DNA of 64,000 bases from Granulicella paludicola (GTDB taxonomy: Bacteria; Acidobacteriota; Terriglobia; Terriglobales; Acidobacteriaceae), in NCBI RefSeq assembly GCF_025685545.1, contig NZ_JAGSYC010000019.1, positions 1-64,000 of the forward strand. Reading direction: 5' to 3'. Positions 1 through 64,000 of this stretch are shown one piece after another (positions within the stretch are counted from its first letter, which is position 1; the number at the start of each line of letters is the position of its first letter). A model generated the notes under the pieces. The model was not told the origin of the DNA. It ran no database searches and was given only the letters and a program-made list of their open reading frames with translations. A program made the position numbers and the translations under genes.

Positions 1-51
1 GGGGTGTGGGGAGGCGGGAATCGCTACGCTCATCCCGCCTCCCCACACCCC
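1..51. repeat. Perfect 19-bp inverted repeat (strong stem-loop)
   Basis: Bases 1-19 pair perfectly with 33-51 around a 13-base loop (20-32). The arms are very GC-rich. It lies 110 bases past the stop of the minus-strand sugar transferase, so it could end that transcript or be a dispersed REP-type element. The window edge hides any T-run on the minus strand, and no T-run follows on the plus strand. Confidence 0.7.
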
Positions 52-161
52 TAATGGCGGTTATCTGAACACAGAGATAGCTGCGCTACACTAACACGCA
101 AGATGGTTCAAAAGCTCGGGCAGGCCATTCAAAGCAAGCAAAAATGCGATGGTTCACCAGG

Positions 162-1622
162 TCACACCCCGCGAACGGCGAAGAGTGCGGTATGAAGCAT
201 GATGGCGATGTCCAGTGAAATTGAGCGGTACTTCAGGTAGTAAAGATCGTAGTGCATGTTTTCGTGGATCGGGTAGCGGCGGTCTTCACTAATCTGCCAG
301 ATGCCAGTGAGGCCAGGTTTTATGGCGAGTCTTCGCATTTGGATCTCTGAGTAGGTGGCGACGATGAACGGCATCTCCGGCCGCGGACCAACCAGGGTCA
401 TATCGCCCCGCAGAATATTTAGGAGCTGTGGCAACTCATCGATGCTGCTCTTACGCAGCCAACGCCCAACGCGCGTGATGCGAGGGTCAGCAGAGTCGAG
501 CGGGCTTGTCTTGTAGCCACACATCTCGGTATGCATACTTCGAAATTTTAGGATGGTAAACGGCTTGCCGTGAGTGCCTATACGCGTTTGGCGAAAAAGG
601 ACAGGCCCGCGCGTGTCCAGCATGATAGCCGCAGCCGCAAGCAGCATGGGAATGCCTGTGATCACGAGCAATAGCGATGACGCGGAGATATCAAGTGCTC
701 GCTTCAAAGCGTCGTAGAGCGTACGTTTGTTTGCGGTGTGAATCCCATAAAGTAGCCGCCCATCGAGCTCGAAGTAGTCGACCTGCACGCTGCCTGGGCT
801 ATGCGGCTCAGCTCCAAAAAGGATGGTTGCGCCTGCGCGTTTGCTTTGGTCAATCACATACTTCAACTGCGCGCTCGAAGCCATAGGTGATGCGATCACA
901 ACAAGATTTACACCTTCCGATCGCAAAGTCTCTTCATTAAAGCGCTCAGGACTGTAGATGTTCACATGGGCTGCGTTGCGTTCAAATGCCCTTGCATAAT
1001 CGGGACTGTGCGCATCGCTAAAGCAGACTGTGGGGAGCAGCCTACTTTTGGGAGAGCGAAGGAGTGCGTCAAGAACAGGGATAGCGTTCTCAGCATGGCC
1101 GTAAACGGCTGCGCGATATAATCCTGCGCGGCGCGAACGGATATAGAAGAGCAATGCACAGTAGGCCTGCTTCTGGATGATGAGAAACAATGAGAGCAGT
1201 ACGATCGTAAGGCCGCCAAATTCGAACGTGCTTCGCACGCCGAGAAAAAGAGCGCAGGGCGCAAACATCATTGAAGCATAGAAGACGGCGTTGAGAATGC
1301 ATGCGGTTTCGCGGAGACCTAACAGGCTTCCTCCGATGCGATATGCTCCGGCGCGATCAAGCAGAACTACCAGCACCGCCGATACAACCAATGCCGCTGC
1401 GTGAAGTCGCATCTGCGATGCATGAAGTTGCAGGTGCAGCATGGAAAGCTGTGCTAAGTAGAACGATAGTTCGATAGCGCACAGCGCGGTCAGTACATCA
1501 AGACACACCTCTACCAGCTGGATTCTAGACAGGCGAAGGATGGCGTGATTGCCGACTGCGGCAGGTACCTTACTGGAAGGGTAGCCTGCATTCTGCGATA
1601 TAGCTGTTGTGCTGGTTGCCAT
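162..1622 (-). CDS. Exopolysaccharide priming glycosyltransferase (polyprenyl-phosphate sugar phosphotransferase, WcaJ/WbaP type)
   Basis: 486 residues. The N-terminal half has about five hydrophobic membrane segments and a nucleotide-binding-like domain. The last 190 residues are a bacterial sugar transferase domain with [28 protein letters not shown] and PGLTGIWQI, the usual catalytic and membrane-associated motifs. Family members transfer a sugar-1-phosphate from a nucleotide sugar to undecaprenyl phosphate at the inner membrane, starting each repeat unit. The ATG at 1622 is preceded by GGAG with a 4-base gap. It is transcribed away from the plus-strand EPS genes, so the 360-bp gap probably holds divergent promoters. 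The sugar used cannot be read from the sequence. Length is normal for the family. Confidence 0.93.
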
Positions 1623-1982
1623 AAGGCTCCGTCAATACAGGATTGGATCAACCGGGACTTGCAGACTGCCTGTAGGCGATGGCTGCATCTATGGCCCCGG
1701 TGGAACAGCTTCGTTCCGGTAATTACACAGAGTATGAAGGTTCCCAGCGCGGGGTGTGTCGGCTTTGAACTGCACACCCGTTGTATTTGCGTGCCGGGTG
1801 TAACCCTGCTGGCGTCACAATCATGAGATTCCGTTTATTGCCGACAACCCGTCCTCAGCGACTCGTTACTATCACTGCATCCAACACATGTGCTCGATCT
1901 ATGTGTTCTTCAGTTTCTGCCAAACACTCACAGCTATCGAAGCCAGGAATTAAGAACGGCTCAATGAAAGAGACGGTTACCG
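1623..1982. other. Divergent intergenic region of the EPS island
   Basis: 360 bases between the minus-strand priming transferase and the plus-strand EPS genes. Short open frames cross it but none has a credible ribosome site or recognisable protein. It should carry promoters for both directions, though I cannot point to convincing -35/-10 pairs or an operator. Confidence 0.5.
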
Positions 1983-3434
1983 ATGATGGAAAGTGTCACT
2001 CCAGATCGACCCAAGCACAGCCATGCGATGTTAGCGCCCGATATAGAAACTTCGTGCCTCATCGTCGGCGCCGGCCCGGCAGGTCTCGGACCTCTCGTGG
2101 CCGCAGCAACCTCGGATAAGCTGCAGGCCTTATTGAAGGCTGGCATTACGATCGTGGAGGCAGGTCTGGTAGCTGGGTGCGGGGAGATTGGACGCTACGC
2201 GATTTCTTCTGACAGTGCTGCCGAAGCCTTTCTCGATGCACTCTCCGGCACGGAGTATCCGCAGCTTGTTAGGTTAAAAGATCATCACTTGGCCGCAGCT
2301 ATTCGCGGACGCATTGGTCAAGCTATTCCGCTGAAGCAGGCTGCTCAGTTCCTGCAACTTGTGGGTGAATCGATCTGTGGGATGGTGAAAGAGTCCAGAC
2401 GCGGCCATGTGTTCATGCAGCATCGGGTGCTTTACACACGACGCACGAACGATGGTGGTTGGATTACAACCGTGCGCGACGAGCAGCAGGGGACGCTTCG
2501 GCAGATTCGAAGCAAGTCTGTAATCGTTGCGACGGGAGCGGAGCAACCGCTGTCACGCCTCTACTCAGAGGAAGTTGCCGGTCAAGCCCTGTTGCCTAAG
2601 TATGCAGGCAAGGTTTTGCAGAGCGGTTACGCGCTTACCGCGGGTGGCTTGCGCCAAATTAGAAGAGAGTTGGCAGCAAAAAGCGATCCTCGCGTAGCGA
2701 TTGTCGGCGGTTCGGCTAGCGCAGGCGCCGTCGCGAAAGCGTTGTTGAATGACAAGACGCGAATTCCGTTTGGATCAAACGGCGTGACCATTGTCCATCG
2801 TCGACCACTTCGCATCTTCTATCCATCTGCTGCCGACGCGCTGAGTGATGGCTACACTGATTTTGAGCCGCAGGACATTTGTCCTGTCAGTGGCAGAGTG
2901 TACAGACTGGCGGGCTTTCGTCTTGAGTCGCGCGAGTTGATGATGCGTGTGCTGCGTGTAGGTGGAAGAGATGTTGAACCGCGTGTGAGACTGCAGCAGG
3001 TTGTTCCGGAAAACACAGCGGAAACCGCGAAGATCCTGGACGATGCACACATTATTGTAGCGGCGATGGGGTATCGACCTAGGGCGTTGACGGTGCTTGA
3101 CGCATTCGGCAATCGGATCGCATTGCAGTGTGATACCGACGACATGGTTCCCATGGTCGGAGGAAGTTCGAATGTTTTAAGTGCGTCCGGTCGGGCGATC
3201 ATGGGTCTTTACGGGGTTGGTCTGGCCTCGGGCTTTGTGCCGCGTGGTCGGTTCGGTGGTGAGCCAAGCTTCAAAGGGCAGGCCAACAGCCTTTGGCTTT
3301 GGCAACACGATATCGGTGAGCAGATCGCCACTGCAGTACTGCACGACGCAACTGCTATGAACGTATCCAACCGCTCAGTGGTCCCCAGTTCATATGTTGA
3401 AGTGCCCCGAGAGCAGCAGGAAGGTGTCGCATGA
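1983..3434 (+). CDS. FAD/NAD(P)-binding oxidoreductase (N-monooxygenase-like fold) in EPS cluster
   Basis: 483 residues. A first dinucleotide-binding motif GAGPAG (about 29-34) opens a FAD Rossmann fold. VIVATGAE (about 180-187) is the usual ATG motif, and a second Rossmann motif GGSASA (about 242-247) should bind NAD(P)H. This two-motif layout matches flavin monooxygenases and lysine/ornithine N-hydroxylases, but I cannot name the substrate. Its stop overlaps the start of the DegT aminotransferase by 4 bases (ATGA), so the two are translationally coupled and probably act on the same sugar or amine. Two ATGs lie in tandem at 1983 and 1986 and no strong ribosome site is visible. A reductase or dehydrogenase role is equally open. 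Confidence 0.8.
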   Translation: MMESVTPDRPKHSHAMLAPDIETSCLIVGAGPAGLGPLVAAATSDKLQALLKAGITIVEAGLVAGCGEIGRYAISSDSAAEAFLDALSGTEYPQLVRLKDHHLAAAIRGRIGQAIPLKQAAQFLQLVGESICGMVKESRRGHVFMQHRVLYTRRTNDGGWITTVRDEQQGTLRQIRSKSVIVATGAEQPLSRLYSEEVAGQALLPKYAGKVLQSGYALTAGGLRQIRRELAAKSDPRVAIVGGSASAGAVAKALLNDKTRIPFGSNGVTIVHRRPLRIFYPSAADALSDGYTDFEPQDICPVSGRVYRLAGFRLESRELMMRVLRVGGRDVEPRVRLQQVVPENTAETAKILDDAHIIVAAMGYRPRALTVLDAFGNRIALQCDTDDMVPMVGGSSNVLSASGRAIMGLYGVGLASGFVPRGRFGGEPSFKGQANSLWLWQHDIGEQIATAVLHDATAMNVSNRSVVPSSYVEVPREQQEGVA

Positions 3435-4645
3435 TGGGTGTAAAGCGCGAAATACGAATGGCGAAACCGAATCCACCGAAGCTGAGCGAGCATCTTGCCG
3501 AGCTAATTGCGCTGGAGCAGTCTGGGACCTTTTCAAACTATGGCTTCCAGGCTCGTCGTCTTGAGCGAGAGCTTATCGAACAACTTTTTGATAGTGGCCA
3601 TTGCCTCTCAGTCTGTAATGCAACTATGGGGCTTATGGTCGCGATTCGCAGTACGTTGTGGCGGCGCAAGAAACAACGCAAATACGCCTTGATGCCCTCC
3701 TATACGTTTGCTGCTACGGCCCATGCAGCGCTGTGGTGCGGGCTGACGCCACTTTTTTGCGATGTAGATGCCGACACTTGGCTCGGTTCTGAAGCGGCCG
3801 AAGAAGAGCTTCTATGTCGTTATAAAGATGAGATCGCCGTGGTTATTCCCTGTACGACCTTCGGCAATTCGATCGACATGGCGCGCTATGATCGCTATCA
3901 CCGGCGGTACGATGTCGACATAGTTGTGGACGCTGCAGCCGCGCTCGGCAGCAAAGGACATGAAGGCAAGCAGTTTGGACAGGGAAGTCGTTGGCCTATT
4001 GTGTACTCGATGCACGCCACCAAGCCTTTTTCCAGTGGCGAAGCTGGCGTGATCTACTCTGCGGACTCCGATTGGATCGAAGAGATGCGCGCGATGGCCT
4101 CTTTCGGCTTCGAACAGCCGCGTGTCGCTATGCTCCCAGGTTTGAATGCAAAGATCTCTGAGATCGCTGCGCTTACGGCATTCCTCCAGCTGCAACGCTT
4201 TGAGGAGGTTGTGGATCAGCGAGCGCGACTTAAAGTGCAGTATGAGATAAGTCTTCCGGAGTTGAAGCGGCAAAGTGTGAATGGTCAGCGTCAAGTAGCC
4301 TCCTACGAATTCGTACTTCTGCCTGAGGAGATAGCTCATCTTCGTTCGCACATGATCGAAGATCTCAAGGATCGAGGCATTGGAACAGGTTGCTACTTTA
4401 GCCCTCACCTCGCAGAGCAATCGTATTTTGCGCAGTGCAGCGTGTCAGGACCACTTCCAAACACCGAAACCCTGAGCCATCAAGTGCTGACTCTGCCGAT
4501 GTATGACACGATGACACGTGAAGAGGTGCAATACGTCTCGGATGAATTGCTCGCAGTGTTGTCGAAGTATACCGAAAGGGATTTAACCCCGACTGCCCAA
4601 CCGTGTATACCAGAACCGGCTTACGTTATGGGACAACCAGCATAG
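3431..4645 (+). CDS. DegT/DnrJ/EryC1/StrS-family PLP-dependent sugar aminotransferase
   Basis: 404 residues, normal for the family. SMHATKPFSSGEAG (from about 193) holds the expected PLP-binding lysine (K198), and VVDAAAALGS supplies the Asp (D167) that contacts the pyridine nitrogen. Family members aminate keto-sugars bound to nucleotides (UDP- or dTDP-4-keto or 3-keto hexoses) using glutamate. The start at 3431 overlaps the stop of the FAD oxidoreductase as ATGA, with AGGAAGG just upstream inside that gene. A second ATG at 3434 is possible. Its place in the EPS run suggests it makes an amino sugar for the polymer; no dedicated acetyltransferase or ketosugar dehydratase is adjacent, although rfbB lies 17 kb away. 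Confidence 0.9.
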   Translation: MMGVKREIRMAKPNPPKLSEHLAELIALEQSGTFSNYGFQARRLERELIEQLFDSGHCLSVCNATMGLMVAIRSTLWRRKKQRKYALMPSYTFAATAHAALWCGLTPLFCDVDADTWLGSEAAEEELLCRYKDEIAVVIPCTTFGNSIDMARYDRYHRRYDVDIVVDAAAALGSKGHEGKQFGQGSRWPIVYSMHATKPFSSGEAGVIYSADSDWIEEMRAMASFGFEQPRVAMLPGLNAKISEIAALTAFLQLQRFEEVVDQRARLKVQYEISLPELKRQSVNGQRQVASYEFVLLPEEIAHLRSHMIEDLKDRGIGTGCYFSPHLAEQSYFAQCSVSGPLPNTETLSHQVLTLPMYDTMTREEVQYVSDELLAVLSKYTERDLTPTAQPCIPEPAYVMGQPA

Positions 4646-4682
4646 CGATGACAAAGGTCTACACGGAGATGAGGGCAAAGAA

Positions 4683-5585
4683 TTGAAAGCAGGTGGTCGT
4701 GACATCGCGAGCGATAGTGCAGCGCCTTTGCCGCTGGTGTCTGTCATCATCCCTTATTACAGTCAAGGGTCATATATCGCGGAGACGATTCAAAGCGTGC
4801 GTCGCCAGACGTATCCAAATATTGAATTAATCGTCATCGATGACGGTTCGGCAGAAGTTCATGCAGAGGCTTTGCGCAAGCTGGAAGGCCTGGTGGTGCA
4901 TCGTATTCCGAACTCCGGGCCACCCGCAGCTCGCAACTTCGGATTTCATCAGAGCTCCGGCGAATACCTCGTTTTTCTTGACGCTGACGACGTTCTAACT
5001 GACGAGTCGATTCAAAAGAATCTTCATATGCTGCTTGCCAATCCGAAGGCGGCACTTGCTTTCGGCGCGGTTGAAGTGATCGATTCTCACGGACAGACAC
5101 TAATTAAAAATCGTGTTTGCCTCCCAAGACGTAACTATTTTTTGATGCTGCTGGAGACGAATCCAATCTGGTCTCCCGGGGCAGCTATGGTGCGTCGCAC
5201 CGCATTCAAACAAGCTGAAGGCTTTCGAGACATGCGGCAATTTCAAGCCGATGACTACGAGTTTTATTTGCACTTGGCACGTATAGGGGACTTTTGCCAG
5301 CATGACGAGTGCGTGCTTCGATACCGCCGCCACAGCAGCAATATGTCAAACGATCGTGAGCGCTTATTATGGGCCACACTCGAGGGTCTCGATAGGCTGG
5401 CGGCGGAGCATCAACTCGGCTTGCTCGAACGATTGCAGCTATGGCACGGACGTCGACGTTGGCAGCATGAGTTTAGCGACCGAAAAGGGTTGCTTGCGGA
5501 ACTGAAGTCTTTCTACTTTAAGATTGCGACGTTTTGGAATATCGATGCGCTTTATTTGTTGCAAAAGCTCACCTCGAGAGATTGA
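4683..5585 (+). CDS. Family 2 glycosyltransferase
   Basis: 300 residues with a GT-A fold. SVIIPYYSQ opens the domain, VIDDGS and FLDADD are the nucleotide-sugar and metal-binding motifs, and NPIWSPGAAM and QADDYEF complete the acceptor side. It has no membrane segments, so it is cytoplasmic and adds one sugar to the lipid-linked repeat. The start is TTG at 4683, since no in-frame ATG precedes the first beta strand; AGGG lies upstream. The whole protein, including the basic tail RRRWQHEF, resembles the C-terminal half of the flippase fusion at 9888-12002, so the two are paralogues. The sugar specificity is unknown. Confidence 0.9.
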   Translation: MKAGGRDIASDSAAPLPLVSVIIPYYSQGSYIAETIQSVRRQTYPNIELIVIDDGSAEVHAEALRKLEGLVVHRIPNSGPPAARNFGFHQSSGEYLVFLDADDVLTDESIQKNLHMLLANPKAALAFGAVEVIDSHGQTLIKNRVCLPRRNYFLMLLETNPIWSPGAAMVRRTAFKQAEGFRDMRQFQADDYEFYLHLARIGDFCQHDECVLRYRRHSSNMSNDRERLLWATLEGLDRLAAEHQLGLLERLQLWHGRRRWQHEFSDRKGLLAELKSFYFKIATFWNIDALYLLQKLTSRD

Positions 5586-5711
5586 TCTTCAAATGTGGTT
5601 GAGAGCCGACGCAGACCACCTTGCCAGCATTGATAGTTACATAAGGATCAGGCCCGCGGCGTCATTCATTCGTCGCTTAAATCTGCCATCCTCCAGTTAC
5701 TCAGGAGCCTT

Positions 5712-7835
5712 GTGAATCCATCCATTTACCGCGAGTTGACACTCCGTGACTTCATGCAGTCCTTTCTGCGCAGAAAGAGCTTGTTCCTCGGAACCGTCGG
5801 GGCCGGCGTCTTGCTGGGTGTTTTGGTATGCGCGCTTATTCCACGAAAATATGAAGCTACAGGTACGATCGAACTCGATACGCCCTCGGCAGATGGCCTT
5901 GATCGAGGTTCGCTCATGGGTGGCGCGCCGTCTAGTTCCGATGCTATGTCCGCGGACATTGCGATTCAGACACAGGCCAAGATCCTGCAGTCGGATGAAC
6001 TCGCTCTCCGCACGATCACTGCTCTGCACCTGGCAGACAAAACGTCCTCGTCGGTAAAGCCTGCCGGAGGAAATACTAAGGACCAGCCGGCGCTGAAGGC
6101 GCTGACCTCATTTCGAACCGCGCTTACGGTGAAGCCAATAGCTGGCACTAAGCTCGTACAAATCTCTTTTTCGAACAAAGACCCGCGCGTTGCGGCGGCT
6201 GTTGTCAATGAACTAGTTAGCCAGCTGACGCAATTTAGTGAAGAGCGCATGTCAGCTTCGACCAATGAGTCGACCCAGGTGCTGACGCGGCAGCTTGAAG
6301 GACTTCGCACGCAGAGCGAAGATCTGCAAAAGCAGGTCGCCGCTATGCAGTCGCAGACGGGGCTTTACGAGCAGAGCACCTCTGATGGACGCAATGACGG
6401 GCAAGCGTACTCCGCGATTCTCTCGCAGTTTCAACGCGCAGCCGCTACGCTGAGTGATGCCACACAGAACCGGATACTGAAGGACTCCATCTACAATGTA
6501 GCGAAGACGGGTGACCCTGAACAGATCTCAAGCCTGGCAGGTAACTCGATGGGCGGGTCTTCATCCGGGCTTGCGAACTCGCTGGGGACGATCGAGAATT
6601 TGCGTGTGAGTGAAAGTCAAATGCAAACGCAGCTCGACCAGCTGCGCGTGAAGTTTGGCCCGGATTATCCGAAGGTCGCTGAACTACAGGCTGGTATCGC
6701 AAGCTCGGAAAAATCAATTCAGGCTGAGACTCAACGCATCAAGGAACGCGCACAAACAGATGCAACCATTGCAGACCAGACATGGAAGAGTGCGCAAGAC
6801 AACTATAACCAACTGAAAGCTCAGGCCGACTCGCTTAACAGCAAGACCGTCAACTACCGTATCACCCTGCAGGAGGCTGACGAAAGCCGCACGCTTTACA
6901 CGGATCTGATGAAGAGGTTGAAGGAAGCTGGAGTTGTTCAGGGCCTTCACTCGACGAACGTCACAGTAGTTGATAAGGCAGTTGTGCCTCGTCTGCCATC
7001 GCGACCAGTGGTCCCCCTATACATGGCTGTCGCTCTAGCGCTCGGCATCTTTCTCGGCGTCTTTGCTGTTGCCGCTGCAGAACTATTGGACGACCGTATT
7101 TATGAGTACGTTTCCGTGGAAGAGATGGGACTGAAGATCGCAGGTATCGTACCGCACTTGCTCGGAGGAGACGGGATTACGGTGGCAAATGGGGTGCTCG
7201 GCCTATATCACAACGCGATCCGCACAGTTCGTAACAATGCGACGCCTTCTCGACAAGGTGTCGCTGGTACCGTGGTTGCAGTTATGCCGGCAACACCTCA
7301 TGAGAGCTCGCGACAATTCGCACTCAGTCTTACAGGCAATGCCGCCCAAGCGGGGCAGCGTGTTCTGTTTGTCGAAGCCAATGCGTCGGCGAGAGAAATA
7401 CGTGGGCTGAAGACTGGAGTGGAGAAGCGGAAGATAGGTGACGTTTCTCCTGTAGTTGAGAAAAGCAAGGGTAAGAACCTTCCAGCTGTATGTCATTTGA
7501 GCAACGAGCTCACGACGGCGGGTTTGCCTATTACGCAAGATGATGCGGGACTTCAGCTTCGCCTGCAGGAATGGCGAGATCAATACGACGTGATCTTCAT
7601 CGATGCATCAGCGCAACTCTTCGATGCGGATGCGGCGGCTCTGTGTGATAACGCAGACGTGGTGTTACAGGTGGTCACATATGGCGTGACGACTAAGACC
7701 TCGCTTCGGCGATCGAGCACACTTCTGAGCCAGCGATCCGGCAAGAAGCCCGCTGTCATCATTCAGGATGTTCCGCTACGTTCGGTTGCGTTTACAAATT
7801 ACTACGGCTGTGCGCCGGCACCTGGCAATATCTAG
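5712..7835 (+). CDS. Wzz/GumC-like polysaccharide co-polymerase with degenerate BY-kinase domain
   Basis: 707 residues. A membrane segment at about 24-46, a long periplasmic coiled-coil section (roughly 180-430) and a second membrane segment at about 436-460 form the chain-length/co-polymerase module, with the GNVR-type PSRPVVPL before the second helix. The cytoplasmic tail (about 518-700) has the BY-kinase layout, but the Walker A region reads ATPHESSRQFAL where active kinases have a GxGKST-type loop, and the A-prime motif is VLFVEAN rather than VLLIDAD. A Walker B-like DVIFIDAS remains and there is no tyrosine cluster. It is probably a pseudokinase controlling polymer length without phosphorylation. 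GTG start with AGGAG 4 bases upstream; the exporter follows 9 bases after the stop. Confidence 0.9.
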   Translation: MNPSIYRELTLRDFMQSFLRRKSLFLGTVGAGVLLGVLVCALIPRKYEATGTIELDTPSADGLDRGSLMGGAPSSSDAMSADIAIQTQAKILQSDELALRTITALHLADKTSSSVKPAGGNTKDQPALKALTSFRTALTVKPIAGTKLVQISFSNKDPRVAAAVVNELVSQLTQFSEERMSASTNESTQVLTRQLEGLRTQSEDLQKQVAAMQSQTGLYEQSTSDGRNDGQAYSAILSQFQRAAATLSDATQNRILKDSIYNVAKTGDPEQISSLAGNSMGGSSSGLANSLGTIENLRVSESQMQTQLDQLRVKFGPDYPKVAELQAGIASSEKSIQAETQRIKERAQTDATIADQTWKSAQDNYNQLKAQADSLNSKTVNYRITLQEADESRTLYTDLMKRLKEAGVVQGLHSTNVTVVDKAVVPRLPSRPVVPLYMAVALALGIFLGVFAVAAAELLDDRIYEYVSVEEMGLKIAGIVPHLLGGDGITVANGVLGLYHNAIRTVRNNATPSRQGVAGTVVAVMPATPHESSRQFALSLTGNAAQAGQRVLFVEANASAREIRGLKTGVEKRKIGDVSPVVEKSKGKNLPAVCHLSNELTTAGLPITQDDAGLQLRLQEWRDQYDVIFIDASAQLFDADAAALCDNADVVLQVVTYGVTTKTSLRRSSTLLSQRSGKKPAVIIQDVPLRSVAFTNYYGCAPAPGNI

Positions 7836-7844
7836 GAGGGCAAG

Positions 7845-8723
7845 ATGAAACCTGTAGTGCTACTTGCCATCTTAGGCACCGTGCTCACGTCACCGTTGTT
7901 TGCGCAGAAGGAAAGCCTTCTCATCGGCCCCGGCGATCAAGTGCATGTGGAGGTGTTTGATACACCTGAACTGAACTCAACTGCGCGTGTAAGTGACAAA
8001 GGGGATCTGCCGTTGCTTATGGGGGGAAGCGCACATGTCGCTGGTCTTACTCCAGAGCAGGCGGCCCAGGAAGTGGAGCGCAATTTGGTTCATCGGAGAC
8101 TGATGAATAAGCCGCAGGTGCTGGTCACAGTGCAACGGTCCGCTACGCAAAATGTGACAGTTTTTGGTCAGGTAGTGCGTCCTGCTGCGTACGAAATTGC
8201 TACGCCAAGGCCGCTGACAGAGATTCTCGCGCAAGCTGGCGGATTTACAGAAACAGCCGATCATCACGTGTCGATTCGAAGGGCAAATGCTAAATCCGTG
8301 GAGACAGTCTTCGTATCGAATGACCCGAAGACCGATGTCGCGCAGGATGTTTTCATCTACCCTGGGGACGTTGTTACCGTTCCCAAGCAGGGTCTCATAT
8401 ACATTCTGGGGGACGTCAATCGGGCCGGTGGTTTTCCGATGGGTAACGATGCCTCGGGAATGACGGTGTTGCAAGCCATCGCTACCGCTGGCGGAACCGC
8501 ACATACAGCGAAGAGCCAGGCGAAGCTCATCCGTCGCGAAAATGGCGACGGGTACAAGGAAATCCCATTGAATCTAAGTGCCATGCAAAAAGGGAAAGAG
8601 CCTGACATGGTGATGCAGCAGAACGACATCGTGTACGTACCCTTCGGCTTCCTGAAAAATGCAGCGCTCGGTGCAACAGGCATCGCGTCGGCAGCGACCT
8701 CGGCGGTGATCTATGCAAAGTAG
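7845..8723 (+). CDS. Polysaccharide export protein (Wza/GumB-like, SLBB domains)
   Basis: 292 residues. A signal peptide ends near SPLFAQ. The Poly_export domain follows (LLIGPGDQVHVEVFDTPEL), then SLBB repeats (VTVFGQVVRPAAYE and IYILGDVNRAGGF). The family forms the periplasmic and outer-membrane export channel together with the Wzz/GumC partner encoded immediately upstream. AGGAGGG precedes the ATG at 7845 with good spacing. No lipobox cysteine is visible, so unlike E. coli Wza it does not look like a lipoprotein. The last 11 bases overlap the next glycosyltransferase. The short C-terminal hydrophobic stretch (FLKNAALGATGIASAATSAV) may sit in or on the outer membrane. Confidence 0.93.
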   Translation: MKPVVLLAILGTVLTSPLFAQKESLLIGPGDQVHVEVFDTPELNSTARVSDKGDLPLLMGGSAHVAGLTPEQAAQEVERNLVHRRLMNKPQVLVTVQRSATQNVTVFGQVVRPAAYEIATPRPLTEILAQAGGFTETADHHVSIRRANAKSVETVFVSNDPKTDVAQDVFIYPGDVVTVPKQGLIYILGDVNRAGGFPMGNDASGMTVLQAIATAGGTAHTAKSQAKLIRRENGDGYKEIPLNLSAMQKGKEPDMVMQQNDIVYVPFGFLKNAALGATGIASAATSAVIYAK

Positions 8724-9891
8724 CGTCCTTGACTTTCCAAGAGCAGTTGAAGACAGCATCGATAGACCTGACCGCGTGAAGGTGTATCACCTGCTTGATG
8801 AGGCCGAGCCTTTCTCTGAGGTCAATGGCGGCGCAATCTCGCGCTGGGCCGCAAACGTACTACGAGATAGCGAAGAGACGATCATCTGCCCCGATTACGA
8901 TAGCTCGTGGAGTTTTGACGAAAAGCGTCTCCAAAAGCTGTCGAATTGGCAGAGAACGGATATCATTCATCCGATCTTGTACCGTATGCCATGGATGTTA
9001 CAGAAGGCTTTCTACCTTCGCCTCTTTAGGCCTCTCTTGAAGCAGATGAAGTCCGGTGACATCCTGTACGTTCACAATCGTCCGGAGTGTGCTTCGGTGC
9101 TCAGCACCGTGGCTGCGAAGTACGGCATCACCGTAGTGCTTCACATGCATAACTCGCATCTCACGGTCGCGAAGTCTTCGCAACTTCGAGCGCTGAAGCA
9201 TACGCCCATCGTCTTTGTAAGCACTTTCCTGCAGCGTGAGATCGAGCAAAAGTTCCCAGGTCACTTTGCTCGAACCTATGTCGTTTACAACGGCGCTGAT
9301 GTTCAGCGTTTTTATCCTGCGCCATTTCGAGATAGCAAGCGGACGACTGTCGTTTATACAGGTCGCCTGATTGGTTACAAGGGTGCGCACATCCTTCTGG
9401 AAGCGATGCGGTTACTGCAGCAGAGAGGTGTCGATATCCAGTGCCGGATTGTCGGCGGATCATGGTTTGGTAAGAGTCGGACAACCGCTTACATGAAGAG
9501 CCTTCGACGCAATTGTCCGTCCAACACCGAGCTTGTAGGCTACAAGGCCGGCGCTGAGTTAGCGGAGATACTCCGCGAATCAGATATTTTCTGCTGTCCC
9601 TCCATCTGGAACGATCCATTCCCCCTGGCTCCCATTGAGGCTATGGCCACGGGATTGCCTGTAGTTGCATCCCGTGTTGGCGGCATTCCAGAGGCTTTAC
9701 AGTATGGCGGTGGTTTGATGGTTCCTCCCAAAGATCCCTCAGCACTGGCCGATGCAATGCAGGCGCTTACGGAAGACTCCGATTACAGACTGCGGCTTCG
9801 AGAAGAAGGCATCCATGCAGCAGACCGCAAATTCCGCTGGTCGAATGTGCGCGAACAGTATGAGACGGTCATCGAAAAGGTATCTGCATGA
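8713..9891 (+). CDS. Family 4 glycosyltransferase
   Basis: 392 residues with a GT-B fold. The N-terminal domain contains the acceptor region and HMHNSH. The C-terminal domain has VVYTGRLIGYKG, a phosphate-binding basic region, and the EX7E-type motif in FPLAPIEAMATGLPVVAS. Retaining GT4 enzymes use nucleotide-activated hexoses. The ATG at 8713 lies inside the 3' end of the exporter gene (11-base overlap), and the stop overlaps the next gene as ATGA, so it sits in the middle of a tightly coupled operon. The donor sugar cannot be predicted. Confidence 0.9.
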   Translation: MQSSVLDFPRAVEDSIDRPDRVKVYHLLDEAEPFSEVNGGAISRWAANVLRDSEETIICPDYDSSWSFDEKRLQKLSNWQRTDIIHPILYRMPWMLQKAFYLRLFRPLLKQMKSGDILYVHNRPECASVLSTVAAKYGITVVLHMHNSHLTVAKSSQLRALKHTPIVFVSTFLQREIEQKFPGHFARTYVVYNGADVQRFYPAPFRDSKRTTVVYTGRLIGYKGAHILLEAMRLLQQRGVDIQCRIVGGSWFGKSRTTAYMKSLRRNCPSNTELVGYKAGAELAEILRESDIFCCPSIWNDPFPLAPIEAMATGLPVVASRVGGIPEALQYGGGLMVPPKDPSALADAMQALTEDSDYRLRLREEGIHAADRKFRWSNVREQYETVIEKVSA

Positions 9892-12002
9892 GTAGTGGTA
9901 GTTCGGACCATGGGCTCAGATCCAGTGTTGGCTGGATGTTTATTGGGCAATGCAGCGGATATGTGCTCCGTGTCGTTTACTTCATCCTTATTGCGCGAGC
10001 GCTGGGAGTGGTTGAGTACGGCGCGGTTGCCGCTGCATTCGCGTTCGTAAGCCTTGGCGCACAGTACAGCCGTCTGGGCTCAGGTATGGTGTTGCTGCGG
10101 TACGTTTCTGCTGATCGACCGCAGTTCAGCGTGTATTGGGGAAATGTTCTAGCCACTACGCTTGCTGCAAGTGGCATCATCACGCTGGTGTTTACGCTGG
10201 TTGCTCCGCATATCCTCGACGCGAAGAGTGTTGGTCTTGTAGCTTTCACGGCTGCCGCAAGCTGCGTCTTCGAGCAAATCACAATCAGCACAACCCAGGT
10301 ATTTCAGGCCTTCCAGCGAATGGGATTCACGGCTGGCCTCAACTTGCTCACTTCACTGTTCCGAACAATCGCTGCGGCGGGCCTTCTGCTCACGGTTCAT
10401 CATGCAACGGCGAAGGAGTGGGTGATCCTTTCGATGATTGTCTCCGCCCTCGCAGCTGCGATTGGTGTCACCGCGGTTACGGTCTGCTTTGGGCGGCCAA
10501 CTCTAGATCTGAAAGTCTTCCAGTCCAGAGCGGGCGAGGGCATTGAATATGCCTTCGCAGCGTCCACAAACAGCGCTTACGACGACCTCGACAAAACCAT
10601 GCTGAGTCACTTCGGCATGACCGCCGCAGTAGGCATCTACGCCATGGCTTACCGTGTGATCGAGATGGCCACCGTACCAATCACCTCGATCCAACTCGCA
10701 GTTGAGCCACGTCAGTTTGCTCTCGGAGAGGAGGGCGTACTCGAGTCGGCGGCACTCGGTAAGCGTCTACTCTCAAAGTCGGTACTGCTTAGTTTGGCCA
10801 CAGCGGCCATCCTGTTCGCGGCTGCACCCGTGCTTCCCTTATTAGTGGGCAAGAACTTTAGCGAGTCCGTGAGCGCACTGCGGTGGCTCTGCCTGATCCC
10901 GTTATTTCGCAGTGTCCACCACTTAACGGGGAGCGTATTGACCTGCTCGGGAAAACAGCGCCTCCGAACAGCCAACCAGCTCGCGACAGCAGCCTTCAAC
11001 TTTCTATTGAACCTTTGGATGATTCCTCGCTTCGGCTGGGTCGGGGCCGCGTGGGCATCGCTATTGAGCGATGGAGCGCTCGGATTGATGAACTGGTTGA
11101 CCCTGCGCCACGTTCTGCGCAAGAAAATCAGCCGGGATCTTGCAGCCACTGCACCAAGCCTGGCACCGCCTGTCATCTCGATCGTTATCCCATACTTTAA
11201 TCAGGAGATGTATCTTCGCCACACGGTCAACAGTGTGAAAGCTCTGAGCTATCCCCATGTCGAAGTAATTGTGGTTGATGATGGTTCTACCGTCTCCGCT
11301 GCAAGTGTCCTGGAGGGTATAGATTCTGTGCAGATCGTCCGTACGGCTAATCGCGGTGTCTCTGCGGCACGTAACCTCGGGGCGAAGCTTAGCTCGGGCG
11401 ACTACTTCATCTTCCTTGATGCAGACGATTTGCTAGAAAGTTCCGCTATCGAAGCGCATCTCAAGTTGCTCGAGAGGTCGCCCAAAGCTTCGATGAGTTT
11501 CGGCGCCACGCAGATCATCAGTGCGACCGGGAAGATTCTGGTGAAACCCCACGTTTGCAGGCCTCGCCGCGACTACCTAAGGTCTATGCTGGTGAGCAAC
11601 CCAGTCGCCTGCCCGGGGGCGGCTATGATCTCGAAGGAGGCGTTCCATCGGGCCGGCGGCTTTGACGAACGTTTCAAGATGGCTGAGGACTATCTGCTCT
11701 TTCTTCGTATCGCTGCCCGTGAACAGATCGTTCGCCACGCCCATTGTGTGATTTCGTATCGAAGTCATCCCGCAGGTGTCTCTCAGGACAAGGCTGCAAT
11801 GCTTGCGAGTACCTTGACTGCGCTTGACCTGGTAAAAAGTGATCTGAGCGCCGAAGATCAAAAGTATCTGCAGCACGCTCGTTGGCGTTGGAGACACGAG
11901 TATGAGGAGAATAAGGGTCTTCGTTTTGCTTGCAAACGTTTTTATTGCAAGTTGCATGCCATGATGACAGTTCCCGTTTCTGCTTACTTTGGGCGCGAAT
12001 AG
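9888..12002 (+). CDS. Fusion of a polysaccharide flippase (Wzx/MATE-like) with a family 2 glycosyltransferase
   Basis: 704 residues in one uninterrupted frame. Residues 1 to about 420 are highly hydrophobic with repeated helices and resemble oligosaccharide flippases (SVGWMFIGQCSGYVLRVVYF at the start). From about 426, PPVISIVIPYFNQ begins a full GT2 domain with VVDDGS, FLDADD and CPGAAM. No start codon or ribosome site lies near the junction, so the GT2 is not a separate gene. The GT2 half resembles the free GT2 at 4683-5585 along its entire length. The fusion would place a transferase on the cytoplasmic face of the flippase. The start overlaps the previous stop as ATGA. I do not know this architecture as a common one. 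Confidence 0.88.
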   Translation: MSSGSSDHGLRSSVGWMFIGQCSGYVLRVVYFILIARALGVVEYGAVAAAFAFVSLGAQYSRLGSGMVLLRYVSADRPQFSVYWGNVLATTLAASGIITLVFTLVAPHILDAKSVGLVAFTAAASCVFEQITISTTQVFQAFQRMGFTAGLNLLTSLFRTIAAAGLLLTVHHATAKEWVILSMIVSALAAAIGVTAVTVCFGRPTLDLKVFQSRAGEGIEYAFAASTNSAYDDLDKTMLSHFGMTAAVGIYAMAYRVIEMATVPITSIQLAVEPRQFALGEEGVLESAALGKRLLSKSVLLSLATAAILFAAAPVLPLLVGKNFSESVSALRWLCLIPLFRSVHHLTGSVLTCSGKQRLRTANQLATAAFNFLLNLWMIPRFGWVGAAWASLLSDGALGLMNWLTLRHVLRKKISRDLAATAPSLAPPVISIVIPYFNQEMYLRHTVNSVKALSYPHVEVIVVDDGSTVSAASVLEGIDSVQIVRTANRGVSAARNLGAKLSSGDYFIFLDADDLLESSAIEAHLKLLERSPKASMSFGATQIISATGKILVKPHVCRPRRDYLRSMLVSNPVACPGAAMISKEAFHRAGGFDERFKMAEDYLLFLRIAAREQIVRHAHCVISYRSHPAGVSQDKAAMLASTLTALDLVKSDLSAEDQKYLQHARWRWRHEYEENKGLRFACKRFYCKLHAMMTVPVSAYFGRE

Positions 12003-12026
12003 ATAAATCTGGCCTGGGAGTGCTTG

Positions 12027-13256
12027 TTGAATATCGTCATCGTAAACGATAGCGCCACAATCAACGGTGGTGCCGCGAAGGTTGCTCTCACGGAGGCAAA
12101 AGCTCTTGCGGAGTGCGGACACAAGGTGCACCTGCTGTGTGGGGCAGGACCCATTGCTGCAGATCTTGCGAGCACTCGCAACCTGGTTATCCATCAACTT
12201 GATATTCCCGATATCAACGTCGATCCGAGTCGGATTCGCGCCATGAGCTTGGGTCTCTGGAACCCAGGTGCGCACAGATTTACCCAAGAGCTACTTTTGT
12301 CGCTCGACGCGACGCAGACAGTAGTACACGCTCACAGTTGGACGAGGGCGCTTACGTCGAGCGTCCTGCAAGCCGCGCTCGAAAGTAGGTGTTCTGTTGT
12401 ACTCACGTTGCACGACTATCTGATGGGTTGTCCGCAAGGAACATTTTTCCAACAACGTAAAGGTTGTCCCTGCACACTCGTGCCCATGGGCATTTCCTGC
12501 CTTGCAAGTAATTGTGACACCAAGGGCTATACGCACAAACTCTGGCGTGCGGGTAGAAAGTTTGTGCAGGACAAGGTCAGCGGAGCTCCACGAAATATTC
12601 GGAACTTCATCTATCTCTCGAACGCATCGTTGAATCAACTGAAGCCGTACTTACCCCCCGATGCAAACTACTACCGCCTGCCCAATCCGATCGACGTACA
12701 GCGACTCACACCTGCGGCCGTCGAGCGTTCCGATATATTCTGCTTTGCTGGTCGTTTCGTTCCGGAGAAGGGCGCGCTGTTGTTCGCGCAAGCGGCCCAG
12801 GCGCAAGCCATATCGGCGCGCTTCATCGGTGACGGTCCGCAGAGAGATCAGATCGTTCGCATTATGCCCTCGGCGCAGATGTCCGGCTGGATGAATAGCT
12901 GGGACTTATCGCGAGCGCTTCGCGACGCCCGTGCTCTTATCTTTCCATCTGTATGGAATGAAGTGCTCGGCCTTACTGTTCTCGAAGCCGCAGCTCAAGG
13001 TGTGCCTTCAATCGTCCCTAAAGGGTGTGGCGCTGAGGAGTCTGTTCTCGATGGCATCACGGGACTTCACTTTGAGAGTGGTAACGCGAGCGACCTGGAA
13101 GCAAAGATCTCCATGCTGAAAGATCCGGTGTTCGCGGCAAAGCTCGGTCGCGAGGCGTATGAAACATTTTGGTCCACGAAGGAATGGACCATGGCGAAAC
13201 ATATAGAAAATCTTGAAGCAATCTATGGAGAGATCCTCGAGAAGCGCCAAAGTTAG
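12027..13256 (+). CDS. Family 4 glycosyltransferase with Cys-rich insert
   Basis: About 409 residues with a GT-B fold. The N-terminus has NGGAAKVALTEAKALAECGH, a typical GT4 opening. A cysteine-rich insert follows LHDYLMGCP (about 130-175), with CPC and two further cysteines that could bind a metal or form disulfides. The C-terminal domain has CFAGRFVPEKGALLF and SVWNEVLGLTVLEAAAQGVP. Two TTG codons stand in tandem at 12024 and 12027; I prefer 12027 because GGGAG (12016-12020) then has a 6-base gap. The stop overlaps the stop of the opposing WecG-like gene. It is the last gene of the plus-strand EPS run. Confidence 0.88.
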   Translation: MNIVIVNDSATINGGAAKVALTEAKALAECGHKVHLLCGAGPIAADLASTRNLVIHQLDIPDINVDPSRIRAMSLGLWNPGAHRFTQELLLSLDATQTVVHAHSWTRALTSSVLQAALESRCSVVLTLHDYLMGCPQGTFFQQRKGCPCTLVPMGISCLASNCDTKGYTHKLWRAGRKFVQDKVSGAPRNIRNFIYLSNASLNQLKPYLPPDANYYRLPNPIDVQRLTPAAVERSDIFCFAGRFVPEKGALLFAQAAQAQAISARFIGDGPQRDQIVRIMPSAQMSGWMNSWDLSRALRDARALIFPSVWNEVLGLTVLEAAAQGVPSIVPKGCGAEESVLDGITGLHFESGNASDLEAKISMLKDPVFAAKLGREAYETFWSTKEWTMAKHIENLEAIYGEILEKRQS

Positions 13257-14140
13257 GCCTTCGATACTAGCGACTTTCCTCGAGGAGACTTTTCATTCCT
13301 TGCGCGAAGTTCTGCAGGCGCATGGTTCGCTTTGAGAGTAGTTCTAGCCTGAGTCGGAACATCGCTGCGTTTTCTTCCGAAGAATTGCCGCAGAACGACT
13401 GATAGGAACTGCAGGTTGCCCACCAGGTATCTTTTCCAAAGTCTTCGGGGTTCGATACAGAGGCGCCACAGCCACTCGCAGCCAGCTCTCTGCCAGAATA
13501 TCGGTGCTCGTTTGGTAAAGCCTCCAACCAATTCGAAGCTGCCACCCACACCGATCATTACCTTGGCTCGTACGTGCAGGTGTTCCTCGATCCAGTACTC
13601 AGCCTTCGGCGCCCCGAGAGCTACAAAAACGATGTCGGGATTGGCAGCATCGATACGATCCGATACTTCTTTATCCAGCGCAGAATCTTCATCGAACCCA
13701 AACGCAGGACAGTCGATTCCAGCCACGATCAGGCCGGGATAACGTGCGCTCATGCGTTCCATGGTCGCTTCTGCTGCCCCGGGTCGGCCACCCAGAAAGT
13801 ACACGCTCTTGCCGTAGATTGCCGCCTCTTCACAGAGCCGCACCATCAACTCAGTTCCATTGACGCGACCGCGCAAAGACTGGCCCAGCGCAGACGCTAC
13901 CCAAAGCAAGGGGACGCCATCTGCAGTGCTCACCGAGGCGTTCGCGATCAGCCTCGCAAGGCGAGGTTCGTTAGCGGCAAGGGTAACAAACTGCGCGTTC
14001 ACGGTGACGACTTGCTGGCATCTCGCGCACGGGTCGCTCGCGAGTTGCAGAATCTCTTGAACTGTCTCCGGCAAAGACAGTGGATCGAGAACGGTCTTCC
14101 CAATCGTCACACGCTTTCGTGGCTTGATAGCTATACTCAC
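13253..14140 (-). CDS. WecG/TagA/CpsF-family glycosyltransferase (GT26)
   Basis: 295 residues. The central TADGVPLLW, the VYFLGGRPGAAE stretch and VFVALGAPKAEYWIEEH are the hallmarks of this family, and the tail IEPRRLWKRYLVGN is a typical membrane-associating end. Members add the second sugar to an undecaprenyl-linked precursor, such as UDP-ManNAcA or ManNAc transfer in enterobacterial common antigen and teichoic acid. Its TAA stop overlaps the TAG of the plus-strand GT4 tail to tail. It lies 69 bases downstream of the LamG-glycosidase gene on the same strand and may be co-transcribed with it. About 40 extra residues beyond the conserved core are basic and low in conservation. Confidence 0.92.
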   Translation of the reverse strand: MSIAIKPRKRVTIGKTVLDPLSLPETVQEILQLASDPCARCQQVVTVNAQFVTLAANEPRLARLIANASVSTADGVPLLWVASALGQSLRGRVNGTELMVRLCEEAAIYGKSVYFLGGRPGAAEATMERMSARYPGLIVAGIDCPAFGFDEDSALDKEVSDRIDAANPDIVFVALGAPKAEYWIEEHLHVRAKVMIGVGGSFELVGGFTKRAPIFWQRAGCEWLWRLCIEPRRLWKRYLVGNLQFLSVVLRQFFGRKRSDVPTQARTTLKANHAPAELRARNEKSPRGKSLVSKA

Positions 14141-14209
14141 AGTTCCTCCATCTTCAGTATCACAGCCCCACGACGGGAGTATGTCGGCAATAAGCCACCT
14201 ACATCGCTT

Positions 14210-16516
14210 TCATCTAAAGATGATTACGTTCACGCTCAACGGAGGTAGCACCACTTCAGTGCCATCATGCCACGATGGCATTCTGGTCATGACAGGCCCA
14301 GCTTGCCAGTCGCCACTGCGGCTGCGATCATACTGCCGTTTGCCATAGCTCCATACCTCCACCGCATCTCCCGCCCGCCGCTCAGCGAGCCGCACCGGTA
14401 CCGCATGCTCATGATCGGCATCCCGGTTTATCAATAACACCGCATAGGACCCATTGTGGGTTGCAGCATAGGCCGCCAGCCATGGAGCCCCTGCCGCGTC
14501 GGTTTGCACACGCAGCATATGCTCGCCGTCCTTTACGAAGCCGCTCTGCGAGAGAATCTGAAATCCTCTCGCGGCCGGCATCAGGTCACCTGGTTTAAGC
14601 CCCACTTGCACCTCTCCGACATTTGCGGTAGAGCCCGTATACACCAGCGCGGTATTACCGCAACCCGACCACCAGTTGTACGCAGACTCCCCCTTTGCAT
14701 CGTAGTTATATGTCGAGCACACGGCTGTTTCGCCTTGCGCTTGCCACGTTGCGAACTCGACGCCCGCTTGCATAAACTCAGCGATTTGTATTGCCGTGAA
14801 AAGCGGCATCACTGCACCCATACTCTGTTTCGACCACTGATTGCCGCTCTCTTCTCCATTCCATTCCGTCACCCATATTGCTCCTGAAGGCTTCCCCGCA
14901 TTCAGCAGTTGCGTTTGAAAAGAAAGCAGCGTCCCTCGCACCTGTGTGCCTGCGTCTACACGCTCTTGATAGAGAGTGGATCCATCCGTAATTGGATCGA
15001 CGATCGGATATGAATGGAGTATCAGTGCATCAAACTTCGCCTGCTTTAACAACGGAACCTGATAATGCACTAGCGGGTCGTACCCTGGATTAGGCCCTGC
15101 TGACGGTACGGCAATCCGCACAGTTGGATCGACTGCTTTTATTGCTTCGTAGAACTGTGGTTCATATGTCGTATAAGTTGACAGTTCATGCCCATGCGAC
15201 TTGAAGTAGGGGTTCGGATGCAGGTCAATGTTTGGGCCATCATAGGAGTACTGTTCGTTCCCAATCTCCCATCGATTGATGCCGTACTTCCGCTCTTGAT
15301 TGGCGAAACTTACGAGGTCTGCCCCATTACGTTGCGCGCTTCCGCCGTCATCGCAACTCGGTGGATTGCTCCCATAGTTGACTGTCATATCCACATCGAG
15401 CCCCAACGGTTTCGCAACCGCCTCCATCATGTGTTGCAAAGTGTTGCTCGTTGTACCCGTTCGAGATGGCGTGGTTTGCCCATCTACTGCCGTGCAATCC
15501 GCTTTACCGCCTCGCCAGTTGTCGGCATCCGGAAAGCCACCTCCCGTATAGCGAAGCGCAGTCACTCCCGCAAGTTTCAATCCTGTCAGCAGCGCTGCCA
15601 GCGGAGCAGGGGAGAGGTCCTGGTTCGCATCGACATAGCCAAGCACATCGCGATGGATAACCCCGAGCCGGAGCGGTAGCACCAGAACCCCTCCAGCGGG
15701 TGGAGAAGATAACTTCGGCTTGAAGTCATCTCCTACTTCAGCTGCACTCCACGCTCGGTTTGCGATCAGAGCTTTTGCAATCGACATCTGCTTGCCGGTC
15801 TCGCAACATCCAGGAAATAGCTGGTAGTAAAAAATTGCGTCGTCCAGCAACTCCTTATACGATACCTTCGAACGCAATGTCCCGTCGACGTAAAGAGAGA
15901 GTTCACCCTCATTCCACGTCATCACGATCCGATGCCAGCTATCGCTTCGCAGATCGCAATGTTCTACATGAAAGCTTTCTCCAAGTCGTGTCCTAAATGA
16001 GCCACGAACGCAAAGCTCCTTCGAGTCCGTTTTTTGCAAGACCTCCACAGCCACGCTCGACTTGCCATCGATTGCCGTCATGGACTCTGCCATGAGCGGA
16101 TAGCCGCCGGCGTCTGCGTTGAGCCAGAGGGCCAAGGTTCCAGCGTGTTTATTGAGGAATATTCCCTGCTGCTCAAGTTTTGCCTGGCTGTCGAGTGTCT
16201 GTGCTGCGTGCTCGCCATCCGGTACGGGGCCTGCCACGCCGCCTTGGATACCAAGACCGTGCGTAAAACCATGCGCTAATGGCCACGCGCCAAGATAATC
16301 AAACCCCAGGTCATCGCTCTGTTTTTCGCAAAGGGCCCAGTAGGCAAATACCCCAGGCTCGGTTTCATAAAAAGAGTCGTAAGCGGACTGGCATGCATTG
16401 GCTCGCGGTAGTTCCATTGCAGGCTGCTTGGAAGCAGATGACTGGGAGGACGCGGATGCCACGCCTAAAGCGAAGAGGCAATAAGCAATGTGAGCGGCTT
16501 GCAGTAACTTTCTCAA
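14210..16516 (-). CDS. Secreted LamG-containing clan GH-A glycoside hydrolase
   Basis: 768 residues from the start chosen here. A signal peptide (LRKLLQAAHIAYCLFALGVASA) is followed by a LamG/concanavalin-like domain (about 98-268, with WHRIVMTWNEGELSLYVDG). A TIM-barrel catalytic domain follows, with WEIGNEQY (acid/base E421) and WVTEWNGEE (nucleophile E551), then a beta-sandwich tail. The pattern fits GH39/GH51-like xylosidases or arabinofuranosidases, but the exact family is uncertain. I chose TTG at 16516 because AAGGA lies 6 bases upstream and the signal peptide then starts the protein. The longer frame from ATG 16702 adds 62 residues that look non-functional. It may trim the polysaccharide made by this island. 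Confidence 0.82.
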   Translation of the reverse strand: MRKLLQAAHIAYCLFALGVASASSQSSASKQPAMELPRANACQSAYDSFYETEPGVFAYWALCEKQSDDLGFDYLGAWPLAHGFTHGLGIQGGVAGPVPDGEHAAQTLDSQAKLEQQGIFLNKHAGTLALWLNADAGGYPLMAESMTAIDGKSSVAVEVLQKTDSKELCVRGSFRTRLGESFHVEHCDLRSDSWHRIVMTWNEGELSLYVDGTLRSKVSYKELLDDAIFYYQLFPGCCETGKQMSIAKALIANRAWSAAEVGDDFKPKLSSPPAGGVLVLPLRLGVIHRDVLGYVDANQDLSPAPLAALLTGLKLAGVTALRYTGGGFPDADNWRGGKADCTAVDGQTTPSRTGTTSNTLQHMMEAVAKPLGLDVDMTVNYGSNPPSCDDGGSAQRNGADLVSFANQERKYGINRWEIGNEQYSYDGPNIDLHPNPYFKSHGHELSTYTTYEPQFYEAIKAVDPTVRIAVPSAGPNPGYDPLVHYQVPLLKQAKFDALILHSYPIVDPITDGSTLYQERVDAGTQVRGTLLSFQTQLLNAGKPSGAIWVTEWNGEESGNQWSKQSMGAVMPLFTAIQIAEFMQAGVEFATWQAQGETAVCSTYNYDAKGESAYNWWSGCGNTALVYTGSTANVGEVQVGLKPGDLMPAARGFQILSQSGFVKDGEHMLRVQTDAAGAPWLAAYAATHNGSYAVLLINRDADHEHAVPVRLAERRAGDAVEVWSYGKRQYDRSRSGDWQAGPVMTRMPSWHDGTEVVLPPLSVNVIIFR

Positions 16517-16691
16517 TACTGATCCTTGAAAGGCTCTGGTGTTCGGCGAGAGTAATCGCCCGGTGTCGCGAAGAGATCGGCAAGAAGTGGAACCATCGGT
16601 TCCGTAGAGATTTGAAGAGAAGAAGCGATAACGGCGCTTGGCGCCTGCGGCCAGGGAACTTGCCCGGCCGCAAGCAAAAAGCAAGCCAGGG

Positions 16692-17090
16692 TTAGATTCC
16701 ATCCAGTAAATCGGATAGGGTGAGCTTCATTCCGAGCGCGATCACTTCAAGCATATGGAGGGAGATCGACTTACGTCCTCGCTCTACGTCGGAGATAAAA
16801 CTGCGGTCGATACCGAAGTCTACCGCCATGCGTAGTTGGGTCATGTGGCGCGAACGGCGGAGTTCGCGGAGACGTAGACCAAACCGTGAGCTTATGTCAC
16901 GGGGAAGGAAATCGACCGACTTGTCGATAACGACGTGAGTAGAGGGTGTGACTCGTGGAAAAAGGGGCCCGTCAGAAATTCGTACACTGCTGGGCCCAGG
17001 GGCGACTACATCGTTGCCACGTGGATGACCCGCAGAGCGGATCGTGGCAACCGGAGAGGACGCATACTGTCCCCCTGCATAACCATGCAT
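16692..17090 (-). CDS. XRE-family helix-turn-helix transcriptional regulator
   Basis: 132 residues. The last 70 residues form a classic XRE domain: FGLRLRELRRSRHMTQLRMAVDFGIDR, then SFISDVERGRKSISL and a closing helix ending at the C-terminus. The first 60 residues have no recognisable domain and could be partly untranslated, but I see no better start. It sits directly upstream of the LamG-glycosidase and WecG-like genes on the same strand, so it may regulate them. An 8-base palindrome, GTATATAC (17091-17098), abuts the ATG and could be an autoregulatory site; this is inference. The 257 bases upstream contain no other gene. Confidence 0.82.
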   Translation of the reverse strand: MHGYAGGQYASSPVATIRSAGHPRGNDVVAPGPSSVRISDGPLFPRVTPSTHVVIDKSVDFLPRDISSRFGLRLRELRRSRHMTQLRMAVDFGIDRSFISDVERGRKSISLHMLEVIALGMKLTLSDLLDGI

Positions 17091-17347
17091 GTATATACTC
17101 CTGGTTTTTTTGTCGTGATTGTTGTGTCGAGCTTTGCTCCTTATTGAATAGGCACTTCATTGGTGCTCAGCGGCGTAAGGCTCGCATTCATTGCACTGCG
17201 GTTGATCAAGCCAGCGACGTTACCATGTCGATACCTGGGTTTCATCTTATGACGCAATTCTGATGTTGTTAGCAAAGATATTCTGGTTTTAGCCGTCACA
17301 AAGATTCTGATTAGCGTGGTCCACAATTGGACTATGGTGAGCACCTG

Positions 17348-19717
17348 TTACGGCTGCACTGACAGCGCCACATGCACCGCATGCTGATGGCCACCACCAC
17401 TCGCTGTCACAAGTACATCGTAGCTGGCGGCGTTCGTATGCGTAGCCACGCAGCCACTCATGCTAAGCGCTGTGGCCAATCCTGCTATGACTAACAATGC
17501 TGAAAACAGAGAGTGAGGCATTCTGCGACGCACGCCGCTTGCTGCGAGGAAGGGAAGCAGCAGAATACCAGCCATGACCCCGTAAGTACTTGTCTTCAGG
17601 GCGCGATCAGCTGCGATGCTGGTATTAGGCTGTATTGTCAGCTGTGTCTGGACCGTGCTGGAACCTGGTGTTACTGAACTCGGCATAAAGACCGCGCGAT
17701 AGCTTGTAGGAATACCCGACACGGTGAAGCTCACCGCATATGGGATGCTGCCGGTCGCAGGGCTCACGCTCACTGTATATTGCGCTGTTCCACTGAGCGG
17801 GATTGTCTGCGTCTGCGTACCCACGACGGACAACTGGAAGTCCAGCGTTGAGGCAACGACGCTTAGCGGAAACGAAGAACTCCCCAAATTGCCATTTGCA
17901 TCCTTAGCAGTAACCACTAAGGTGTATGAACCTATAGTTGTAGGTGTTCCGGAAAGTGCGCCTGCAGCTGAAAGGCTCAAGCCCGGTGGAAGCCCCGTTG
18001 CCGAGAAGGTATACGGTGCCGTGCCGCCTGCTCCAGCAAACGACCCGGTGTAGCTTGTTCCAACAGTCGCTGCACCGAGCGTCCCCGTGACTGTAATGGT
18101 GACAGTGCCAATCCCGGTGCCGTTCAATAAGACGATCTGACTGTTCGCGACCCCGGTGCCGAAGGCGGCAAGGTTGTTGTCGGTCAACGTCAACTTGCCT
18201 TGCACTGCGCCATTCGTGGCGGGAGTGAAGGTCACCGCGTAGCTGCAGCTCGCATTGCTGGCGAGCGGAGCCGTGCTGGAAAGTGTCCCGCCAATGGCAG
18301 GGCATGTTGTCGCTCCGCCGCTTACCAGGTTGAACCCTGAGGTCAATACAGGGTTTGTGCCACTCCCGGCAGCCAGCGTCAGCGGAGCTGAGCCTATGTT
18401 CTCCACTGTGAATACTTGTGCGCCATCTGCAGTGTCGGTCGTTCCTGCCTGCGTGGGCGTCGCGAAGATCACTACCGGGGGTGTTGCAACATCTACAAGC
18501 ACCACGCGGTTATTGTTGTAGTCCGCGATGTACACGTCGCCGTTTGCAGCCACAGTTACACCGTTGGGTATGTTTAAACCGCTACCCACTGTACGAAGGC
18601 TGCCATCTGTGACTGAAATTTCTTTGACAGCATTGTTGTAGGTATCCGTCACATAGACGTTGCCGAGCCCGTCGACAGCCACATCGCGGGGCAGATTGAA
18701 ACCTGTACCAAGCGTCTGCACTTTGCCCGTCGCCGCCACGATCTCTTTGACGGTCCCATCATTAAGCCCCGCGACGTACACATTGCCGCTACCGTCCACG
18801 GCCACCCCTGCAGGCGCGTTGAAGCCGCTGCCTAGCGTGCGAACGCTACCATCGACTGCAACGATTTCCTTTACCGCATTGTTCCCGATGTCTGCGACAT
18901 ACACATTGCCGCCACCATCGACAGCCACACTATTCGGCATCATGAAGCCACTGCCAAGGGTGACCATGCTGCCGTCGGAGGCAAGGATCTCCTTCACAAC
19001 ATTGTTGTAGGTGTCAGCGACATACACATTGCCTGCGCCATCGACAGCTACTCCACCCGGCAGGAGAAAACCACTGCCTAGAGTTTTCGTACTGCCATCG
19101 GCTACAACGTACTCCTCGATGGAATCGAGACCGATGCTTGCGGTGTAGACGTTACCGCTGCCATCAACCGCCACGCTGTTTGGCCCGCTGAACCCCTGGC
19201 CGACCATACTCTGCGTTCCCGGCAGATACGCGATCTGAGGCCCATAACCATAGCCCTGGAGGTAGCCTGTTGCTACCTCGCTTGTGCCATTCGCCAACAC
19301 TATCGCCCCATTGCGCGGACCGTTGAAGCGGGGCGAGAATGTGACCACCACGCTGCATGTGTCGCCAGTCGCGTAAGTATGGGCCGCGCCGTTCGTAGTG
19401 CAGGTTCCCGTGCCTGCATCGACGAAGTCTTGGTTAATAGCCCCAAGCGTCAACACCTTCACCGTCACCCCGCTCCCTGCAGTGGTAAAAGTGAATGTCA
19501 AGGTAGACGGTGCACTCGTATTGCCCGTATTTACGGTGCCAAATGTCACTCCATTTGAGCCCAGTGCCGCCGCAGTATTGTTCGTAGATGGAAGCGGAGC
19601 CACAAGTCGCGCCTGCTGAGCGAACGCAGCAGACGCGACGGAAGAGAGTAGAACCAAAGCAGACGGCAGCGCTCTCGCGCGAAGCAAACAGATGTTGAGC
19701 ATAGTGGTCTTAGTCAT
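17348..19717 (-). CDS. Secreted NHL-repeat beta-propeller protein with He_PIG-type Ig domain and C-terminal membrane helix
   Basis: 789 residues from the chosen ATG (19717). A signal peptide ends at ASAAFAQ. An N-terminal beta-sandwich is followed by six NHL repeats of about 43 residues, each with a core like GVAVDGSGNVYVAD and a VKEI strand, giving a six-bladed propeller. Two more beta domains follow, including GLPPGLSLSAAGALSGTP, which marks a putative Ig (He_PIG) domain. Near the C-terminus lie membrane helices and ALSMSGC, which resembles a lipobox. Such proteins are common in acidobacteria and are thought to bind carbohydrate or protein ligands at the surface. A start at 19789 adds 24 residues before the signal peptide. 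Ligand unknown. Confidence 0.82.
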   Translation of the reverse strand: MTKTTMLNICLLRARALPSALVLLSSVASAAFAQQARLVAPLPSTNNTAAALGSNGVTFGTVNTGNTSAPSTLTFTFTTAGSGVTVKVLTLGAINQDFVDAGTGTCTTNGAAHTYATGDTCSVVVTFSPRFNGPRNGAIVLANGTSEVATGYLQGYGYGPQIAYLPGTQSMVGQGFSGPNSVAVDGSGNVYTASIGLDSIEEYVVADGSTKTLGSGFLLPGGVAVDGAGNVYVADTYNNVVKEILASDGSMVTLGSGFMMPNSVAVDGGGNVYVADIGNNAVKEIVAVDGSVRTLGSGFNAPAGVAVDGSGNVYVAGLNDGTVKEIVAATGKVQTLGTGFNLPRDVAVDGLGNVYVTDTYNNAVKEISVTDGSLRTVGSGLNIPNGVTVAANGDVYIADYNNNRVVLVDVATPPVVIFATPTQAGTTDTADGAQVFTVENIGSAPLTLAAGSGTNPVLTSGFNLVSGGATTCPAIGGTLSSTAPLASNASCSYAVTFTPATNGAVQGKLTLTDNNLAAFGTGVANSQIVLLNGTGIGTVTITVTGTLGAATVGTSYTGSFAGAGGTAPYTFSATGLPPGLSLSAAGALSGTPTTIGSYTLVVTAKDANGNLGSSSFPLSVVASTLDFQLSVVGTQTQTIPLSGTAQYTVSVSPATGSIPYAVSFTVSGIPTSYRAVFMPSSVTPGSSTVQTQLTIQPNTSIAADRALKTSTYGVMAGILLLPFLAASGVRRRMPHSLFSALLVIAGLATALSMSGCVATHTNAASYDVLVTASGGGHQHAVHVALSVQP

Positions 19718-19902
19718 GGGGTATCGAACAGTCGTAGAGGTCAGGTTTATCGCCGTAGCTTTACTTCTGTCAGATGCGCCATCAACCACTGTATGGGGAA
19801 GGAACGCGGCGTTTGTCGTCCAAAGCCATCACGCCCGCGCTCCGATCGAATCGGAATTGCCTCATCGGTTAGCCGTCACACTTCAGAGACGCCCACAACG
19901 AT

Positions 19903-20778
19903 CTAGTAAATCGTATCCAGCAGCAACTGCTTCAAGTAGTTGCCATAGGTGCTTTTACCGAGCTTGGCTGCCAGCTGCTTCAACTCGTCATAGGTGATAT
20001 ATCCCTGCCGATAGGCAATCTCCTCAGGACAAGCCACTTTTAGCCCCTGACGCTGTTCGATCGTCTGGATGAAATTGCTCGCCTGCAGCAGCGACTCGTG
20101 CGTGCCCGTATCCAGCCACGCCACGCCGCGACCGAGGATCTCGGTGCGCAGCTGGCCCTTCTCGAGATACCAACGGTTCACATCCGTGATCTCCAGTTCG
20201 CCACGCTCGGAAGGCTTGATCGACTTAGCCACATCTACGATCTGCTTGTCGTAGAAGTAGATGCCCGTCACCGCATAACGCGACTTCGGCTTGGACGGCT
20301 TCTCTTCAAGAGACAGCACCTTGCGGTCTTTGTCGAACTCCACTACGCCGTAGCGTTCTGGATCGGTCACAGCATACGCAAACACTGTCGCGCCTGCGGT
20401 CTGTTGCGCCGCATCCGCAAGCGATTTCGGAAAATCATGCCCGTAAAAAATATTGTCGCCCAGCACTAGACAGCATCCTTCTCCGGCGAGAAACTCTTCG
20501 CCGATCAAAAACGCCTGCGCCAGCCCATCAGGAGAAGGCTGCACCGCGTAGGTGATCTTAATGCCCCACTGCTCGCCCGTGCGAAGCAGCTCTTGGAACG
20601 ACGGCGTATCGCGCGGCGTGGAAATTACCAGCACATCGCGAATCCCCGCCAGCATCAGCGCCGACAGCGGGTAGTAGATCATCGGCTTGTCATAGATCGG
20701 CATCAGCTGCTTCGACACCGCCTGCGTCACCGGATGAAGCCTTGTACCCGATCCGCCCGCGAGAATAATCCCTTTCAC
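19903..20778 (-). CDS. rfbA: Glucose-1-phosphate thymidylyltransferase
   Basis: 291 residues, the usual RmlA length. [17 protein letters not shown] at the N-terminus is the nucleotide-binding signature, and [25 protein letters not shown] and EEKPSKPKS are conserved. It makes dTDP-glucose from dTTP and glucose-1-phosphate, the first step of dTDP-rhamnose synthesis. The GTG start at 20778 overlaps the rfbB stop as GTGA, and a perfect GGAGGT (20785-20790) lies 6 bases upstream inside rfbB. A longer open frame to 20886 is an artefact of reading into rfbB. The gene is second in an rfbB-rfbA operon. Confidence 0.96.
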
Positions 20779-21869
20779 TTGACCACCTCCGTGCGATCGT
20801 TCCGGCCGCTGTAGTTTTGAGTCACCCACTGTTGATAGCTGCCGCTGGTCACGCCATCGACCCACGCCTTGTTCGTCAGATACCACTCCACCGTCTTACG
20901 CAGCCCCGTCTCGAAACTTTCCTCCGGCGTCCATCCAATCTCGCTCTCGATCTTGTAAGCATCGATGGCATAGCGCCGATCATGACCAGGTCTGTCCTTC
21001 ACGCTTGTGATCAGCTGCGCATGCGGCTTGTACTTCGAGTCCGGCACCAGCTCATCAAGCAGCGAACACAGCGTCTCCACAACCTCGCGGTTCGATCGCT
21101 GGTTGCATCCACCCACGTTGTACGTCTCGCCGATCCTACCCTTGGCCAACACCGCCGCAATCGCCTTGCAGTGGTCAACCACGAACAGCCAATCGCGTAC
21201 CTGCATCCCGTCGCCATAGATCGGCAGTGGCTTGCCCGCAAGCGCATGCGTAATCATCAGTGGGATCAGCTTCTCCGGAAACTGATAAGGCCCATAGTTG
21301 TTCGAGCAGTTCGTCACCAGCACCGGCAGCTTATACGTGTGCACCCACGCCCGAGCCAGGAAGTCCGACGCCGCCTTGGACGCTGCATACGGGCTGTTCG
21401 GAGCATAAGCCGTCGTCTCTGCAAACGCAGGATCGTTCGGCTCTAGCGTGCCATACACCTCGTCGGTCGACACATGCAGAAAACGGAACTCCTTCTGCTC
21501 CTCTTCGCTCAACGTCGCCATGTACGCGCGCGCCGCCTGCAGCAGCGTAAATGTGCCATCGATGTTCGTCTTCAGAAACGCCTCAGGCCCCAGGATCGAA
21601 CGATCGACGTGGCTCTCCGCCGCAAAGTGAACAATCGCCCGAGGCTTGTGCTCAGCCAGCAGCCGGGACACCAATTCTCCGTCGCATATATCGCCCTGCA
21701 CGAAGGTGTAGTCCGGGCGGTGCTGTACCGTCACCAGCGTCTGCAGGTTGCCCGCGTACGTTAGCTTGTCCAGGTTCACCACCGGACCTAGCTCTTCGCC
21801 CAGCCAGTGCAACACAAAGTTGCCGCCGATAAACCCAGCTCCACCCGTTACAAGAATGCCGTTCGTCAT
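20775..21869 (-). CDS. rfbB: dTDP-glucose 4,6-dehydratase
   Basis: 364 residues. An extended SDR fold opens with [15 protein letters not shown] (GxxGxxG). HVSTDEVYG supplies the Thr-Asp-Glu catalytic set, and [11 protein letters not shown] holds the YxxxK pair. The enzyme converts dTDP-glucose to dTDP-4-keto-6-deoxyglucose. I chose ATG 21869 because GGAG lies just upstream and the fold begins directly after; a frame to 21905 adds 12 residues. The gene diverges from rfbC across about 170 bases and is translationally coupled to rfbA. Its product could also feed the DegT aminotransferase at 3431-4645. Confidence 0.96.
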
Positions 21870-22041
21870 GCGTCTCCAAAATCGTCGAGTCGTACTCACG
21901 GACATGCATCAACGCGACTGCCCGGAAGCCACTATCTATCATAGGGCTTAGCTCTTCCCAACAGAAAGCTGCACAGTTCGAGGAGGTATCCCCGGGCGCT
22001 GCCTTGGAATCTCCACAGGCGATTTGATCTAATGAGTCAAC

Positions 22042-22602
22042 ATGGAAATCGTCGACACCCCGCTTCATGATGTTAAGCTCGTCCGACCTAAACGCTTCGG
22101 AGACGAGCGCGGCTGGTTCGCAGAGGTCTTCAACGCAAAGAACTTCGCCTCCGCCGATCTCCCCACGAGCTTCGTGCAGGATAACCAATCCTTCTCACGA
22201 CGCGGCGTTCTGCGTGGGCTCCACTACCAGCTCGGGCAGCCCCAAGGCAAGCTCGTGCGTGTTCTGTCTGGCCACATCTGGGACGTCGCCGTGGACCTCC
22301 GCAAAGGCTCGCCCGACTTCGGCAAGTGGGCTGGCTTCGATCTGCGCGGGGATGAGCTTGAGTTTCTCTGGATTCCCGAAGGCTTCGCTCACGGCTTCCT
22401 GGTTCTTTCCGAAACCGCCGAAGTCCTCTACAAAACAACCGACTACTATCACCCCGTCGGCGAGCGGTGCGTCCGTTGGGATGACCCCACTCTTGCCATC
22501 ACCTGGCCCATGGCAGACATCGGTATCCCCGCTGTCTCAGCAAAAGATGCCGTCGGCGCACTTTTGACCGAAGCCGAGTTGCCAGAACCTTACACCTCTT
22601 GA
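22042..22602 (+). CDS. rfbC: dTDP-4-dehydrorhamnose 3,5-epimerase
   Basis: 186 residues, normal for RmlC. A cupin fold with DERGWFAEVF, GVLRGLHYQ (catalytic H61), QGKLVRVLSGHIWDVAVD, and the YKTTDYYHP region near the second active-site residue. It epimerises C3 and C5 of the 4-keto-6-deoxy sugar. It diverges from rfbB and ends at a 15-bp hairpin shared with the opposing Wzi-like gene. The final reductase, rfbD, is not in this window. Confidence 0.96.
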   Translation: MEIVDTPLHDVKLVRPKRFGDERGWFAEVFNAKNFASADLPTSFVQDNQSFSRRGVLRGLHYQLGQPQGKLVRVLSGHIWDVAVDLRKGSPDFGKWAGFDLRGDELEFLWIPEGFAHGFLVLSETAEVLYKTTDYYHPVGERCVRWDDPTLAITWPMADIGIPAVSAKDAVGALLTEAELPEPYTS

Positions 22603-22605
22603 ATA

Positions 22606-22641
22606 CCGTATGGCGATGGCTTATATGCCATCGCCATACGG
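22606..22641. terminator. Bidirectional terminator between rfbC and the Wzi-like gene
   Basis: A perfect 15-bp stem (22606-22620 with 22627-22641) and a TTATAT loop fill the 40-base gap between two convergent stop codons. It begins 4 bases after the rfbC stop and ends just before the TAA of the minus-strand gene. T-runs are weak in both directions. Confidence 0.8.
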
Positions 22642-22642
22642 A

Positions 22643-24496
22643 TTATCGGCCTTCAATACCCGCAGGCCCGCCCATCAGCTTCGGAAACCAAGTCACCTGG
22701 AACGTTGCCGTTGTGTCTTTCTGCAGCCCATTACCCGGAATATAGATCGGTGCCTTCCAGCCCTCGTACTGCACCGTCGCGTTCAACTCCAGGTCGTGGT
22801 GGAACCGCTTCACCACGTTCACAATTAACTGGTTCTGCGTTGTTCCGCCCGGAATAAAGTCCTTCGGCGTCTTCTTGTTGAGATACTCCACCTGTACCCA
22901 TTCGTTTCCCGATAGGTGATACGTAAGCCACGCTTGCCCGCCCTTGGCCTCGCGTCCAATCCAGTCGCCCATCAGATAACCCTTGTTCGTATACCCCTGC
23001 GTCTGGATCGTCTCGTAATAATTGAAATACCCACCGATGCTGCGCAGCGTCGAGGTGTCCGTACTGCTAGCTTCCACACGGAAGTCGAGCTTTGGCAACT
23101 TGGGAAACTGAGTGATGTATACACCTGGCCTATACGCTGCACGGCGTGGAGCACTTGGGGGCGTCACATCGTCGTGGGCAATCGAGTCCGTATATAGCGT
23201 CACGTACTTGCGCAGGTAGGGAAGCCGCCAACTGAAATTGAATTCGCTGTACCTCGCCCCTGGGTCCAGCGCGGTGAACTTTTCGTTGTAGTTATTCTGC
23301 AAGTCGCTCAGAGAGAAGAAACTGCGGAGAAACGTGTGCAGTGTGATGGGCTCATGTCCCTTGCCGCCCCAGATCACCGATCGCGCAAACCCGATCCTCA
23401 CATTCGTCGTTGGCGCAAAACTCACTGTCTCTGAATGAAACCAAGGCGAGTTGGGGTCCGTGTGTCCCTTCAGCGATCCCACTATGAAGTCATATCGAAA
23501 CGGACCCGTCACGGCAGAGAGAAAGGGAATATGGAGCGGTTCCACGCGGTTGACACGGAACGAGTAGATGTCCTGCGCATTGTTGCTCAACCCCATCGCG
23601 CCACCATAGCCTGGTCCGTTCCATGTGTCCGACTTTCCACCTGAAACTTCGTGTCCCAGCACATGGACGGACAGCGTCGCTTCCTGTAGCTGAAAGGTGT
23701 TCACTGACGCAATCGGCCCCGTGGGGATTGTCGCTTGATTCAGGTTGTAGCCGGAGTAGGGAACAAGATCGATCGCTGACAACTGCGCCATCAGCGCCTG
23801 CGAATACCCGACAGCCGATGGAGAGTGTTGATATTCGCCGCGCACGTAGAGCGAGAACGGGCCGGCTTCGTTCACCGTTGAAAAGCCAAGCTGGCTGTTG
23901 AAGCCCGGCTCGTAGGGCCGCCCATAATCGTTCACAACGGTCTGCCCGAGATGATAGCCATCGCGAAGAGACTGGCCGCCGATGCCCATCGCCCGCGCAT
24001 ATACCGAATCCACTCCATATAGCCGTCCGCGTCCCTCGCCTGTCTCGGTTGCCTCCTGCACGACGTAGGCCTGTAGCTTTGCAAGGATCGAGATGGCCTC
24101 ATCATTGCCATCGGCCATAATCTGCGGAGTTGCCTGTTCCAGCGTGTGCAGCAGACCGCGCCGCGTCCACGGCCGCATGCCGATGAAGGACGTATCCAGA
24201 TAGCCCATCGAGTACAAACGCAACGCCAGCGGATACACCGTGCTATCTACCGGAATGTAGGTCGATCCCAGTTGATCGGCGTGCTTGTTGATTGGCAGCG
24301 GATCGTAGTGCGCCAGCTTCATGAACATCGATTCCTGAGCAGCCTTAGGAGCCGCGGCTGCCATGTTGCTCTCTGCCGCAGTTCCCGCAGAAGGTCCCTG
24401 CGCCAGCGCGACCGAGGCACTCAGGAGAGGAAGAAAAAGAGATACAGAAAGCTTTCGTCGGGACCGCAGGGCCATCGAGGCAAAGGAGAATTGCAT
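22643..24496 (-). CDS. Capsule assembly Wzi-family outer-membrane protein
   Basis: 617 residues. A signal peptide ends at ASVALAQ. After a short helical stretch the chain has the alternating, aromatic-rich strands of a beta-barrel, with stretches such as GRPYEPGFNSQLGF, YVRGEYQHSPSAVGY and IGFARSVIWGGKGH, and finishes with TATFQVTWFPKL. This matches the Wzi family of outer-membrane lectins that hold capsular polysaccharide on the surface. Its place beside the rfb genes fits attachment of the polymer made by this island. Acidobacterial members are longer than E. coli Wzi (about 480 residues). Confidence 0.87.
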   Translation of the reverse strand: MQFSFASMALRSRRKLSVSLFLPLLSASVALAQGPSAGTAAESNMAAAAPKAAQESMFMKLAHYDPLPINKHADQLGSTYIPVDSTVYPLALRLYSMGYLDTSFIGMRPWTRRGLLHTLEQATPQIMADGNDEAISILAKLQAYVVQEATETGEGRGRLYGVDSVYARAMGIGGQSLRDGYHLGQTVVNDYGRPYEPGFNSQLGFSTVNEAGPFSLYVRGEYQHSPSAVGYSQALMAQLSAIDLVPYSGYNLNQATIPTGPIASVNTFQLQEATLSVHVLGHEVSGGKSDTWNGPGYGGAMGLSNNAQDIYSFRVNRVEPLHIPFLSAVTGPFRYDFIVGSLKGHTDPNSPWFHSETVSFAPTTNVRIGFARSVIWGGKGHEPITLHTFLRSFFSLSDLQNNYNEKFTALDPGARYSEFNFSWRLPYLRKYVTLYTDSIAHDDVTPPSAPRRAAYRPGVYITQFPKLPKLDFRVEASSTDTSTLRSIGGYFNYYETIQTQGYTNKGYLMGDWIGREAKGGQAWLTYHLSGNEWVQVEYLNKKTPKDFIPGGTTQNQLIVNVVKRFHHDLELNATVQYEGWKAPIYIPGNGLQKDTTATFQVTWFPKLMGGPAGIEGR

Positions 24497-24585
24497 GGCG
24501 TTAGTCTATCGCTTTCGACCCCACTTCGCTCCCTGTTCGGACATCCGTCAACACCGTAGGCGTCAAGTCCGCAGCTCTTGCTGTT

Positions 24586-25644
24586 ATGCTCGCCTTCAGC
24601 CTTATGTTCACCTTCATGCCATCCACAAAGTCGGTCTTGCCCTGGTTTGGGCGAGCCATGTCGTGCGTTTCACTATGCGCCGTGATGCTGACTGTGGTGC
24701 GCGCGCAGCGGCCGGTCGTTACTGTCTCGGCGACCGGAACAGCGCAGTTCAAGGCCGTGCAGAAGGCCATCGACGCTATGCCTGCGACTGGAGGTGTGAT
24801 CGAGATTGCGCCCGGGATCTACCGCGAGAAGCTGCATATCACGACGAATGGCATTGAACTGCGCGGTCTGGGGCGAAAGCCGGAGGACGTGGTGCTGACG
24901 TGGGACGATGGTGCTCGCTACGTCGGTGGAACGAGGAACTCAGGCAGCGTGAATGTGACTGCCGATGACTTTCGTGCCGAGAATCTCACAATCCAGAACG
25001 ACTTCGAGCGGACGCACGATCGCAGCGAGGAAGGCTCGCAGGCGGTGGCGCTGATGCTCTCTGGCGATCGCGCGGTGTTGCGTCATGTGCGACTGCTGGG
25101 GTTTCAGGACACGCTGTACGCGAACAGTCGAACTTGTCATGATGCGGGCGACAAGCCTTGTCAGGCTTCGCGGCAGTTGTTTGAAGATTGCTATATCGAA
25201 GGCCACATCGACTTCATCTTCGGGGATGCGAAGGCGGTATTCAATCGATGCGAGATTCATGCTGTTGCGCATCAGATGGTAACGATCACGGCGCAGAGCC
25301 GACTGACTCCGCAGGAGGATTCGGGATATCTGTTTCTCAACACGACGCTGACCGAAGCGGATGGAGTTGGACAGTTGTATTACGGACGACCTTGGCGCGC
25401 TTCTTCGCGGGTCTATTTTGTGGATACCAAGTTGGCGAAGGGAACTGAGCTGAATCCAGCAGGTTGGCTCGAATGGGGCGGACGATTGGCGACCAGCGAT
25501 TATGCCGAGTTCGGAACGGTGAGAGCGGATGGAAGACCGGACGATGTCAGCGGACGGATTTTCTCGCGGCAGCTGACGGCGGATCAGGCGAAGGCGCTTT
25601 CGGTGCAATCGTGGCTGGCGGGCAGTGATGGATGGAAGCCTTAG
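24586..25644 (+). CDS. Secreted pectinesterase
   Basis: 352 residues. A signal peptide ends near VVRAQ. The right-handed beta-helix carries the pectinesterase signatures: GFQDTLYA (about 171-178), YIEGHIDFIFGDA with the catalytic Asp (about 208), and YYGRPWR. The enzyme removes methyl esters from pectin homogalacturonan. The ATG at 24586 gives a long n-region; ATG 24604 or 24616 would shorten it. It is divergent from the Wzi-like gene with 89 bases between. Either it digests plant polymer or it edits an ester on the organism's own polysaccharide. Confidence 0.92.
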   Translation: MLAFSLMFTFMPSTKSVLPWFGRAMSCVSLCAVMLTVVRAQRPVVTVSATGTAQFKAVQKAIDAMPATGGVIEIAPGIYREKLHITTNGIELRGLGRKPEDVVLTWDDGARYVGGTRNSGSVNVTADDFRAENLTIQNDFERTHDRSEEGSQAVALMLSGDRAVLRHVRLLGFQDTLYANSRTCHDAGDKPCQASRQLFEDCYIEGHIDFIFGDAKAVFNRCEIHAVAHQMVTITAQSRLTPQEDSGYLFLNTTLTEADGVGQLYYGRPWRASSRVYFVDTKLAKGTELNPAGWLEWGGRLATSDYAEFGTVRADGRPDDVSGRIFSRQLTADQAKALSVQSWLAGSDGWKP

Positions 25645-26005
25645 TACCCCCTCCCCCCCCCCCTATACTTTTATGCTCAAAGTACTCATTTGGCTGAGGT
25701 TAGGTCTCGGGATATTTGCCATTTGTCTGACAGTGTGACCCGCCATCTCAGGGAAAGTTCTGACGAGGCTTTTTGTTTCGCGCTTACAGCGTTCTGGCCC
25801 CATATCGAATCATCACCTGAGCCTTCGGCCGTGAGGCTGGGCAATAGACGAAAAACTTGTAGAAGGTTTTGTTTTTTCTCTCTATATCCAGTTTAACAAA
25901 CTGGACTGGGTGAACATGCAATTTTTATCTCGAATGGAATGATGAGGTTAGGTGGTTTAGGGGCTTGACAGGTTTTCCGTCGGATTGCTCGAGCTGTAGC
26001 AAAAG
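25645..26005. other. Gene-poor interval with C11 tract and small palindrome
   Basis: No credible gene. Directly after the pectinesterase stop is C5-T-C11 (25647-25663). At 25887-25905 an 8-bp stem with an AAC loop forms a near-palindrome (TCCAGTTT/AAACTGGA). This stretch is more AT-rich than its surroundings. A 68-codon open frame (25690-25896) lacks a ribosome site and resembles nothing. Confidence 0.5.
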
Positions 26006-26037
26006 GAAACGCCCCATGCGTGGGCATGAGGCGTTTC
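26006..26037 (-). terminator. Terminator of the small peptidoglycan-binding-like gene
   Basis: A 14-bp stem with one C-A mismatch and a GTGG loop lies 20 bases past the minus-strand stop. On that strand it is followed by CCTTTTG, a short T-run. Confidence 0.72.
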
Positions 26038-26056
26038 AAATTTCGTTCGGAATCGA

Positions 26057-26446
26057 TTACTTGGTCGTCGCGACCTCGTCGCTGGTGGGGGAACCGGCAC
26101 CGAGGCCTAGCTTGTTGAGAGCGCGCGCGTCGGGTGTGAGGCGGGTCTGCCAGCCATTATCGCCCTGAAGCTTCGCCATGGCGGCGGAGGTCTGCGAGTC
26201 CCACGAGCCTGTCGGTTCGCCGGTGAGGTAGCCCTGCTTGATGAGGGCGGTCTGGATCTCGGTGGCGCGCTCGGACGAGATGCCGGCGACGCTGGTGTGC
26301 ACGGACTTGTGCAGCTTGCTGCCGGATCCCAGCTTGACGCTCGCGTGCGTGTGGTTGCGCGGGCGGGGCTTGGCGAAGGCTGCGGTGGCGGGAAGGACAG
26401 CGAGCAGGAGTCCTGTGGTGACGAATTTTGCGTGCGAGTTGCGCAT
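26057..26446 (-). CDS. Small exported protein with peptidoglycan-binding-like helical domain
   Basis: 129 residues from ATG 26446. A signal peptide (MRNSHAKFVTTGLLLAVLP, then ATAAFA) is followed by a basic His-rich linker. A short domain comes next, with ISSERATEIQTALIKQGYLTGEPTGSWDSQTSAAMAKLQ, the pattern of PG_binding_1 domains: repeated helix, GYLTGEPTG turn and WD. GGAGG lies about 11 bases upstream of the start. A frame from 26494 adds 16 residues before the signal peptide. It probably sits in the periplasm bound to the cell wall. No catalytic domain is attached. Confidence 0.75.
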   Translation of the reverse strand: MRNSHAKFVTTGLLLAVLPATAAFAKPRPRNHTHASVKLGSGSKLHKSVHTSVAGISSERATEIQTALIKQGYLTGEPTGSWDSQTSAAMAKLQGDNGWQTRLTPDARALNKLGLGAGSPTSDEVATTK

Positions 26447-26606
26447 CGTTCGGTGGTTCCTCCGGGGTTGAAGTGGTCGAGGCTGTCCGGCCACTTGTTA
26501 GAGGGTAGTGAATTGGGGCGGATGGTGCAAGTGGGTGGTGTACCTCTTTTGGGGAGGGTGAAAGACAGTGAGGAGACTCGAGTGAGTAGACAGGAGTGAA
26601 AAGCGG

Positions 26607-26630
26607 AGGGCGCGGATTGCTCCGCGCCCT
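26607..26630 (-). terminator. Terminator of the HtrA protease gene
   Basis: A perfect 10-bp GC-rich stem with a TTGC loop lies 26 bases downstream of the htrA stop. On the minus strand it is followed by CCGCTTTTCAC, a short T-run. Confidence 0.75.
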
Positions 26631-26656
26631 TGCTCACTGCGATGATTCGGGTTTGT

Positions 26657-28333
26657 TTACGGCAAGGTTCCGCCTACGAGGTTGTCGCCGTTGTCCTGGG
26701 TGGAGCTGCGGACTACGAAGACGACGTCGTCGCCGGACTTGAGGCCGTTGGTGGCGGCCTGGAAGCTGCCGGTGTCGGTGACGGGTTTGTGGTTGATTTC
26801 AGTGATGATGACGCCCTTACCGAGGCCGATGCCTTCCGCGAAGGAACCGGGTTTGACGCTGGTGATGATGACGCCTCCCTTGAGCTTCAGCTTGGTGGCC
26901 ATAGGAGCGGGCAGGTTCTGCACGGTGATGCCGATGGTCTGAGCACCTACGTCCACGGCATCGGGCGTGTTGCTGTCGTCGTCGCTGGCTCCACCGTCAA
27001 GGTTGGCGAAGAGCTTGGCGCGGTCCGCGATGCCGACCTCAGCCGTCTCACGCTTGCCAGCGCGGAGGTAGGTGAGCTTCACGTTCGTGCCGGGCTTCTT
27101 CTGCGAGATGATGGCTACGAGCTCGTCGCCGTTCTTGATGGTCGCGCCGTCGATGGCCACGATGACGTCCTTCGGCTGGAGGCCAGCCTTGGCTGCCGGG
27201 CCGCCGGGGGTGACGACCGAGACGATGACGCCGCCGTTCGCTGCGCCATACATGCGGTTCACCGCCGAGGAGGTAGCGGCCTGGAACTGGATGCCGATGC
27301 TGCCGCGGGTGACGCGATGGTCGGGGCTGATGAGCATGTTGTAGACGTTGATGATGGTGTTGGAGGGCATCGCAAAACCGATACCTTCGGAGCCAGCAGA
27401 CTGGGTGTAGATCGCGGTGTTCATGCCGATGACTTCACCCGCCATATCGACGAGCGGACCACCGGAGTTGCCGGGGTTGATGCTGGCGTCGGTCTGGATG
27501 AACTTCTGGAACTGGTTGGTGGCTACGCCGCCGGGGCCGGGAGCTTCGTCGATGGAGCGGTTCTTGGCCGAGACGATGCCGGCTGAGACGGTCTGCGAGA
27601 GGCCGAAGGGGCTGCCGATGGCAAGTACCCAATCGCCGACCTGAGCGCCGTCGGAGTTGCCGAGTTTGACGGTGGGCAGATCGAGACCCTTGGGGTCGAT
27701 CTTGATGACGGCGATGTCGGTGTCCTTATCGACGCCGACGACGGTTGCGAGGCGACCGGGATCGCCAGCCACGTCATCCTGCGGGTCGGTGGAGAGCTTG
27801 ACGTAGATCTTGTCGGCCTTATCGACGACGTGATTGTTGGTGATGATGTAGCCACGCTTGTCGACGATGTAACCGGAGCCGAGGGCACGGCGCGTGCCGC
27901 CACCGCCACCATCGTCGTCACCGCCGTTAGGGTTGCCGCCGAAGAAGTGGTTGAAGAAGTCCTGCATGTTGTTGTTGTCGCCGCCGTTGTCGTCACCGTT
28001 GCCATCGGGAGCGGGGATAACCTGTCCGCGACGACGAGAACGCGAGTTAGCGGCCTGCTTCGGGGTGGACTCCGTGTTGATGTTGACGACGGCTGGGCCC
28101 ACCTGTTTGACGATCGAGGAGAAGCCGTTGGAGAGGGTGACGGGGTTGGGGACGACGAGGGGACGAGCGTCGCTCGAGTCCACCTTTTGCTGATGGGCGC
28201 TGACGCTGCCGGTGAGTGCGGAGCCTGCCACGATTCCAACCGTTAGAACGCCGAGCAGGCCGAAGGTGGTAGGCATGTGGCCGCTGCGAACCTTAGTCCA
28301 GATGGAGCGGCCGAAGTTTGTCTTTGATTCCAT
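26657..28333 (-). CDS. DegP/HtrA-family periplasmic serine protease
   Basis: 558 residues. One N-terminal membrane segment (about 23-42, LLGVLTVGIVAGSALTGSV) anchors it to the inner membrane or acts as an uncleaved signal. The trypsin-like domain has all three catalytic residues: H168 in ITNNHVVD, D206 in KDTDIAVIKID, and S290 in NPGNSGGPLV. Two PDZ domains follow (about 335-430 and 470-555). A Gly/Asp/Asn-rich loop (about 108-146) takes the place of the Q-linker/LA loop. Such proteases degrade or refold misfolded envelope proteins. It is monocistronic, with its own terminator. Which paralogue (DegP, DegQ or DegS) it matches cannot be decided from one copy. Confidence 0.95.
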   Translation of the reverse strand: MESKTNFGRSIWTKVRSGHMPTTFGLLGVLTVGIVAGSALTGSVSAHQQKVDSSDARPLVVPNPVTLSNGFSSIVKQVGPAVVNINTESTPKQAANSRSRRRGQVIPAPDGNGDDNGGDNNNMQDFFNHFFGGNPNGGDDDGGGGGTRRALGSGYIVDKRGYIITNNHVVDKADKIYVKLSTDPQDDVAGDPGRLATVVGVDKDTDIAVIKIDPKGLDLPTVKLGNSDGAQVGDWVLAIGSPFGLSQTVSAGIVSAKNRSIDEAPGPGGVATNQFQKFIQTDASINPGNSGGPLVDMAGEVIGMNTAIYTQSAGSEGIGFAMPSNTIINVYNMLISPDHRVTRGSIGIQFQAATSSAVNRMYGAANGGVIVSVVTPGGPAAKAGLQPKDVIVAIDGATIKNGDELVAIISQKKPGTNVKLTYLRAGKRETAEVGIADRAKLFANLDGGASDDDSNTPDAVDVGAQTIGITVQNLPAPMATKLKLKGGVIITSVKPGSFAEGIGLGKGVIITEINHKPVTDTGSFQAATNGLKSGDDVVFVVRSSTQDNGDNLVGGTLP

Positions 28334-28699
28334 GAGAGTGTCTTCCTCGTGTTGTCCGGCTGATTATGCCTGATCCGTCTAGTTATTTAGTTATTGAGCA
28401 CATGCTCTCGTACTTCCGGGTACGGACAGGCGTTGTCCCCAGCTTGGAGAGATGTTGAGTACAGCCCCCAGGTTGCGTGCGCTCTTTGCGCCCGCAGAAA
28501 GGGGTTTTCGGTACAGCACTAGGATAGACGCGAATGGTGGAGAAAGGTGAGTGAGGCGGGGTTGAGGGAGTAGGGTCCGTGGTGGAGATGTGGGAGAGGG
28601 TGGAGGAGGCGCGGAGAGCGTCGGGGTTCTTCGGCTGCGCCCTGCGGGGCTCCGCTGAGAATGACGGAGTTCTCGTCCCAGCAGGCCTTGAGGGCGAGG
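28334..28699. other. Intergenic region upstream of htrA containing a dispersed repeat
   Basis: 366 bases between the htrA start and the stop of the exported amidohydrolase, both on the minus strand. It should hold the htrA promoter near 28334-28400. The end near 28626-28667 carries one copy of a dispersed repeat. A long minus-strand frame across it (to 29288) is the complement of coding sequence and not a gene. Confidence 0.55.
28626..28667. repeat. Dispersed intergenic repeat, copy 1
   Basis: 42 bases beginning GTTCTTCGGCTGCGCCCTGC and ending GAGAATGACGG. It is nearly identical to the 41 bases at 30531-30571, differing by one missing G and two changes. Both copies lie just outside genes of the amidohydrolase/M20 region, and both follow a GCGTC-containing stretch. 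Confidence 0.75.
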
Positions 28700-30451
28700 C
28701 TAGGGGGCGAGGTAGACGGTTTCTCCGTTGAGGACGGTGCGGAGGACTTGCGTGTGGAGGATTTGCTGCGGGGTGGAAGTCGTGAGGTCGTGGTCGAGGA
28801 CGACGAAGTCCGCCAGGTAGCCGGGTGCGAGGATGCCTTTGCGCTTTTCTTCGAACTGCGCGAAGGCGGAGGCCTGCGTATAAGCGTAGATCGCCTGATG
28901 GATGGTGAGGCGCTGCTCGGGGTGGAAGGTCTGGGTATCGGCCTCGTTGCTGCGGGTGACGGCGGAGTAGAGGCCGCGGAAGGGGCTGATGGATTCGACG
29001 GGGTAGTCGGTGCCGAAGGCGAGGGTGACGCCGTGGTCCAGGAAGGACTTCCAGGCGTAGGCGTAGTTGCTGCGCTCGGGGCCGAGGCGCTGCTCGGCCC
29101 AGGCCATGTCGGTGAGGAGGTGGGATGGTTGCATCGAGGCGATGATGTGGAGCTGGTGGAAGCGGTCGAAGTCGGCGGGGAGCAGTACTTGTGCGTGCTC
29201 GATGCGGAAACGGTCTCTCGTTAGCAGCTCGTTCTCGCAGGGAGTGGGAGGCTTTCTTGGGAATGGACCGGTGTGTGCGCTGTAACACTTACCCAGGGCC
29301 TGAGAGAATTCGGCAATACGAAAGGCGTCCAGTGCAATCGTGTTGGCGTTGTCTCCAATGGCGTGGAAGCCTAGTTGGAGTCCTGCGTCAGCACGATCGG
29401 CCGCCATCTGGGTGAGCTTCGTTTGGTCGTAGCGTGGGAGGCCGGAGTTGGTAGGGTCGTCGGCGTAGGGTGCGGCGAGGGCGGCGGTGCGGGAGCCTAA
29501 TGAGCCGTCCATGAAGCCCTTGAGCATGGCGGTTTTGAGGAGCGGGTCGTTGAGGTTGTGGTGGGCGCGCTCGGCTTTGAGGGTGTCGAGGGAGTCGTTG
29601 AAGGTGAGCCACTCGGAGACGCGGAGGTGGAGGGCGTGGTCGCGCTCCATTTGTTCGAGGACGAGGAAGTCGTCCCAGTCGGAGAAGTCCTGGACGGAGG
29701 TGACGCCGTGGGTGAGGGCGTCGTCGATGGAGAGCTGCAGCGCGCGTCGGCGGGTGGCGGCGTCGGGCTTGGGGATGTGGGCGGTGACGAGGGCGCGGGC
29801 GGCGTCTTCGCGGAGGATGCCGGTGGGGTTGCCGTCATCGTCGACGTCGATGCTGGAGCCTTGCGGAGCGAGGGTTTTGCCGGTGATGCCTGCGGCGCGG
29901 AGGGCGGCGGTGTTGACGACGGCGATATGGCCGTCGGTGCGCTCAAGGTAGGCGGGGTGATCGCCGGTGACGAGGTCGAGGTCGTGCGCGGTGGGGAGAC
30001 TGTGGGAGGCCCACTTGGTGTGGTCCCAGCCGCCGCCCTGGATCCACTGGCCGGGGGCGAGGGTGGCGGCGTAGGTTTTAATCTTGTCCTGCATGGCGGC
30101 TAGTGAGGGGATGTTGTCGAGGTCGACGGAGAGCTTTTGCTGGCCGGCTCCGGCGATGTGAGTGTGGGCATCGTTGAAGCCGGGCAGGACGAAGGCGCCG
30201 TGGAGGTCGACGAGTTTTGTGGTTTTGGGGTCGGCGCAGTGTCTGACGGTGGCGTTGGTCCCGGTTAGGAGGATTTTGCCGTTGGCGGAGGAGAGGGCTT
30301 CGACGCGCTGCGGGGCGTCGCGCTGGTCGCGGGGCTGGAGACCGACGCCGGTGAGGATGTTGCCGTTGTAGAAGACAGTGTCGGGGGTAGTACATTGCTG
30401 GGCGGACAGTGGCGCGGCGCAGAGTGCGAAGGCGAGCAGAAGGGGTTTCAT
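28700..30451 (-). CDS. Exported YtcJ-like amidohydrolase (amidohydrolase family 3)
   Basis: 583 residues. A signal peptide ends at PLSAQQ. The metal-dependent hydrolase fold shows VLPGFNDAHTHIAG (HxH), DLDNIPSLAAMQ, HAIGDNANTIALDAF, RIEHAQVL, and the late motif AFGTDYPVESISPF. This is the YtcJ/family 3 pattern, with a metal centre in a TIM barrel. Substrates of the family are various amides and cyclic ureas; none can be assigned here. An odd insert, CYSAHTGPFPRKPPTPCEN (about 393-411), has two cysteines and may form a disulfide. It lies between two copies of a dispersed repeat. Confidence 0.9.
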   Translation of the reverse strand: MKPLLLAFALCAAPLSAQQCTTPDTVFYNGNILTGVGLQPRDQRDAPQRVEALSSANGKILLTGTNATVRHCADPKTTKLVDLHGAFVLPGFNDAHTHIAGAGQQKLSVDLDNIPSLAAMQDKIKTYAATLAPGQWIQGGGWDHTKWASHSLPTAHDLDLVTGDHPAYLERTDGHIAVVNTAALRAAGITGKTLAPQGSSIDVDDDGNPTGILREDAARALVTAHIPKPDAATRRRALQLSIDDALTHGVTSVQDFSDWDDFLVLEQMERDHALHLRVSEWLTFNDSLDTLKAERAHHNLNDPLLKTAMLKGFMDGSLGSRTAALAAPYADDPTNSGLPRYDQTKLTQMAADRADAGLQLGFHAIGDNANTIALDAFRIAEFSQALGKCYSAHTGPFPRKPPTPCENELLTRDRFRIEHAQVLLPADFDRFHQLHIIASMQPSHLLTDMAWAEQRLGPERSNYAYAWKSFLDHGVTLAFGTDYPVESISPFRGLYSAVTRSNEADTQTFHPEQRLTIHQAIYAYTQASAFAQFEEKRKGILAPGYLADFVVLDHDLTTSTPQQILHTQVLRTVLNGETVYLAP

Positions 30452-30530
30452 TGGGGATGAGTGTAGCTGTGGAGAGGTTGTTGAGGTTGAAAAAGGTTGA
30501 GCGGAGTGTGGTGAGGTCGAGGGCGTCAGA

Positions 30531-30571
30531 GTTCTTCGGCTGCGCCCTGCGGGCTTCGCTCAGAATGACGG
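30531..30571. repeat. Dispersed intergenic repeat, copy 2, with nearby related hairpin
   Basis: 41 bases nearly identical to 28626-28667. The following 90 bases hold a small hairpin (CGAACA 30618-30623 with TGTTCG 30629-30634, flanked by CCCC and CGGGG) and a partial echo of the repeat end, CGCTCAGGATGAC, at 30651-30663. Confidence 0.72.
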
Positions 30572-30685
30572 GGTGTGTGGGTGGTTCGGTGAAGCAGGTC
30601 CTTCGCTTGCACCCCAACGAACAAAGAATGTTCGCCGGGGGGCCCGCCTGCGCTCAGGATGACAATCTCAGAGCGCAGAGCAGAG

Positions 30686-31927
30686 CTAGGAGCTTGCCAG
30701 CTGACAGGCGTCGAGGAGAAGGAGGAGGATGCGGCGGAGGGCGAGGTCGCGGCCGGTGGGGTCGTAGGATTCCTGGAGGGTGTGGATGCCGGTGGCGGTG
30801 CCACCGGTGCCGATGGCGAGGGCGGGAATGCCGAGCGAGAGGGGGAGGTTGGCGTCGGTGGAGCCGATGTGGGGTTCGGTGGGGATGCTGAGGTGGCGAT
30901 CGACGGCGCGGAGGCTGCGGGCGAGCGGGTCGGTCGGGGCGAGGGAGCCGGCGGGGCGGTCTCCGATGCGGGAGACCTGGAGGCCGAGTCGGAGCGGAGT
31001 GGCCACGTCGCGGTTTTCGGTGGCGAGGGTGCGGGAGAGTTCGTTGAGGATGGCGAACTCCATGCGGTCGAGGCCGATGGCGGAGGTGGAGCGGAGGTCG
31101 AGTTCGGCGGAGGCGGATTCGGGGATGGAGTTGACCGAGGTGCCTCCGGCGATGGTGCCGATGTTGAGGGTAGAGCGGGCGCGGGTGGGAAGGCCAGTGG
31201 TGCTGCTGAGCGGCAGGTTCGCTACTGAGATAAGAGCTGAGGCGAGGGCGAGGATCGGGTTGGGGCGACCGGCGTCGGCCCAGGAGTGGCCGCCGGGGCC
31301 GGTGGTGGTTACGCGGAGGCGGCGGCTGCCGAGAGCGCGGTCGACGACGGTGGCGGTGCCGCTGCCTTCGAGGGCGATGGCGTAGCGGATGCGTTTGGCG
31401 TAGGGCGAGTCGGTGAAGAGGTGGCGCATGCCTCGGAGGTCTCCGGGACCTTCTTCGCCGGTGTTGGCGCAGAGGAGGATTGTGGTGGCAGGCGTGAGCT
31501 CGGCGTGCTGGATGGCGGCGGCGAGGGCGAGCATGGCGGTGAGGCCCGCGCCGTTGTCGCAAGCTCCGGGGCCGTGGATGACCGGATCCTCGTAACGCGG
31601 GGTACAGTCGGTGCCGGGCGGAAAGACGGTGTCGAGGTGGGCCGACAACAGGATGACGGGGCCGTCAGGGGCAGCGTCGGCTGAGCGAATTTCGGCGGTG
31701 GCGTTACCTTCGGAGTCGATGGCTGGGCTGGTGAGGTTGAGCTTGAGGAATTGCTGCTGAAACCATTGAGCGCGTTGGTCTTCCTGGAAGGGTGGAGCGG
31801 GGATGGCGAGGAACTCAAGCTGCCAGTCGAGGAGCTGTTTGGCGTGCAGATGGAGCCAATGAAAGGCGCGATGAACGGCGCGATCGCTGGCAAGTTGCGC
31901 GATGCGGCGGTTGTCGGCGGCGGTCAA
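30686..31927 (-). CDS. M20-family metallopeptidase (PepT/ArgE-like)
   Basis: 413 residues. Zinc-ligand motifs are in place: LLSAHLDTVFP (His and the following Asp), GPGACDNGAGL (bridging Asp), and ANTGEEGPGD (catalytic Glu pair). A dimerisation domain follows with TTGPGGHSWADAG, and NLPLSLGIPALAIGTGG lies near the C-terminus. M20 enzymes remove N-terminal residues from small peptides or deacylate amino acids, usually in the cytoplasm. There is no signal peptide. The start overlaps the truA stop by 4 bases, so it is translated together with truA. Specificity is unknown. Confidence 0.92.
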   Translation of the reverse strand: MTAADNRRIAQLASDRAVHRAFHWLHLHAKQLLDWQLEFLAIPAPPFQEDQRAQWFQQQFLKLNLTSPAIDSEGNATAEIRSADAAPDGPVILLSAHLDTVFPPGTDCTPRYEDPVIHGPGACDNGAGLTAMLALAAAIQHAELTPATTILLCANTGEEGPGDLRGMRHLFTDSPYAKRIRYAIALEGSGTATVVDRALGSRRLRVTTTGPGGHSWADAGRPNPILALASALISVANLPLSSTTGLPTRARSTLNIGTIAGGTSVNSIPESASAELDLRSTSAIGLDRMEFAILNELSRTLATENRDVATPLRLGLQVSRIGDRPAGSLAPTDPLARSLRAVDRHLSIPTEPHIGSTDANLPLSLGIPALAIGTGGTATGIHTLQESYDPTGRDLALRRILLLLLDACQLASS

Positions 31928-32775
31928 AGGCTGGTCCCCTCAAGGGAGGGCGTCGGCGGGTAGTCCACTTGTACAAGATACAAGCCGTGGGCGGGGGCTG
32001 TGGGGCCGGCGGCGGAGCGGTCGCGTGCTTCGAGGATGCGGGGCAGGTCTTCAGGGGTGAGTGCGCCGCGACCGATGTCGGTGAGGGTGCCGACGAGATT
32101 CCGTACCATGTGGTGCAAAAATCCACTGCCGGTGACGCGGTAGATGAGTAGACCCTGTTCGCGAGTGAGGGTGGAGGTGTAGAGGGTCTTGACGGGGTTC
32201 GGGCCGGAGGAGCCGGAGTTGCGGGCGCTAAGGTCGGGATCGGCAGCGGCGAAGGAAGTGAAGTCGTGGGTACCGAGGAGAAGCGTGGCGGCTTGCTGCA
32301 TGGGTTCGAGTGCGAGCGGCCAGCGGCAGTCCCAGACGTAAGGAGCGAGGAACGGCGAGCAGATGCGATCGGGGGTGCGTGACTCGGGGCCGGGAGATTC
32401 GGCGTCGCGGCGTTCGAAGATGCGGTACTCGTAGGATTTGCGGAGGACGCTGTGGCGGGCGTGGAAGGTGTCGGAAACGAGTTCGGCGGAGAGCACGCGG
32501 ATGGCTGGAGGCAGCGCGCTGTTGAGAGCGCGGAGAAGGTTCTGCGGCGGGATGGGGGCGTCGAGTTGAACGGAGACGACCTGGCCGAGGGCGTGCACGC
32601 CGGAGTCGGTGCGGCCCGAGCCTTGAGGCAACGGTGTGTCGACGGTGAGGGGCGTTCCGGTGACGTTGGCGAGGGCTTGTTGAAGTGTTCCCTGAACGGT
32701 TGGAAGGCCGGGTTGGACCTGCCAGCCATTGAAGGCAGTACCGTCGTAACTAAGGATAAGTTTCCAGTTCGCCAT
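31924..32775 (-). CDS. truA: tRNA pseudouridine synthase A
   Basis: 283 residues from ATG 32775. It opens with ANWKLILSYDGTAFNGWQVQ, the TruA N-terminal signature. QGSGRTDSGVHALGQV holds the catalytic Asp (D57), and GSGFLHHMVRNLVGTL is the conserved late motif. It makes pseudouridine at positions 38-40 of the tRNA anticodon arm. A frame to 33042 adds 89 residues unlike any TruA, so the shorter start is used. An insert (about 135-145, ERRDAESPGPESRTPDR) is longer than in E. coli. The gene runs directly into the M20 peptidase with an ATGA-type overlap. Confidence 0.95.
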   Translation of the reverse strand: MANWKLILSYDGTAFNGWQVQPGLPTVQGTLQQALANVTGTPLTVDTPLPQGSGRTDSGVHALGQVVSVQLDAPIPPQNLLRALNSALPPAIRVLSAELVSDTFHARHSVLRKSYEYRIFERRDAESPGPESRTPDRICSPFLAPYVWDCRWPLALEPMQQAATLLLGTHDFTSFAAADPDLSARNSGSSGPNPVKTLYTSTLTREQGLLIYRVTGSGFLHHMVRNLVGTLTDIGRGALTPEDLPRILEARDRSAAGPTAPAHGLYLVQVDYPPTPSLEGTSL

Positions 32776-32999
32776 ACTTTGCGGGATTCTTTCAGCGGTT
32801 GCGGGAAGGTGACGCTTTGGATGCGGATAACGCGGTAGACTTCTGTGAGGCCACCCTACCCCTATACTGACGATGCCTAAAGCAGGGAAACGTTTGTGTG
32901 TTCCGGTTCGTTCGATTTGGGGAACCGGAGGGGTCAGTCCATCGTACTTTGACTTGGACAAGCCATGAAAGCAGTTTGTTGCGACTGGAGATGTATACC

Positions 33000-35450
33000 G
33001 TGAGATTGAGGCATTGGCAGGCAGCAGCCTGCATCGCTGCAACGTTGTCCTGCTCTATACCGCAGGGAGTAGCACAGACCTCGCAGCAGGGCACGAAGAC
33101 ACAGGCCCAGCTGGAGGCGGAGTTCAATCAGGCCATGCTTGCGAGCAAGGCGACGGCCGCGAAGAAGGCGCCTGCCACGGGGTCGAGCAGCACGCCGACG
33201 GCTGCTACGGCGATGCCAACTGCGGCTACGCCGACGCCGGTAGTGACAGCGGGTTCGGGTGTGGTGGTGACGACGACGCGACCGAGCACTCCGCTGACGA
33301 CGCCGACTCGTCCCACGGCGGCGGCACCGATTGTGAATCCGACCCGGAAGAATGTTCCGGCTCTGCCTCCTGCAGCGGTGACGACGCCTGTTGCGACGAC
33401 TCCGGCACCTGCGACGGTGCAGCCTGCGGCCGTGGTGGCAGCGGCGACGCCGAAGCAGACGCAGGTGAGCCCGACGCGGCCTGTGGCGGTGGGAACGATT
33501 CAGAACGATACGACGGGAACGAAGGGGCTGCCCCAGGCACCCGGACCGAAGCTGACCGAGCCGCTGTTCATGCGGCCGAGCTCGATCGATTATGGCAAGG
33601 GCAAAGCAGGGTTCAAGGACCCGCTGCTCTGGTACACGCCCAAGGATTATCCGCAGCCGCGCCTGAGCAACACGGCGCGCCTGGATGATTTGTTGCAGGA
33701 CGGCAAGATTTATCTGAGTTTGTCGGATGCGGTGACGCTGGCGCTGGAGAACAACTACGACATTGCGATTGCGCGGATCAACCTGGATATCGCCGACACC
33801 GATGTGCTGCGAGCGCGTGCGGGTGGGACGCTGCGCGGTGTTTCTACCGGCGTGGTTGCGAATACGCTGGGCGGATCGACGACGACGATCACGGGCGGCG
33901 GCGGTCCGGGTGGGACGAGCAGCGGTACCGGCGGAACGGGCGCGGGTGCGTCGGGACTGGTGCTGAGTACGAACGGCGGTGGACCGACGCCTGAGGTGCT
34001 CGACCCAACGGTGACGGGCGCGCTCGAGTATGAGCAGGTGCTTTCGCCTTCATCGACGGCGCTAACTGGCGCGGCTGCTTCAATTTTCACGAATACCGCA
34101 ACGTACAACTTCACCTATGCCCAAGGCTTCCTGACGGGCACGCAGTTTACGACGACGTTCAATAACAGCCGGGTTTCGACGAATAACAGCTTCAACACCT
34201 ATGTGCCGTACATCAATACGGCGTTCCGCGTGCAGGCCACGCAGCATCTGCTGCAGGGCTTTGGAACGGGTATCAACGGGCGCTTTATTCTGCAGGCGAA
34301 GAACGACCGGCGGATTACGGACTCTGCGTTCCGGCAGCAGCTGCTGTACACGATCAACCAGGTGGAGAATATCTACTGGAGCCTGGTGAGTGCATACGAG
34401 GACGAGCAGGCGAAGGAGCGGTCGCTGGTGCAGTCGACCAAGCTGAGCGAGGACAATCGGAAGCAGCTGCAGATTGGAACGCTGGCTCCGCTGGACATTG
34501 TGAACTCGGATGCGACGGTGGCGACAGACAAGCAGGCGTTGATCCAGTCGCAGACGAACCTTGAGTATCAGCAGCTGGTGATGAAGCAGGCGATTGCGCG
34601 GAACCTGAATGATCCGCAGCTGGCGACGGCTCCGGTGGTGCCGACGGACCGCGTGGGTCTCGACCGCCTGCCGGAAGAGGACGAGGCGGTGGAGGACCTG
34701 GTGCGTGATGCGTATCAGAATAATCCGCAGATCGAGCAGGCCGTTCTGAACATGAAGAACAACCAGATCACGATCAAGGCCGAGAAGAATGGACTGCTGC
34801 CGGTGGTGGATGCTTATGGCTTCTACGGAGCGAGTGGACTGGCCGGTGCGCCGAATCCGAATCTGTCGACTCTGCTAGGTGCGGGTGCAACGCCTGCGGC
34901 GCCCGTTTCGTACGGCACGGCGTTTGGCGATCTGTTCAACAACAGCTCGCCGGACAAGGGCTTTGGTGTGAACGTGACGATTCCGCTGCGGAACCGGACG
35001 GCGCAGGCTGACCAGGTGCGGTCGCAGATGGAGCTACGACAGTCGGAGATGCGTCTGCAGCAGCTGTATACGCAGATTCGGATCCAGGTGATCAATCAGC
35101 AGTACGCGCTGACGAACGATCGAGCGCAGGTGTCGGCGGCGCAGGCTTCACGTGACTACCAGGCGCAGAGCTATGAGGCGGAGCAGAAGAAGTACAAGCT
35201 GGGCGCTTCGACGACGGCTCTGGTGTTGCAGCAGGGCAGGAGTTTGGCGATTGCGGAGAACTCACTAATCTCGGCGACGGCGGCGTATGCGCGTGATCGT
35301 GCGGCGCTTCTGCAGCTGCTGTCGAACACGCTGGACCGGTACGGCATCAGCATTGCGGATGCTGCGTCGGGCAAAGTGTCCTCAGCACCTCTGATTCCGG
35401 GACTGACGGCACCGAAGGCTCCGGCGGCACCGAGGCCGCTGACGCCTTAG
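33000..35450 (+). CDS. TolC-family outer-membrane efflux protein with long Pro/Thr/Ala linker
   Basis: About 816 residues. A signal peptide (RLRHWQAAACIAATLS, then ending at GVAQ) is followed by roughly 120 residues of low-complexity Pro/Thr/Ala/Val. Next come two OEP repeats: LSDAVTLALENNYDIAIA, INQVENIYWSLVSAYEDEQAKE, and late LRQSEMRLQQLYTQIRIQVINQQYAL. TolC proteins form trimeric barrels and periplasmic tunnels. It is about twice the usual length because of the linker and a Gly-rich surface loop (GGGGPGGTSSGTGGTGAG). GTG 33000 has GGAG 9 bases upstream; ATG 32991 directly abuts that GGAG. No membrane-fusion protein or pump gene is adjacent, so the partner lies elsewhere. Confidence 0.86.
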   Translation: MRLRHWQAAACIAATLSCSIPQGVAQTSQQGTKTQAQLEAEFNQAMLASKATAAKKAPATGSSSTPTAATAMPTAATPTPVVTAGSGVVVTTTRPSTPLTTPTRPTAAAPIVNPTRKNVPALPPAAVTTPVATTPAPATVQPAAVVAAATPKQTQVSPTRPVAVGTIQNDTTGTKGLPQAPGPKLTEPLFMRPSSIDYGKGKAGFKDPLLWYTPKDYPQPRLSNTARLDDLLQDGKIYLSLSDAVTLALENNYDIAIARINLDIADTDVLRARAGGTLRGVSTGVVANTLGGSTTTITGGGGPGGTSSGTGGTGAGASGLVLSTNGGGPTPEVLDPTVTGALEYEQVLSPSSTALTGAAASIFTNTATYNFTYAQGFLTGTQFTTTFNNSRVSTNNSFNTYVPYINTAFRVQATQHLLQGFGTGINGRFILQAKNDRRITDSAFRQQLLYTINQVENIYWSLVSAYEDEQAKERSLVQSTKLSEDNRKQLQIGTLAPLDIVNSDATVATDKQALIQSQTNLEYQQLVMKQAIARNLNDPQLATAPVVPTDRVGLDRLPEEDEAVEDLVRDAYQNNPQIEQAVLNMKNNQITIKAEKNGLLPVVDAYGFYGASGLAGAPNPNLSTLLGAGATPAAPVSYGTAFGDLFNNSSPDKGFGVNVTIPLRNRTAQADQVRSQMELRQSEMRLQQLYTQIRIQVINQQYALTNDRAQVSAAQASRDYQAQSYEAEQKKYKLGASTTALVLQQGRSLAIAENSLISATAAYARDRAALLQLLSNTLDRYGISIADAASGKVSSAPLIPGLTAPKAPAAPRPLTP

Positions 35451-35558
35451 GGCAGGGAGTAGGGAATAGGTAGAGGCCGTGGCGATTGCTGCGGCCTCTT
35501 CGTTTTAACGACGAGTGTGGCTGCTGGGATAAGCTTAAAGGGATTGGAGTTTTTCCTG

Positions 35559-37670
35559 ATGAGTGAGCAGCATACGAACGCTCTGGCCCAGGCGGCCTCG
35601 GCGTATCTGCGGTCGGCGAGCAAGCAGCCGGTGGCGTGGCATGAGTGGGGAGTTGAGGCCTTTGCCAAGGCTCGGCAGGAGAATAAGCCGGTGTTGCTGG
35701 ACATCGGGGCGGTGTGGTGCCACTGGTGTCATGTGATGGACCGCGAGAGCTATGAAAATGCCGAGATGGCGGCGCTGATCAACGAACGCTTTATCGCGGT
35801 GAAGGTCGACCGCGATGAGCGGCCGGATGTGGACTCGCGGTACCAGGCGGCGGTGGCGGCGATCAGTGGGCAGGGTGGATGGCCGCTGACGGCGTTTCTG
35901 ACGCCCGAGGGTAAGCCTTACTTTGGCGGTGGGTATTTCCCGTTGGAGGAGCGGTATGGGCGGCCGAGTTTTCAGCGGGTGCTGCTGACGATGTCGGATG
36001 CGTTTGCACATCAGCGGGCGGATGTGGAGGAGACGGCAGGCGGCGTGCTGGAGGCGATTGAGCAGAACGAGACGTTCTCGGGACGAGCGGGGGAGCCAGG
36101 GGCAGAGCTGCTGAATAAGATCGTTGAGTCGGCGCTGTCGCAGTTCGACGCCAAGAATGGCGGGTTTGGGGCCGAGCCGAAGTTTCCGAATGCGGGAGCG
36201 ATTGATCTGTTGATCGATGCAGCGGGTCGCAGTGGTGATCAGGCGGCGAGGGCCAGGCAGGTGGCGGCCTATACGCTGATGAAGATGGCGGCGGGTGGGA
36301 TTTTCGATCAACTGGCGGGCGGATTTCATCGGTATTCGGTCGATGAGCGTTGGGTGGTGCCGCACTTCGAGAAGATGGCGTACGACAACAGTGAACTGCT
36401 GGAGACGTACGCGCATGCGTACCAGAGCTTTGCGCAGCCAGAGTTTGCGGCGACGGCGCGGGAGGTGCTGCGCTGGATGGATGAGTGGCTGAGCGATCGC
36501 GAGCGAGGTGGGTTCTATGCGTCGCAGGATGCGGATGATTCGTTGGAGGATGATGGCGACTACTTTACGTGGACTCGGAACGAAGCTGCTGCGTTGCTGC
36601 TGCCCGATGAACTCGGAGTCGCTGCGGCCTTCTACAATCTGAGGCCAGTGGGGGACATGCATCACAATCCGCAGAAGAACGTGCTGCACCGGGTGGTGAC
36701 GGTGGAGCAGATTTCAGCGGCGAGCAAGGTGGATGTGAAGACAATTTCGGCGTTGCTGAGCTCGTCGCAGAAGAAGATGTATGCGGCGCGGTTGAAGCGG
36801 CGGACTCCGTATGTAGACGAGACGATGTACACCGGCTGGAACGGCATGTGCATCAGTGGGTATCTGGCGGCGGGGCGGGCGTTGAATCGACCGGATGCGG
36901 TGGCGTTCGCGCTGAAGTCGCTCGACCGGGTGTTGGCGGCTGCGTGGGATGAGTCGGTGGGGCTGGCGCATGTGGTGGCGTATGGTGACGGCGCTGAGGG
37001 CAAGCGGGTGACGGGCGTGCTGGAGGACTATACGTTCCTGGCGACGGCGGCGCTCGATGCCTGGGAGGTGACGGGTGAGCTGCGTTACTTTACGGTGGCC
37101 CAGCAGATAGCCGAGGTGATGCTGGACCGGTTCTGCGATGAAGAGGCGAACGGGACAACGAGCGCCGGGTTCTTCGATACCGAGAAGGGTGCTGAGGAGA
37201 TTGGTGCGCTGGTGACGAAGCGGAAGCCACTGCAGGATTCGCCTTCGCCCGCGGGCAATGGGCTTGCCGCGATGGTGTTGCTGCGGCTCCATGCACTGAC
37301 GGGTGTCACTCGTTATCAGCGGCGTGCGGAGGAGACGCTGGAGACGTTTGCCGGAGTCGTCGAGCACTTCGGGCTGTATGTGGCGAGCTATGCGGCGGCG
37401 CTGCGGTACTCGATTGAGGGCCCGGTACAGGTGTGCGTGATTGGCGACGACGCTGCGGCGGATGAGCTGATGGTTGCAGGGCTGCTGCGGTACGCGGTGA
37501 ATAAGAGTGTGGTGCGGCTGCGTTGGGAGCAGCTGGGGGCGTTGCCTCCTGCGCTGGCGGAGACGCTACCGCATCTGGCAGCGGGGGCTAGTGTTGCGGT
37601 GGTGTGCAAAAGGAGTCGTTGCTTGCCGCCGATGACTAGCGCTGAGTCGCTGATCGCAGCGTTGGCGTAA
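35559..37670 (+). CDS. YyaL/DUF255-family protein (thioredoxin-like domain plus alpha/alpha barrel)
   Basis: 703 residues. The N-terminal thioredoxin-like domain has VWCHWCHVM (C54, C57) and VDRDERPDVDSRY, both diagnostic of the family (SSP411/SPATA20 in animals). GQGGWPLTAFLTPEGKPYFGGGYF follows. The rest is an alpha/alpha-barrel resembling N-acylglucosamine epimerases, with RWVVPHFEKMAYDN and FYASQDADD. The molecular function of the family is not settled. ATG 35559 begins the family-specific sequence and GGAG lies about 11 bases upstream. There is no signal peptide. It sits alone between TolC and MscS genes. Confidence 0.9.
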   Translation: MSEQHTNALAQAASAYLRSASKQPVAWHEWGVEAFAKARQENKPVLLDIGAVWCHWCHVMDRESYENAEMAALINERFIAVKVDRDERPDVDSRYQAAVAAISGQGGWPLTAFLTPEGKPYFGGGYFPLEERYGRPSFQRVLLTMSDAFAHQRADVEETAGGVLEAIEQNETFSGRAGEPGAELLNKIVESALSQFDAKNGGFGAEPKFPNAGAIDLLIDAAGRSGDQAARARQVAAYTLMKMAAGGIFDQLAGGFHRYSVDERWVVPHFEKMAYDNSELLETYAHAYQSFAQPEFAATAREVLRWMDEWLSDRERGGFYASQDADDSLEDDGDYFTWTRNEAAALLLPDELGVAAAFYNLRPVGDMHHNPQKNVLHRVVTVEQISAASKVDVKTISALLSSSQKKMYAARLKRRTPYVDETMYTGWNGMCISGYLAAGRALNRPDAVAFALKSLDRVLAAAWDESVGLAHVVAYGDGAEGKRVTGVLEDYTFLATAALDAWEVTGELRYFTVAQQIAEVMLDRFCDEEANGTTSAGFFDTEKGAEEIGALVTKRKPLQDSPSPAGNGLAAMVLLRLHALTGVTRYQRRAEETLETFAGVVEHFGLYVASYAAALRYSIEGPVQVCVIGDDAAADELMVAGLLRYAVNKSVVRLRWEQLGALPPALAETLPHLAAGASVAVVCKRSRCLPPMTSAESLIAALA

Positions 37671-37747
37671 GGGCCAATCAGGCTTCCTGGACCCCGCTCA
37701 TCCGCGATAAAACTGCGTATGAACGGTGCACTCGGCATTGTGCGAAA

Positions 37748-37773
37748 CCAATGTCCGAAAGTTTGGACATTGG
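37748..37773. terminator. Possible terminator between YyaL-family and MscS genes
   Basis: A perfect 9-bp stem (CCAATGTCC with GGACATTGG) and an 8-base loop in the 121-base gap between convergent genes. No good T-run follows on either strand, so it may only be a mRNA-end hairpin. Confidence 0.5.
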
Positions 37774-37791
37774 GCACCCGGAGTTGTGGGA

Positions 37792-38736
37792 TCAGACGGC
37801 TGGGGGCGTTGCGACCGGTAGCGGCATGGCGATGGTGGTGTTTGAGGCGCCGAGGGCGATCTTTTCTTTGGCAAAGGCTGTGAGCACTCTCTGACGCAGA
37901 GCTCGCATGACGCCGTCCCGCTGATTCACGCGAACGCGGACGTTGATGGGGTAGACAGCTTCGAAGCCCTTGATGGCGTCGACACCGAGAATGTCGGGGT
38001 TGGAGATGACGATGTCCTTGAAGGCCTCGTCGGTGCGGACTTCGTTGGCGATCTTTGTGAGCAGAGCGATGACGCGGGTTGGTTCTTCGCGGGCGTCTAC
38101 CGAGACGTTGAGGGTGCCGACGGCGAAGTCGCGGGAGAGGTTCTGGACGGTGGTGATCTGGCTGTTGGGAACGATATAGACCGTACCGTCGCCGCCGCGC
38201 AGCTTGGTGACGCGCAGGGAGAGGTCTTCGACTGTACCGGTGAGGCTGGCGATGGTGATGGTGTCGCCGACGGCGTACTGATCTTCGACGAGGATGAAGA
38301 TGCCGGTGAGCATGTCTTTGAAGATGGACTGTGCGCCGAAGGAGATGCCGAGACCGATGACTCCGGCCGAGGCGATGAAGGGCCCGAGGGAGACGCCGAT
38401 CGCGGCGAGAACCTGGGTAAGAACGTAGAAGCCAATAATGCCGTAGGCGGTGGCCCGGAGGATGGCGGCCATGGTGCGCAGCTGAGAGGAACGGGTGGAG
38501 TTGCCGACGAGGTGGTCGGCGCGCAACTTCATACGACGGACAAAGAAAAGGACGATCTGCTGCGCGAGGAAAGCGAGAAGAAACGCGAAAAGAAGCTGTG
38601 GGATGCCGTGCTGGACGAAGTTTTCGAGGTCGTTGCTCCAGCCTTCGAGGACGTGGCGGAAGATGTGCTCGTCGTGGGGGATGGAGGCAGAGAGCTGGCC
38701 CGGGGCTCCGGCGAAGAAGGTCGTGAGAGTCATCAT
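37792..38736 (-). CDS. MscS-family mechanosensitive ion channel
   Basis: 314 residues, typical of small MscS. Three hydrophobic helices occupy about 47-68, 86-110 and 115-145. The pore-lining helix has GVIGLGISFGAQSIFKDMLTGIF, then the beta-domain starts with VEDQYAVGDTI and GTVEDLSLRVTKLRG, with VPNSQI as the family signature. The C-terminal domain has alternating beta/alpha pattern. Channels of this family release solutes on osmotic downshift. ATGATG tandem start. There is no adjacent regulator. Confidence 0.92.
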   Translation of the reverse strand: MMTLTTFFAGAPGQLSASIPHDEHIFRHVLEGWSNDLENFVQHGIPQLLFAFLLAFLAQQIVLFFVRRMKLRADHLVGNSTRSSQLRTMAAILRATAYGIIGFYVLTQVLAAIGVSLGPFIASAGVIGLGISFGAQSIFKDMLTGIFILVEDQYAVGDTITIASLTGTVEDLSLRVTKLRGGDGTVYIVPNSQITTVQNLSRDFAVGTLNVSVDAREEPTRVIALLTKIANEVRTDEAFKDIVISNPDILGVDAIKGFEAVYPINVRVRVNQRDGVMRALRQRVLTAFAKEKIALGASNTTIAMPLPVATPPAV

Positions 38737-38827
38737 CGAATCATCCTGCGAAAGATTTCGCGCACTGGCGCTGAATCGATTAGATGCAGGTAGGGATGAA
38801 ACTGCAAACGCGGATTGATCGGTGTGC

Positions 38828-40501
38828 TCAGGGCGTGGTTTGCAGGGCGAGTGCGGCCGGGAGGTTGAGTTGGGGTTCGGCGAGGTCTCCGGTGCGGCTG
38901 GCGGAGGTTTGTAGCGCGGAGATGATTTGGGAGGGTGTCCATGTGGGATGGAAGGCTTTCAGGATCGCGGCGGCTCCGGCGACGAGCGGCGTGGCGGCGC
39001 TGGTGCCGATCGCCTGAACGTAGGGAACATGGCCGAGATTGAAGCACCCGAGGCTTTGGCCTGGTGTGCCTGGTGGACCGTTGGCGGTGTTGGGCAGGCC
39101 GTTGGAGCAGGCTCCGCGGACGAAGCCGGTGACACCGTAGGGCGAGTTGCCGGGCAGGCTGCCGCCGGGTGCGGCGATGGCGTTCAGGCTGGAGCCATGA
39201 TTGCTGTAGTAAGCGCGAGTGACGGGGCCGGGCGCGCAGGCTGCGCCGGGGGAGAGGTTTTCTGCACAGGCGGAGTTGGTGGAGGCGACGACGGCGAGGA
39301 CGTTGCGGGCCTGGGCGGGAAGATCGACGTAGCTGCCGGTGGAGAGATCGAGGCCGTCGTTGCCGGCGGCGGCGACGATGGTGAGTCCGGCCTGCGCGGC
39401 GGCGTAGGTGACAGCGTTCATCTGGGCGACCCAGCCTGCGCCGTCGCCAGTGGAGGTGTCGACGAGGGTGCCGAGGGAGAGGTTGAGGATGTCGGCGTGG
39501 TTGGCCATGGCGTCTTGAATGCCTTGCAGGACCCAGCTGAGAAGACCTGTGGCGGTGCCCGCTTCGCACTGAGCAGCGAGCGTGGAGCCTTCGCCGGGGA
39601 GGCGTTCGACGACTTTGATGTTGAGCAATGAGGCTTGCGGAGCGATGCCGACGATGAGACCGGTGCCACGCCCCTGCGCGGCGGCAGCCAAGGAGGCGGT
39701 GAAGGTGCCGTGGCCGCTCTGGTCGATGGGCGAGCCGTCGTCGCAGGGGCTGGGCAGGGTGGACTGCTGGACTTCGGAGAGGTTGAAGTCGAGGTTGGGG
39801 GCGATGTCGGGATGGGTGGGATCGACGCCGCTGTCAAGGACAGCGATGCGGACGCCTTTACCCTGACTGGCGGCCCAGGGACCGGCGGCGGGACTGCCTG
39901 CGAGCGAGGCTCCGTAACCTCCTGCAAGGACGGTGGCCCAGCCCTGTGGGGAGGCGTAGAAGGCGTCGGACTCGGGGGCGAGGATGGGGCGGGCGACGCT
40001 GACGGGAGGGACGGGAAGCGGCGGCAGAGGGGAGGATGGGGTGAAGACGGCGGCCTGCTGCAGTCGACTGACGGTGACGTAACGGTCGTGGAGGACGGCA
40101 GTGATTTCGGGCTGAGCGAGCAGTGCGCTGATGGTGGCGGTGGGGTCGCCGGTGGTCTGGAGAGTGCTGAGGCCGAGGGTCTGCAGATGGCTGAGGGCGT
40201 GGGCTCCGGCGCGGGTGGCGAGGGCGGAGGCATTCGGGGGGACGATGCCGCCTCGATAGAAGATGACGAGGCGATTGGGGACGATGGTTTCGCGGGAGGG
40301 TGTTGGAGTGTGGCTGGAGTCGGGGGCTGGGAGGATGAGGCTAAAGGAGGGTAGAGCAGAAATGGTGGTGGAGAAGAGGGTGAAGGTTTGGGTGTCGGAG
40401 TCGGCGTAGATGTCCCCGGGGTCGGGTTTTGCGGCTGCAGGCGTCTGTGGGGCGACCGTGGCGGCGTAAAAGAGGAGGCAGAAGAAACGAAATGGGCGCA
40501 T
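38828..40501 (-). CDS. Secreted S8 (subtilisin-like) serine peptidase
   Basis: 557 residues. A short signal peptide (RFFCLLFYAATVA) is followed by a proregion of about 170 residues and the subtilase domain. The catalytic triad is D223 (AVLDSGVD), H264 (QSGHGTFTAS) and S501 (GTSAATPLVAGA), with oxyanion N381 (AAAGNDG). Eight or so cysteines in the mature part suggest disulfides and an extracytoplasmic location. It is monocistronic, and the gap to the next plus-strand gene (40502-40681) should hold its promoter. No protease inhibitor or secretion gene is adjacent. Confidence 0.93.
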   Translation of the reverse strand: MRPFRFFCLLFYAATVAPQTPAAAKPDPGDIYADSDTQTFTLFSTTISALPSFSLILPAPDSSHTPTPSRETIVPNRLVIFYRGGIVPPNASALATRAGAHALSHLQTLGLSTLQTTGDPTATISALLAQPEITAVLHDRYVTVSRLQQAAVFTPSSPLPPLPVPPVSVARPILAPESDAFYASPQGWATVLAGGYGASLAGSPAAGPWAASQGKGVRIAVLDSGVDPTHPDIAPNLDFNLSEVQQSTLPSPCDDGSPIDQSGHGTFTASLAAAAQGRGTGLIVGIAPQASLLNIKVVERLPGEGSTLAAQCEAGTATGLLSWVLQGIQDAMANHADILNLSLGTLVDTSTGDGAGWVAQMNAVTYAAAQAGLTIVAAAGNDGLDLSTGSYVDLPAQARNVLAVVASTNSACAENLSPGAACAPGPVTRAYYSNHGSSLNAIAAPGGSLPGNSPYGVTGFVRGACSNGLPNTANGPPGTPGQSLGCFNLGHVPYVQAIGTSAATPLVAGAAAILKAFHPTWTPSQIISALQTSASRTGDLAEPQLNLPAALALQTTP

Positions 40502-40649
40502 GGGCGGGCCTCGGTGGAGCGTTCTCCGGGGCTATCGGCTGGCAGCCGGGGCGGGTGGGTCGGTGTACGGAGTTGGGACAGCCCTGCAGCGGGCGGAAGG
40601 TAAGTGGCAGGTCGTTTTGCACCGGGGGAGACGCGTAAAATACCGGAGG

Positions 40650-40665
40650 TACCGTTAGAACGGTA
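40650..40665. promoter_or_regulatory. 16-base inverted repeat in the leader of the E1 dehydrogenase gene
   Basis: TACCGTT pairs with AACGGTA around AG. It lies 17 bases upstream of the TTG start and just before the AGGAGGG ribosome site, so it could be an operator or a weak leader hairpin. The role is inferred. Confidence 0.4.
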
Positions 40666-40681
40666 GAAGGAGGGCCAGCTT

Positions 40682-42874
40682 TTGGCGCAGAAGGGTTTGT
40701 CGCAAACGAAGGTGGCCGAGAGCTCCGATGTGGCTCTAGCGGGAGGGCTTACCAGGGCCCAGCTGATTGAGTTCTATCGGCTGATGTACCTGTCGCGGCG
40801 GACGGATGACCGCGAGATCCTGCTGAAGCGTCAGCAGAAGATCTTCTTCCAGATCTCGTGCGCTGGCCATGAGGCTCTGCTGGTGGCTGCCGGGATGGCG
40901 ATGAAGCCCAGCTACGACTGGTTCTTTCCGTACTACCGAGATCGCGCGATCTGCCTGGCGCTGGGCAGCACGGTGGAGGCGCAGCTGCTTGAAGCTGTTG
41001 GCGCAGCGGATGGTCCTGCGAGCGGTGGACGGCAGATGCCTTCTCACTGGACGGACAGGAAGATCAATATCGTCTCGCCTTCGTCGGCGACGGCGACGCA
41101 GTGCCTGCACGCGGTGGGGTGCGCGGAGGCTGGACGATACTACTCGAACCACAAGAATGCCGCGAAGAAGGCGAGCGGCAACCCGGCGGATTATCGCGAG
41201 TACAAGGATGTGACGTTCCATGGCGATGAGGTCACATATGTGTCCATCGGCGAGGGTTCGACGAGCCAGGGTGAGTTCTGGGAGAGCTTGAATACGGCCT
41301 CAAATCTGAAGCTGCCCGTGGTGTATGTGGTTGAGGACAATGGCTACGCGATCTCGACGCCGGTGGAGGCGAATACTCCCGGCGGCAATATCTCGAAGCT
41401 GGTGGCAAACTTCCCGAACTTTCACTTTGCCGAGGTAGACGGGACCGATCCGATTGCCAGTTATGAGGCGATGGTGAAGGCGGTGGCGTACTGCCGTGCG
41501 GGCAAGGGACCGGCGCTGGTGCATGGGCATGTGGTGCGGCCGTATTCGCACTCGCTCTCGGATGACGAGACGCATTACCGGAGTGCCGAAGAGATTGAGA
41601 TCGACGCGCTGAAGGACCCTGTCTGGAAGATGCAGATGTGGCTGCAGCGTGAGGGGATCCTGGACGAGCAGGGGATCAAGGACCTGGAGCGCAAGGTCGA
41701 TGAAGAGATCCAGCGGGCGACCGATCGCGCGTTGGCGGCGGTATTGCCGCAGCCGGATTCGATTTTGAAGCATGTGTATTCGGAGGATTTGAAGCCGACC
41801 TCGGAGCTGTTCGACGTGAAGCCGCAGGCGACGGCGGACAAGAGCGAGCATACGATGCTCGACCTGATTAACGTGTGCCTGCACGACGAGATGCGCCGGG
41901 ATGAGCGGATTGTGATCTTCGGCGAGGATGTTGCGGACGCGACGCGCGACAAGGATTTGCGTGCGGGCAAGCTGAAGGGCAAGGGCGGCGTCTTCAAGGT
42001 GACGCACGGGTTGCAGAAGGAGTTCGGCAACGACCGGGTATTCAACTCACCGCTGGCGGAGGCGAACATTGTGGGCCGGGCGATCGGCATGGCGGTTCGC
42101 GGGATGAAGCCGGTGGTCGAGATCCAGTTCTTCGACTACATCTGGCCGGCGGTCCATCAGATGCGGAACGAGATGGCGCTGATGCGGTGGCGGTCGAATG
42201 GGACGTTCAGCTGCCCGATGGTGATTCGCGTGCCGATGGGTGGGTATCTGACGGGTGGATCGATCTATCACTCTCAGTCGGGTGAGAGCATCTTCACGCA
42301 CACGCCGGGCGTGCGGATCGTGATGCCGTCGAACGCGCTCGATGCGATTGGCCTGCTGCGGACGGCGATACGCTGCGACGATCCGGTGATCTTCCTGGAG
42401 CACAAGAATCTGTACCGCTCGGTGTTTGGGCGCAGCGAGTATCCAGGGCCCGAGTACACGATTCCGTTCGGCAAGGCGGCTACGGTGAAGGCGGGCAAGG
42501 ACCTGACGATCATCACTTATGGTGCTGTGGTGCCTCGCGCGCTGGAAGCTGCCCGGAAGATGGAGCGCGAAAAGGGTGTGGATGTCGAGGTGATCGACCT
42601 GCGCAGCCTGACGCCGTATGACTGGGAGGCTATTGCGACCAGCGTGAAGAAGACGAGCAAGGTTTTGGTGGCGCATGAGGACATGCTGAGCTGGGGCTAT
42701 GGCGCGGAGATCGCGGCGAGGATTGGCGATGAACTGTTCCATGATCTCGACGCTCCGGTGCGGCGTGTGGGGGCGATGGATACCTTCTGTGCGTATCAGC
42801 CGGTGCTGGAGGATGTGATCCTGCCGCAGGTAGAGCATCTGTTCAAGGCGATGAGCGATCTGGCGGCGTTTTGA
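40682..42874 (+). CDS. Fused E1 alpha-beta component of a thiamine-dependent 2-oxoacid dehydrogenase
   Basis: 730 residues. Residues 1 to about 360 are an alpha subunit with the TPP pocket [15 protein letters not shown] and [11 protein letters not shown]; the remainder is a beta subunit with [29 protein letters not shown] and [13 protein letters not shown]. Separate E1 alpha and beta chains are more usual; fused ones occur in acidobacteria and Bacteroidetes. It decarboxylates branched-chain 2-oxoacids (or pyruvate) and reductively acylates an E2 lipoyl domain. No E2 or E3 gene is adjacent. The TTG start has AGGAGGG 7 bases upstream. The transcript ends at the 42902-42927 hairpin. Confidence 0.92.
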
Positions 42875-42901
42875 TCCAGCTTCCGATGCCGTTCTCGCAG
42901 A

Positions 42902-42927
42902 CAAGACCCGACTTCGGTCGGGTCTTG
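42902..42927 (+). terminator. Terminator after the E1 dehydrogenase, TTCG loop
   Basis: An 11-bp perfect stem capped by TTCG, followed by CTTTTG. The core, CCCGACTTCGGTCGGG, also appears in the terminator at 50043-50064, although flanking arms differ. Confidence 0.88.
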
Positions 42928-43007
42928 CTTTTGCGATACACTGGAGGTGTCCCCGACGACACCTTTCAGGCCCTTTACACGATAGATCTACCCTAGGGGA
43001 GAGCTGT

Positions 43008-43646
43008 ATGCACTGGCAGCGAAAAGTCGGAGTTGCGATGATGGCAGCAGGGGTGCTACTGCTGGCGGCGTTTGTGGTGCCGACGGTGTATGGGCGCGCG
43101 ATGTCGTCGCTGGCGGTGGCGGCGTTCCGGGCGCAGAGTTCGAATAACAGCCTGTGGGACAGTGCGCGCATTCGCGCTTATAAGAAGACGCTGGGTGTGG
43201 AGATGTCGCGGCCGGAGGCTGTGCTGCGGGTGCCGAAGGTCGGGATCGAGGTGCCGGTGTTTGAAGGGACCTCGGATCTGGTGCTGAACCGCGGCGTGGG
43301 GCATGTGAGTGGCACGGCCATGCCAGGTGAGAATGGGAACATGGCGATCTCAGGACATCGGGATGGGTTCTTTCGCGGGCTGAAGGACCTGCACATGGGC
43401 GACCGGGTGGAGGTGCAGCGCGATGCCGAGACCGGGCAGGTCGATACCTATGTGATCGACAAGATAAAGATTGTGCTTCCGCAGGATGTGTCTGTGCTGA
43501 AGCCGACGGAGAAGACCACGCTGACGCTGATTACCTGCTACCCGTTTTATTACGTGGGAGCAGCGCCGGAGAGGTACATCGTGCAGGCCAGCCTGCTCAA
43601 CGACACGCACGCTGCAGTGGATCGCGGCGGTTCCAGTTCAAGGTAA
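43008..43646 (+). CDS. Class D sortase
   Basis: 212 residues. An N-terminal membrane anchor (about 7-26) leads to a sortase beta-barrel. The catalytic set is complete: H117 in AISGHRDGFF, C177 in TLITCYPF, and R189 in GAAPERYI. The TLITCYPF/DGFFRGL wording matches class D sortases found in diderm bacteria. Sortases cleave an LPxT-like motif near the end of a target protein and link it to an amine. GGGGAG lies 10 bases upstream of the ATG. The next gene, 30 bases downstream, encodes a protein with a matching C-terminal sorting signal. Confidence 0.93.
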   Translation: MHWQRKVGVAMMAAGVLLLAAFVVPTVYGRAMSSLAVAAFRAQSSNNSLWDSARIRAYKKTLGVEMSRPEAVLRVPKVGIEVPVFEGTSDLVLNRGVGHVSGTAMPGENGNMAISGHRDGFFRGLKDLHMGDRVEVQRDAETGQVDTYVIDKIKIVLPQDVSVLKPTEKTTLTLITCYPFYYVGAAPERYIVQASLLNDTHAAVDRGGSSSR

Positions 43647-43676
43647 CTTTGCTTATTTTTATAGGAGAACACCGTT

Positions 43677-44372
43677 ATGCCGATTGCTTTCCGTCCTTTT
43701 GTTGCTGCTACCGTTCTCGCGTTTGCGGCTTGTTGTGCTTCGACCGGTTCTGCCCAGGTGAAGGCCAGCTCTGGCGCTACCTCGACGGTGGTGTATGTGA
43801 GCGGCAATGATCTTGTGCTGAAGTCTGCCGAGGGCAAGCTGCTGAACTACACCGTGGCTTCGGGCATGATGTTTTCCGCCGAAGGTAAGCAGGTGTCGCT
43901 GGCTGATTTGAAGCCGGGAATGAAGCTGACCAAGGAGGTCTCGACGGGCTTCGATCCGGAGATCATCTCGGGCGTGCAGGTGGTGAAGGGCAAGGTGTTT
44001 GCGGCGACCCCGCCGGATGTGGTGACGCTGTCGCTGGCGGACGGAATCAAGGAACTGACGGTGCCTGCGGGCACGAAGTTTATGGTGGACGGCAAGCCAG
44101 TGATGATCGACGCGCTGAAGCCGAACATGATGGTGGAGGCGACGGTGGTGACGACGATCGCTCCGGATGCGAAGCCTGAGGTTGCGAACGCTCCTGCACC
44201 CATAACGCCTGCCATGACCGGGCCGGTGCTTGTGGCGAAGACGATGGGCGACGGCGCGACGGCTCTGCCGGAGGCGGGAACGAATCTGCCGCTGTATGGC
44301 GTGCTTGGCTTTGTGTTGTTGGCGCTTGGCTTTGGGCTGGTGAAGGCTCGTAAGCCGGCAGCGAATGTCTAA
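43677..44372 (+). CDS. Candidate sortase substrate with LPEAG sorting signal and two repeated beta-domains
   Basis: 231 residues. A signal peptide ends near GSAQ. Two related units (about 36-90 and 103-160) share the pattern V-x-V-S-G/K ... SLADLKPGM or MIDALKPNM, and look like small beta-barrel (DUF5666-like) repeats. The C-terminus is a sorting signal: LPEAG at 197-201, NLPLYG, a hydrophobic helix (about 208-222) and the basic tail KARK. AGGAG precedes the ATG. It follows the sortase by 30 bases and a terminator comes next, so the two form a dedicated pair. The fourth residue is Ala, not the usual Thr. Function of the exposed domain is unknown. Confidence 0.82.
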   Translation: MPIAFRPFVAATVLAFAACCASTGSAQVKASSGATSTVVYVSGNDLVLKSAEGKLLNYTVASGMMFSAEGKQVSLADLKPGMKLTKEVSTGFDPEIISGVQVVKGKVFAATPPDVVTLSLADGIKELTVPAGTKFMVDGKPVMIDALKPNMMVEATVVTTIAPDAKPEVANAPAPITPAMTGPVLVAKTMGDGATALPEAGTNLPLYGVLGFVLLALGFGLVKARKPAANV

Positions 44373-44401
44373 GGGTTAGAGGTGGTGTTTTGATTTGAAG
44401 G

Positions 44402-44434
44402 AAAGACGGGCAGCCTAAGTGGCTGCCCGTCTTT
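44402..44434 (+). terminator. Terminator of the sortase/substrate operon
   Basis: A 14-bp perfect stem (44402-44415 with 44421-44434) and a TAAGT loop, 29 bases past the stop, followed by TACTTT. The right arm itself ends in TCTTT. Confidence 0.88.
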
Positions 44435-44533
44435 TACTTTGAGGGTTGAGCTGAAAGTATTTGTTGCGGGCGCAACTCGTTGGAGCGGTTGGGGTCTGCT
44501 CAAGGGATGGTGTTCTCGAGGAGCCGTGCGTCT

Positions 44534-46801
44534 ATGAAGATTCCTGAAGCGAACGAGATATTTGGAGGCGTTGCGAGGGGTTCGCTGATGGCGGCGCTTT
44601 GCGTAGCGATGGTTCTGCCGGGAGGAGTGTCGGCACAAATGCCGGTTGCTGCCCACACGGCTCCGCTGACGCAGCAGGAGGAGGTTCTGCATGCGCTGAA
44701 TCGGCTGACGTTTGGGCCGCGGCCAGGGGACGAGGCGGCGGTGCAGAGGGTGGGGCTGGAGGCCTGGTTTCAGCAGCAGTTGCATCCAGAGAACATCGAT
44801 GATGCGGCGCTGGAGACTCGTTTGGATGCGTTTCCGGCGATGCGGCTGTCGGAGGAGGAGTTGATCCGGCGGTTTCCACCTCCGGCGATGATTCGCCAGC
44901 TTGCGAAGAACGGCGGAGGAACGCCGAGCGACCCGATTGAACATGCGATCTATGCGGACGCGACGGCGAACTACGAGGCGAACAAGAAGAAGCAGGAGCA
45001 GGCGAACGCCAATGGTGGAGCAGCTGATGCAGCTGCGGGCGATATGGCACTGAAGCAGGATGATCCTGCGGCTCAGAATATGGCGTCGACCGATGCGATG
45101 GTGAAGCCGACGGGTGATGCCGATACGGACAACCTGATGCAAGACCTAGCGATGGCGTCGAAGGATGGAGATGAGGCGGCGTCGGCGAAGGCGGGCAAAG
45201 GGAAGCGTGCGGTGGGTACGATGGAGCCGAGCGAGGTGCAGGCGGTGTTGCGCCTGTCGCCGGAGGAGCGGTTTGGGCAGCTTATAGCGATGTCTCCGGA
45301 GAGGATGATGCAGTTTCGTGCCAGCCTGAAGCCGTTTCAGCGGGTGATGCTAGTGCAGGGATTGACGCCACAGCAGGTGGAGGCCGTCGAGGCGATGCAG
45401 GGGCCGGCGCGTGTGGTGGGAGCTGAGGCGCTGGAGTCGCGGCTGATGCGGGACATCTACTCGCAACGGCAGTTGCAGGCAGTGATGACGGACTTCTGGC
45501 TGAACCACTTCAATGTGTATGTCCGGAAGAATCAGAATGAGCCGTATCTGCTGCCAGGGTATCTGCGGGATACGATTCTGCCGAACTCGCTGGGCAAGTT
45601 TGAGGACCTGCTGGTGGCGACAGCGAAGAGTCCGGCAATGCTGATGTATCTCGATAACTGGCAGAGCGTGGGTCCGGATTCGCAGGCGGCGACGCGGGTG
45701 AAGCGCGTGCAGGCGCTGCGACCGAACGGGAAGATTGCGCAGGCTCTGCCGAAGGGCATCAATGAGAACTACGCGCGTGAGTTGATGGAGTTGCATACGC
45801 TGGGCGTGGGGGGCGGATATACGCAGCAGGATGTGATCGAGGTGGCGAAGTGCTTTACCGGGTGGACGATCGACCGGCCTTACCAGGTGGGTACGGGGGC
45901 GACGGGTGGGTTCGTCTATGAGCCGAACCGGCATGAGCCGGGAGTGAAGACGGTGTTGGGTCACACGATTCCAGAGGGCGGCGAGAGTGAAGGGCTGGCG
46001 GTGCTGCATATCCTGGCGACAAGTCCGGCTACGGCGCACTTTGTTTCGCAGAAGCTGGCGGTGCGGTTTGTGAGTGACGATCCATCGCCGGCCCTGGTGA
46101 ATGCGATGGCTGCGACGTTCCTGAAGAGCAACGGCGACATCAAGGCTGTGCTGACGACGATGTTCCATGCGAAGGAATTCTGGTCGCCGCAGGTGTATCG
46201 CGCAAAGGTGAAGACGCCGATAGAGTTTTTGACGAGTGCGGTGCGGGCGAGCGATGCGCGTGTGCAGAATCCGCTGCCGCTGGTGCAGGCGATGGCTCGG
46301 CTAGGAATGCCGGTGTACGGGATGCAGACGCCGAACGGGTACGCCTGGACGGCGGAGGGATGGGTGAGCAGCAATGCGCTGATCTCGCGCATGAACTTTG
46401 CGCTGGTGCTGAGTGGCAACAAGCTTCCGGGGACGCAGACGGACTGGCCTGCGCTGCTAGGAAACGGCGTGTCCGTCACAGATCCGACGGCGGGAACAGA
46501 AAAGCAGTTGGAGGCGATGCTGCTGGGACAGCCTGCGGCGGAGAAGACGCGAGCGACGGTGATGGCCCAGTTTACGAACACGGGAGCGCAGGACGAGGCG
46601 CTGCGTAGCTTTACGGCCGAGCCGAAGGGGGCGATGAGTGGCGAAAGTCAGATGAGCAGAATGGAAGAGCCGGGGATGCTGCGTGTCGGGCTGGGTAAGA
46701 AGGGCGGCGGTGGTGGCGCGGGCTTCGACGCGCAGCCCGGGACGCCGCTGGATACGATGGCCGGGTTGTTGCTGGGATCACCGGAGTTTCAGCGGCGCTA
46801 A
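44534..46801 (+). CDS. DUF1800-family exported protein
   Basis: 755 residues from ATG 44534. A signal peptide ends at GGVSAQ. EVLHALNRLTFGPRPGD, LEAWFQQQL and a late NYARELMELHTLGVGGGYTQQDV are DUF1800 signatures. About 85 residues of low-complexity Ala/Asp/Lys (roughly 135-230) split the first part of the domain. The C-terminal tail is Gly-rich. DUF1800 proteins are nearly always encoded beside DUF1501 proteins, as here, and their biochemistry is unsettled. GAGGAG lies 10 bases upstream of the chosen start; frames from 44480 or 44507 add residues before the signal peptide. Confidence 0.88.
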   Translation: MKIPEANEIFGGVARGSLMAALCVAMVLPGGVSAQMPVAAHTAPLTQQEEVLHALNRLTFGPRPGDEAAVQRVGLEAWFQQQLHPENIDDAALETRLDAFPAMRLSEEELIRRFPPPAMIRQLAKNGGGTPSDPIEHAIYADATANYEANKKKQEQANANGGAADAAAGDMALKQDDPAAQNMASTDAMVKPTGDADTDNLMQDLAMASKDGDEAASAKAGKGKRAVGTMEPSEVQAVLRLSPEERFGQLIAMSPERMMQFRASLKPFQRVMLVQGLTPQQVEAVEAMQGPARVVGAEALESRLMRDIYSQRQLQAVMTDFWLNHFNVYVRKNQNEPYLLPGYLRDTILPNSLGKFEDLLVATAKSPAMLMYLDNWQSVGPDSQAATRVKRVQALRPNGKIAQALPKGINENYARELMELHTLGVGGGYTQQDVIEVAKCFTGWTIDRPYQVGTGATGGFVYEPNRHEPGVKTVLGHTIPEGGESEGLAVLHILATSPATAHFVSQKLAVRFVSDDPSPALVNAMAATFLKSNGDIKAVLTTMFHAKEFWSPQVYRAKVKTPIEFLTSAVRASDARVQNPLPLVQAMARLGMPVYGMQTPNGYAWTAEGWVSSNALISRMNFALVLSGNKLPGTQTDWPALLGNGVSVTDPTAGTEKQLEAMLLGQPAAEKTRATVMAQFTNTGAQDEALRSFTAEPKGAMSGESQMSRMEEPGMLRVGLGKKGGGGGAGFDAQPGTPLDTMAGLLLGSPEFQRR

Positions 46802-46888
46802 AGTGGCTGGTACAGGGAGCAACTTTCCCGGTAGAGTCGAGTCAGTATAGGTAAGGCTCCGAGCGCTGGAGTGATGAGGAGTTCTGCG

Positions 46889-48202
46889 ATGGCGAAGACG
46901 ATCTTTACCGATGCGAGCGATTGGGGATGTGACATGGGCGGGCGCGATGTGGCGCGCCGCAATACGGTCACGCGGCGCGGGTTTATGCGTAACGGAGCGC
47001 TCGCACTGGTGGGGACGAGTGTGATTCCGAGCTTTCTGACGCGGTCGATTTATGCGGAGATGCAGAAGGCTTCGGTGAACAAGAAGAAGCTGGTTGTGGT
47101 GTTCCAGCGCGGCGCATGTGACGGTCTGAACGTGGTGGTGCCGTATCAGGAGAAGAATTACTATACGATGCGGCCGAGCATTGCGATCAAGCAGAACGAG
47201 GTGCTGGACCTGAACGGGTTCTTCGGGCTGCATCCTCAGATGGCGGCCTTCAAGCCGTTGTATGACCAGGGCCATCTGGCGATCGTTCATGCGGCGGGGT
47301 CGCCGGATCCTTCGCGATCGCACTTCGACGCGCAGGATTACATGGAGAGCGGCACGCCGGGCGTGAAGGTGACGCAGGATGGCTGGCTTAATCGTGCGCT
47401 GCAGAGTGCGCACGAAGATAAGCCTTCGGCGTTCCGTGCCGTGGCGCTGGGAACGCAGGTGCCTCGGACCTTGCAGGGCAAGGTGCCTGCGATTGCTGTG
47501 GCGAACTTGCAGGATTTTTCGGTGGCTGGCAAAGGGCCGCAGACCTCACCGATCTCCAATGCGTTCCAGTCGATGTATGACGAGAGCACGGATGCAATGC
47601 TGCACGGCACGGGGCAGGAGACCTTCGAAGCCGTGAAGATGCTGAAGGCTGCCGATCCGGCGAGCTACAAGCCTGCGGCCGGGGTCGTGTATCCGAACGG
47701 AGCGTTTGGCAACAGCTTGAAACAGGTGGCGCAGCTGATGAAGGCGAACCTTGGGGTGGAGGCGGCCTTCAGCGATATTGGCGGCTGGGACACGCACCAG
47801 AACCAGGGGGCTGCGAATGGGCAGCTTGCGAATCGGCTGAAGGAGTTTTCGGAGTCGATCGCGGCGTTCTGGAAGGACATGGGCGACGAGGCGGAGAACA
47901 TCACACTGGTGACGATGAGCGAGTTTGGCCGGACGGCTCGGCAGAACGGGACTGGTGGCACAGACCATGGCCATGCGAACGTGATGTTCGTGCTGGGTGG
48001 CGCGGTGAAGGGTGGCAAGGTCTATGGCAAATGGCCAGGGCTTAGCGACGACCAGCTGAATGAGGGGCGCGATCTGAAGGTCACCACTGACTTCCGGAAT
48101 GTGCTGGCTGAGGCAGCGTACAAGTCTCTGGGGGCGAGGAACCTGCAGGCGATCTTCCCGGGGGCTCCGGTGGATCCGGGGACTTTCCTGAACCTTGCGT
48201 AA
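46889..48202 (+). CDS. DUF1501-family Tat-exported protein
   Basis: 437 residues. VTRRGFMRNGALALVGTSV near the start is a Tat signal, so the protein is exported folded. FQRGACDGLNVVVPY, RSHFDAQDYMESG, DIGGWDTHQNQG and TMSEFGRTARQNGTGGTDHG are DUF1501 motifs of the alkaline phosphatase/sulfatase-like superfamily, where the His and Asp residues would bind metal. AGGAG lies 7 bases upstream of ATG 46889; GTG 46871 would add 6 residues. It follows the DUF1800 gene by 87 bases and ends at a clear terminator. Confidence 0.92.
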   Translation: MAKTIFTDASDWGCDMGGRDVARRNTVTRRGFMRNGALALVGTSVIPSFLTRSIYAEMQKASVNKKKLVVVFQRGACDGLNVVVPYQEKNYYTMRPSIAIKQNEVLDLNGFFGLHPQMAAFKPLYDQGHLAIVHAAGSPDPSRSHFDAQDYMESGTPGVKVTQDGWLNRALQSAHEDKPSAFRAVALGTQVPRTLQGKVPAIAVANLQDFSVAGKGPQTSPISNAFQSMYDESTDAMLHGTGQETFEAVKMLKAADPASYKPAAGVVYPNGAFGNSLKQVAQLMKANLGVEAAFSDIGGWDTHQNQGAANGQLANRLKEFSESIAAFWKDMGDEAENITLVTMSEFGRTARQNGTGGTDHGHANVMFVLGGAVKGGKVYGKWPGLSDDQLNEGRDLKVTTDFRNVLAEAAYKSLGARNLQAIFPGAPVDPGTFLNLA

Positions 48203-48250
48203 CGATGGGTCTTTCTTGCAAGGGTGCGCTGCAAGTGGGTTTAGTTACTA

Positions 48251-48308
48251 AATGCGTCCCGATTCAGGCTGGCTTTGGTCAGCCTGAATGCTTTTCGAGA
48301 CGCATTTG
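48251..48308 (+). terminator. Nested terminator after the DUF1501 gene
   Basis: An inner 10-bp stem (48263-48272 with 48281-48290) is followed by GCTTTT. An outer 9-bp pair, AAATGCGTC (48251-48259) with GACGCATTT (48300-48308), encloses it. The nesting is unusual for a simple terminator. Confidence 0.78.
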
Positions 48309-48442
48309 AGATTTCTTTCGTTTTAACCAAAACTAATCGGTCCAACCTGCCGTTATAGAAGGTGTACGACGCACCAGTCGGGATCAGCAGGCCCCACGTT
48401 CCCGGCATCCCCTATCCGCAACAAACCCTCCCCACCTTTTCC

Positions 48443-48469
48443 TGGGGGCTCCCGCAAGGTGAGCCCCCA
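48443..48469 (-). terminator. GC-rich hairpin, likely terminator of the alpha/beta hydrolase
   Basis: A perfect 9-bp stem (TGGGGGCTC with GAGCCCCCA) and a 9-base loop, 30 bases past the stop of the minus-strand hydrolase. No T-run follows on the minus strand, so this could also be a dispersed hairpin element. Confidence 0.5.
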
Positions 48470-48499
48470 CGGTTCTTTAAGACGCGAATCTTCATGGCA

Positions 48500-49375
48500 C
48501 TAATAGGAGTCAAGGAAACGGCGAAGTCCCGCATGCAGTGCTGCGTCATCGCCGGGGCCCACGGAAAGCAGCATCTTGGGATTGCCTGCGTTTACTAGGG
48601 ATGGAGATGGCGGATTGTTGCTGTGGGTGATGAGGAGTTTTGGCGCGACCGAGGAGGCGAGAGGTGAGGCCAGCGGAAAGCGTTCATGGAAGAGCAGTGA
48701 TGCGGGAACGGCGTGGGAGCGAATGTCGTGCGAGGCGCGCTCGAGGGTATCGCCATCCGGCGTATCGAGGAGCATAGCTGCACAAGGGGTCTTGGTTTTG
48801 GCGCAGAGGTTGAGGGCGAGCGAGGCGCCGAGATCTCGGCCATAGACGAGGACAGAGGCTGCGGGGAGCTTGCGGGTCTGCAGCAGGTAATCGAGAGCGG
48901 AGGCTGCGTCGGCCTGCATGAGGGCCTCGGTTGGGTGGTCACCGCCGCTGCGGCCATAGCCGCGGTAGTCGAAGAGCAGCACGTTGAGGTTTTGCTGGTG
49001 CAGCATCGCTGCGGTGCCGAGAGCGTCGGCCATGTTGCCGGTGGCGCTGTGGAGGACGAGGACGGTGCGAGTGGCGACCGTGTCGGAGGGAATCCACCAA
49101 CCGTCGAGCTGCGGTTCGCCAGAGGCGTCGACGCCGAAGTGGACTTCCTCTGCCTGGAGTCCGAAGGTGGAGGGGGTTGCGGCGAGGGGGCGAGTCGGGT
49201 GCAGCACGAGCTGCCATTGGCTTCGGGAGTACACCGTGCACAGCGTGATGTACGCGAGAATGAGAGCAACGAGGAAGAGAGCTCCCAGCGACTTCAGGAT
49301 GAAGGAAGGATCGACGAGATCGGGGCCTTGCGAGGGCGGGCGAGTGTGGCGGCGTGCTTTGGCGGGACTTGGCAT
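48500..49375 (-). CDS. Membrane-anchored alpha/beta hydrolase fold protein with Asp at the nucleophile position
   Basis: 291 residues. A single N-terminal membrane segment (about 29-50) precedes an alpha/beta hydrolase domain of the Bem46/ABHD type, with LFDYRGYGRSGG and oxyanion-side LVLHSATGN. The nucleophile elbow, usually GRSLG, reads GRDLG (D181). An Asp nucleophile is known in dehalogenases and epoxide hydrolases, so the enzyme may be changed rather than dead. The acid and His partners are hard to place; GPGDDAALHAG near the end may hold the His. The divergent Rieske gene begins 76 bases away. Confidence 0.83.
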   Translation of the reverse strand: MPSPAKARRHTRPPSQGPDLVDPSFILKSLGALFLVALILAYITLCTVYSRSQWQLVLHPTRPLAATPSTFGLQAEEVHFGVDASGEPQLDGWWIPSDTVATRTVLVLHSATGNMADALGTAAMLHQQNLNVLLFDYRGYGRSGGDHPTEALMQADAASALDYLLQTRKLPAASVLVYGRDLGASLALNLCAKTKTPCAAMLLDTPDGDTLERASHDIRSHAVPASLLFHERFPLASPLASSVAPKLLITHSNNPPSPSLVNAGNPKMLLSVGPGDDAALHAGLRRFLDSY

Positions 49376-49451
49376 GGTGCATTTTGAGAAGACTGGGGTG
49401 ATGCACAGTCGACTCCTTCAGCATCTCATGATGGACGATGAGGAGGATTTG

Positions 49452-49763
49452 ATGGCAGAGTGGGTTCGTTTGTGTTCGATATGGGAGGCGCCAGCACCTG
49501 GCAATGCGATGGAAGCCGAGGCGCGAGGGGTCGCGGTGTGCCTGGCGAATGTAAATGGCACGCTTTCCGCGATGGACAACTGGTGTCCGCATCGCAGGGC
49601 GCCGCTTGGACAGGGAACGGTGGAGGGCGAGGCGGTGGTATGTCCGTGGCACGCGTGGGCGTTCAACACGAAGACAGGTATTGCTGATCCGCCGGAGAGG
49701 GCGAAGGTGGATGTTTTTTCGGTGAAGACTGACGGCGATGATGTGCTGGTGCAGTTGGATTAA
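49452..49763 (+). CDS. Rieske [2Fe-2S] ferredoxin (NirD-like)
   Basis: 103 residues. One Rieske domain with NWCPHRRAPLGQG and VVCPWHAWAFN supplies the two Cys and two His ligands of the cluster. It has no signal or membrane segment, so it is a soluble cytoplasmic electron carrier. AGGAGG (49441-49446) lies 5 bases before ATG 49452, which fixes the start; longer frames from 49401 or 48984 are not needed. There is no oxygenase or nitrite reductase gene adjacent, so its partner is unknown. Confidence 0.9.
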   Translation: MAEWVRLCSIWEAPAPGNAMEAEARGVAVCLANVNGTLSAMDNWCPHRRAPLGQGTVEGEAVVCPWHAWAFNTKTGIADPPERAKVDVFSVKTDGDDVLVQLD

Positions 49764-49890
49764 GGATTTGGAAAATATCTCGCAATGCGGGATAACCTGC
49801 GATGTCTGCTGTGCCTCTAATCAGTTGTCTCAACGTTGAAGAACATACCCGATGCACAGTGGATGAAGTTATTTTCCCAGGAGATTTGAT

Positions 49891-50019
49891 ATGAAGACAG
49901 CCCTTCTCGCACTCTTCGCTGCCGTAGTTTTTGTGGGTTCGATTACGCCAGCCCAGGCGCAGCATCGTCACAAGCATTGTTGGGTTGACCACGGCCATCG
50001 CCATTGCGCTTGGAAGTAG
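49891..50019 (+). CDS. Exported His/Cys-rich micropeptide
   Basis: 42 residues. It begins MKTALLALFAAVVFVGSIT and a signal peptide site follows PAQA. The predicted mature part is about 19 residues, with six His and two Cys in two similar halves (HRHKHCW and HGHRHCAW). AGGAGA lies 7 bases before the ATG, and a strong TTCG-loop terminator follows 24 bases after the stop, so it is an autonomous small gene. His and Cys spacing suggests metal binding in the periplasm; that is inference. It does not match any family I recognise. Confidence 0.75.
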   Translation: MKTALLALFAAVVFVGSITPAQAQHRHKHCWVDHGHRHCAWK

Positions 50020-50042
50020 TCTGCAGAGCAGATACATGACAG

Positions 50043-50064
50043 CAGCCCGACTTCGGTCGGGCTG
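50043..50064 (+). terminator. Terminator of the micropeptide gene, TTCG loop
   Basis: A perfect 9-bp stem capped by TTCG and followed by TTTGTTTTTT. It shares the CCCGACTTCGGTCGGG core with the terminator at 42902-42927. Confidence 0.9.
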
Positions 50065-50199
50065 TTTGTTTTTTCCGCAGGCCTGCGTCGAGTAAAATCG
50101 GAGAGTTTGTGAACTTCCGGTAATCGCGGGTGATTTACTCGGCTTTTACTCGTTCCGGGCTGCTAAAATCTACAAAATCCACTCTCTAAGGGAGAGGTA

Positions 50200-51336
50200 A
50201 TGCAGGCAATTCTCGCCCTCGAAGACGGGCGTCTCTTTCGCGGCAAGGCTTACGGCGCAATTACAGAGCGCGTCGGTGAAGTCGTTTTCAATACATCCCT
50301 GACCGGCTACCAAGAGATTTTCACGGACCCCAGCTACGCTGGACAGATCGTGGTGCTCACCAATCCTCACATTGGCAACTACGGTACATCGCCGTTGGAT
50401 GCAGAGTCGTCCAAGCCGTACATCGAAGGCCTGGTGGTGCGCGAGTTCTCGCCTGTCAGCTCTAACTGGCGGTCGACCGAGGTCGCGGACGAATACCTAG
50501 AGCGCAGCGGTGTGCCCGTGATCGGGGAGATCGACACACGGGCGGTGGTGCGGCATCTCCGCGCGAACGGATGTCTGCGTGGAGTGCTCTCGACCGCGGT
50601 CGAGGATACGGATGCCCTAGTTGCGAAGGCGCGCGCGCATAAGACAATGGCGGGTACTGATCTCGCCAGTTTTGTGACGACGAAAACACAGTATGTATGG
50701 GACCAGAGCGAGCCGAAGAACGAGACCGGCGACAATCTGCTTCCGGCTGCGATCACTGCCGAAAAGCAGATGCACGTGGTTGCGTATGACTTCGGCATCA
50801 AGCAGAACATTCTGCGGATGCTGGCGCGCGAGAACTGCAAGGTGACGGTGGTTCCGGCGAAGACATCTGCAGAGGATGTGCTCGCGATGAATCCCGATGG
50901 CGTGTTCTTTTCGAATGGCCCGGGTGATCCTGAGCCGCTCGAGTATGCCATTGAGAATGTGCAGAAGCTGCAAGGGAAGACGCCGCTGTTTGGCATCTGC
51001 CTTGGACACCAGATCTTTGGCATTGCGCTGGGCGGCAAGACATACAAGCTGAAGTTTGGACATCACGGTGGCAACCATCCGATCAAGAACCTGGAGACAG
51101 GCAAGGTCGAGATCACCGCGCAGAACCACAACTTCAATGTCGATCCGGCCACGCTGCCTGCAGACGTAGAGCAGACGCACATCAATTTGAACGACAACAC
51201 GCTGGCTGGTCTGAAGCACAAGACCGATCCGATGTTCAGCGTGCAGTATCACCCTGAAGCAAGCCCCGGCCCGCACGATTCGCACTACCTATTCAAGCAG
51301 TTCCGTAGCTTGATGGAAGACTGGAAGAAGGCCTGA
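50200..51336 (+). CDS. carA: Carbamoyl-phosphate synthase small subunit
   Basis: 378 residues, the normal length. An N-terminal CPSase_sm_chain domain (AILALEDGRLFRGKAYG) is followed by a class I glutamine amidotransferase with GICLGHQIFGIALGG (nucleophile C267) and QYHPEASPGPHDS (His and Glu). It hydrolyses glutamine and passes ammonia to CarB for arginine and pyrimidine synthesis. GGGAGAGG sits 3 bases before the ATG. The stop overlaps the start of a membrane glycosyltransferase gene by one base (TGATG), so carA and carB are not adjacent. Confidence 0.97.
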   Translation: MQAILALEDGRLFRGKAYGAITERVGEVVFNTSLTGYQEIFTDPSYAGQIVVLTNPHIGNYGTSPLDAESSKPYIEGLVVREFSPVSSNWRSTEVADEYLERSGVPVIGEIDTRAVVRHLRANGCLRGVLSTAVEDTDALVAKARAHKTMAGTDLASFVTTKTQYVWDQSEPKNETGDNLLPAAITAEKQMHVVAYDFGIKQNILRMLARENCKVTVVPAKTSAEDVLAMNPDGVFFSNGPGDPEPLEYAIENVQKLQGKTPLFGICLGHQIFGIALGGKTYKLKFGHHGGNHPIKNLETGKVEITAQNHNFNVDPATLPADVEQTHINLNDNTLAGLKHKTDPMFSVQYHPEASPGPHDSHYLFKQFRSLMEDWKKA

Positions 51337-52481
51337 TGAAAGCCGTCGCTCAACGCATGTTCTGGCCAATATGTTTGGCATTGACCGTGGCGTCGGGCGT
51401 TTCCCTTTGGATGGCCGTTCAGCGAGCGCTGATCGGCTGCCAGGACTTTCAATGGTCCGGGGCGCACATGTTTGCGCAGGGTATCGACCCGTACGCGGAT
51501 TACCTGGCGGGTGATCCGCGTCACGCGGTACTGATGTCGCAGGTTCCCAACTACCTGCATGAGTACTATGTGGCACTGTGGCCGATCGGGTTGATGAGCT
51601 TTGGTCATGCGAAGGTGCTTTGGACAGGGTTGAATCTGCTTTTCGCTGTGGCGATTGTGCTGCTTCTGCGAAGTGTCTACGGACTGAGCCGGAAGCAGGC
51701 GTATCTGCTGGCGATGCTGCTTGCGATCAGCACACCGTTTCGCATCGCGGTCGGGTCCGGTCAGCAGGCGCTACTGGAAACATTATTGGTGTGTGTTGCG
51801 CTTTGGAAGCCGTCGCAGAGCGGCATGATGCTGGGAATGAGTTATTTCAAGTACAGCTTTTCTCCTATCTTCTTTTTCTATGCGGCAGCGTGCAGAGCCT
51901 GGAAGCAGATCGCTATGTCTCTTGTTTTGGCTGCCGGCGGATTGCTGGTTTTCTGGGCGCGCGTGCATGGCAGCCTGCTGAAGGTGCTGGCAGAGCCGTT
52001 TATGGTGAGTCGCTGGGGCATGGAGCATCGCACGGACGGCGATCTGATCTCGCTGACGAACATGGTGTATCCGCGGGGCTACAATGCTGCGATTGTGCTG
52101 GCTCTGGCTCTGAGTGCGGGGTTTGCGTTTCTCGCGCACCGTCGCAGCCCCACGTTTGCAGGGGCGATCGCTGCGCTGGCGGCGATCAATCTGGCATTGT
52201 TGCCGCATGGTACGCATGACGCTGTATTGCTGAGTGTGCCTTCGGCGTGGCTGATGGCAAACGCCCGCTGGAGCCTGGCGATCTTCGCGGGCGGCGTTTC
52301 GATTTCGATGTTCTGGTTTGGGTTCAAACTTGTACCGCTGAGGCATTATCCGGTGACCTCGCAGCTGCTTCACATGGGATTGCTGGCGGTGCTTTTCGTA
52401 GTCGTCTTGAGCGGAGATCGCTCTTGTGAACAGTTCAACGCGAGCTTGCAGGGCGCTCCGCATACAACAGCCGTATGCTAA
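51336..52481 (+). CDS. GT87/DUF2029-like polytopic membrane protein inside the car operon
   Basis: 381 residues with about 9-10 hydrophobic helices. The first loop, DFQWSGAHMFAQGIDPYADY, with an acidic residue after helix 1, fits GT-C type mannosyltransferases (GT87/DUF2029), and LWPIGLMSFGHAKVLWTGLNL continues the fold. Such enzymes transfer sugars from polyprenyl phosphates on the periplasmic side. It starts with the A of carA's stop (TGATG), and carB begins 40 bases later, so it is transcribed with both. No link between sugar transfer and carbamoyl phosphate is known to me. Exact family is uncertain. Confidence 0.75.
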   Translation: MKAVAQRMFWPICLALTVASGVSLWMAVQRALIGCQDFQWSGAHMFAQGIDPYADYLAGDPRHAVLMSQVPNYLHEYYVALWPIGLMSFGHAKVLWTGLNLLFAVAIVLLLRSVYGLSRKQAYLLAMLLAISTPFRIAVGSGQQALLETLLVCVALWKPSQSGMMLGMSYFKYSFSPIFFFYAAACRAWKQIAMSLVLAAGGLLVFWARVHGSLLKVLAEPFMVSRWGMEHRTDGDLISLTNMVYPRGYNAAIVLALALSAGFAFLAHRRSPTFAGAIAALAAINLALLPHGTHDAVLLSVPSAWLMANARWSLAIFAGGVSISMFWFGFKLVPLRHYPVTSQLLHMGLLAVLFVVVLSGDRSCEQFNASLQGAPHTTAVC

Positions 52482-52521
52482 AGAGTTTCAAAGGCTGTAT
52501 TTCGTGAAGTGAGAAGGTTAG

Positions 52522-55500
52522 ATGCCACGCAGGAATGACATTGCAAAGATTCTGGTGATCGGCTCCGGGCCGATTGTGATTGGGCAGTCGGCGGAGTTCG
52601 ACTACTCCGGCACTCAGGCGTGTAAGGCGCTGAAGGCCGAGGGCTATGAGGTTGTGCTGGTGAATTCGAACCCGGCGTCGATCATGACCGATCCCGACGT
52701 CGCGGACCGCACGTACATTGAGCCACTGACGCCTGCTTACGTGGAAGAGATTCTGCGCGTCGAGAGCGAGATGCTGAAGGCTGCAGGGACGCCGGGCATC
52801 TTTGCTGTGCTGCCGACGGTAGGTGGACAGACGGCGCTAAATCTTGCGGTGGATCTGGCTGATGCGGGAGTGCTGGATCGACTGGACATCGAGTTGATTG
52901 GCGCGAAGCTGGGGCCGATCAAGAAGGCGGAAGATCGTCTGCTGTTCAAGGATGCGATGACGAAGATCGGTCTCGACATGCCGAAGTCGAAGCTGGTGAA
53001 CAACATTCGCGATGGTCTTGAGTTTGCGCAGCTGATCGGCTTTCCGGTAGTGATTCGTCCGAGCTTCACCCTAGGCGGTTCGGGCGGCGGCATCGCATTC
53101 AATCGCGAAGAGCTGATGGAGATTCTTTCGCGTGGACTCGATCTTTCGCCGGTGCATGAGTGCCTGCTGGAAGAGAGCGTGCTCGGCTGGAAGGAGTACG
53201 AGATGGAGGTGGTGCGCGACCTTAAGGACAACGTCGTGATCATCTGCTCCATTGAGAACTTCGATCCGATGGGTGTACATACTGGCGATTCGATCACCGT
53301 GGCTCCGGCACAGACGCTGACGGACCGCGAGTTCCAGCGGATGCGTGATGCTTCGATTGCCGTGATCCGCGAGATCGGTGTGGAGACAGGCGGAAGCAAT
53401 GTGCAGTTCGCAGTGAATCCGCAGAACGGTCGCATGACAGTCATCGAGATGAATCCGCGCGTGTCGCGTTCTTCTGCGCTGGCTTCGAAGGCGACGGGCT
53501 TTCCGATTGCGAAGATCGCGGCGCGGCTTGCTGTGGGTTACACGCTCGACGAGTTGCAGAACGATATTACGAAGGCGACACCTGCTTGCTTTGAGCCGAC
53601 GATTGATTATGTCGTCGTGAAGATTCCGAAGTGGCAGTTCGAGAAGTTCCCCGGCAGCGACGAGACGCTTGGCCCACAGATGAAGTCTGTGGGTGAGGTG
53701 ATGGCGATCGGTCGCACCTTCAAGGAAGCGATGATGAAGGCAGTGCGTTCGCTGGAGACAGGCAAAAAGGGGAGCGCCGATACGATCGATCCGCGCCGCC
53801 TGCGCCAGAAGCTGGTGATGCCTTCTCCGGAGCGGTTGGCGTATCTGCGCTACGCGCTCGATAACGGTATGTCTGTGCGCGAGGCGCAGAAGTACACCAG
53901 CATGGACCCGTGGTTCCTTCACCAGATGAAGCAGATCTCTGATGAATTGAACGAGGTTGCGTCGATTGGGTTGAGCAATCTGGACGAGCAGGACCTGCGT
54001 TCGGCCAAGCGTATGGGGCTCTCGGATGAGCGGCTGGCGCTGGCGCTCGACACAGATACTGCGAAAGTGGCTGCGCTGCGCAACAAGCTTGGTGTGAAGC
54101 CAGTGTTCAAGCTGGTGGACACGTGCGCAGCTGAGTTTGAGTCGCTGACGCCGTATATGTACAGCTGCTATGACGAAGAGGATGAGGCTCCGCCGACGGC
54201 GAAGAAGAAGGTCATTATTCTCGGCTCGGGTCCGAACCGCATCGGGCAGGGTATCGAGTTCGATTATTGCTGCTGCCATGCGGCGTTCGCGCTGCGCGAC
54301 GATGGCTACGAGACGATCATGGTGAACTGCAACCCTGAGACTGTGTCGACCGACTACGACACGAGCGATCGTTTGTACTTCGAGCCGCTGACGTTTGAAG
54401 ACGTGCTTGCGGTGTATGAGCATGAGGCTTCGGGTGGAGCGGAGATCGGCATGATCGTGCAGTTTGGTGGACAGACTCCGCTGAACCTGTCGCTGCCGTT
54501 GAAGGCGGCTGGTGTGCCGATCATTGGTACTTCGCCGGAGTCTATTGAATTGGCAGAGGATCGCAAGCGGTTCCAGAAGCTGCTGGAAGAGCTGGACATT
54601 CCGCAGCCGCCGGGTGTGATCGCTACGAGCGTTGATGAGGCCCTGGCCGGTGCAGCACGCGTCACGTATCCGGTGCTGGTGCGGCCTTCGTTCGTGCTGG
54701 GTGGGCGCGCCATGGTGATTGCGTATGACGATGCTGCGATCCGTCACTACATGACGACGGCGATCGAGTACTCGCAGGAGCGGCCGGTGTTGATCGACCA
54801 CTTCCTCGAAGATGCGCAGGAGGTCGATGTCGACGCTCTGTGCGATGGCGACGACGTGTTGATCGCTGGCATCATGCAGCACATCGAAGAGGCTGGCGTT
54901 CACTCAGGCGACTCGTCTTGTGTGCTGCCGGCTGTCGATCTTTCTGACGAGGTGCTGGAGACGATTCGTACCTACACACGCAAGCTGGTGATCGCTCTGA
55001 AGGTGCGTGGACTTGCAAACCTGCAGTTCGCTGTGCAGCGCGGCAAGGTGTTTGTGATCGAGGTAAACCCGCGTGCGTCGCGTACGGTGCCGTATGTATC
55101 GAAGGCGACAGGTGTGCAACTGGCGAAGGTGGCTGCGCGCATCATGACCGGCAAGAAGCTGCGTGATCTGCTGCCAGCGGAAGTGGCTGCGGGCAAGGAC
55201 CTGAGCACGGGCGATCACTACTTTGTGAAGTCACCGGTATTCCCGTGGGGCAAGTTCCAGGGCGTCGATCCGGTACTTGGGCCGGAGATGCGTTCGACGG
55301 GCGAGGTGATGGGTGTGGCTGCAACGTTCGGCGAGGCGTTTGCGAAGGCGCAGACGGCGGCCGGATTGATTTTGCCGACGAAGGGCACGGCGTTCTTCTC
55401 GGTGAACGATCACGATAAGAAGAGCCTGGCTACGGTGGCTCGGCGCTTTGTCGATATGGGCTTCAAGTTGGTGGCTACGCATCGTACTGGCGACGTAATC

Positions 55501-55791
55501 GAAGAGGCTGGTATGCAGGTGGAGCGTGTGTTCGCGGTGAAGGAAGGTCGTCCGAACGTGGTCGATCTCATCAAGAGCGACCGCATCAATCTGATTGTGA
55601 ACACGCCTTCGGGACAGCAGAGCGTGTTCGATGAGGCTGCGATTCGTCGCGCTGCCGTACTGGCACGGATTCCAACGATCACGACGCTGGCTGCGGCTCG
55701 CGCGGCGGCTGATGGGATTGAAGCGATTCAACGTGGTGAATATAAAGTCGAGTCGTTGCAGGCCCTTCATGCAGCGCGCAAGGCACAGTAA
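52522..55791 (+). CDS. carB: Carbamoyl-phosphate synthase large subunit
   Basis: 1089 residues, full length. Two homologous halves each have a pre-ATP-grasp start ([20 protein letters not shown] and [19 protein letters not shown]) and an ATP-grasp domain ([15 protein letters not shown] and [15 protein letters not shown]). The last 140 residues are the MGS-like allosteric domain ([19 protein letters not shown]). The enzyme makes carbamoyl phosphate from bicarbonate, ammonia and two ATP. Large antisense open frames across it are by-products of its codon bias. The DapA-like gene follows 22 bases later. Confidence 0.97.
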
Positions 55792-55813
55792 CGGCGAGGG
55801 ATAGACTAGTACG

Positions 55814-56848
55814 ATGCTGATCGATGGAATCCATGTACCGCTGAGTTCGCCGTTTTACCGCGATGGGCGCAGCTATCTGCGCAAGCTGGAGCACAATGTG
55901 GCGCGCTACTCACTGACGCCTGTCGCGGGGTTAGTGGCTCTGGCGAGCGAAGGCGCGATGCTGACCGATGCGGAGGCGTTTGAGTCGCTGCAATCGGTGG
56001 GGGAGTTCGCGGCGAAGGAGAAGGTGCTAATCGCTTCGATTGATCGCGAGAGCGTTCATGCGGCGTTGCTGCTGGCCGAGCAGGCAGACGCTGCGGGCTT
56101 CGATGCTTTGCTTGTGCGCGTGCCGGGGTCGATTGCGGCCGACGATATTGCTATGAAGGAGCTCTATCTGCGAACGGTTGCGGATGGTGCTTCTTTGCCT
56201 GTGCTGTTGCTGAGTGAAGAGGGACGTTCGCTGCCGGTGAGTGCGATCGCTGAGCTGGCGAAGCATACGAACATTATCGGACTGTATGACGCGGAGTTGA
56301 CGGTCGAACGCTATCAAGAGATTGTTGCTGCGACTGCCGACGTAAAGCGCGAGGTGACGGTGACGACGATCTTTGCTCCGGTGACACGCAGGATGTTGAA
56401 GGTTGAGGTCGAGGCGGGCGGCAGCTTTGTATCTGCGGATTCGCTCGCAGGCGGTTTGGCCGTTGCGGTGGCTCCTCCTAAGCCAGCTATCAAAACGCGC
56501 ACGAAGTCTGTCGGCTTCCAGATCATGGCGGCGGGGACTGCGACGAATATGACCTCTCTGCTGGCGGCGGGTGTGGCAGGGGCCATGCCGGAACTGGCTA
56601 CGTGCACACCGCAGGGCGTGTACGAGGCGTTCGCTGCGTTCAAGGATGGTGATCCACGGCTTTCGGAGCTGAAGCAGGAGCGGTTGGTCGAGGCGGACGC
56701 TCTGATTGCGCAGCTTGGAATTGCTGGCATCAAGTACGGCTGCGATTGGAACGGCTATTATGGCGGCGTACCGCGTTTGCCGCGGCTACCGCTGGATGCA
56801 GCTGCTCGTGCGCAGATCGAACGTGTACTCGCAGGTCTGCGCAACTAG
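55814..56848 (+). CDS. DapA/N-acetylneuraminate lyase-superfamily protein lacking catalytic residues
   Basis: 344 residues. The beginning (GIHVPLSSPFYRDGRSYLRKLEHNV) and the later barrel strands follow the DapA pattern, and the C-terminal helices match. The GTTGE motif is replaced by ASEGA (44-48), the active-site Tyr region reads LLLSEEG, and the Schiff-base lysine position is Tyr (IIGLYDAE, Y158). A stretch at about 210-235 is an insertion. An aldolase reaction through a Schiff base therefore looks impossible. It is 22 bases from carB and shares its terminator, so it could bind a metabolite or have changed function. Superfamily assignment is good; function is open. Confidence 0.8.
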   Translation: MLIDGIHVPLSSPFYRDGRSYLRKLEHNVARYSLTPVAGLVALASEGAMLTDAEAFESLQSVGEFAAKEKVLIASIDRESVHAALLLAEQADAAGFDALLVRVPGSIAADDIAMKELYLRTVADGASLPVLLLSEEGRSLPVSAIAELAKHTNIIGLYDAELTVERYQEIVAATADVKREVTVTTIFAPVTRRMLKVEVEAGGSFVSADSLAGGLAVAVAPPKPAIKTRTKSVGFQIMAAGTATNMTSLLAAGVAGAMPELATCTPQGVYEAFAAFKDGDPRLSELKQERLVEADALIAQLGIAGIKYGCDWNGYYGGVPRLPRLPLDAAARAQIERVLAGLRN

Positions 56849-56859
56849 TTCAGGCACGG

Positions 56860-56891
56860 AAAAGACCCAAGGCCTACGCCTTGGGTCTTTT
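56860..56891. terminator. Bidirectional terminator between the carB-dapA-like operon and cpoB
   Basis: A perfect 14-bp stem (56860-56873 with 56878-56891) and a CTAC loop, between two convergent stops. The left arm starts AAAA and the right ends TTTT, so T-runs serve both strands. Confidence 0.92.
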
Positions 56892-56913
56892 GTGTTTCGA
56901 GCGGAAGCGCGGA

Positions 56914-57873
56914 TTAGTGAGCGGGGACGTGAAGCGAAGTCAGGCGCTGGCGGGCCTGTACTGCTTCGGGAGAGTTGGGGAAGCGCTGGATGAGAGCGCG
57001 CAGCTCGCGCACGCCGCCATCAGTCTGCTTCATCGAGATCATAGCCTCGGCCTTGTGAAGATGGGCGGCGGGGATCTTGGTGTTGTCTGGGTAGCGCTCT
57101 AGCAGGTGATCGTAGTCCTTTACCGCGAGCGTCGGCTTCTGTGAGCGCATAGCGATTTCCCCGAGGTAGAAGTAAGCGTTGCCGGAGAGATTGTCATCCG
57201 GGTAAGCCTTGGTGAGATCCATGAACTCGGAGGTTGCGAGAGGATATTTGGCGGACATGTAGTCGCTGTAGGCCGTGCGATACATGTCGGCTACAGGGGG
57301 AGCCGAAGGCGCAGCTGCTGGCTGCGGGTCTGAGGCCGCAGGATCCTGCGGCGGGCTGTTGCCGCCAGGGTCGCGCGAGATGGGGGCTGAGGTGGCCGGA
57401 GCCGGAGTGGGGATAGCGTTGCCACCTCCGCCGCCAGCAGGGAGGTTGTTGAGGATGGCAGCGGCGGACTGCTGCTGACCCTGCACATCGCTGAGCATCT
57501 TCTCCATCCGAGCCATGCGTGCCTTCAACTCGTCTAGAGTGTCGTTGAGTGACTGCACCTGTCCGGAGACCTGGTCACTCTTCGCGCCCATGGCCTCCTG
57601 CTGGTTCTGCATGCTCAACTTCATGCCGTTCATCTCGACGGACATCTTGTTCACGCTATCGGCTGTCTGCAATAGCAGGTCCTTCATGGCGCCCATGCGC
57701 TCGTCGTTGGACTGCTGAAGTCGCGCGACGGCGTCCTGCAGCTGCTGCATCTGGGTCTGCAGCTGGATCATCTCCTTGCTGACGGCGTGGGCCTTAGGAG
57801 TGGCGAATGCTGCGATGAGCAGAGCAACGGCAAGACAGCGAATGGTGAGAAGGCGGAAAGGCGAGCGGGACAT
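56914..57873 (-). CDS. cpoB: Tol-Pal system coordinator protein CpoB (YbgF)
   Basis: 319 residues. A signal peptide ends at KAHA. A coiled coil (about 35-125) with repeated Gln/Leu heptads is followed by a Pro/Ala/Ser linker (about 140-185) and three TPR-like repeats (TAYSDYMSAKYPLATSEF, NAYFYLGEIAMRSQKP, AAHLHKAEAMISMKQ). In other diderms CpoB coordinates PBP1B and Tol during division. GAGGAG lies 6 bases before ATG 57873; the 57891 frame adds 6 residues. It is the last gene of the tol operon, about 150 bases after pal and separated from it by a hairpin. Confidence 0.92.
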   Translation of the reverse strand: MSRSPFRLLTIRCLAVALLIAAFATPKAHAVSKEMIQLQTQMQQLQDAVARLQQSNDERMGAMKDLLLQTADSVNKMSVEMNGMKLSMQNQQEAMGAKSDQVSGQVQSLNDTLDELKARMARMEKMLSDVQGQQQSAAAILNNLPAGGGGGNAIPTPAPATSAPISRDPGGNSPPQDPAASDPQPAAAPSAPPVADMYRTAYSDYMSAKYPLATSEFMDLTKAYPDDNLSGNAYFYLGEIAMRSQKPTLAVKDYDHLLERYPDNTKIPAAHLHKAEAMISMKQTDGGVRELRALIQRFPNSPEAVQARQRLTSLHVPAH

Positions 57874-57960
57874 AAAGGGCTCCTCGGACATCAGTACTAC
57901 TGAAAGGGTACTGCAAGCGCTTGTGAAGGTGCTGCGAAACTGAGCGCCGTAACAAAGCTT

Positions 57961-58005
57961 ATGGCCGTAGTGCGCTTACCGATGAAGGTAGCGCGCTACG
58001 GCCAT
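57961..58005 (-). repeat. Long imperfect hairpin between pal and cpoB
   Basis: The left arm 57961-57980 pairs with 57987-58005 (19-20 bp with one wobble and one bulge) around GATGAA. On the minus strand the following CATAAGCTTTGTTAC has only a weak T-run, so it may be an attenuator, a processing site or mRNA stabiliser. Confidence 0.7.
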
Positions 58006-58022
58006 TTTGGCATTCGCCAGAC

Positions 58023-58814
58023 TTAGCGATCGATGGAGAACTGATCGCGGCGGTTCTGCTGCCAGCAGGCTTCGTTCTCGTCGGTGCAGAACTGGCGTTC
58101 CTTGCCGTAGCTGACGACGCGGATGCGGCTGGCGTTGACGCCGGCTGCGACCAAGCCCTGCTTCGCGGAGTTTGCGCGGTTTTCGCCGAGGGTGATGTTG
58201 AACTCAGCTGAACCACGGTCATCGCAGTAGCCACCGATGAGGATCTTGATGTTCGGGTTGGCGTTCAGGTATTGCGCAGCCTGTGCAATCGAGGTTTGAG
58301 CGTCGGCACGGAGCGTGAAGCTGTCATAGTCGAAGAAAACATCCTGCACGTGCGAGTGGAAGATCGAGTCGCTGCCCATGTCGCCTTCGCCCGAAGGAAC
58401 GCTGGGCATGGAGGGCACGCGGACGGTGACGCGGACGCTGGCGTCCGTGGTGCCGCCGTCACCCTTGGCAACGAGGTGGAAGTTGGTCGAGGCGGAAGGC
58501 GAAACAGTCTGCGTACCGTTGACAGGCACACTGCCTATACCGTCGATCGAGACGCTGCTCGCGTTCGTGGTGCGCCAGTTCAGCACGACCGACTGACCGA
58601 GATCGATGGACAGGGGATCGGCGCTGATCGTTGCCGTTGGAGCGATGCCGCTGTCACTGGGAGCCAGGGCGGAGGGTGGCGGAGCTGAGTTCTTCTTATG
58701 GCATCCGGTTGCCATCAACATGCCAAGGCTCAGTGCCAGCGCTGCGTTCTTCCAAAGCCGAGACTGGCCCGAAGCCTGGCCTTTCACCGATACCCGATTC
58801 GCGTCCATAGTCAT
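58023..58814 (-). CDS. pal: Peptidoglycan-associated lipoprotein Pal with added Ig-like domain
   Basis: 263 residues from ATG 58814. A lipoprotein signal ends at LMATGC (Cys at about 38), and a linker follows. The region from about 62 to 130 (SIDLGQSVVLNWRTTNASSVSIDGIG) is an Ig-like or PKD-like beta-sandwich not present in E. coli Pal. The OmpA domain (about 155-260) has FFDYDSFTLRADAQ, GGYCDDRGSAEFNITLGENRA and the late YGKERQFC. The protein bridges outer membrane and peptidoglycan. A GTG start at 58829 adds 5 residues. The gene lies between tolB and cpoB. Confidence 0.92.
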   Translation of the reverse strand: MTMDANRVSVKGQASGQSRLWKNAALALSLGMLMATGCHKKNSAPPPSALAPSDSGIAPTATISADPLSIDLGQSVVLNWRTTNASSVSIDGIGSVPVNGTQTVSPSASTNFHLVAKGDGGTTDASVRVTVRVPSMPSVPSGEGDMGSDSIFHSHVQDVFFDYDSFTLRADAQTSIAQAAQYLNANPNIKILIGGYCDDRGSAEFNITLGENRANSAKQGLVAAGVNASRIRVVSYGKERQFCTDENEACWQQNRRDQFSIDR

Positions 58815-58894
58815 AGCGTTCTCTCTCACTCCCTGATATTCCTTTGTTGTATCTATTCAGTTTACGATGCAGCTCTTTGACAGGGTGTTATCTG

Positions 58895-58925
58895 CAGTAT
58901 TGTATCGGATGGCGATACAATACTG
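58895..58925. repeat. Perfect 13-bp inverted repeat between tolB and pal
   Basis: CAGTATTGTATCG pairs with CGATACAATACTG around GATGG. The AT-rich arms and lack of a T-run on the minus strand argue against a simple terminator. It may be an operator for an internal promoter or an mRNA processing hairpin. Confidence 0.72.
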
Positions 58926-58942
58926 ATTATACAGCGTTTATC

Positions 58943-60298
58943 CTATTTCCAGCTCCAGTTAGGCATATCGGTACCGGCTCCGGAGAGGGCACGGCGCTGG
59001 GTGCCGTCGGCAAGCATGGTCATGATGCGTGTGTGGGCAGCGGCACCGTCGGGATCGTTGGCAAAGACGATGTGACGACCGTCGGGTGACCAGGAGGGGA
59101 AGTCACAACGACCGATCTCGTGGGTGAGCTGAATCCAGCGCTTCGTGGCGACCTCCATCACGTAGATGTCCTGCCCACCGGGAGCGCCCGGGCCGTACTT
59201 GCGGTCCCATGCGAAGGCGATGAACTGGCCATTGGGCGACCAGGAGGGCGAGGTAGCGTAACCGCCATCGGTCATGCGGGCGACGCCGGACCCGTCTGCG
59301 TCCATGATGTAGAGCTGTGGGAGGCCGCTCCGACCACTGATCCAGGCGATCTGTGCGCCGGTCTTGGGATTCCAAGTAGGCGAGACGTCCGGGCCGACGA
59401 ATGAGGTGATGCGGTGCGAAAGGCTGCCCTGCGGATCGGAGATCCAGATCTCGGGGTCGCCGGTACGTGAGCTGGAGAAGGCGAGTTGCTGGCCGCTGGG
59501 TGCCCAGGCGGGGGATACGTTCGTTCCTCCAACCGAGGAGTAGTTGACGAGGCGACCGAGCAGCAGGGAGTACATCCTGATCTGGAAGCCATTTTTGTCG
59601 AGCGAGCTGAAAGCGATGCGCGAGTTGTCGGGCGAGACGCGCGGAGAGATGGAGATGGCGCCGAGGTGGGTGATGGCGTGCTGGTTCGCGCCGTCATAGT
59701 CCATCGCCCAGATCTCTTTGTTCGCGCCGTCCTTCTTCACATAGAAGATCTTCGATTCAGCGATACCGGGGACACCGCCGAGGCGCGTGATGATCTCGTC
59801 GGCGAAGCGGTGTGCAATCTGGCGAGCACTGTCGGAGCTGGCTTCTTCGTTGTAAAGCTTGGTGAAGACCTGCGGGTACTGCGTGTTCTTCGCGTCGTCG
59901 AGGAAGCCGTTCACGACAATGCGGCCACCCTGCACGGAAAGATTGCCGAAGGCGACCATGGAGGCGCTGGCAGGCGCTGCAGCCCAGTCTGCGAGATGAA
60001 CGTCAGACTGATTGCTGGGCAGTGCCTGCGGGTTCTGACTCTTGGAGACGACATCGAAGATGCCCGCAGAGGCAAGATCGGAGTAAAGGGTGGCATCGAA
60101 GACGTGCTTGTCTTCACCGACGGATGGATCAGAGCTCATAGGCTTGAAGTCTGCCGTCGCGATGCGAATGCGCTCTGCCGCACCCTTGTTGGTCTCCAGC
60201 TGGTACCAGTCCTGCGCGTGGGCCTTGGAGGCTACCAGGGCGGAGAGCAGGATACCCGCGACGATCGATGTCTTTTGTCCGTAAGATGTTTTCATCAT
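58943..60298 (-). CDS. tolB: Tol-Pal system beta-propeller protein TolB
   Basis: 451 residues. A signal peptide ends at KAHAQ. The TolB_N domain (IRIATADFKPM ... GIFDVVSKSQNP) leads to a WD40-type PD40 propeller with five repeats such as SPRVSPDNSRIAFSS, SPAWAPSGQQLAFSS, SPTWNPKTGAQIAW, SPSWSPNGQFIAFAW and FPSWSPDGRHIVFAN. TolB binds Pal and TolA in the periplasm and helps keep the outer membrane constricted during division. Tandem ATGs at 60298 and 60295. It follows the TonB/TolA-like gene by 72 bases. Confidence 0.95.
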   Translation of the reverse strand: MMKTSYGQKTSIVAGILLSALVASKAHAQDWYQLETNKGAAERIRIATADFKPMSSDPSVGEDKHVFDATLYSDLASAGIFDVVSKSQNPQALPSNQSDVHLADWAAAPASASMVAFGNLSVQGGRIVVNGFLDDAKNTQYPQVFTKLYNEEASSDSARQIAHRFADEIITRLGGVPGIAESKIFYVKKDGANKEIWAMDYDGANQHAITHLGAISISPRVSPDNSRIAFSSLDKNGFQIRMYSLLLGRLVNYSSVGGTNVSPAWAPSGQQLAFSSSRTGDPEIWISDPQGSLSHRITSFVGPDVSPTWNPKTGAQIAWISGRSGLPQLYIMDADGSGVARMTDGGYATSPSWSPNGQFIAFAWDRKYGPGAPGGQDIYVMEVATKRWIQLTHEIGRCDFPSWSPDGRHIVFANDPDGAAAHTRIMTMLADGTQRRALSGAGTDMPNWSWK

Positions 60299-60370
60299 TC
60301 CTTTAGCCTTCTTCTAAATCCTAAACACACGTCCGGTGGATTCGCTTCGTTTGGAGCACCACGGCAGATA

Positions 60371-61138
60371 CTAGTGTGCGTCGAATTTGTACTGGATGGT
60401 GATGTGATCGCCTGAGGGCAGCGGGCCGAAGCTTTCGACGCTCTCCACAGCGCGCCTGGCTGCGAGATCGAGTGGGCTGTAGCCGCTGGCTTTGTCGATG
60501 CGCAGGTTGTTCACCGTTCCATCTCGTTGGATGTCAAAAACGATGGTGACGCTTTTCGCCTGAGATCCGACCGGCGGACTGTAGTTCTGGTTGACCAGCT
60601 GGCCGACAAGCCGGAGATAGTACGCGTAACGAGTGCCGAAGACCTTGTCTTCGGCGGTGATGGTCGCGGTTCCGTTCTTCAGCGGAGCGGTGGTCTGTGG
60701 AAGCTGGGTGGCGGAGTCGCCGCTGTTGGCCTTTGGTGTATCCGGCGTGGGTTGAGGATGTTTGGGAGCTGTGACGGTAGTGGGTTTGGGCTGCGCTTTG
60801 TCCGGCGTCTTGCCCTTGATGAGGACATCATCCGGCTTGGGCGGAGGCTGGGTCGTCACCTTCGGCTGCGGGGCAGGAACGTTTGTGACGTCTTCAGAAG
60901 CGAGAACGGCCTTGTCGACAGGCGGAGCCTTCGGGGGCAAGGGAATGGCGGAGACGAGGTTCGCCTGGATGGAGCCGCTTTGCTGTGCGCTTTCTCCCCA
61001 ACGTGGGCCGTGGATGTGGCTGACGAGGGCCCAGCCGACGATCGCGGCAGCGGCAGCGATGTGCAGGCCGATAGCGAAGGTGAAGCCGCGACCCAGCCGG
61101 TCGAAGTCCTGATCGTTCGTGTTGGAGTAGGTGCTCAT
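60371..61138 (-). CDS. TolA/TonB-like energy transducer
   Basis: 255 residues. One N-terminal membrane segment (about 18-41, TFAIGLHIAAAAAIVGWALV) anchors it. A long Pro/Lys-rich periplasmic linker follows (about 70-165, PPPKPDDVLIKGKTPDKAQP). The C-terminal TonB domain has VTIVFDIQRDGTVNNLRIDKASGYSPLD and ends QYKFDAH. In this operon position (tolQ-tolR-here-tolB-pal) it must serve as TolA, although its domain is of TonB type. It carries proton-motive force from TolQR to TolB/Pal. It starts 7 bases after tolR. Confidence 0.88.
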   Translation of the reverse strand: MSTYSNTNDQDFDRLGRGFTFAIGLHIAAAAAIVGWALVSHIHGPRWGESAQQSGSIQANLVSAIPLPPKAPPVDKAVLASEDVTNVPAPQPKVTTQPPPKPDDVLIKGKTPDKAQPKPTTVTAPKHPQPTPDTPKANSGDSATQLPQTTAPLKNGTATITAEDKVFGTRYAYYLRLVGQLVNQNYSPPVGSQAKSVTIVFDIQRDGTVNNLRIDKASGYSPLDLAARRAVESVESFGPLPSGDHITIQYKFDAH

Positions 61139-61145
61139 CTACCGA

Positions 61146-61553
61146 TTACTTCTCCAACGGCTGCGTGACGATGCTGATGTTGGTGATGCCTGCCTGCTTG
61201 ACCGCATCCATCACCGAGGCGAATGCGCCGAAGGGAACCTTCTGGTCGGCGCGGACGTAGACGACGCGCTTGGTTTCCTTGGGATTGTTTGCGAGCAGAC
61301 CGGAGAGATCGTGAATGTTTACCTGCTTGTCCTGCAGGAAGACGTTCTGATCCTTGTCAATGGTGACGACCATGTGCTCTTCGGTAAGCTGCGCGACGGT
61401 GCGCGTCTGCGGGACGGCGACGACGATGCCGCTCTGCAGTACCGGTGCGGTGAGCATGAAGATGAGCAGCAGCACCAGCACAACGTCGACCAGCGGCGTG
61501 ATGTTGATGTCGGCGAGGGCCGTCTGCGTGCGCCCTTTGGCGGAGAATGCCAT
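61146..61553 (-). CDS. tolR: TolR/ExbD biopolymer transport protein
   Basis: 135 residues. The first 20 residues are cytoplasmic, then one membrane helix with the conserved Asp in PLVDVVLVLLLIFMLTAP. The periplasmic C-terminal domain has IVVAVPQTRTVAQL and FVRADQKVPFGAFASVMDAV-like wording (YVRADQKVPFGAF). It forms the proton channel with TolQ. The gap to tolQ is 2 bases. Confidence 0.93.
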   Translation of the reverse strand: MAFSAKGRTQTALADINITPLVDVVLVLLLIFMLTAPVLQSGIVVAVPQTRTVAQLTEEHMVVTIDKDQNVFLQDKQVNIHDLSGLLANNPKETKRVVYVRADQKVPFGAFASVMDAVKQAGITNISIVTQPLEK

Positions 61554-61555
61554 GG

Positions 61556-62350
61556 TTAGAGGGACCTCCGCCGCGCCTCTTCTGCTGCGGCTGCGGAGTC
61601 TTTGGGCTGGAACATGGCTGCGTTCTCAATGGCGTTCAGCAGCTCGCGACCGAAGTCATCCATGCGGGAGGCGAAGTCTCGCAGGCGGGCGGTGAGCTGG
61701 TTGTAGCCAACGAGTGCAGGCACGGCGACGACGAGGCCAGCAGCGGTAGTGATCAGCGCTTCAGAGATGCCGGGAGCGACGGCGCGGAGCGTGGCGGCGC
61801 CAGCGGTGCCGAGGCCATGGAAGGCGTCGACGATGCCCATGACGGTGCCGAAGAGGCCGACGTAGGTAGCTGATTGCGCGATGGTTGCGAGCCAGGTGAT
61901 GCGGCTCTCCATCAGCGTGAGGGCTTCGCTGGAGGCGGTGAGAGCGGCGCGCTCCATTGCGGAGGGATTCGCGGGAATACCGCGACCGCCGCTCTGGCGC
62001 TGGTACTCATCGTTGATCTCGTTGAAGACGGTGACGAGCGGGCTGGGCTTGTACTGGTCGGCGACCGTCGAAATCTCGCTCAGCCGCCCCGATTTGCGGA
62101 AGGCACGGAGGAAGCTCCTGCTCTTTTTTTCTGCAGCACCAAAGGCACGCCATTTTGAAAGCATGATGGCCCAGGAGAAGATGCTGGCCGCGAGCAGAAT
62201 GCCGAGAACAGCGAGCGCGACAGGGCCGCTGTTATGGATCATCTCGGTGAGGGCGCTGCCGTTGGAGGCTGCCGGTGCGGGCCCTAGCGAGGGGTCGACC
62301 GTGGCGGAGGTTGCGTCTTGGAGGAGGAGTGCGAAGGCAAGCAGGGTCAT
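61556..62350 (-). CDS. tolQ: TolQ/ExbB/MotA-family proton channel
   Basis: 264 residues from ATG 62350. Three membrane helices: about 42-66 (GPVALAVLGILLAASIFSW), about 150-175 and about 185-210. WLATIAQSATYVGLFGTVMGIVDAF and ALITTAAGLVVAVPALVGYN are TolQ/ExbB signatures; the helix faces carry the conserved Thr and Glu/Asp residues. The frame to 62428 adds 26 residues unlike the family, and GAGAG sits before 62350. It is the first gene of the tol operon and diverges from recN over 156 bases that should hold both promoters. Confidence 0.93.
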   Translation of the reverse strand: MTLLAFALLLQDATSATVDPSLGPAPAASNGSALTEMIHNSGPVALAVLGILLAASIFSWAIMLSKWRAFGAAEKKSRSFLRAFRKSGRLSEISTVADQYKPSPLVTVFNEINDEYQRQSGGRGIPANPSAMERAALTASSEALTLMESRITWLATIAQSATYVGLFGTVMGIVDAFHGLGTAGAATLRAVAPGISEALITTAAGLVVAVPALVGYNQLTARLRDFASRMDDFGRELLNAIENAAMFQPKDSAAAAEEARRRSL

Positions 62351-62506
62351 AGCGTCTCTCAGCAGTGTAACGTCGGGTTTCGTAGCGTGTCTTGATCGGA
62401 ACCCTTTGTGGTACGAGTAACGATGCACCGGGTTAGATGCAACTTTGCCTTTCGTTCTCCAGAGCGTAGCCTGCTATTCTCTCGTTGAAACGAGAGACAC
62501 TTCCCG

Positions 62507-64000
62507 ATGCTTCTGGAGCTTCGCGCAGAAAACTATGCGGTGATCGACCACGCGGTGGCCGTCTTTGGCCCGGGCCTGAACCTGCTTACGGGCGAAACCG
62601 GCGCTGGCAAGTCGATTTTGATCGATGCCCTTGTTATTTTGCTAGGAAGCAAGGCCTCCAGCGATATGGTGCGATTCGGCGCGGAGAAGGCTGTTCTTGG
62701 ATGCGTCTTCGAGACGACGCCAGGAGCCGAGGAGATCCTTGAGCGCAACGGGATCGATGCTGAGGGTGACGAGATCCTCATCCGCCGCGAGATTGGCTCG
62801 TCGGGCAAGGGAAGAGTGTTTGTAAATAATCAGCCAGCGACTGTGGCGGTGCTGCGACAGTTGGCTCCGGAACTAGCGCTGGTCCATGCGCAGTCGGAGA
62901 CGCTGGTGGCGTTCGATGCGGAGCAGCAACGGTTGCTGGTGGACCGCTTCGGGGATATTCAGACTACGGATGTGGCTACGCACTTTGCGAAGTGGCGGGG
63001 GCTACGAACGCAGATCGAAGAACTTCGCAACGCGGAGGACGACCGCTTGAAGCTGATTGACCTGTGGAGCTTCCAGTCGAAGGAGATCGAGTCTGCAGCC
63101 ATCGTCGATAGCGAAGAAGATAGCCAGCTTGAGACGGAGAAGCGGATTCTTGCCAATGCGGAGCGTCTCTTCACCGGAGCGAACGCCGCGCAGGAGCTGT
63201 TGTATGAGGCGGAGGTTTCGGCTGAGTCGCTGCTGGGATCCGCACTGAAGCACGTGGAAGACCTTGCACGTTTCGATCCGAAGTTTGTGGAGACGGCGCA
63301 GCAGCTTGCCTCTGCGAAGGCCTCCGTTGAAGATGCCGCTTCCACGCTGCGAGCGTTTGCTGGAGAGGTGACGGCTTCGCCTGAGCGGCTGGCAGAGATT
63401 GAAGATCGTCTCGCCGCCCTGGATCGGCTGAAGCGTAAGTATGGCAAGACGCTGGCCGAGGTGATTGCGTTTGGTGCGGACGCAGCGCAGAAGTTGTCGG
63501 ACCTGCAGAACCGCGATGCGCGTCTGGTCGAGCTGGAGAAAGATCTGACCATTGCTGCGGCGAAGTACATTGTGGCTGCTCGCAAGGTGACGACCGAGCG
63601 CAAGAAGGCTGGGGAGAAGCTTTCGGAGACGGCAGAGAAGCAGATCAATGATCTTGCGATGCAGGCGCGGTTTCAGATAGACATCAAGCCCAGCGAGGAT
63701 GAGTCCGCGTGGACGGTTCATGGCTGGGACCGCGTAGAGTGCCGCATTGCCACCAATCCTGGAGAGCCGGTAAAGCCACTGACGGAGATCGCCTCCGGTG
63801 GCGAGATGTCGCGTGTGATGCTGGCGCTGAAGGTGTCGGTGGAAGAGGGAGTTGCCGTTCATGCGAAGAAGCGCGGCCTACCGCTGCCGCGTACGCTGGT
63901 CTTCGACGAGATCGACATTGGTATTGGCGGACGGGCGGCGGAGGCTGTCGGCCAGAAGCTGAGAACTCTTTCGCGTGCGCAGCAGGTCATCTGCATCACG
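62507..64000 (+). CDS. recN: DNA repair protein RecN (3' end beyond window)
   Basis: 498 codons are present with no stop before the right edge; RecN is usually about 555 residues, so roughly 55 are missing. LLELRAENYAVIDHAVAVFGPGLNLLT and the Walker A GETGAGKS (29-36) open the SMC-like ATPase. RRE-IGSSGKGRVFVNNQPATV and VHAQSETL follow, then a coiled coil (about 165-370), the signature EIASGGEMSRVMLALK and Walker B TLVFDEIDIGIGG. RecN acts in double-strand break repair. An 8-bp hairpin (62478-62497, TGAA loop) lies 9 bases upstream of the ATG in the leader. No T-run follows it, so it may be a leader structure or an operator. Confidence 0.93.
   Translation, partial: MLLELRAENYAVIDHAVAVFGPGLNLLTGETGAGKSILIDALVILLGSKASSDMVRFGAEKAVLGCVFETTPGAEEILERNGIDAEGDEILIRREIGSSGKGRVFVNNQPATVAVLRQLAPELALVHAQSETLVAFDAEQQRLLVDRFGDIQTTDVATHFAKWRGLRTQIEELRNAEDDRLKLIDLWSFQSKEIESAAIVDSEEDSQLETEKRILANAERLFTGANAAQELLYEAEVSAESLLGSALKHVEDLARFDPKFVETAQQLASAKASVEDAASTLRAFAGEVTASPERLAEIEDRLAALDRLKRKYGKTLAEVIAFGADAAQKLSDLQNRDARLVELEKDLTIAAAKYIVAARKVTTERKKAGEKLSETAEKQINDLAMQARFQIDIKPSEDESAWTVHGWDRVECRIATNPGEPVKPLTEIASGGEMSRVMLALKVSVEEGVAVHAKKRGLPLPRTLVFDEIDIGIGGRAAEAVGQKLRTLSRAQQVICIT

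Follow-up and report, generated by a model that had tools for sequence, protein, structure and literature searches.

A MOP/Wzx-type flippase joined to a GT2 glycosyltransferase in one reading frame of an exopolysaccharide island, and a second such fusion in the same genome

Described single chains with a flippase domain

In MprF, a flippase membrane domain, a flexible loop of nine residues and a cytoplasmic synthase form one chain, so that synthesis and translocation of a lipid-linked product are carried out by a single protein (PMC8131360). The order, with the flippase first and the synthetic domain last, is also that of the fused gene described below (F1). MprF is unlike F1 in that its flippase is of another superfamily, its synthase is a double-GNAT enzyme using aminoacyl-tRNA, and its substrate is a phospholipid and not a polyprenyl-linked glycan. 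Neither the MprF-type flippase domain nor the GNAT synthase domain was found in F1 in a Pfam search at an E-value of 0.01, and the comparison would concern the way of working only, no sequence relation being claimed.

The glycosyltransferase domain of AglD of Haloferax volcanii is of the GT2 type. It is fused to a proposed flippase domain and belongs to a lipid-linked glycan pathway (PMC5898192). Unlike F1, AglD has the glycosyltransferase first, and its membrane domain is of the UPF0104/COG0392 (MprF-like) kind, whereas that of F1 is of the Polysacc_synt/MOP kind; the flippase role of AglD is a predicted one.

The usual Wzx (PF01943) is a separate protein, whereas the Wzx of F1 has a complete GT2 in the same chain. 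To our knowledge, the discrimination by Wzx of completed from unfinished repeats is poorly understood. Wzx has been credited with 'exquisite substrate specificity' (PMC4039749). Among the matches listed in a search of the open-licence literature, by titles and the starts of abstracts, no Wzx/MOP flippase-glycosyltransferase fusion was reported.

The exopolysaccharide island around the fused gene

The window, a stretch of 64,000 nucleotides from Granulicella paludicola, begins at a contig end and contains, at 162-14140, the set of a Wzx/Wzy-type exopolysaccharide (EPS) island, with initiating transferase, glycosyltransferases, flippase, co-polymerase and export protein. The genes are given below with the basis of each assignment; G638 is a genome from another genus of the same family, assembled as a single contig.

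162-1622, minus strand: initiating sugar-phosphate transferase, Bac_transf (Pfam)
1983-3434, plus strand: pyridine-nucleotide-disulphide-type oxidoreductase, gene 1 of the module with the stand-alone GT2 (Pfam, G638 comparison)
3431-4645, plus strand: DegT/DnrJ aminotransferase, gene 2 of the same module (Pfam, G638 comparison)
4683-5585, plus strand: stand-alone GT2, paralogue of the GT2 of F1 (sequence comparison, tree)
5712-7835, plus strand: polysaccharide co-polymerase, Wzz and GNVR (Pfam)
7845-8723, plus strand: outer-membrane export protein, Poly_export and SLBB, Wza-like (domain search)
8713-9891, plus strand: GT4 glycosyltransferase overlapping F1 by 4 nt, ATGA (Pfam, sequence)
9888-12002, plus strand: fused gene F1, MOP/Wzx-type flippase and GT2, 704 aa (open frame, Pfam, full-length G638 example)
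12024-13256, plus strand: GT4 glycosyltransferase, 50 % identical to a gene product encoded downstream of the fusion in G638 (Pfam, G638 comparison)
13253-14140, minus strand: WecG/TagA-type glycosyltransferase with a 53 % identical counterpart adjoining the G638 fusion (Pfam, G638 comparison)

The fusion of G638 is situated in a related EPS island, in which a Wzy gene overlaps the start of the fusion gene and the WecG-type and GT4 genes come after it. No Wzy was found in the window, which has no significant similarity to that of G638 (best E-value 0.38). The sole PF04932 match of the window's genome is found at C19, outside the window and beside non-EPS genes, and this protein is 45 % identical to the G638 Wzy.

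The earlier note took the GT2 half of F1 for a paralogue of the stand-alone enzyme at 4683-5585, which agrees with an identity of 41 % over 278 aa. In G638, a stand-alone GT2 that is 49 % identical to that of the window is part of a three-gene oxidoreductase-DegT-GT2 module; the fusion lies about 3 Mb away on the same contig. As G638 holds counterparts of both the fused and the stand-alone copy, the GT2 of F1 is not a recent copy, and a recent duplication of the stand-alone gene was rejected.

Composition of the fused protein

F1 is an uninterrupted frame of 704 codons starting with ATG. Its parts are the following.

9888-11144, plus strand: flippase half, residues 1-419, Polysacc_synt (Pfam, hydropathy, model, ends of stand-alone homologues)
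11145-11168, plus strand: linker, about residues 420-427 (sequence, comparison with G638)
11169-11999, plus strand: GT2 half, residues 428-704 (Pfam, alignment, model, fold search)

Residues 13-271 match Polysacc_synt (PF01943) with 69 bits against a cut-off of 28.2, and residues 431-587 match Glycos_transf_2 (PF00535) with 102 bits against 23.3. The single frame with a flippase and a complete, motif-bearing GT2 put forward in the earlier note is thereby borne out, and the stop or frameshift near 11150 that would have undone it does not occur in the window sequence. The alignment shows the two proteins joined end to end, an entire flippase including its tail being followed by an entire GT2. 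Stand-alone flippase homologues, which reach 55 % identity within the family, stop at about the position equivalent to the end of the flippase half, and a basic tail, RHVLRKKISRD, closes this half ahead of the GT2. By profile, the flippase half is a normal Wzx (PF01943) member, for which glycan translocation is predicted.

The GT2 half contains the motif residues of GT2 enzymes, with DDGS at D464-D465, D511-x-D513 and E600-D601. In an alignment of 23 GT2 sequences, D511 and D601 are invariant and D465, D513 and E600 nearly so, and the motif residues are retained in the fused GT2s of both F1 and G638. No named function can be assigned to F1, since it stays below the NCBIfam equivalog cut-offs of TuaB (40 bits against 580), TuaG, EpsD and others (best glycosyltransferase equivalog 75 against 182).

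Predicted structure and topology

In the model of F1, the flippase half shows 12 long helices, the last at 386-421, at low confidence: it was modelled without homologues, mostly has a pLDDT below 50 and is hence unreliable, so that only the GT2 half, with block means of 92-98 for residues 431-550, is confident. By plain hydropathy, the number of clear segments in this half was 10 instead of 12. The model had 499 fold matches in the PDB at E-values up to 0.001, these entries being GT-A folds, and the best 50 of these 499 are headed by 2z86, the E. coli K4 chondroitin polymerase, and 6p61, a Leptospira glycosyltransferase. The fold matches came as a list with no aligned ranges; sequence matches of the GT2 half to these entries are at residues 423-638. 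Unlike F1, the names of their deposited molecules mention no flippase. The basic tail and the even helix count of the weak model suggest that the GT2 lies on the cytoplasmic side.

The counterpart in a second genus and the frequency of the fusion

A full-length, stop-free counterpart of F1, joined at the same site, is present in G638, with 51 % identity over query residues 8-703; the two fused GT2s are 47 % identical, while residues 413-427, the linker region, are only 6.7 % identical. A sequencing or assembly error that deleted a frameshift or stop separating two genes, which would fit with the fact that homologues of either half are mostly separate genes, is hardly credible for F1: this reading was rejected because the independent single-contig genome G638 carries the same full-length fusion with an identical join site, and the window's genome is estimated to be 100 % complete with 0.79 % contamination. 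Divergence between F1 and G638 was 0.37, 0.30 and 0.68 at the first, second and third codon positions of the flippase halves and 0.41, 0.36 and 0.68 in the GT2 halves; this third-position bias in both halves fits with purifying selection. In a tree of 45 flippases, the two fused flippases are sisters (support 100/99). The fused GT2s do not resolve as a clade in the GT2 tree, which omitted six distant or long-branched rows (L025, L026, L056, L057, L060 and L069) and duplicates. The closest relative of the F1 GT2 in that tree is a stand-alone GT2 of genome G011 (support 97/91), the neighbours of which, judged by eye, are not EPS-like; the domain can therefore persist by itself.

The expectation of the earlier note that the fusion would be seen repeatedly in related EPS islands held for the full-length example in G638 and not beyond it: F1-type fusions were found in 2 of the 703 genomes searched, and the idea that they are common in the family was rejected. 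The opposite outcome, homologues that are always separate genes, does not apply either, the G638 homologue being fused. Most of the flippase homologues compared (42 of 45) have 417-521 aa and leave no room for a fused glycosyltransferase; this, with the rarity of the fusion, means that fusion is not required for function. Five further candidates suspected from open-frame length (G243, G163, G239, G250 and G258) all had stops between the frames. A contig scan with F1 gave 33 loci; none of their best segments starts before query residue 362, so that all of them start within the GT2 half or shortly ahead of it, and no flippase frame of at least 200 aa was found at these loci with the profile of the F1 flippase type. 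None of the plasmid records searched covered at least 80 % of F1, and a search of viral contigs with a flippase alignment gave 98 stretches matching a pattern, none of them coding for a relative.

The junction and the number of products

The earlier note stated that neither a start codon nor a ribosome site lies at the junction. For start codons this is true of codons 405-440, which contain no ATG, GTG or TTG, but it needs a small correction: slightly upstream, TTG codons are present at 400 and 404 together with the following feature.

11088-11090, plus strand: in-frame ATG, codon 401, weak candidate internal start (GGAG 11 nt upstream)

The G638 fusion has an in-frame ATG, codon 428, preceded by GAGG at 10 nt, at the natural start of the GT2, the point at which a GT2 gene of its own would start, and the second fusion, described below, has an in-frame GTG (codon 489) just ahead of its GT2 domain with no evident ribosome site nearby. 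With such codons, one gene might yield two products, the full chain and a separate GT2 that arises through internal initiation or else through cleavage. In F1, the ATG sits within the last membrane helix and codons 405-440 are empty of starts. We consider two products improbable.

A second fusion in the same genome

The window's genome has a second flippase-GT2 fusion (F2) of 827 aa, the flippase and GT2 of which are only remotely similar to the parts of F1. Both PF01943 matches and both PF13440 matches of the genome are fusions; since both PF01943 matches are fused, both Polysacc_synt-type flippases found there are GT2 fusions. Judged from the sequences, the flippase-GT2 architecture arose independently a second time, from different parts.

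In 9 of the 11 loci examined, the relatives of F2 are two genes lying side by side in the F2 order, overlapping or at most tens of bases apart, the nine including L148 and L149 as remote relatives; none of the 11 is fused. In L088, the TAG of a flippase is directly followed, in frame, by the ATG of a GT2. The sole plasmid record covering at least 80 % of F2, NZ_CP025613.1 of Niveispirillum cyanobacteriorum, has two abutting genes and no fusion. Such arrangements speak for another origin, in which a lost stop codon fused neighbouring operon genes; the chain would work, with the GT2 only membrane-anchored at a fixed stoichiometry, and the GT2 could then act at any step, with no direct hand-over to the flippase. 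The unconserved linker fits with this, and polysaccharide operons put glycosyltransferases beside flippases anyway. Against it speak the retention of F1 in two genera, with an identity of about 50 %, and the fusion of two remotely similar flippase-GT2 pairs in a genome with only two such flippases (PF01943, PF13440). We regard this origin without coupling, in both its parts, as a serious possibility though not a probable one.

Another arrangement was found in G070, a genome of the same family: at L090:8700-11408, a GT4 and a flippase share one frame of 902 aa. Like F1, it joins a glycosyltransferase to a MOP flippase in a single frame, but in the reverse order, with the GT4 at the N-terminus. 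G070, which is assembled in about 190 contigs, is the sole genome in which it was confirmed, and in the five relatives compared, those in G127, G203, G239, G250 and G258, the frames are separate.

Proposed role

In conclusion, the fusion described in the earlier note stands as a real single chain with its motif residues kept; it is also present in a related EPS island of a second genome, and the architecture recurred independently. On balance, we lean towards F1 being a bifunctional inner-membrane protein of the Wzx/Wzy pathway, with its GT2 tethered at the cytoplasmic mouth of the flippase and extending the glycan beside the exporter, an arrangement resembling those of MprF and AglD. The N-terminal 12-helix MOP flippase would carry an oligosaccharide linked to undecaprenyl-PP across to the periplasmic face. 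A short linker would keep the C-terminal GT2 where the last helix ends on the cytoplasmic side, and there the enzyme would attach one sugar to this same lipid-linked acceptor. Such a tether would set a 1:1 ratio of flippase to GT2 and raise the local concentration of the glycan finished by this GT2 next to the flippase, so that export could follow a late sugar transfer, which may be the last one, with little diffusion in between. We infer that the two halves act in the same pathway, with hand-over of the substrate; the final sugar may be the one added by the GT2, and its transfer may be coupled to flipping, as the earlier note supposed.

A natural flippase-glycosyltransferase fusion points to a glycosyltransferase working beside the flippase, and as a purifiable 1:1 unit it makes the hand-over of substrate testable. 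That one genome holds independent fusions of different subfamilies is Rosetta-stone evidence for physical proximity of the two steps. Tentatively, Wzx-type flippases of this family may repeatedly have captured the very glycosyltransferase by which their cargo is made, the fused enzyme adding the sugar that licenses export, and both flippases detected in the window's genome would be of this kind. If this is true, the family would possess single-chain 'glycosylate-and-flip' machines.

The fused protein

The reading of a flippase and a GT2 glycosyltransferase in one uninterrupted frame, put forward in the earlier note, was confirmed for the following gene:

9888-12002, forward strand: single frame of 704 codons, Wzx/MOP-type flippase half followed by a GT2 half

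The upstream GT4 gene and this frame share 4 bases (ATGA). Both Pfam domains, Polysacc_synt (residues 13-271) and Glycos_transf_2 (residues 431-587), were well over cut-off. In alignments, stand-alone flippase homologues stop at about residue 420 of the fused protein and GT2s start at about residue 428, so the chain consists of a whole flippase, a short linker and a whole GT2. With the separate GT2 encoded at 4683-5585, the GT2 half shares 41% identity over 278 amino acids. In an AlphaFold2 model with a mean pLDDT of 63 overall, block means reached 92-98 over residues 431-550 of the GT2 half, some later parts being lower, while the flippase half was modelled, mostly at pLDDT below 50, with 12 long helices, the last spanning residues 386-421. 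A Foldseek search of the PDB yielded 499 hits at E values of up to 0.001, led by the K4 chondroitin polymerase and by 6p61. Basic segments lie on the cytoplasmic side of membrane proteins (the positive-inside rule). The flippase half ends in the basic tail RHVLRKKISRD, for which reason the GT2 half would be placed in the cytoplasm.

That the junction lacks a start codon proved nearly right: codons 405-440 are devoid of ATG, GTG or TTG, but codon 401, within the last membrane helix, is an ATG with GGAG 11 nt upstream.

Conservation and divergence

The fusion is real and conserved. When the fused protein was searched against 703 genomes (G000-G702), the matches listed were full length in two, the window's own genome and G638, a single-contig genome from a different genus of this family. 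In part of these searches 2 or 3 candidates were scored per genome and the listings were cut short; since the matches were sorted by E-value, any further full-length fusion would be expected at the top, but a fusion broken by a contig end would be overlooked. The G638 fusion is stop-free and 51% identical over query residues 8-703. Its gene shares 4 bases with a Wzy_C gene, and it is followed by a WecG-type gene (53% identical to 13253-14140) and a GT4 gene (50% identical to 12024-13256). At one edge of the DNA fetched there lies a partial, opposite-strand frame that shares 59% identity with the GT4 upstream of the window's fusion. Counterparts of the window's oxidoreductase, DegT and stand-alone GT2 (53, 53 and 49% identity, respectively) lie about 3 Mb from the fusion on the contig, so that the fused and the stand-alone GT2 have separate partners.

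Between the two fusions, amino acid identity is 55% in the flippase, 47% in the GT2 and 7% over 15 residues of the linker. Per-site differences at first, second and third codon positions amount to 0.37, 0.30 and 0.68 in the flippase and 0.41, 0.36 and 0.68 in the GT2, a pattern to be expected under constraint on both halves, although third positions are almost saturated. The two fused flippases are sisters (support 100/99) in a tree built from 45 flippases; 42 of the 45 are frames of 417-521 amino acids and one belongs to the GT4 fusion of genome G070 described below. A second tree, of 20 GT2s, pairs the window's fused GT2 with a G011 GT2 that stands alone (support 97/91) and whose neighbours, by eye, do not look like exopolysaccharide (EPS) genes. 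By this tree the fused GT2 may have had one origin, and the simplest reading is one old fusion event, with GT2s shuffled to some extent.

Genetic context and proposed working

The EPS island encodes an initiating transferase, several glycosyltransferases, a co-polymerase and an export protein, from which it follows that the flippase half should carry an undecaprenyl-PP-linked repeat. PF04932 (Wzy_C) has a single match in the genome, away from the island (L127:9123-10622, contig C19) and beside genes for an MFS transporter and a methionyl-tRNA-synthetase-type protein. Contig C26 starts at base 1 of the window, and further parts of the island may therefore lie on a different contig. The kinase-like C-terminal part of the co-polymerase (5712-7835) seems by eye to lack the Walker A lysine (ATPHESSRQF); it might be a pseudokinase such as has been described for Myxococcus EcpK (PMC12004946). 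Frames resembling dTDP-sugar synthesis genes (rfbA/B/C type) were seen by eye at 19903-22602.

In the proposed working, the flippase half would move the undecaprenyl-PP-linked repeat, and the GT2 half, kept on the cytoplasmic side of the membrane, would work on that lipid-linked glycan too. The tether would most likely favour completion and flipping of one and the same molecule, by analogy with MprF, in which synthase and flippase are joined in one chain for lysyl-phosphatidylglycerol (excerpts of PMC8131360). The order there is flippase, 9-residue flexible loop, synthase, and its authors propose that lipid can enter and leave the synthase through movement of the domains (same excerpts). The archaeal AglD likewise combines a glycosyltransferase with a flippase-like domain, whose flippase role is a prediction (PMC5898192, in part). 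Unlike the present protein, neither MprF nor AglD has a MOP flippase. Among the open-licence papers listed by literature searches, none described a Wzx/MOP flippase-glycosyltransferase fusion in its title or abstract opening. The earlier interpretation, in which the final sugar transfer is coupled to translocation, is partly supported: the flippase-GT2 chain is real and conserved, but addition of the last sugar of the repeat by the fused GT2 is conjecture.

Recurrence of flippase-glycosyltransferase fusions

Fusion of a flippase with a glycosyltransferase has occurred more than once. Two further cases were found:

L090:8700-11408 (G070): GT4-flippase fusion, GT4 first, 902 aa
L126:6936-9419 = G000:C22:161935-164418, minus strand: another flippase-GT2 fusion, 827 aa, from the same genome as the window

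The G070 protein has a long Ala/Pro/Glu-rich linker. In all five fetched relatives (G127, G203, G239, G250 and G258, the last with a short flippase frame), the two frames are separate. This case is weaker than the others because the assembly consists of about 190 contigs. In G098 (L088:10350-13427), the flippase stop TAG is followed directly by the in-frame ATG of a GT2 and then by a similar-looking second frame, so such gene pairs lie close to fusion.

The second fusion in the window's genome carries Polysacc_synt at residues 4-287 and Glycos_transf_2 at 500-660; its neighbours include a GT2-like frame and two frames that resemble acyltransferases by eye. Its codon 489, just ahead of the GT2 domain, is GTG, and codon 428 of the G638 fusion, where a free GT2 would begin, is ATG; the GT2 may therefore also be started separately in these two. 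The two fusions of the genome are only remotely similar, with 28% identity over 117 amino acids in the GT2 parts and weaker similarity in the flippase parts (E 0.005).

A search of 300 genomes with the second fusion confirmed no additional one, and none of the 11 loci of its relatives inspected (L140, L142-L151) was fused. At nine of them, including two remote relatives (L148, L149) and one with a flippase truncated by the contig start (L147), the GT2 frame shares the strand of the flippase and either overlaps the flippase stop or begins at most 36 nt from it; at the remaining two (L150, L151) the distance is about 1 kb. A 641-aa protein with two GT2 stretches is encoded 27 nt past a flippase gene in G235 (L148:2697-4622).

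The genome has two PF01943 and two PF13440 matches, which are the same two genes, namely the window's fused gene and the second fusion. The two flippase-GT2 fusions are independent events in a genome with only two such flippases by these profiles, and this, which goes beyond the original observation, is the part of most interest.
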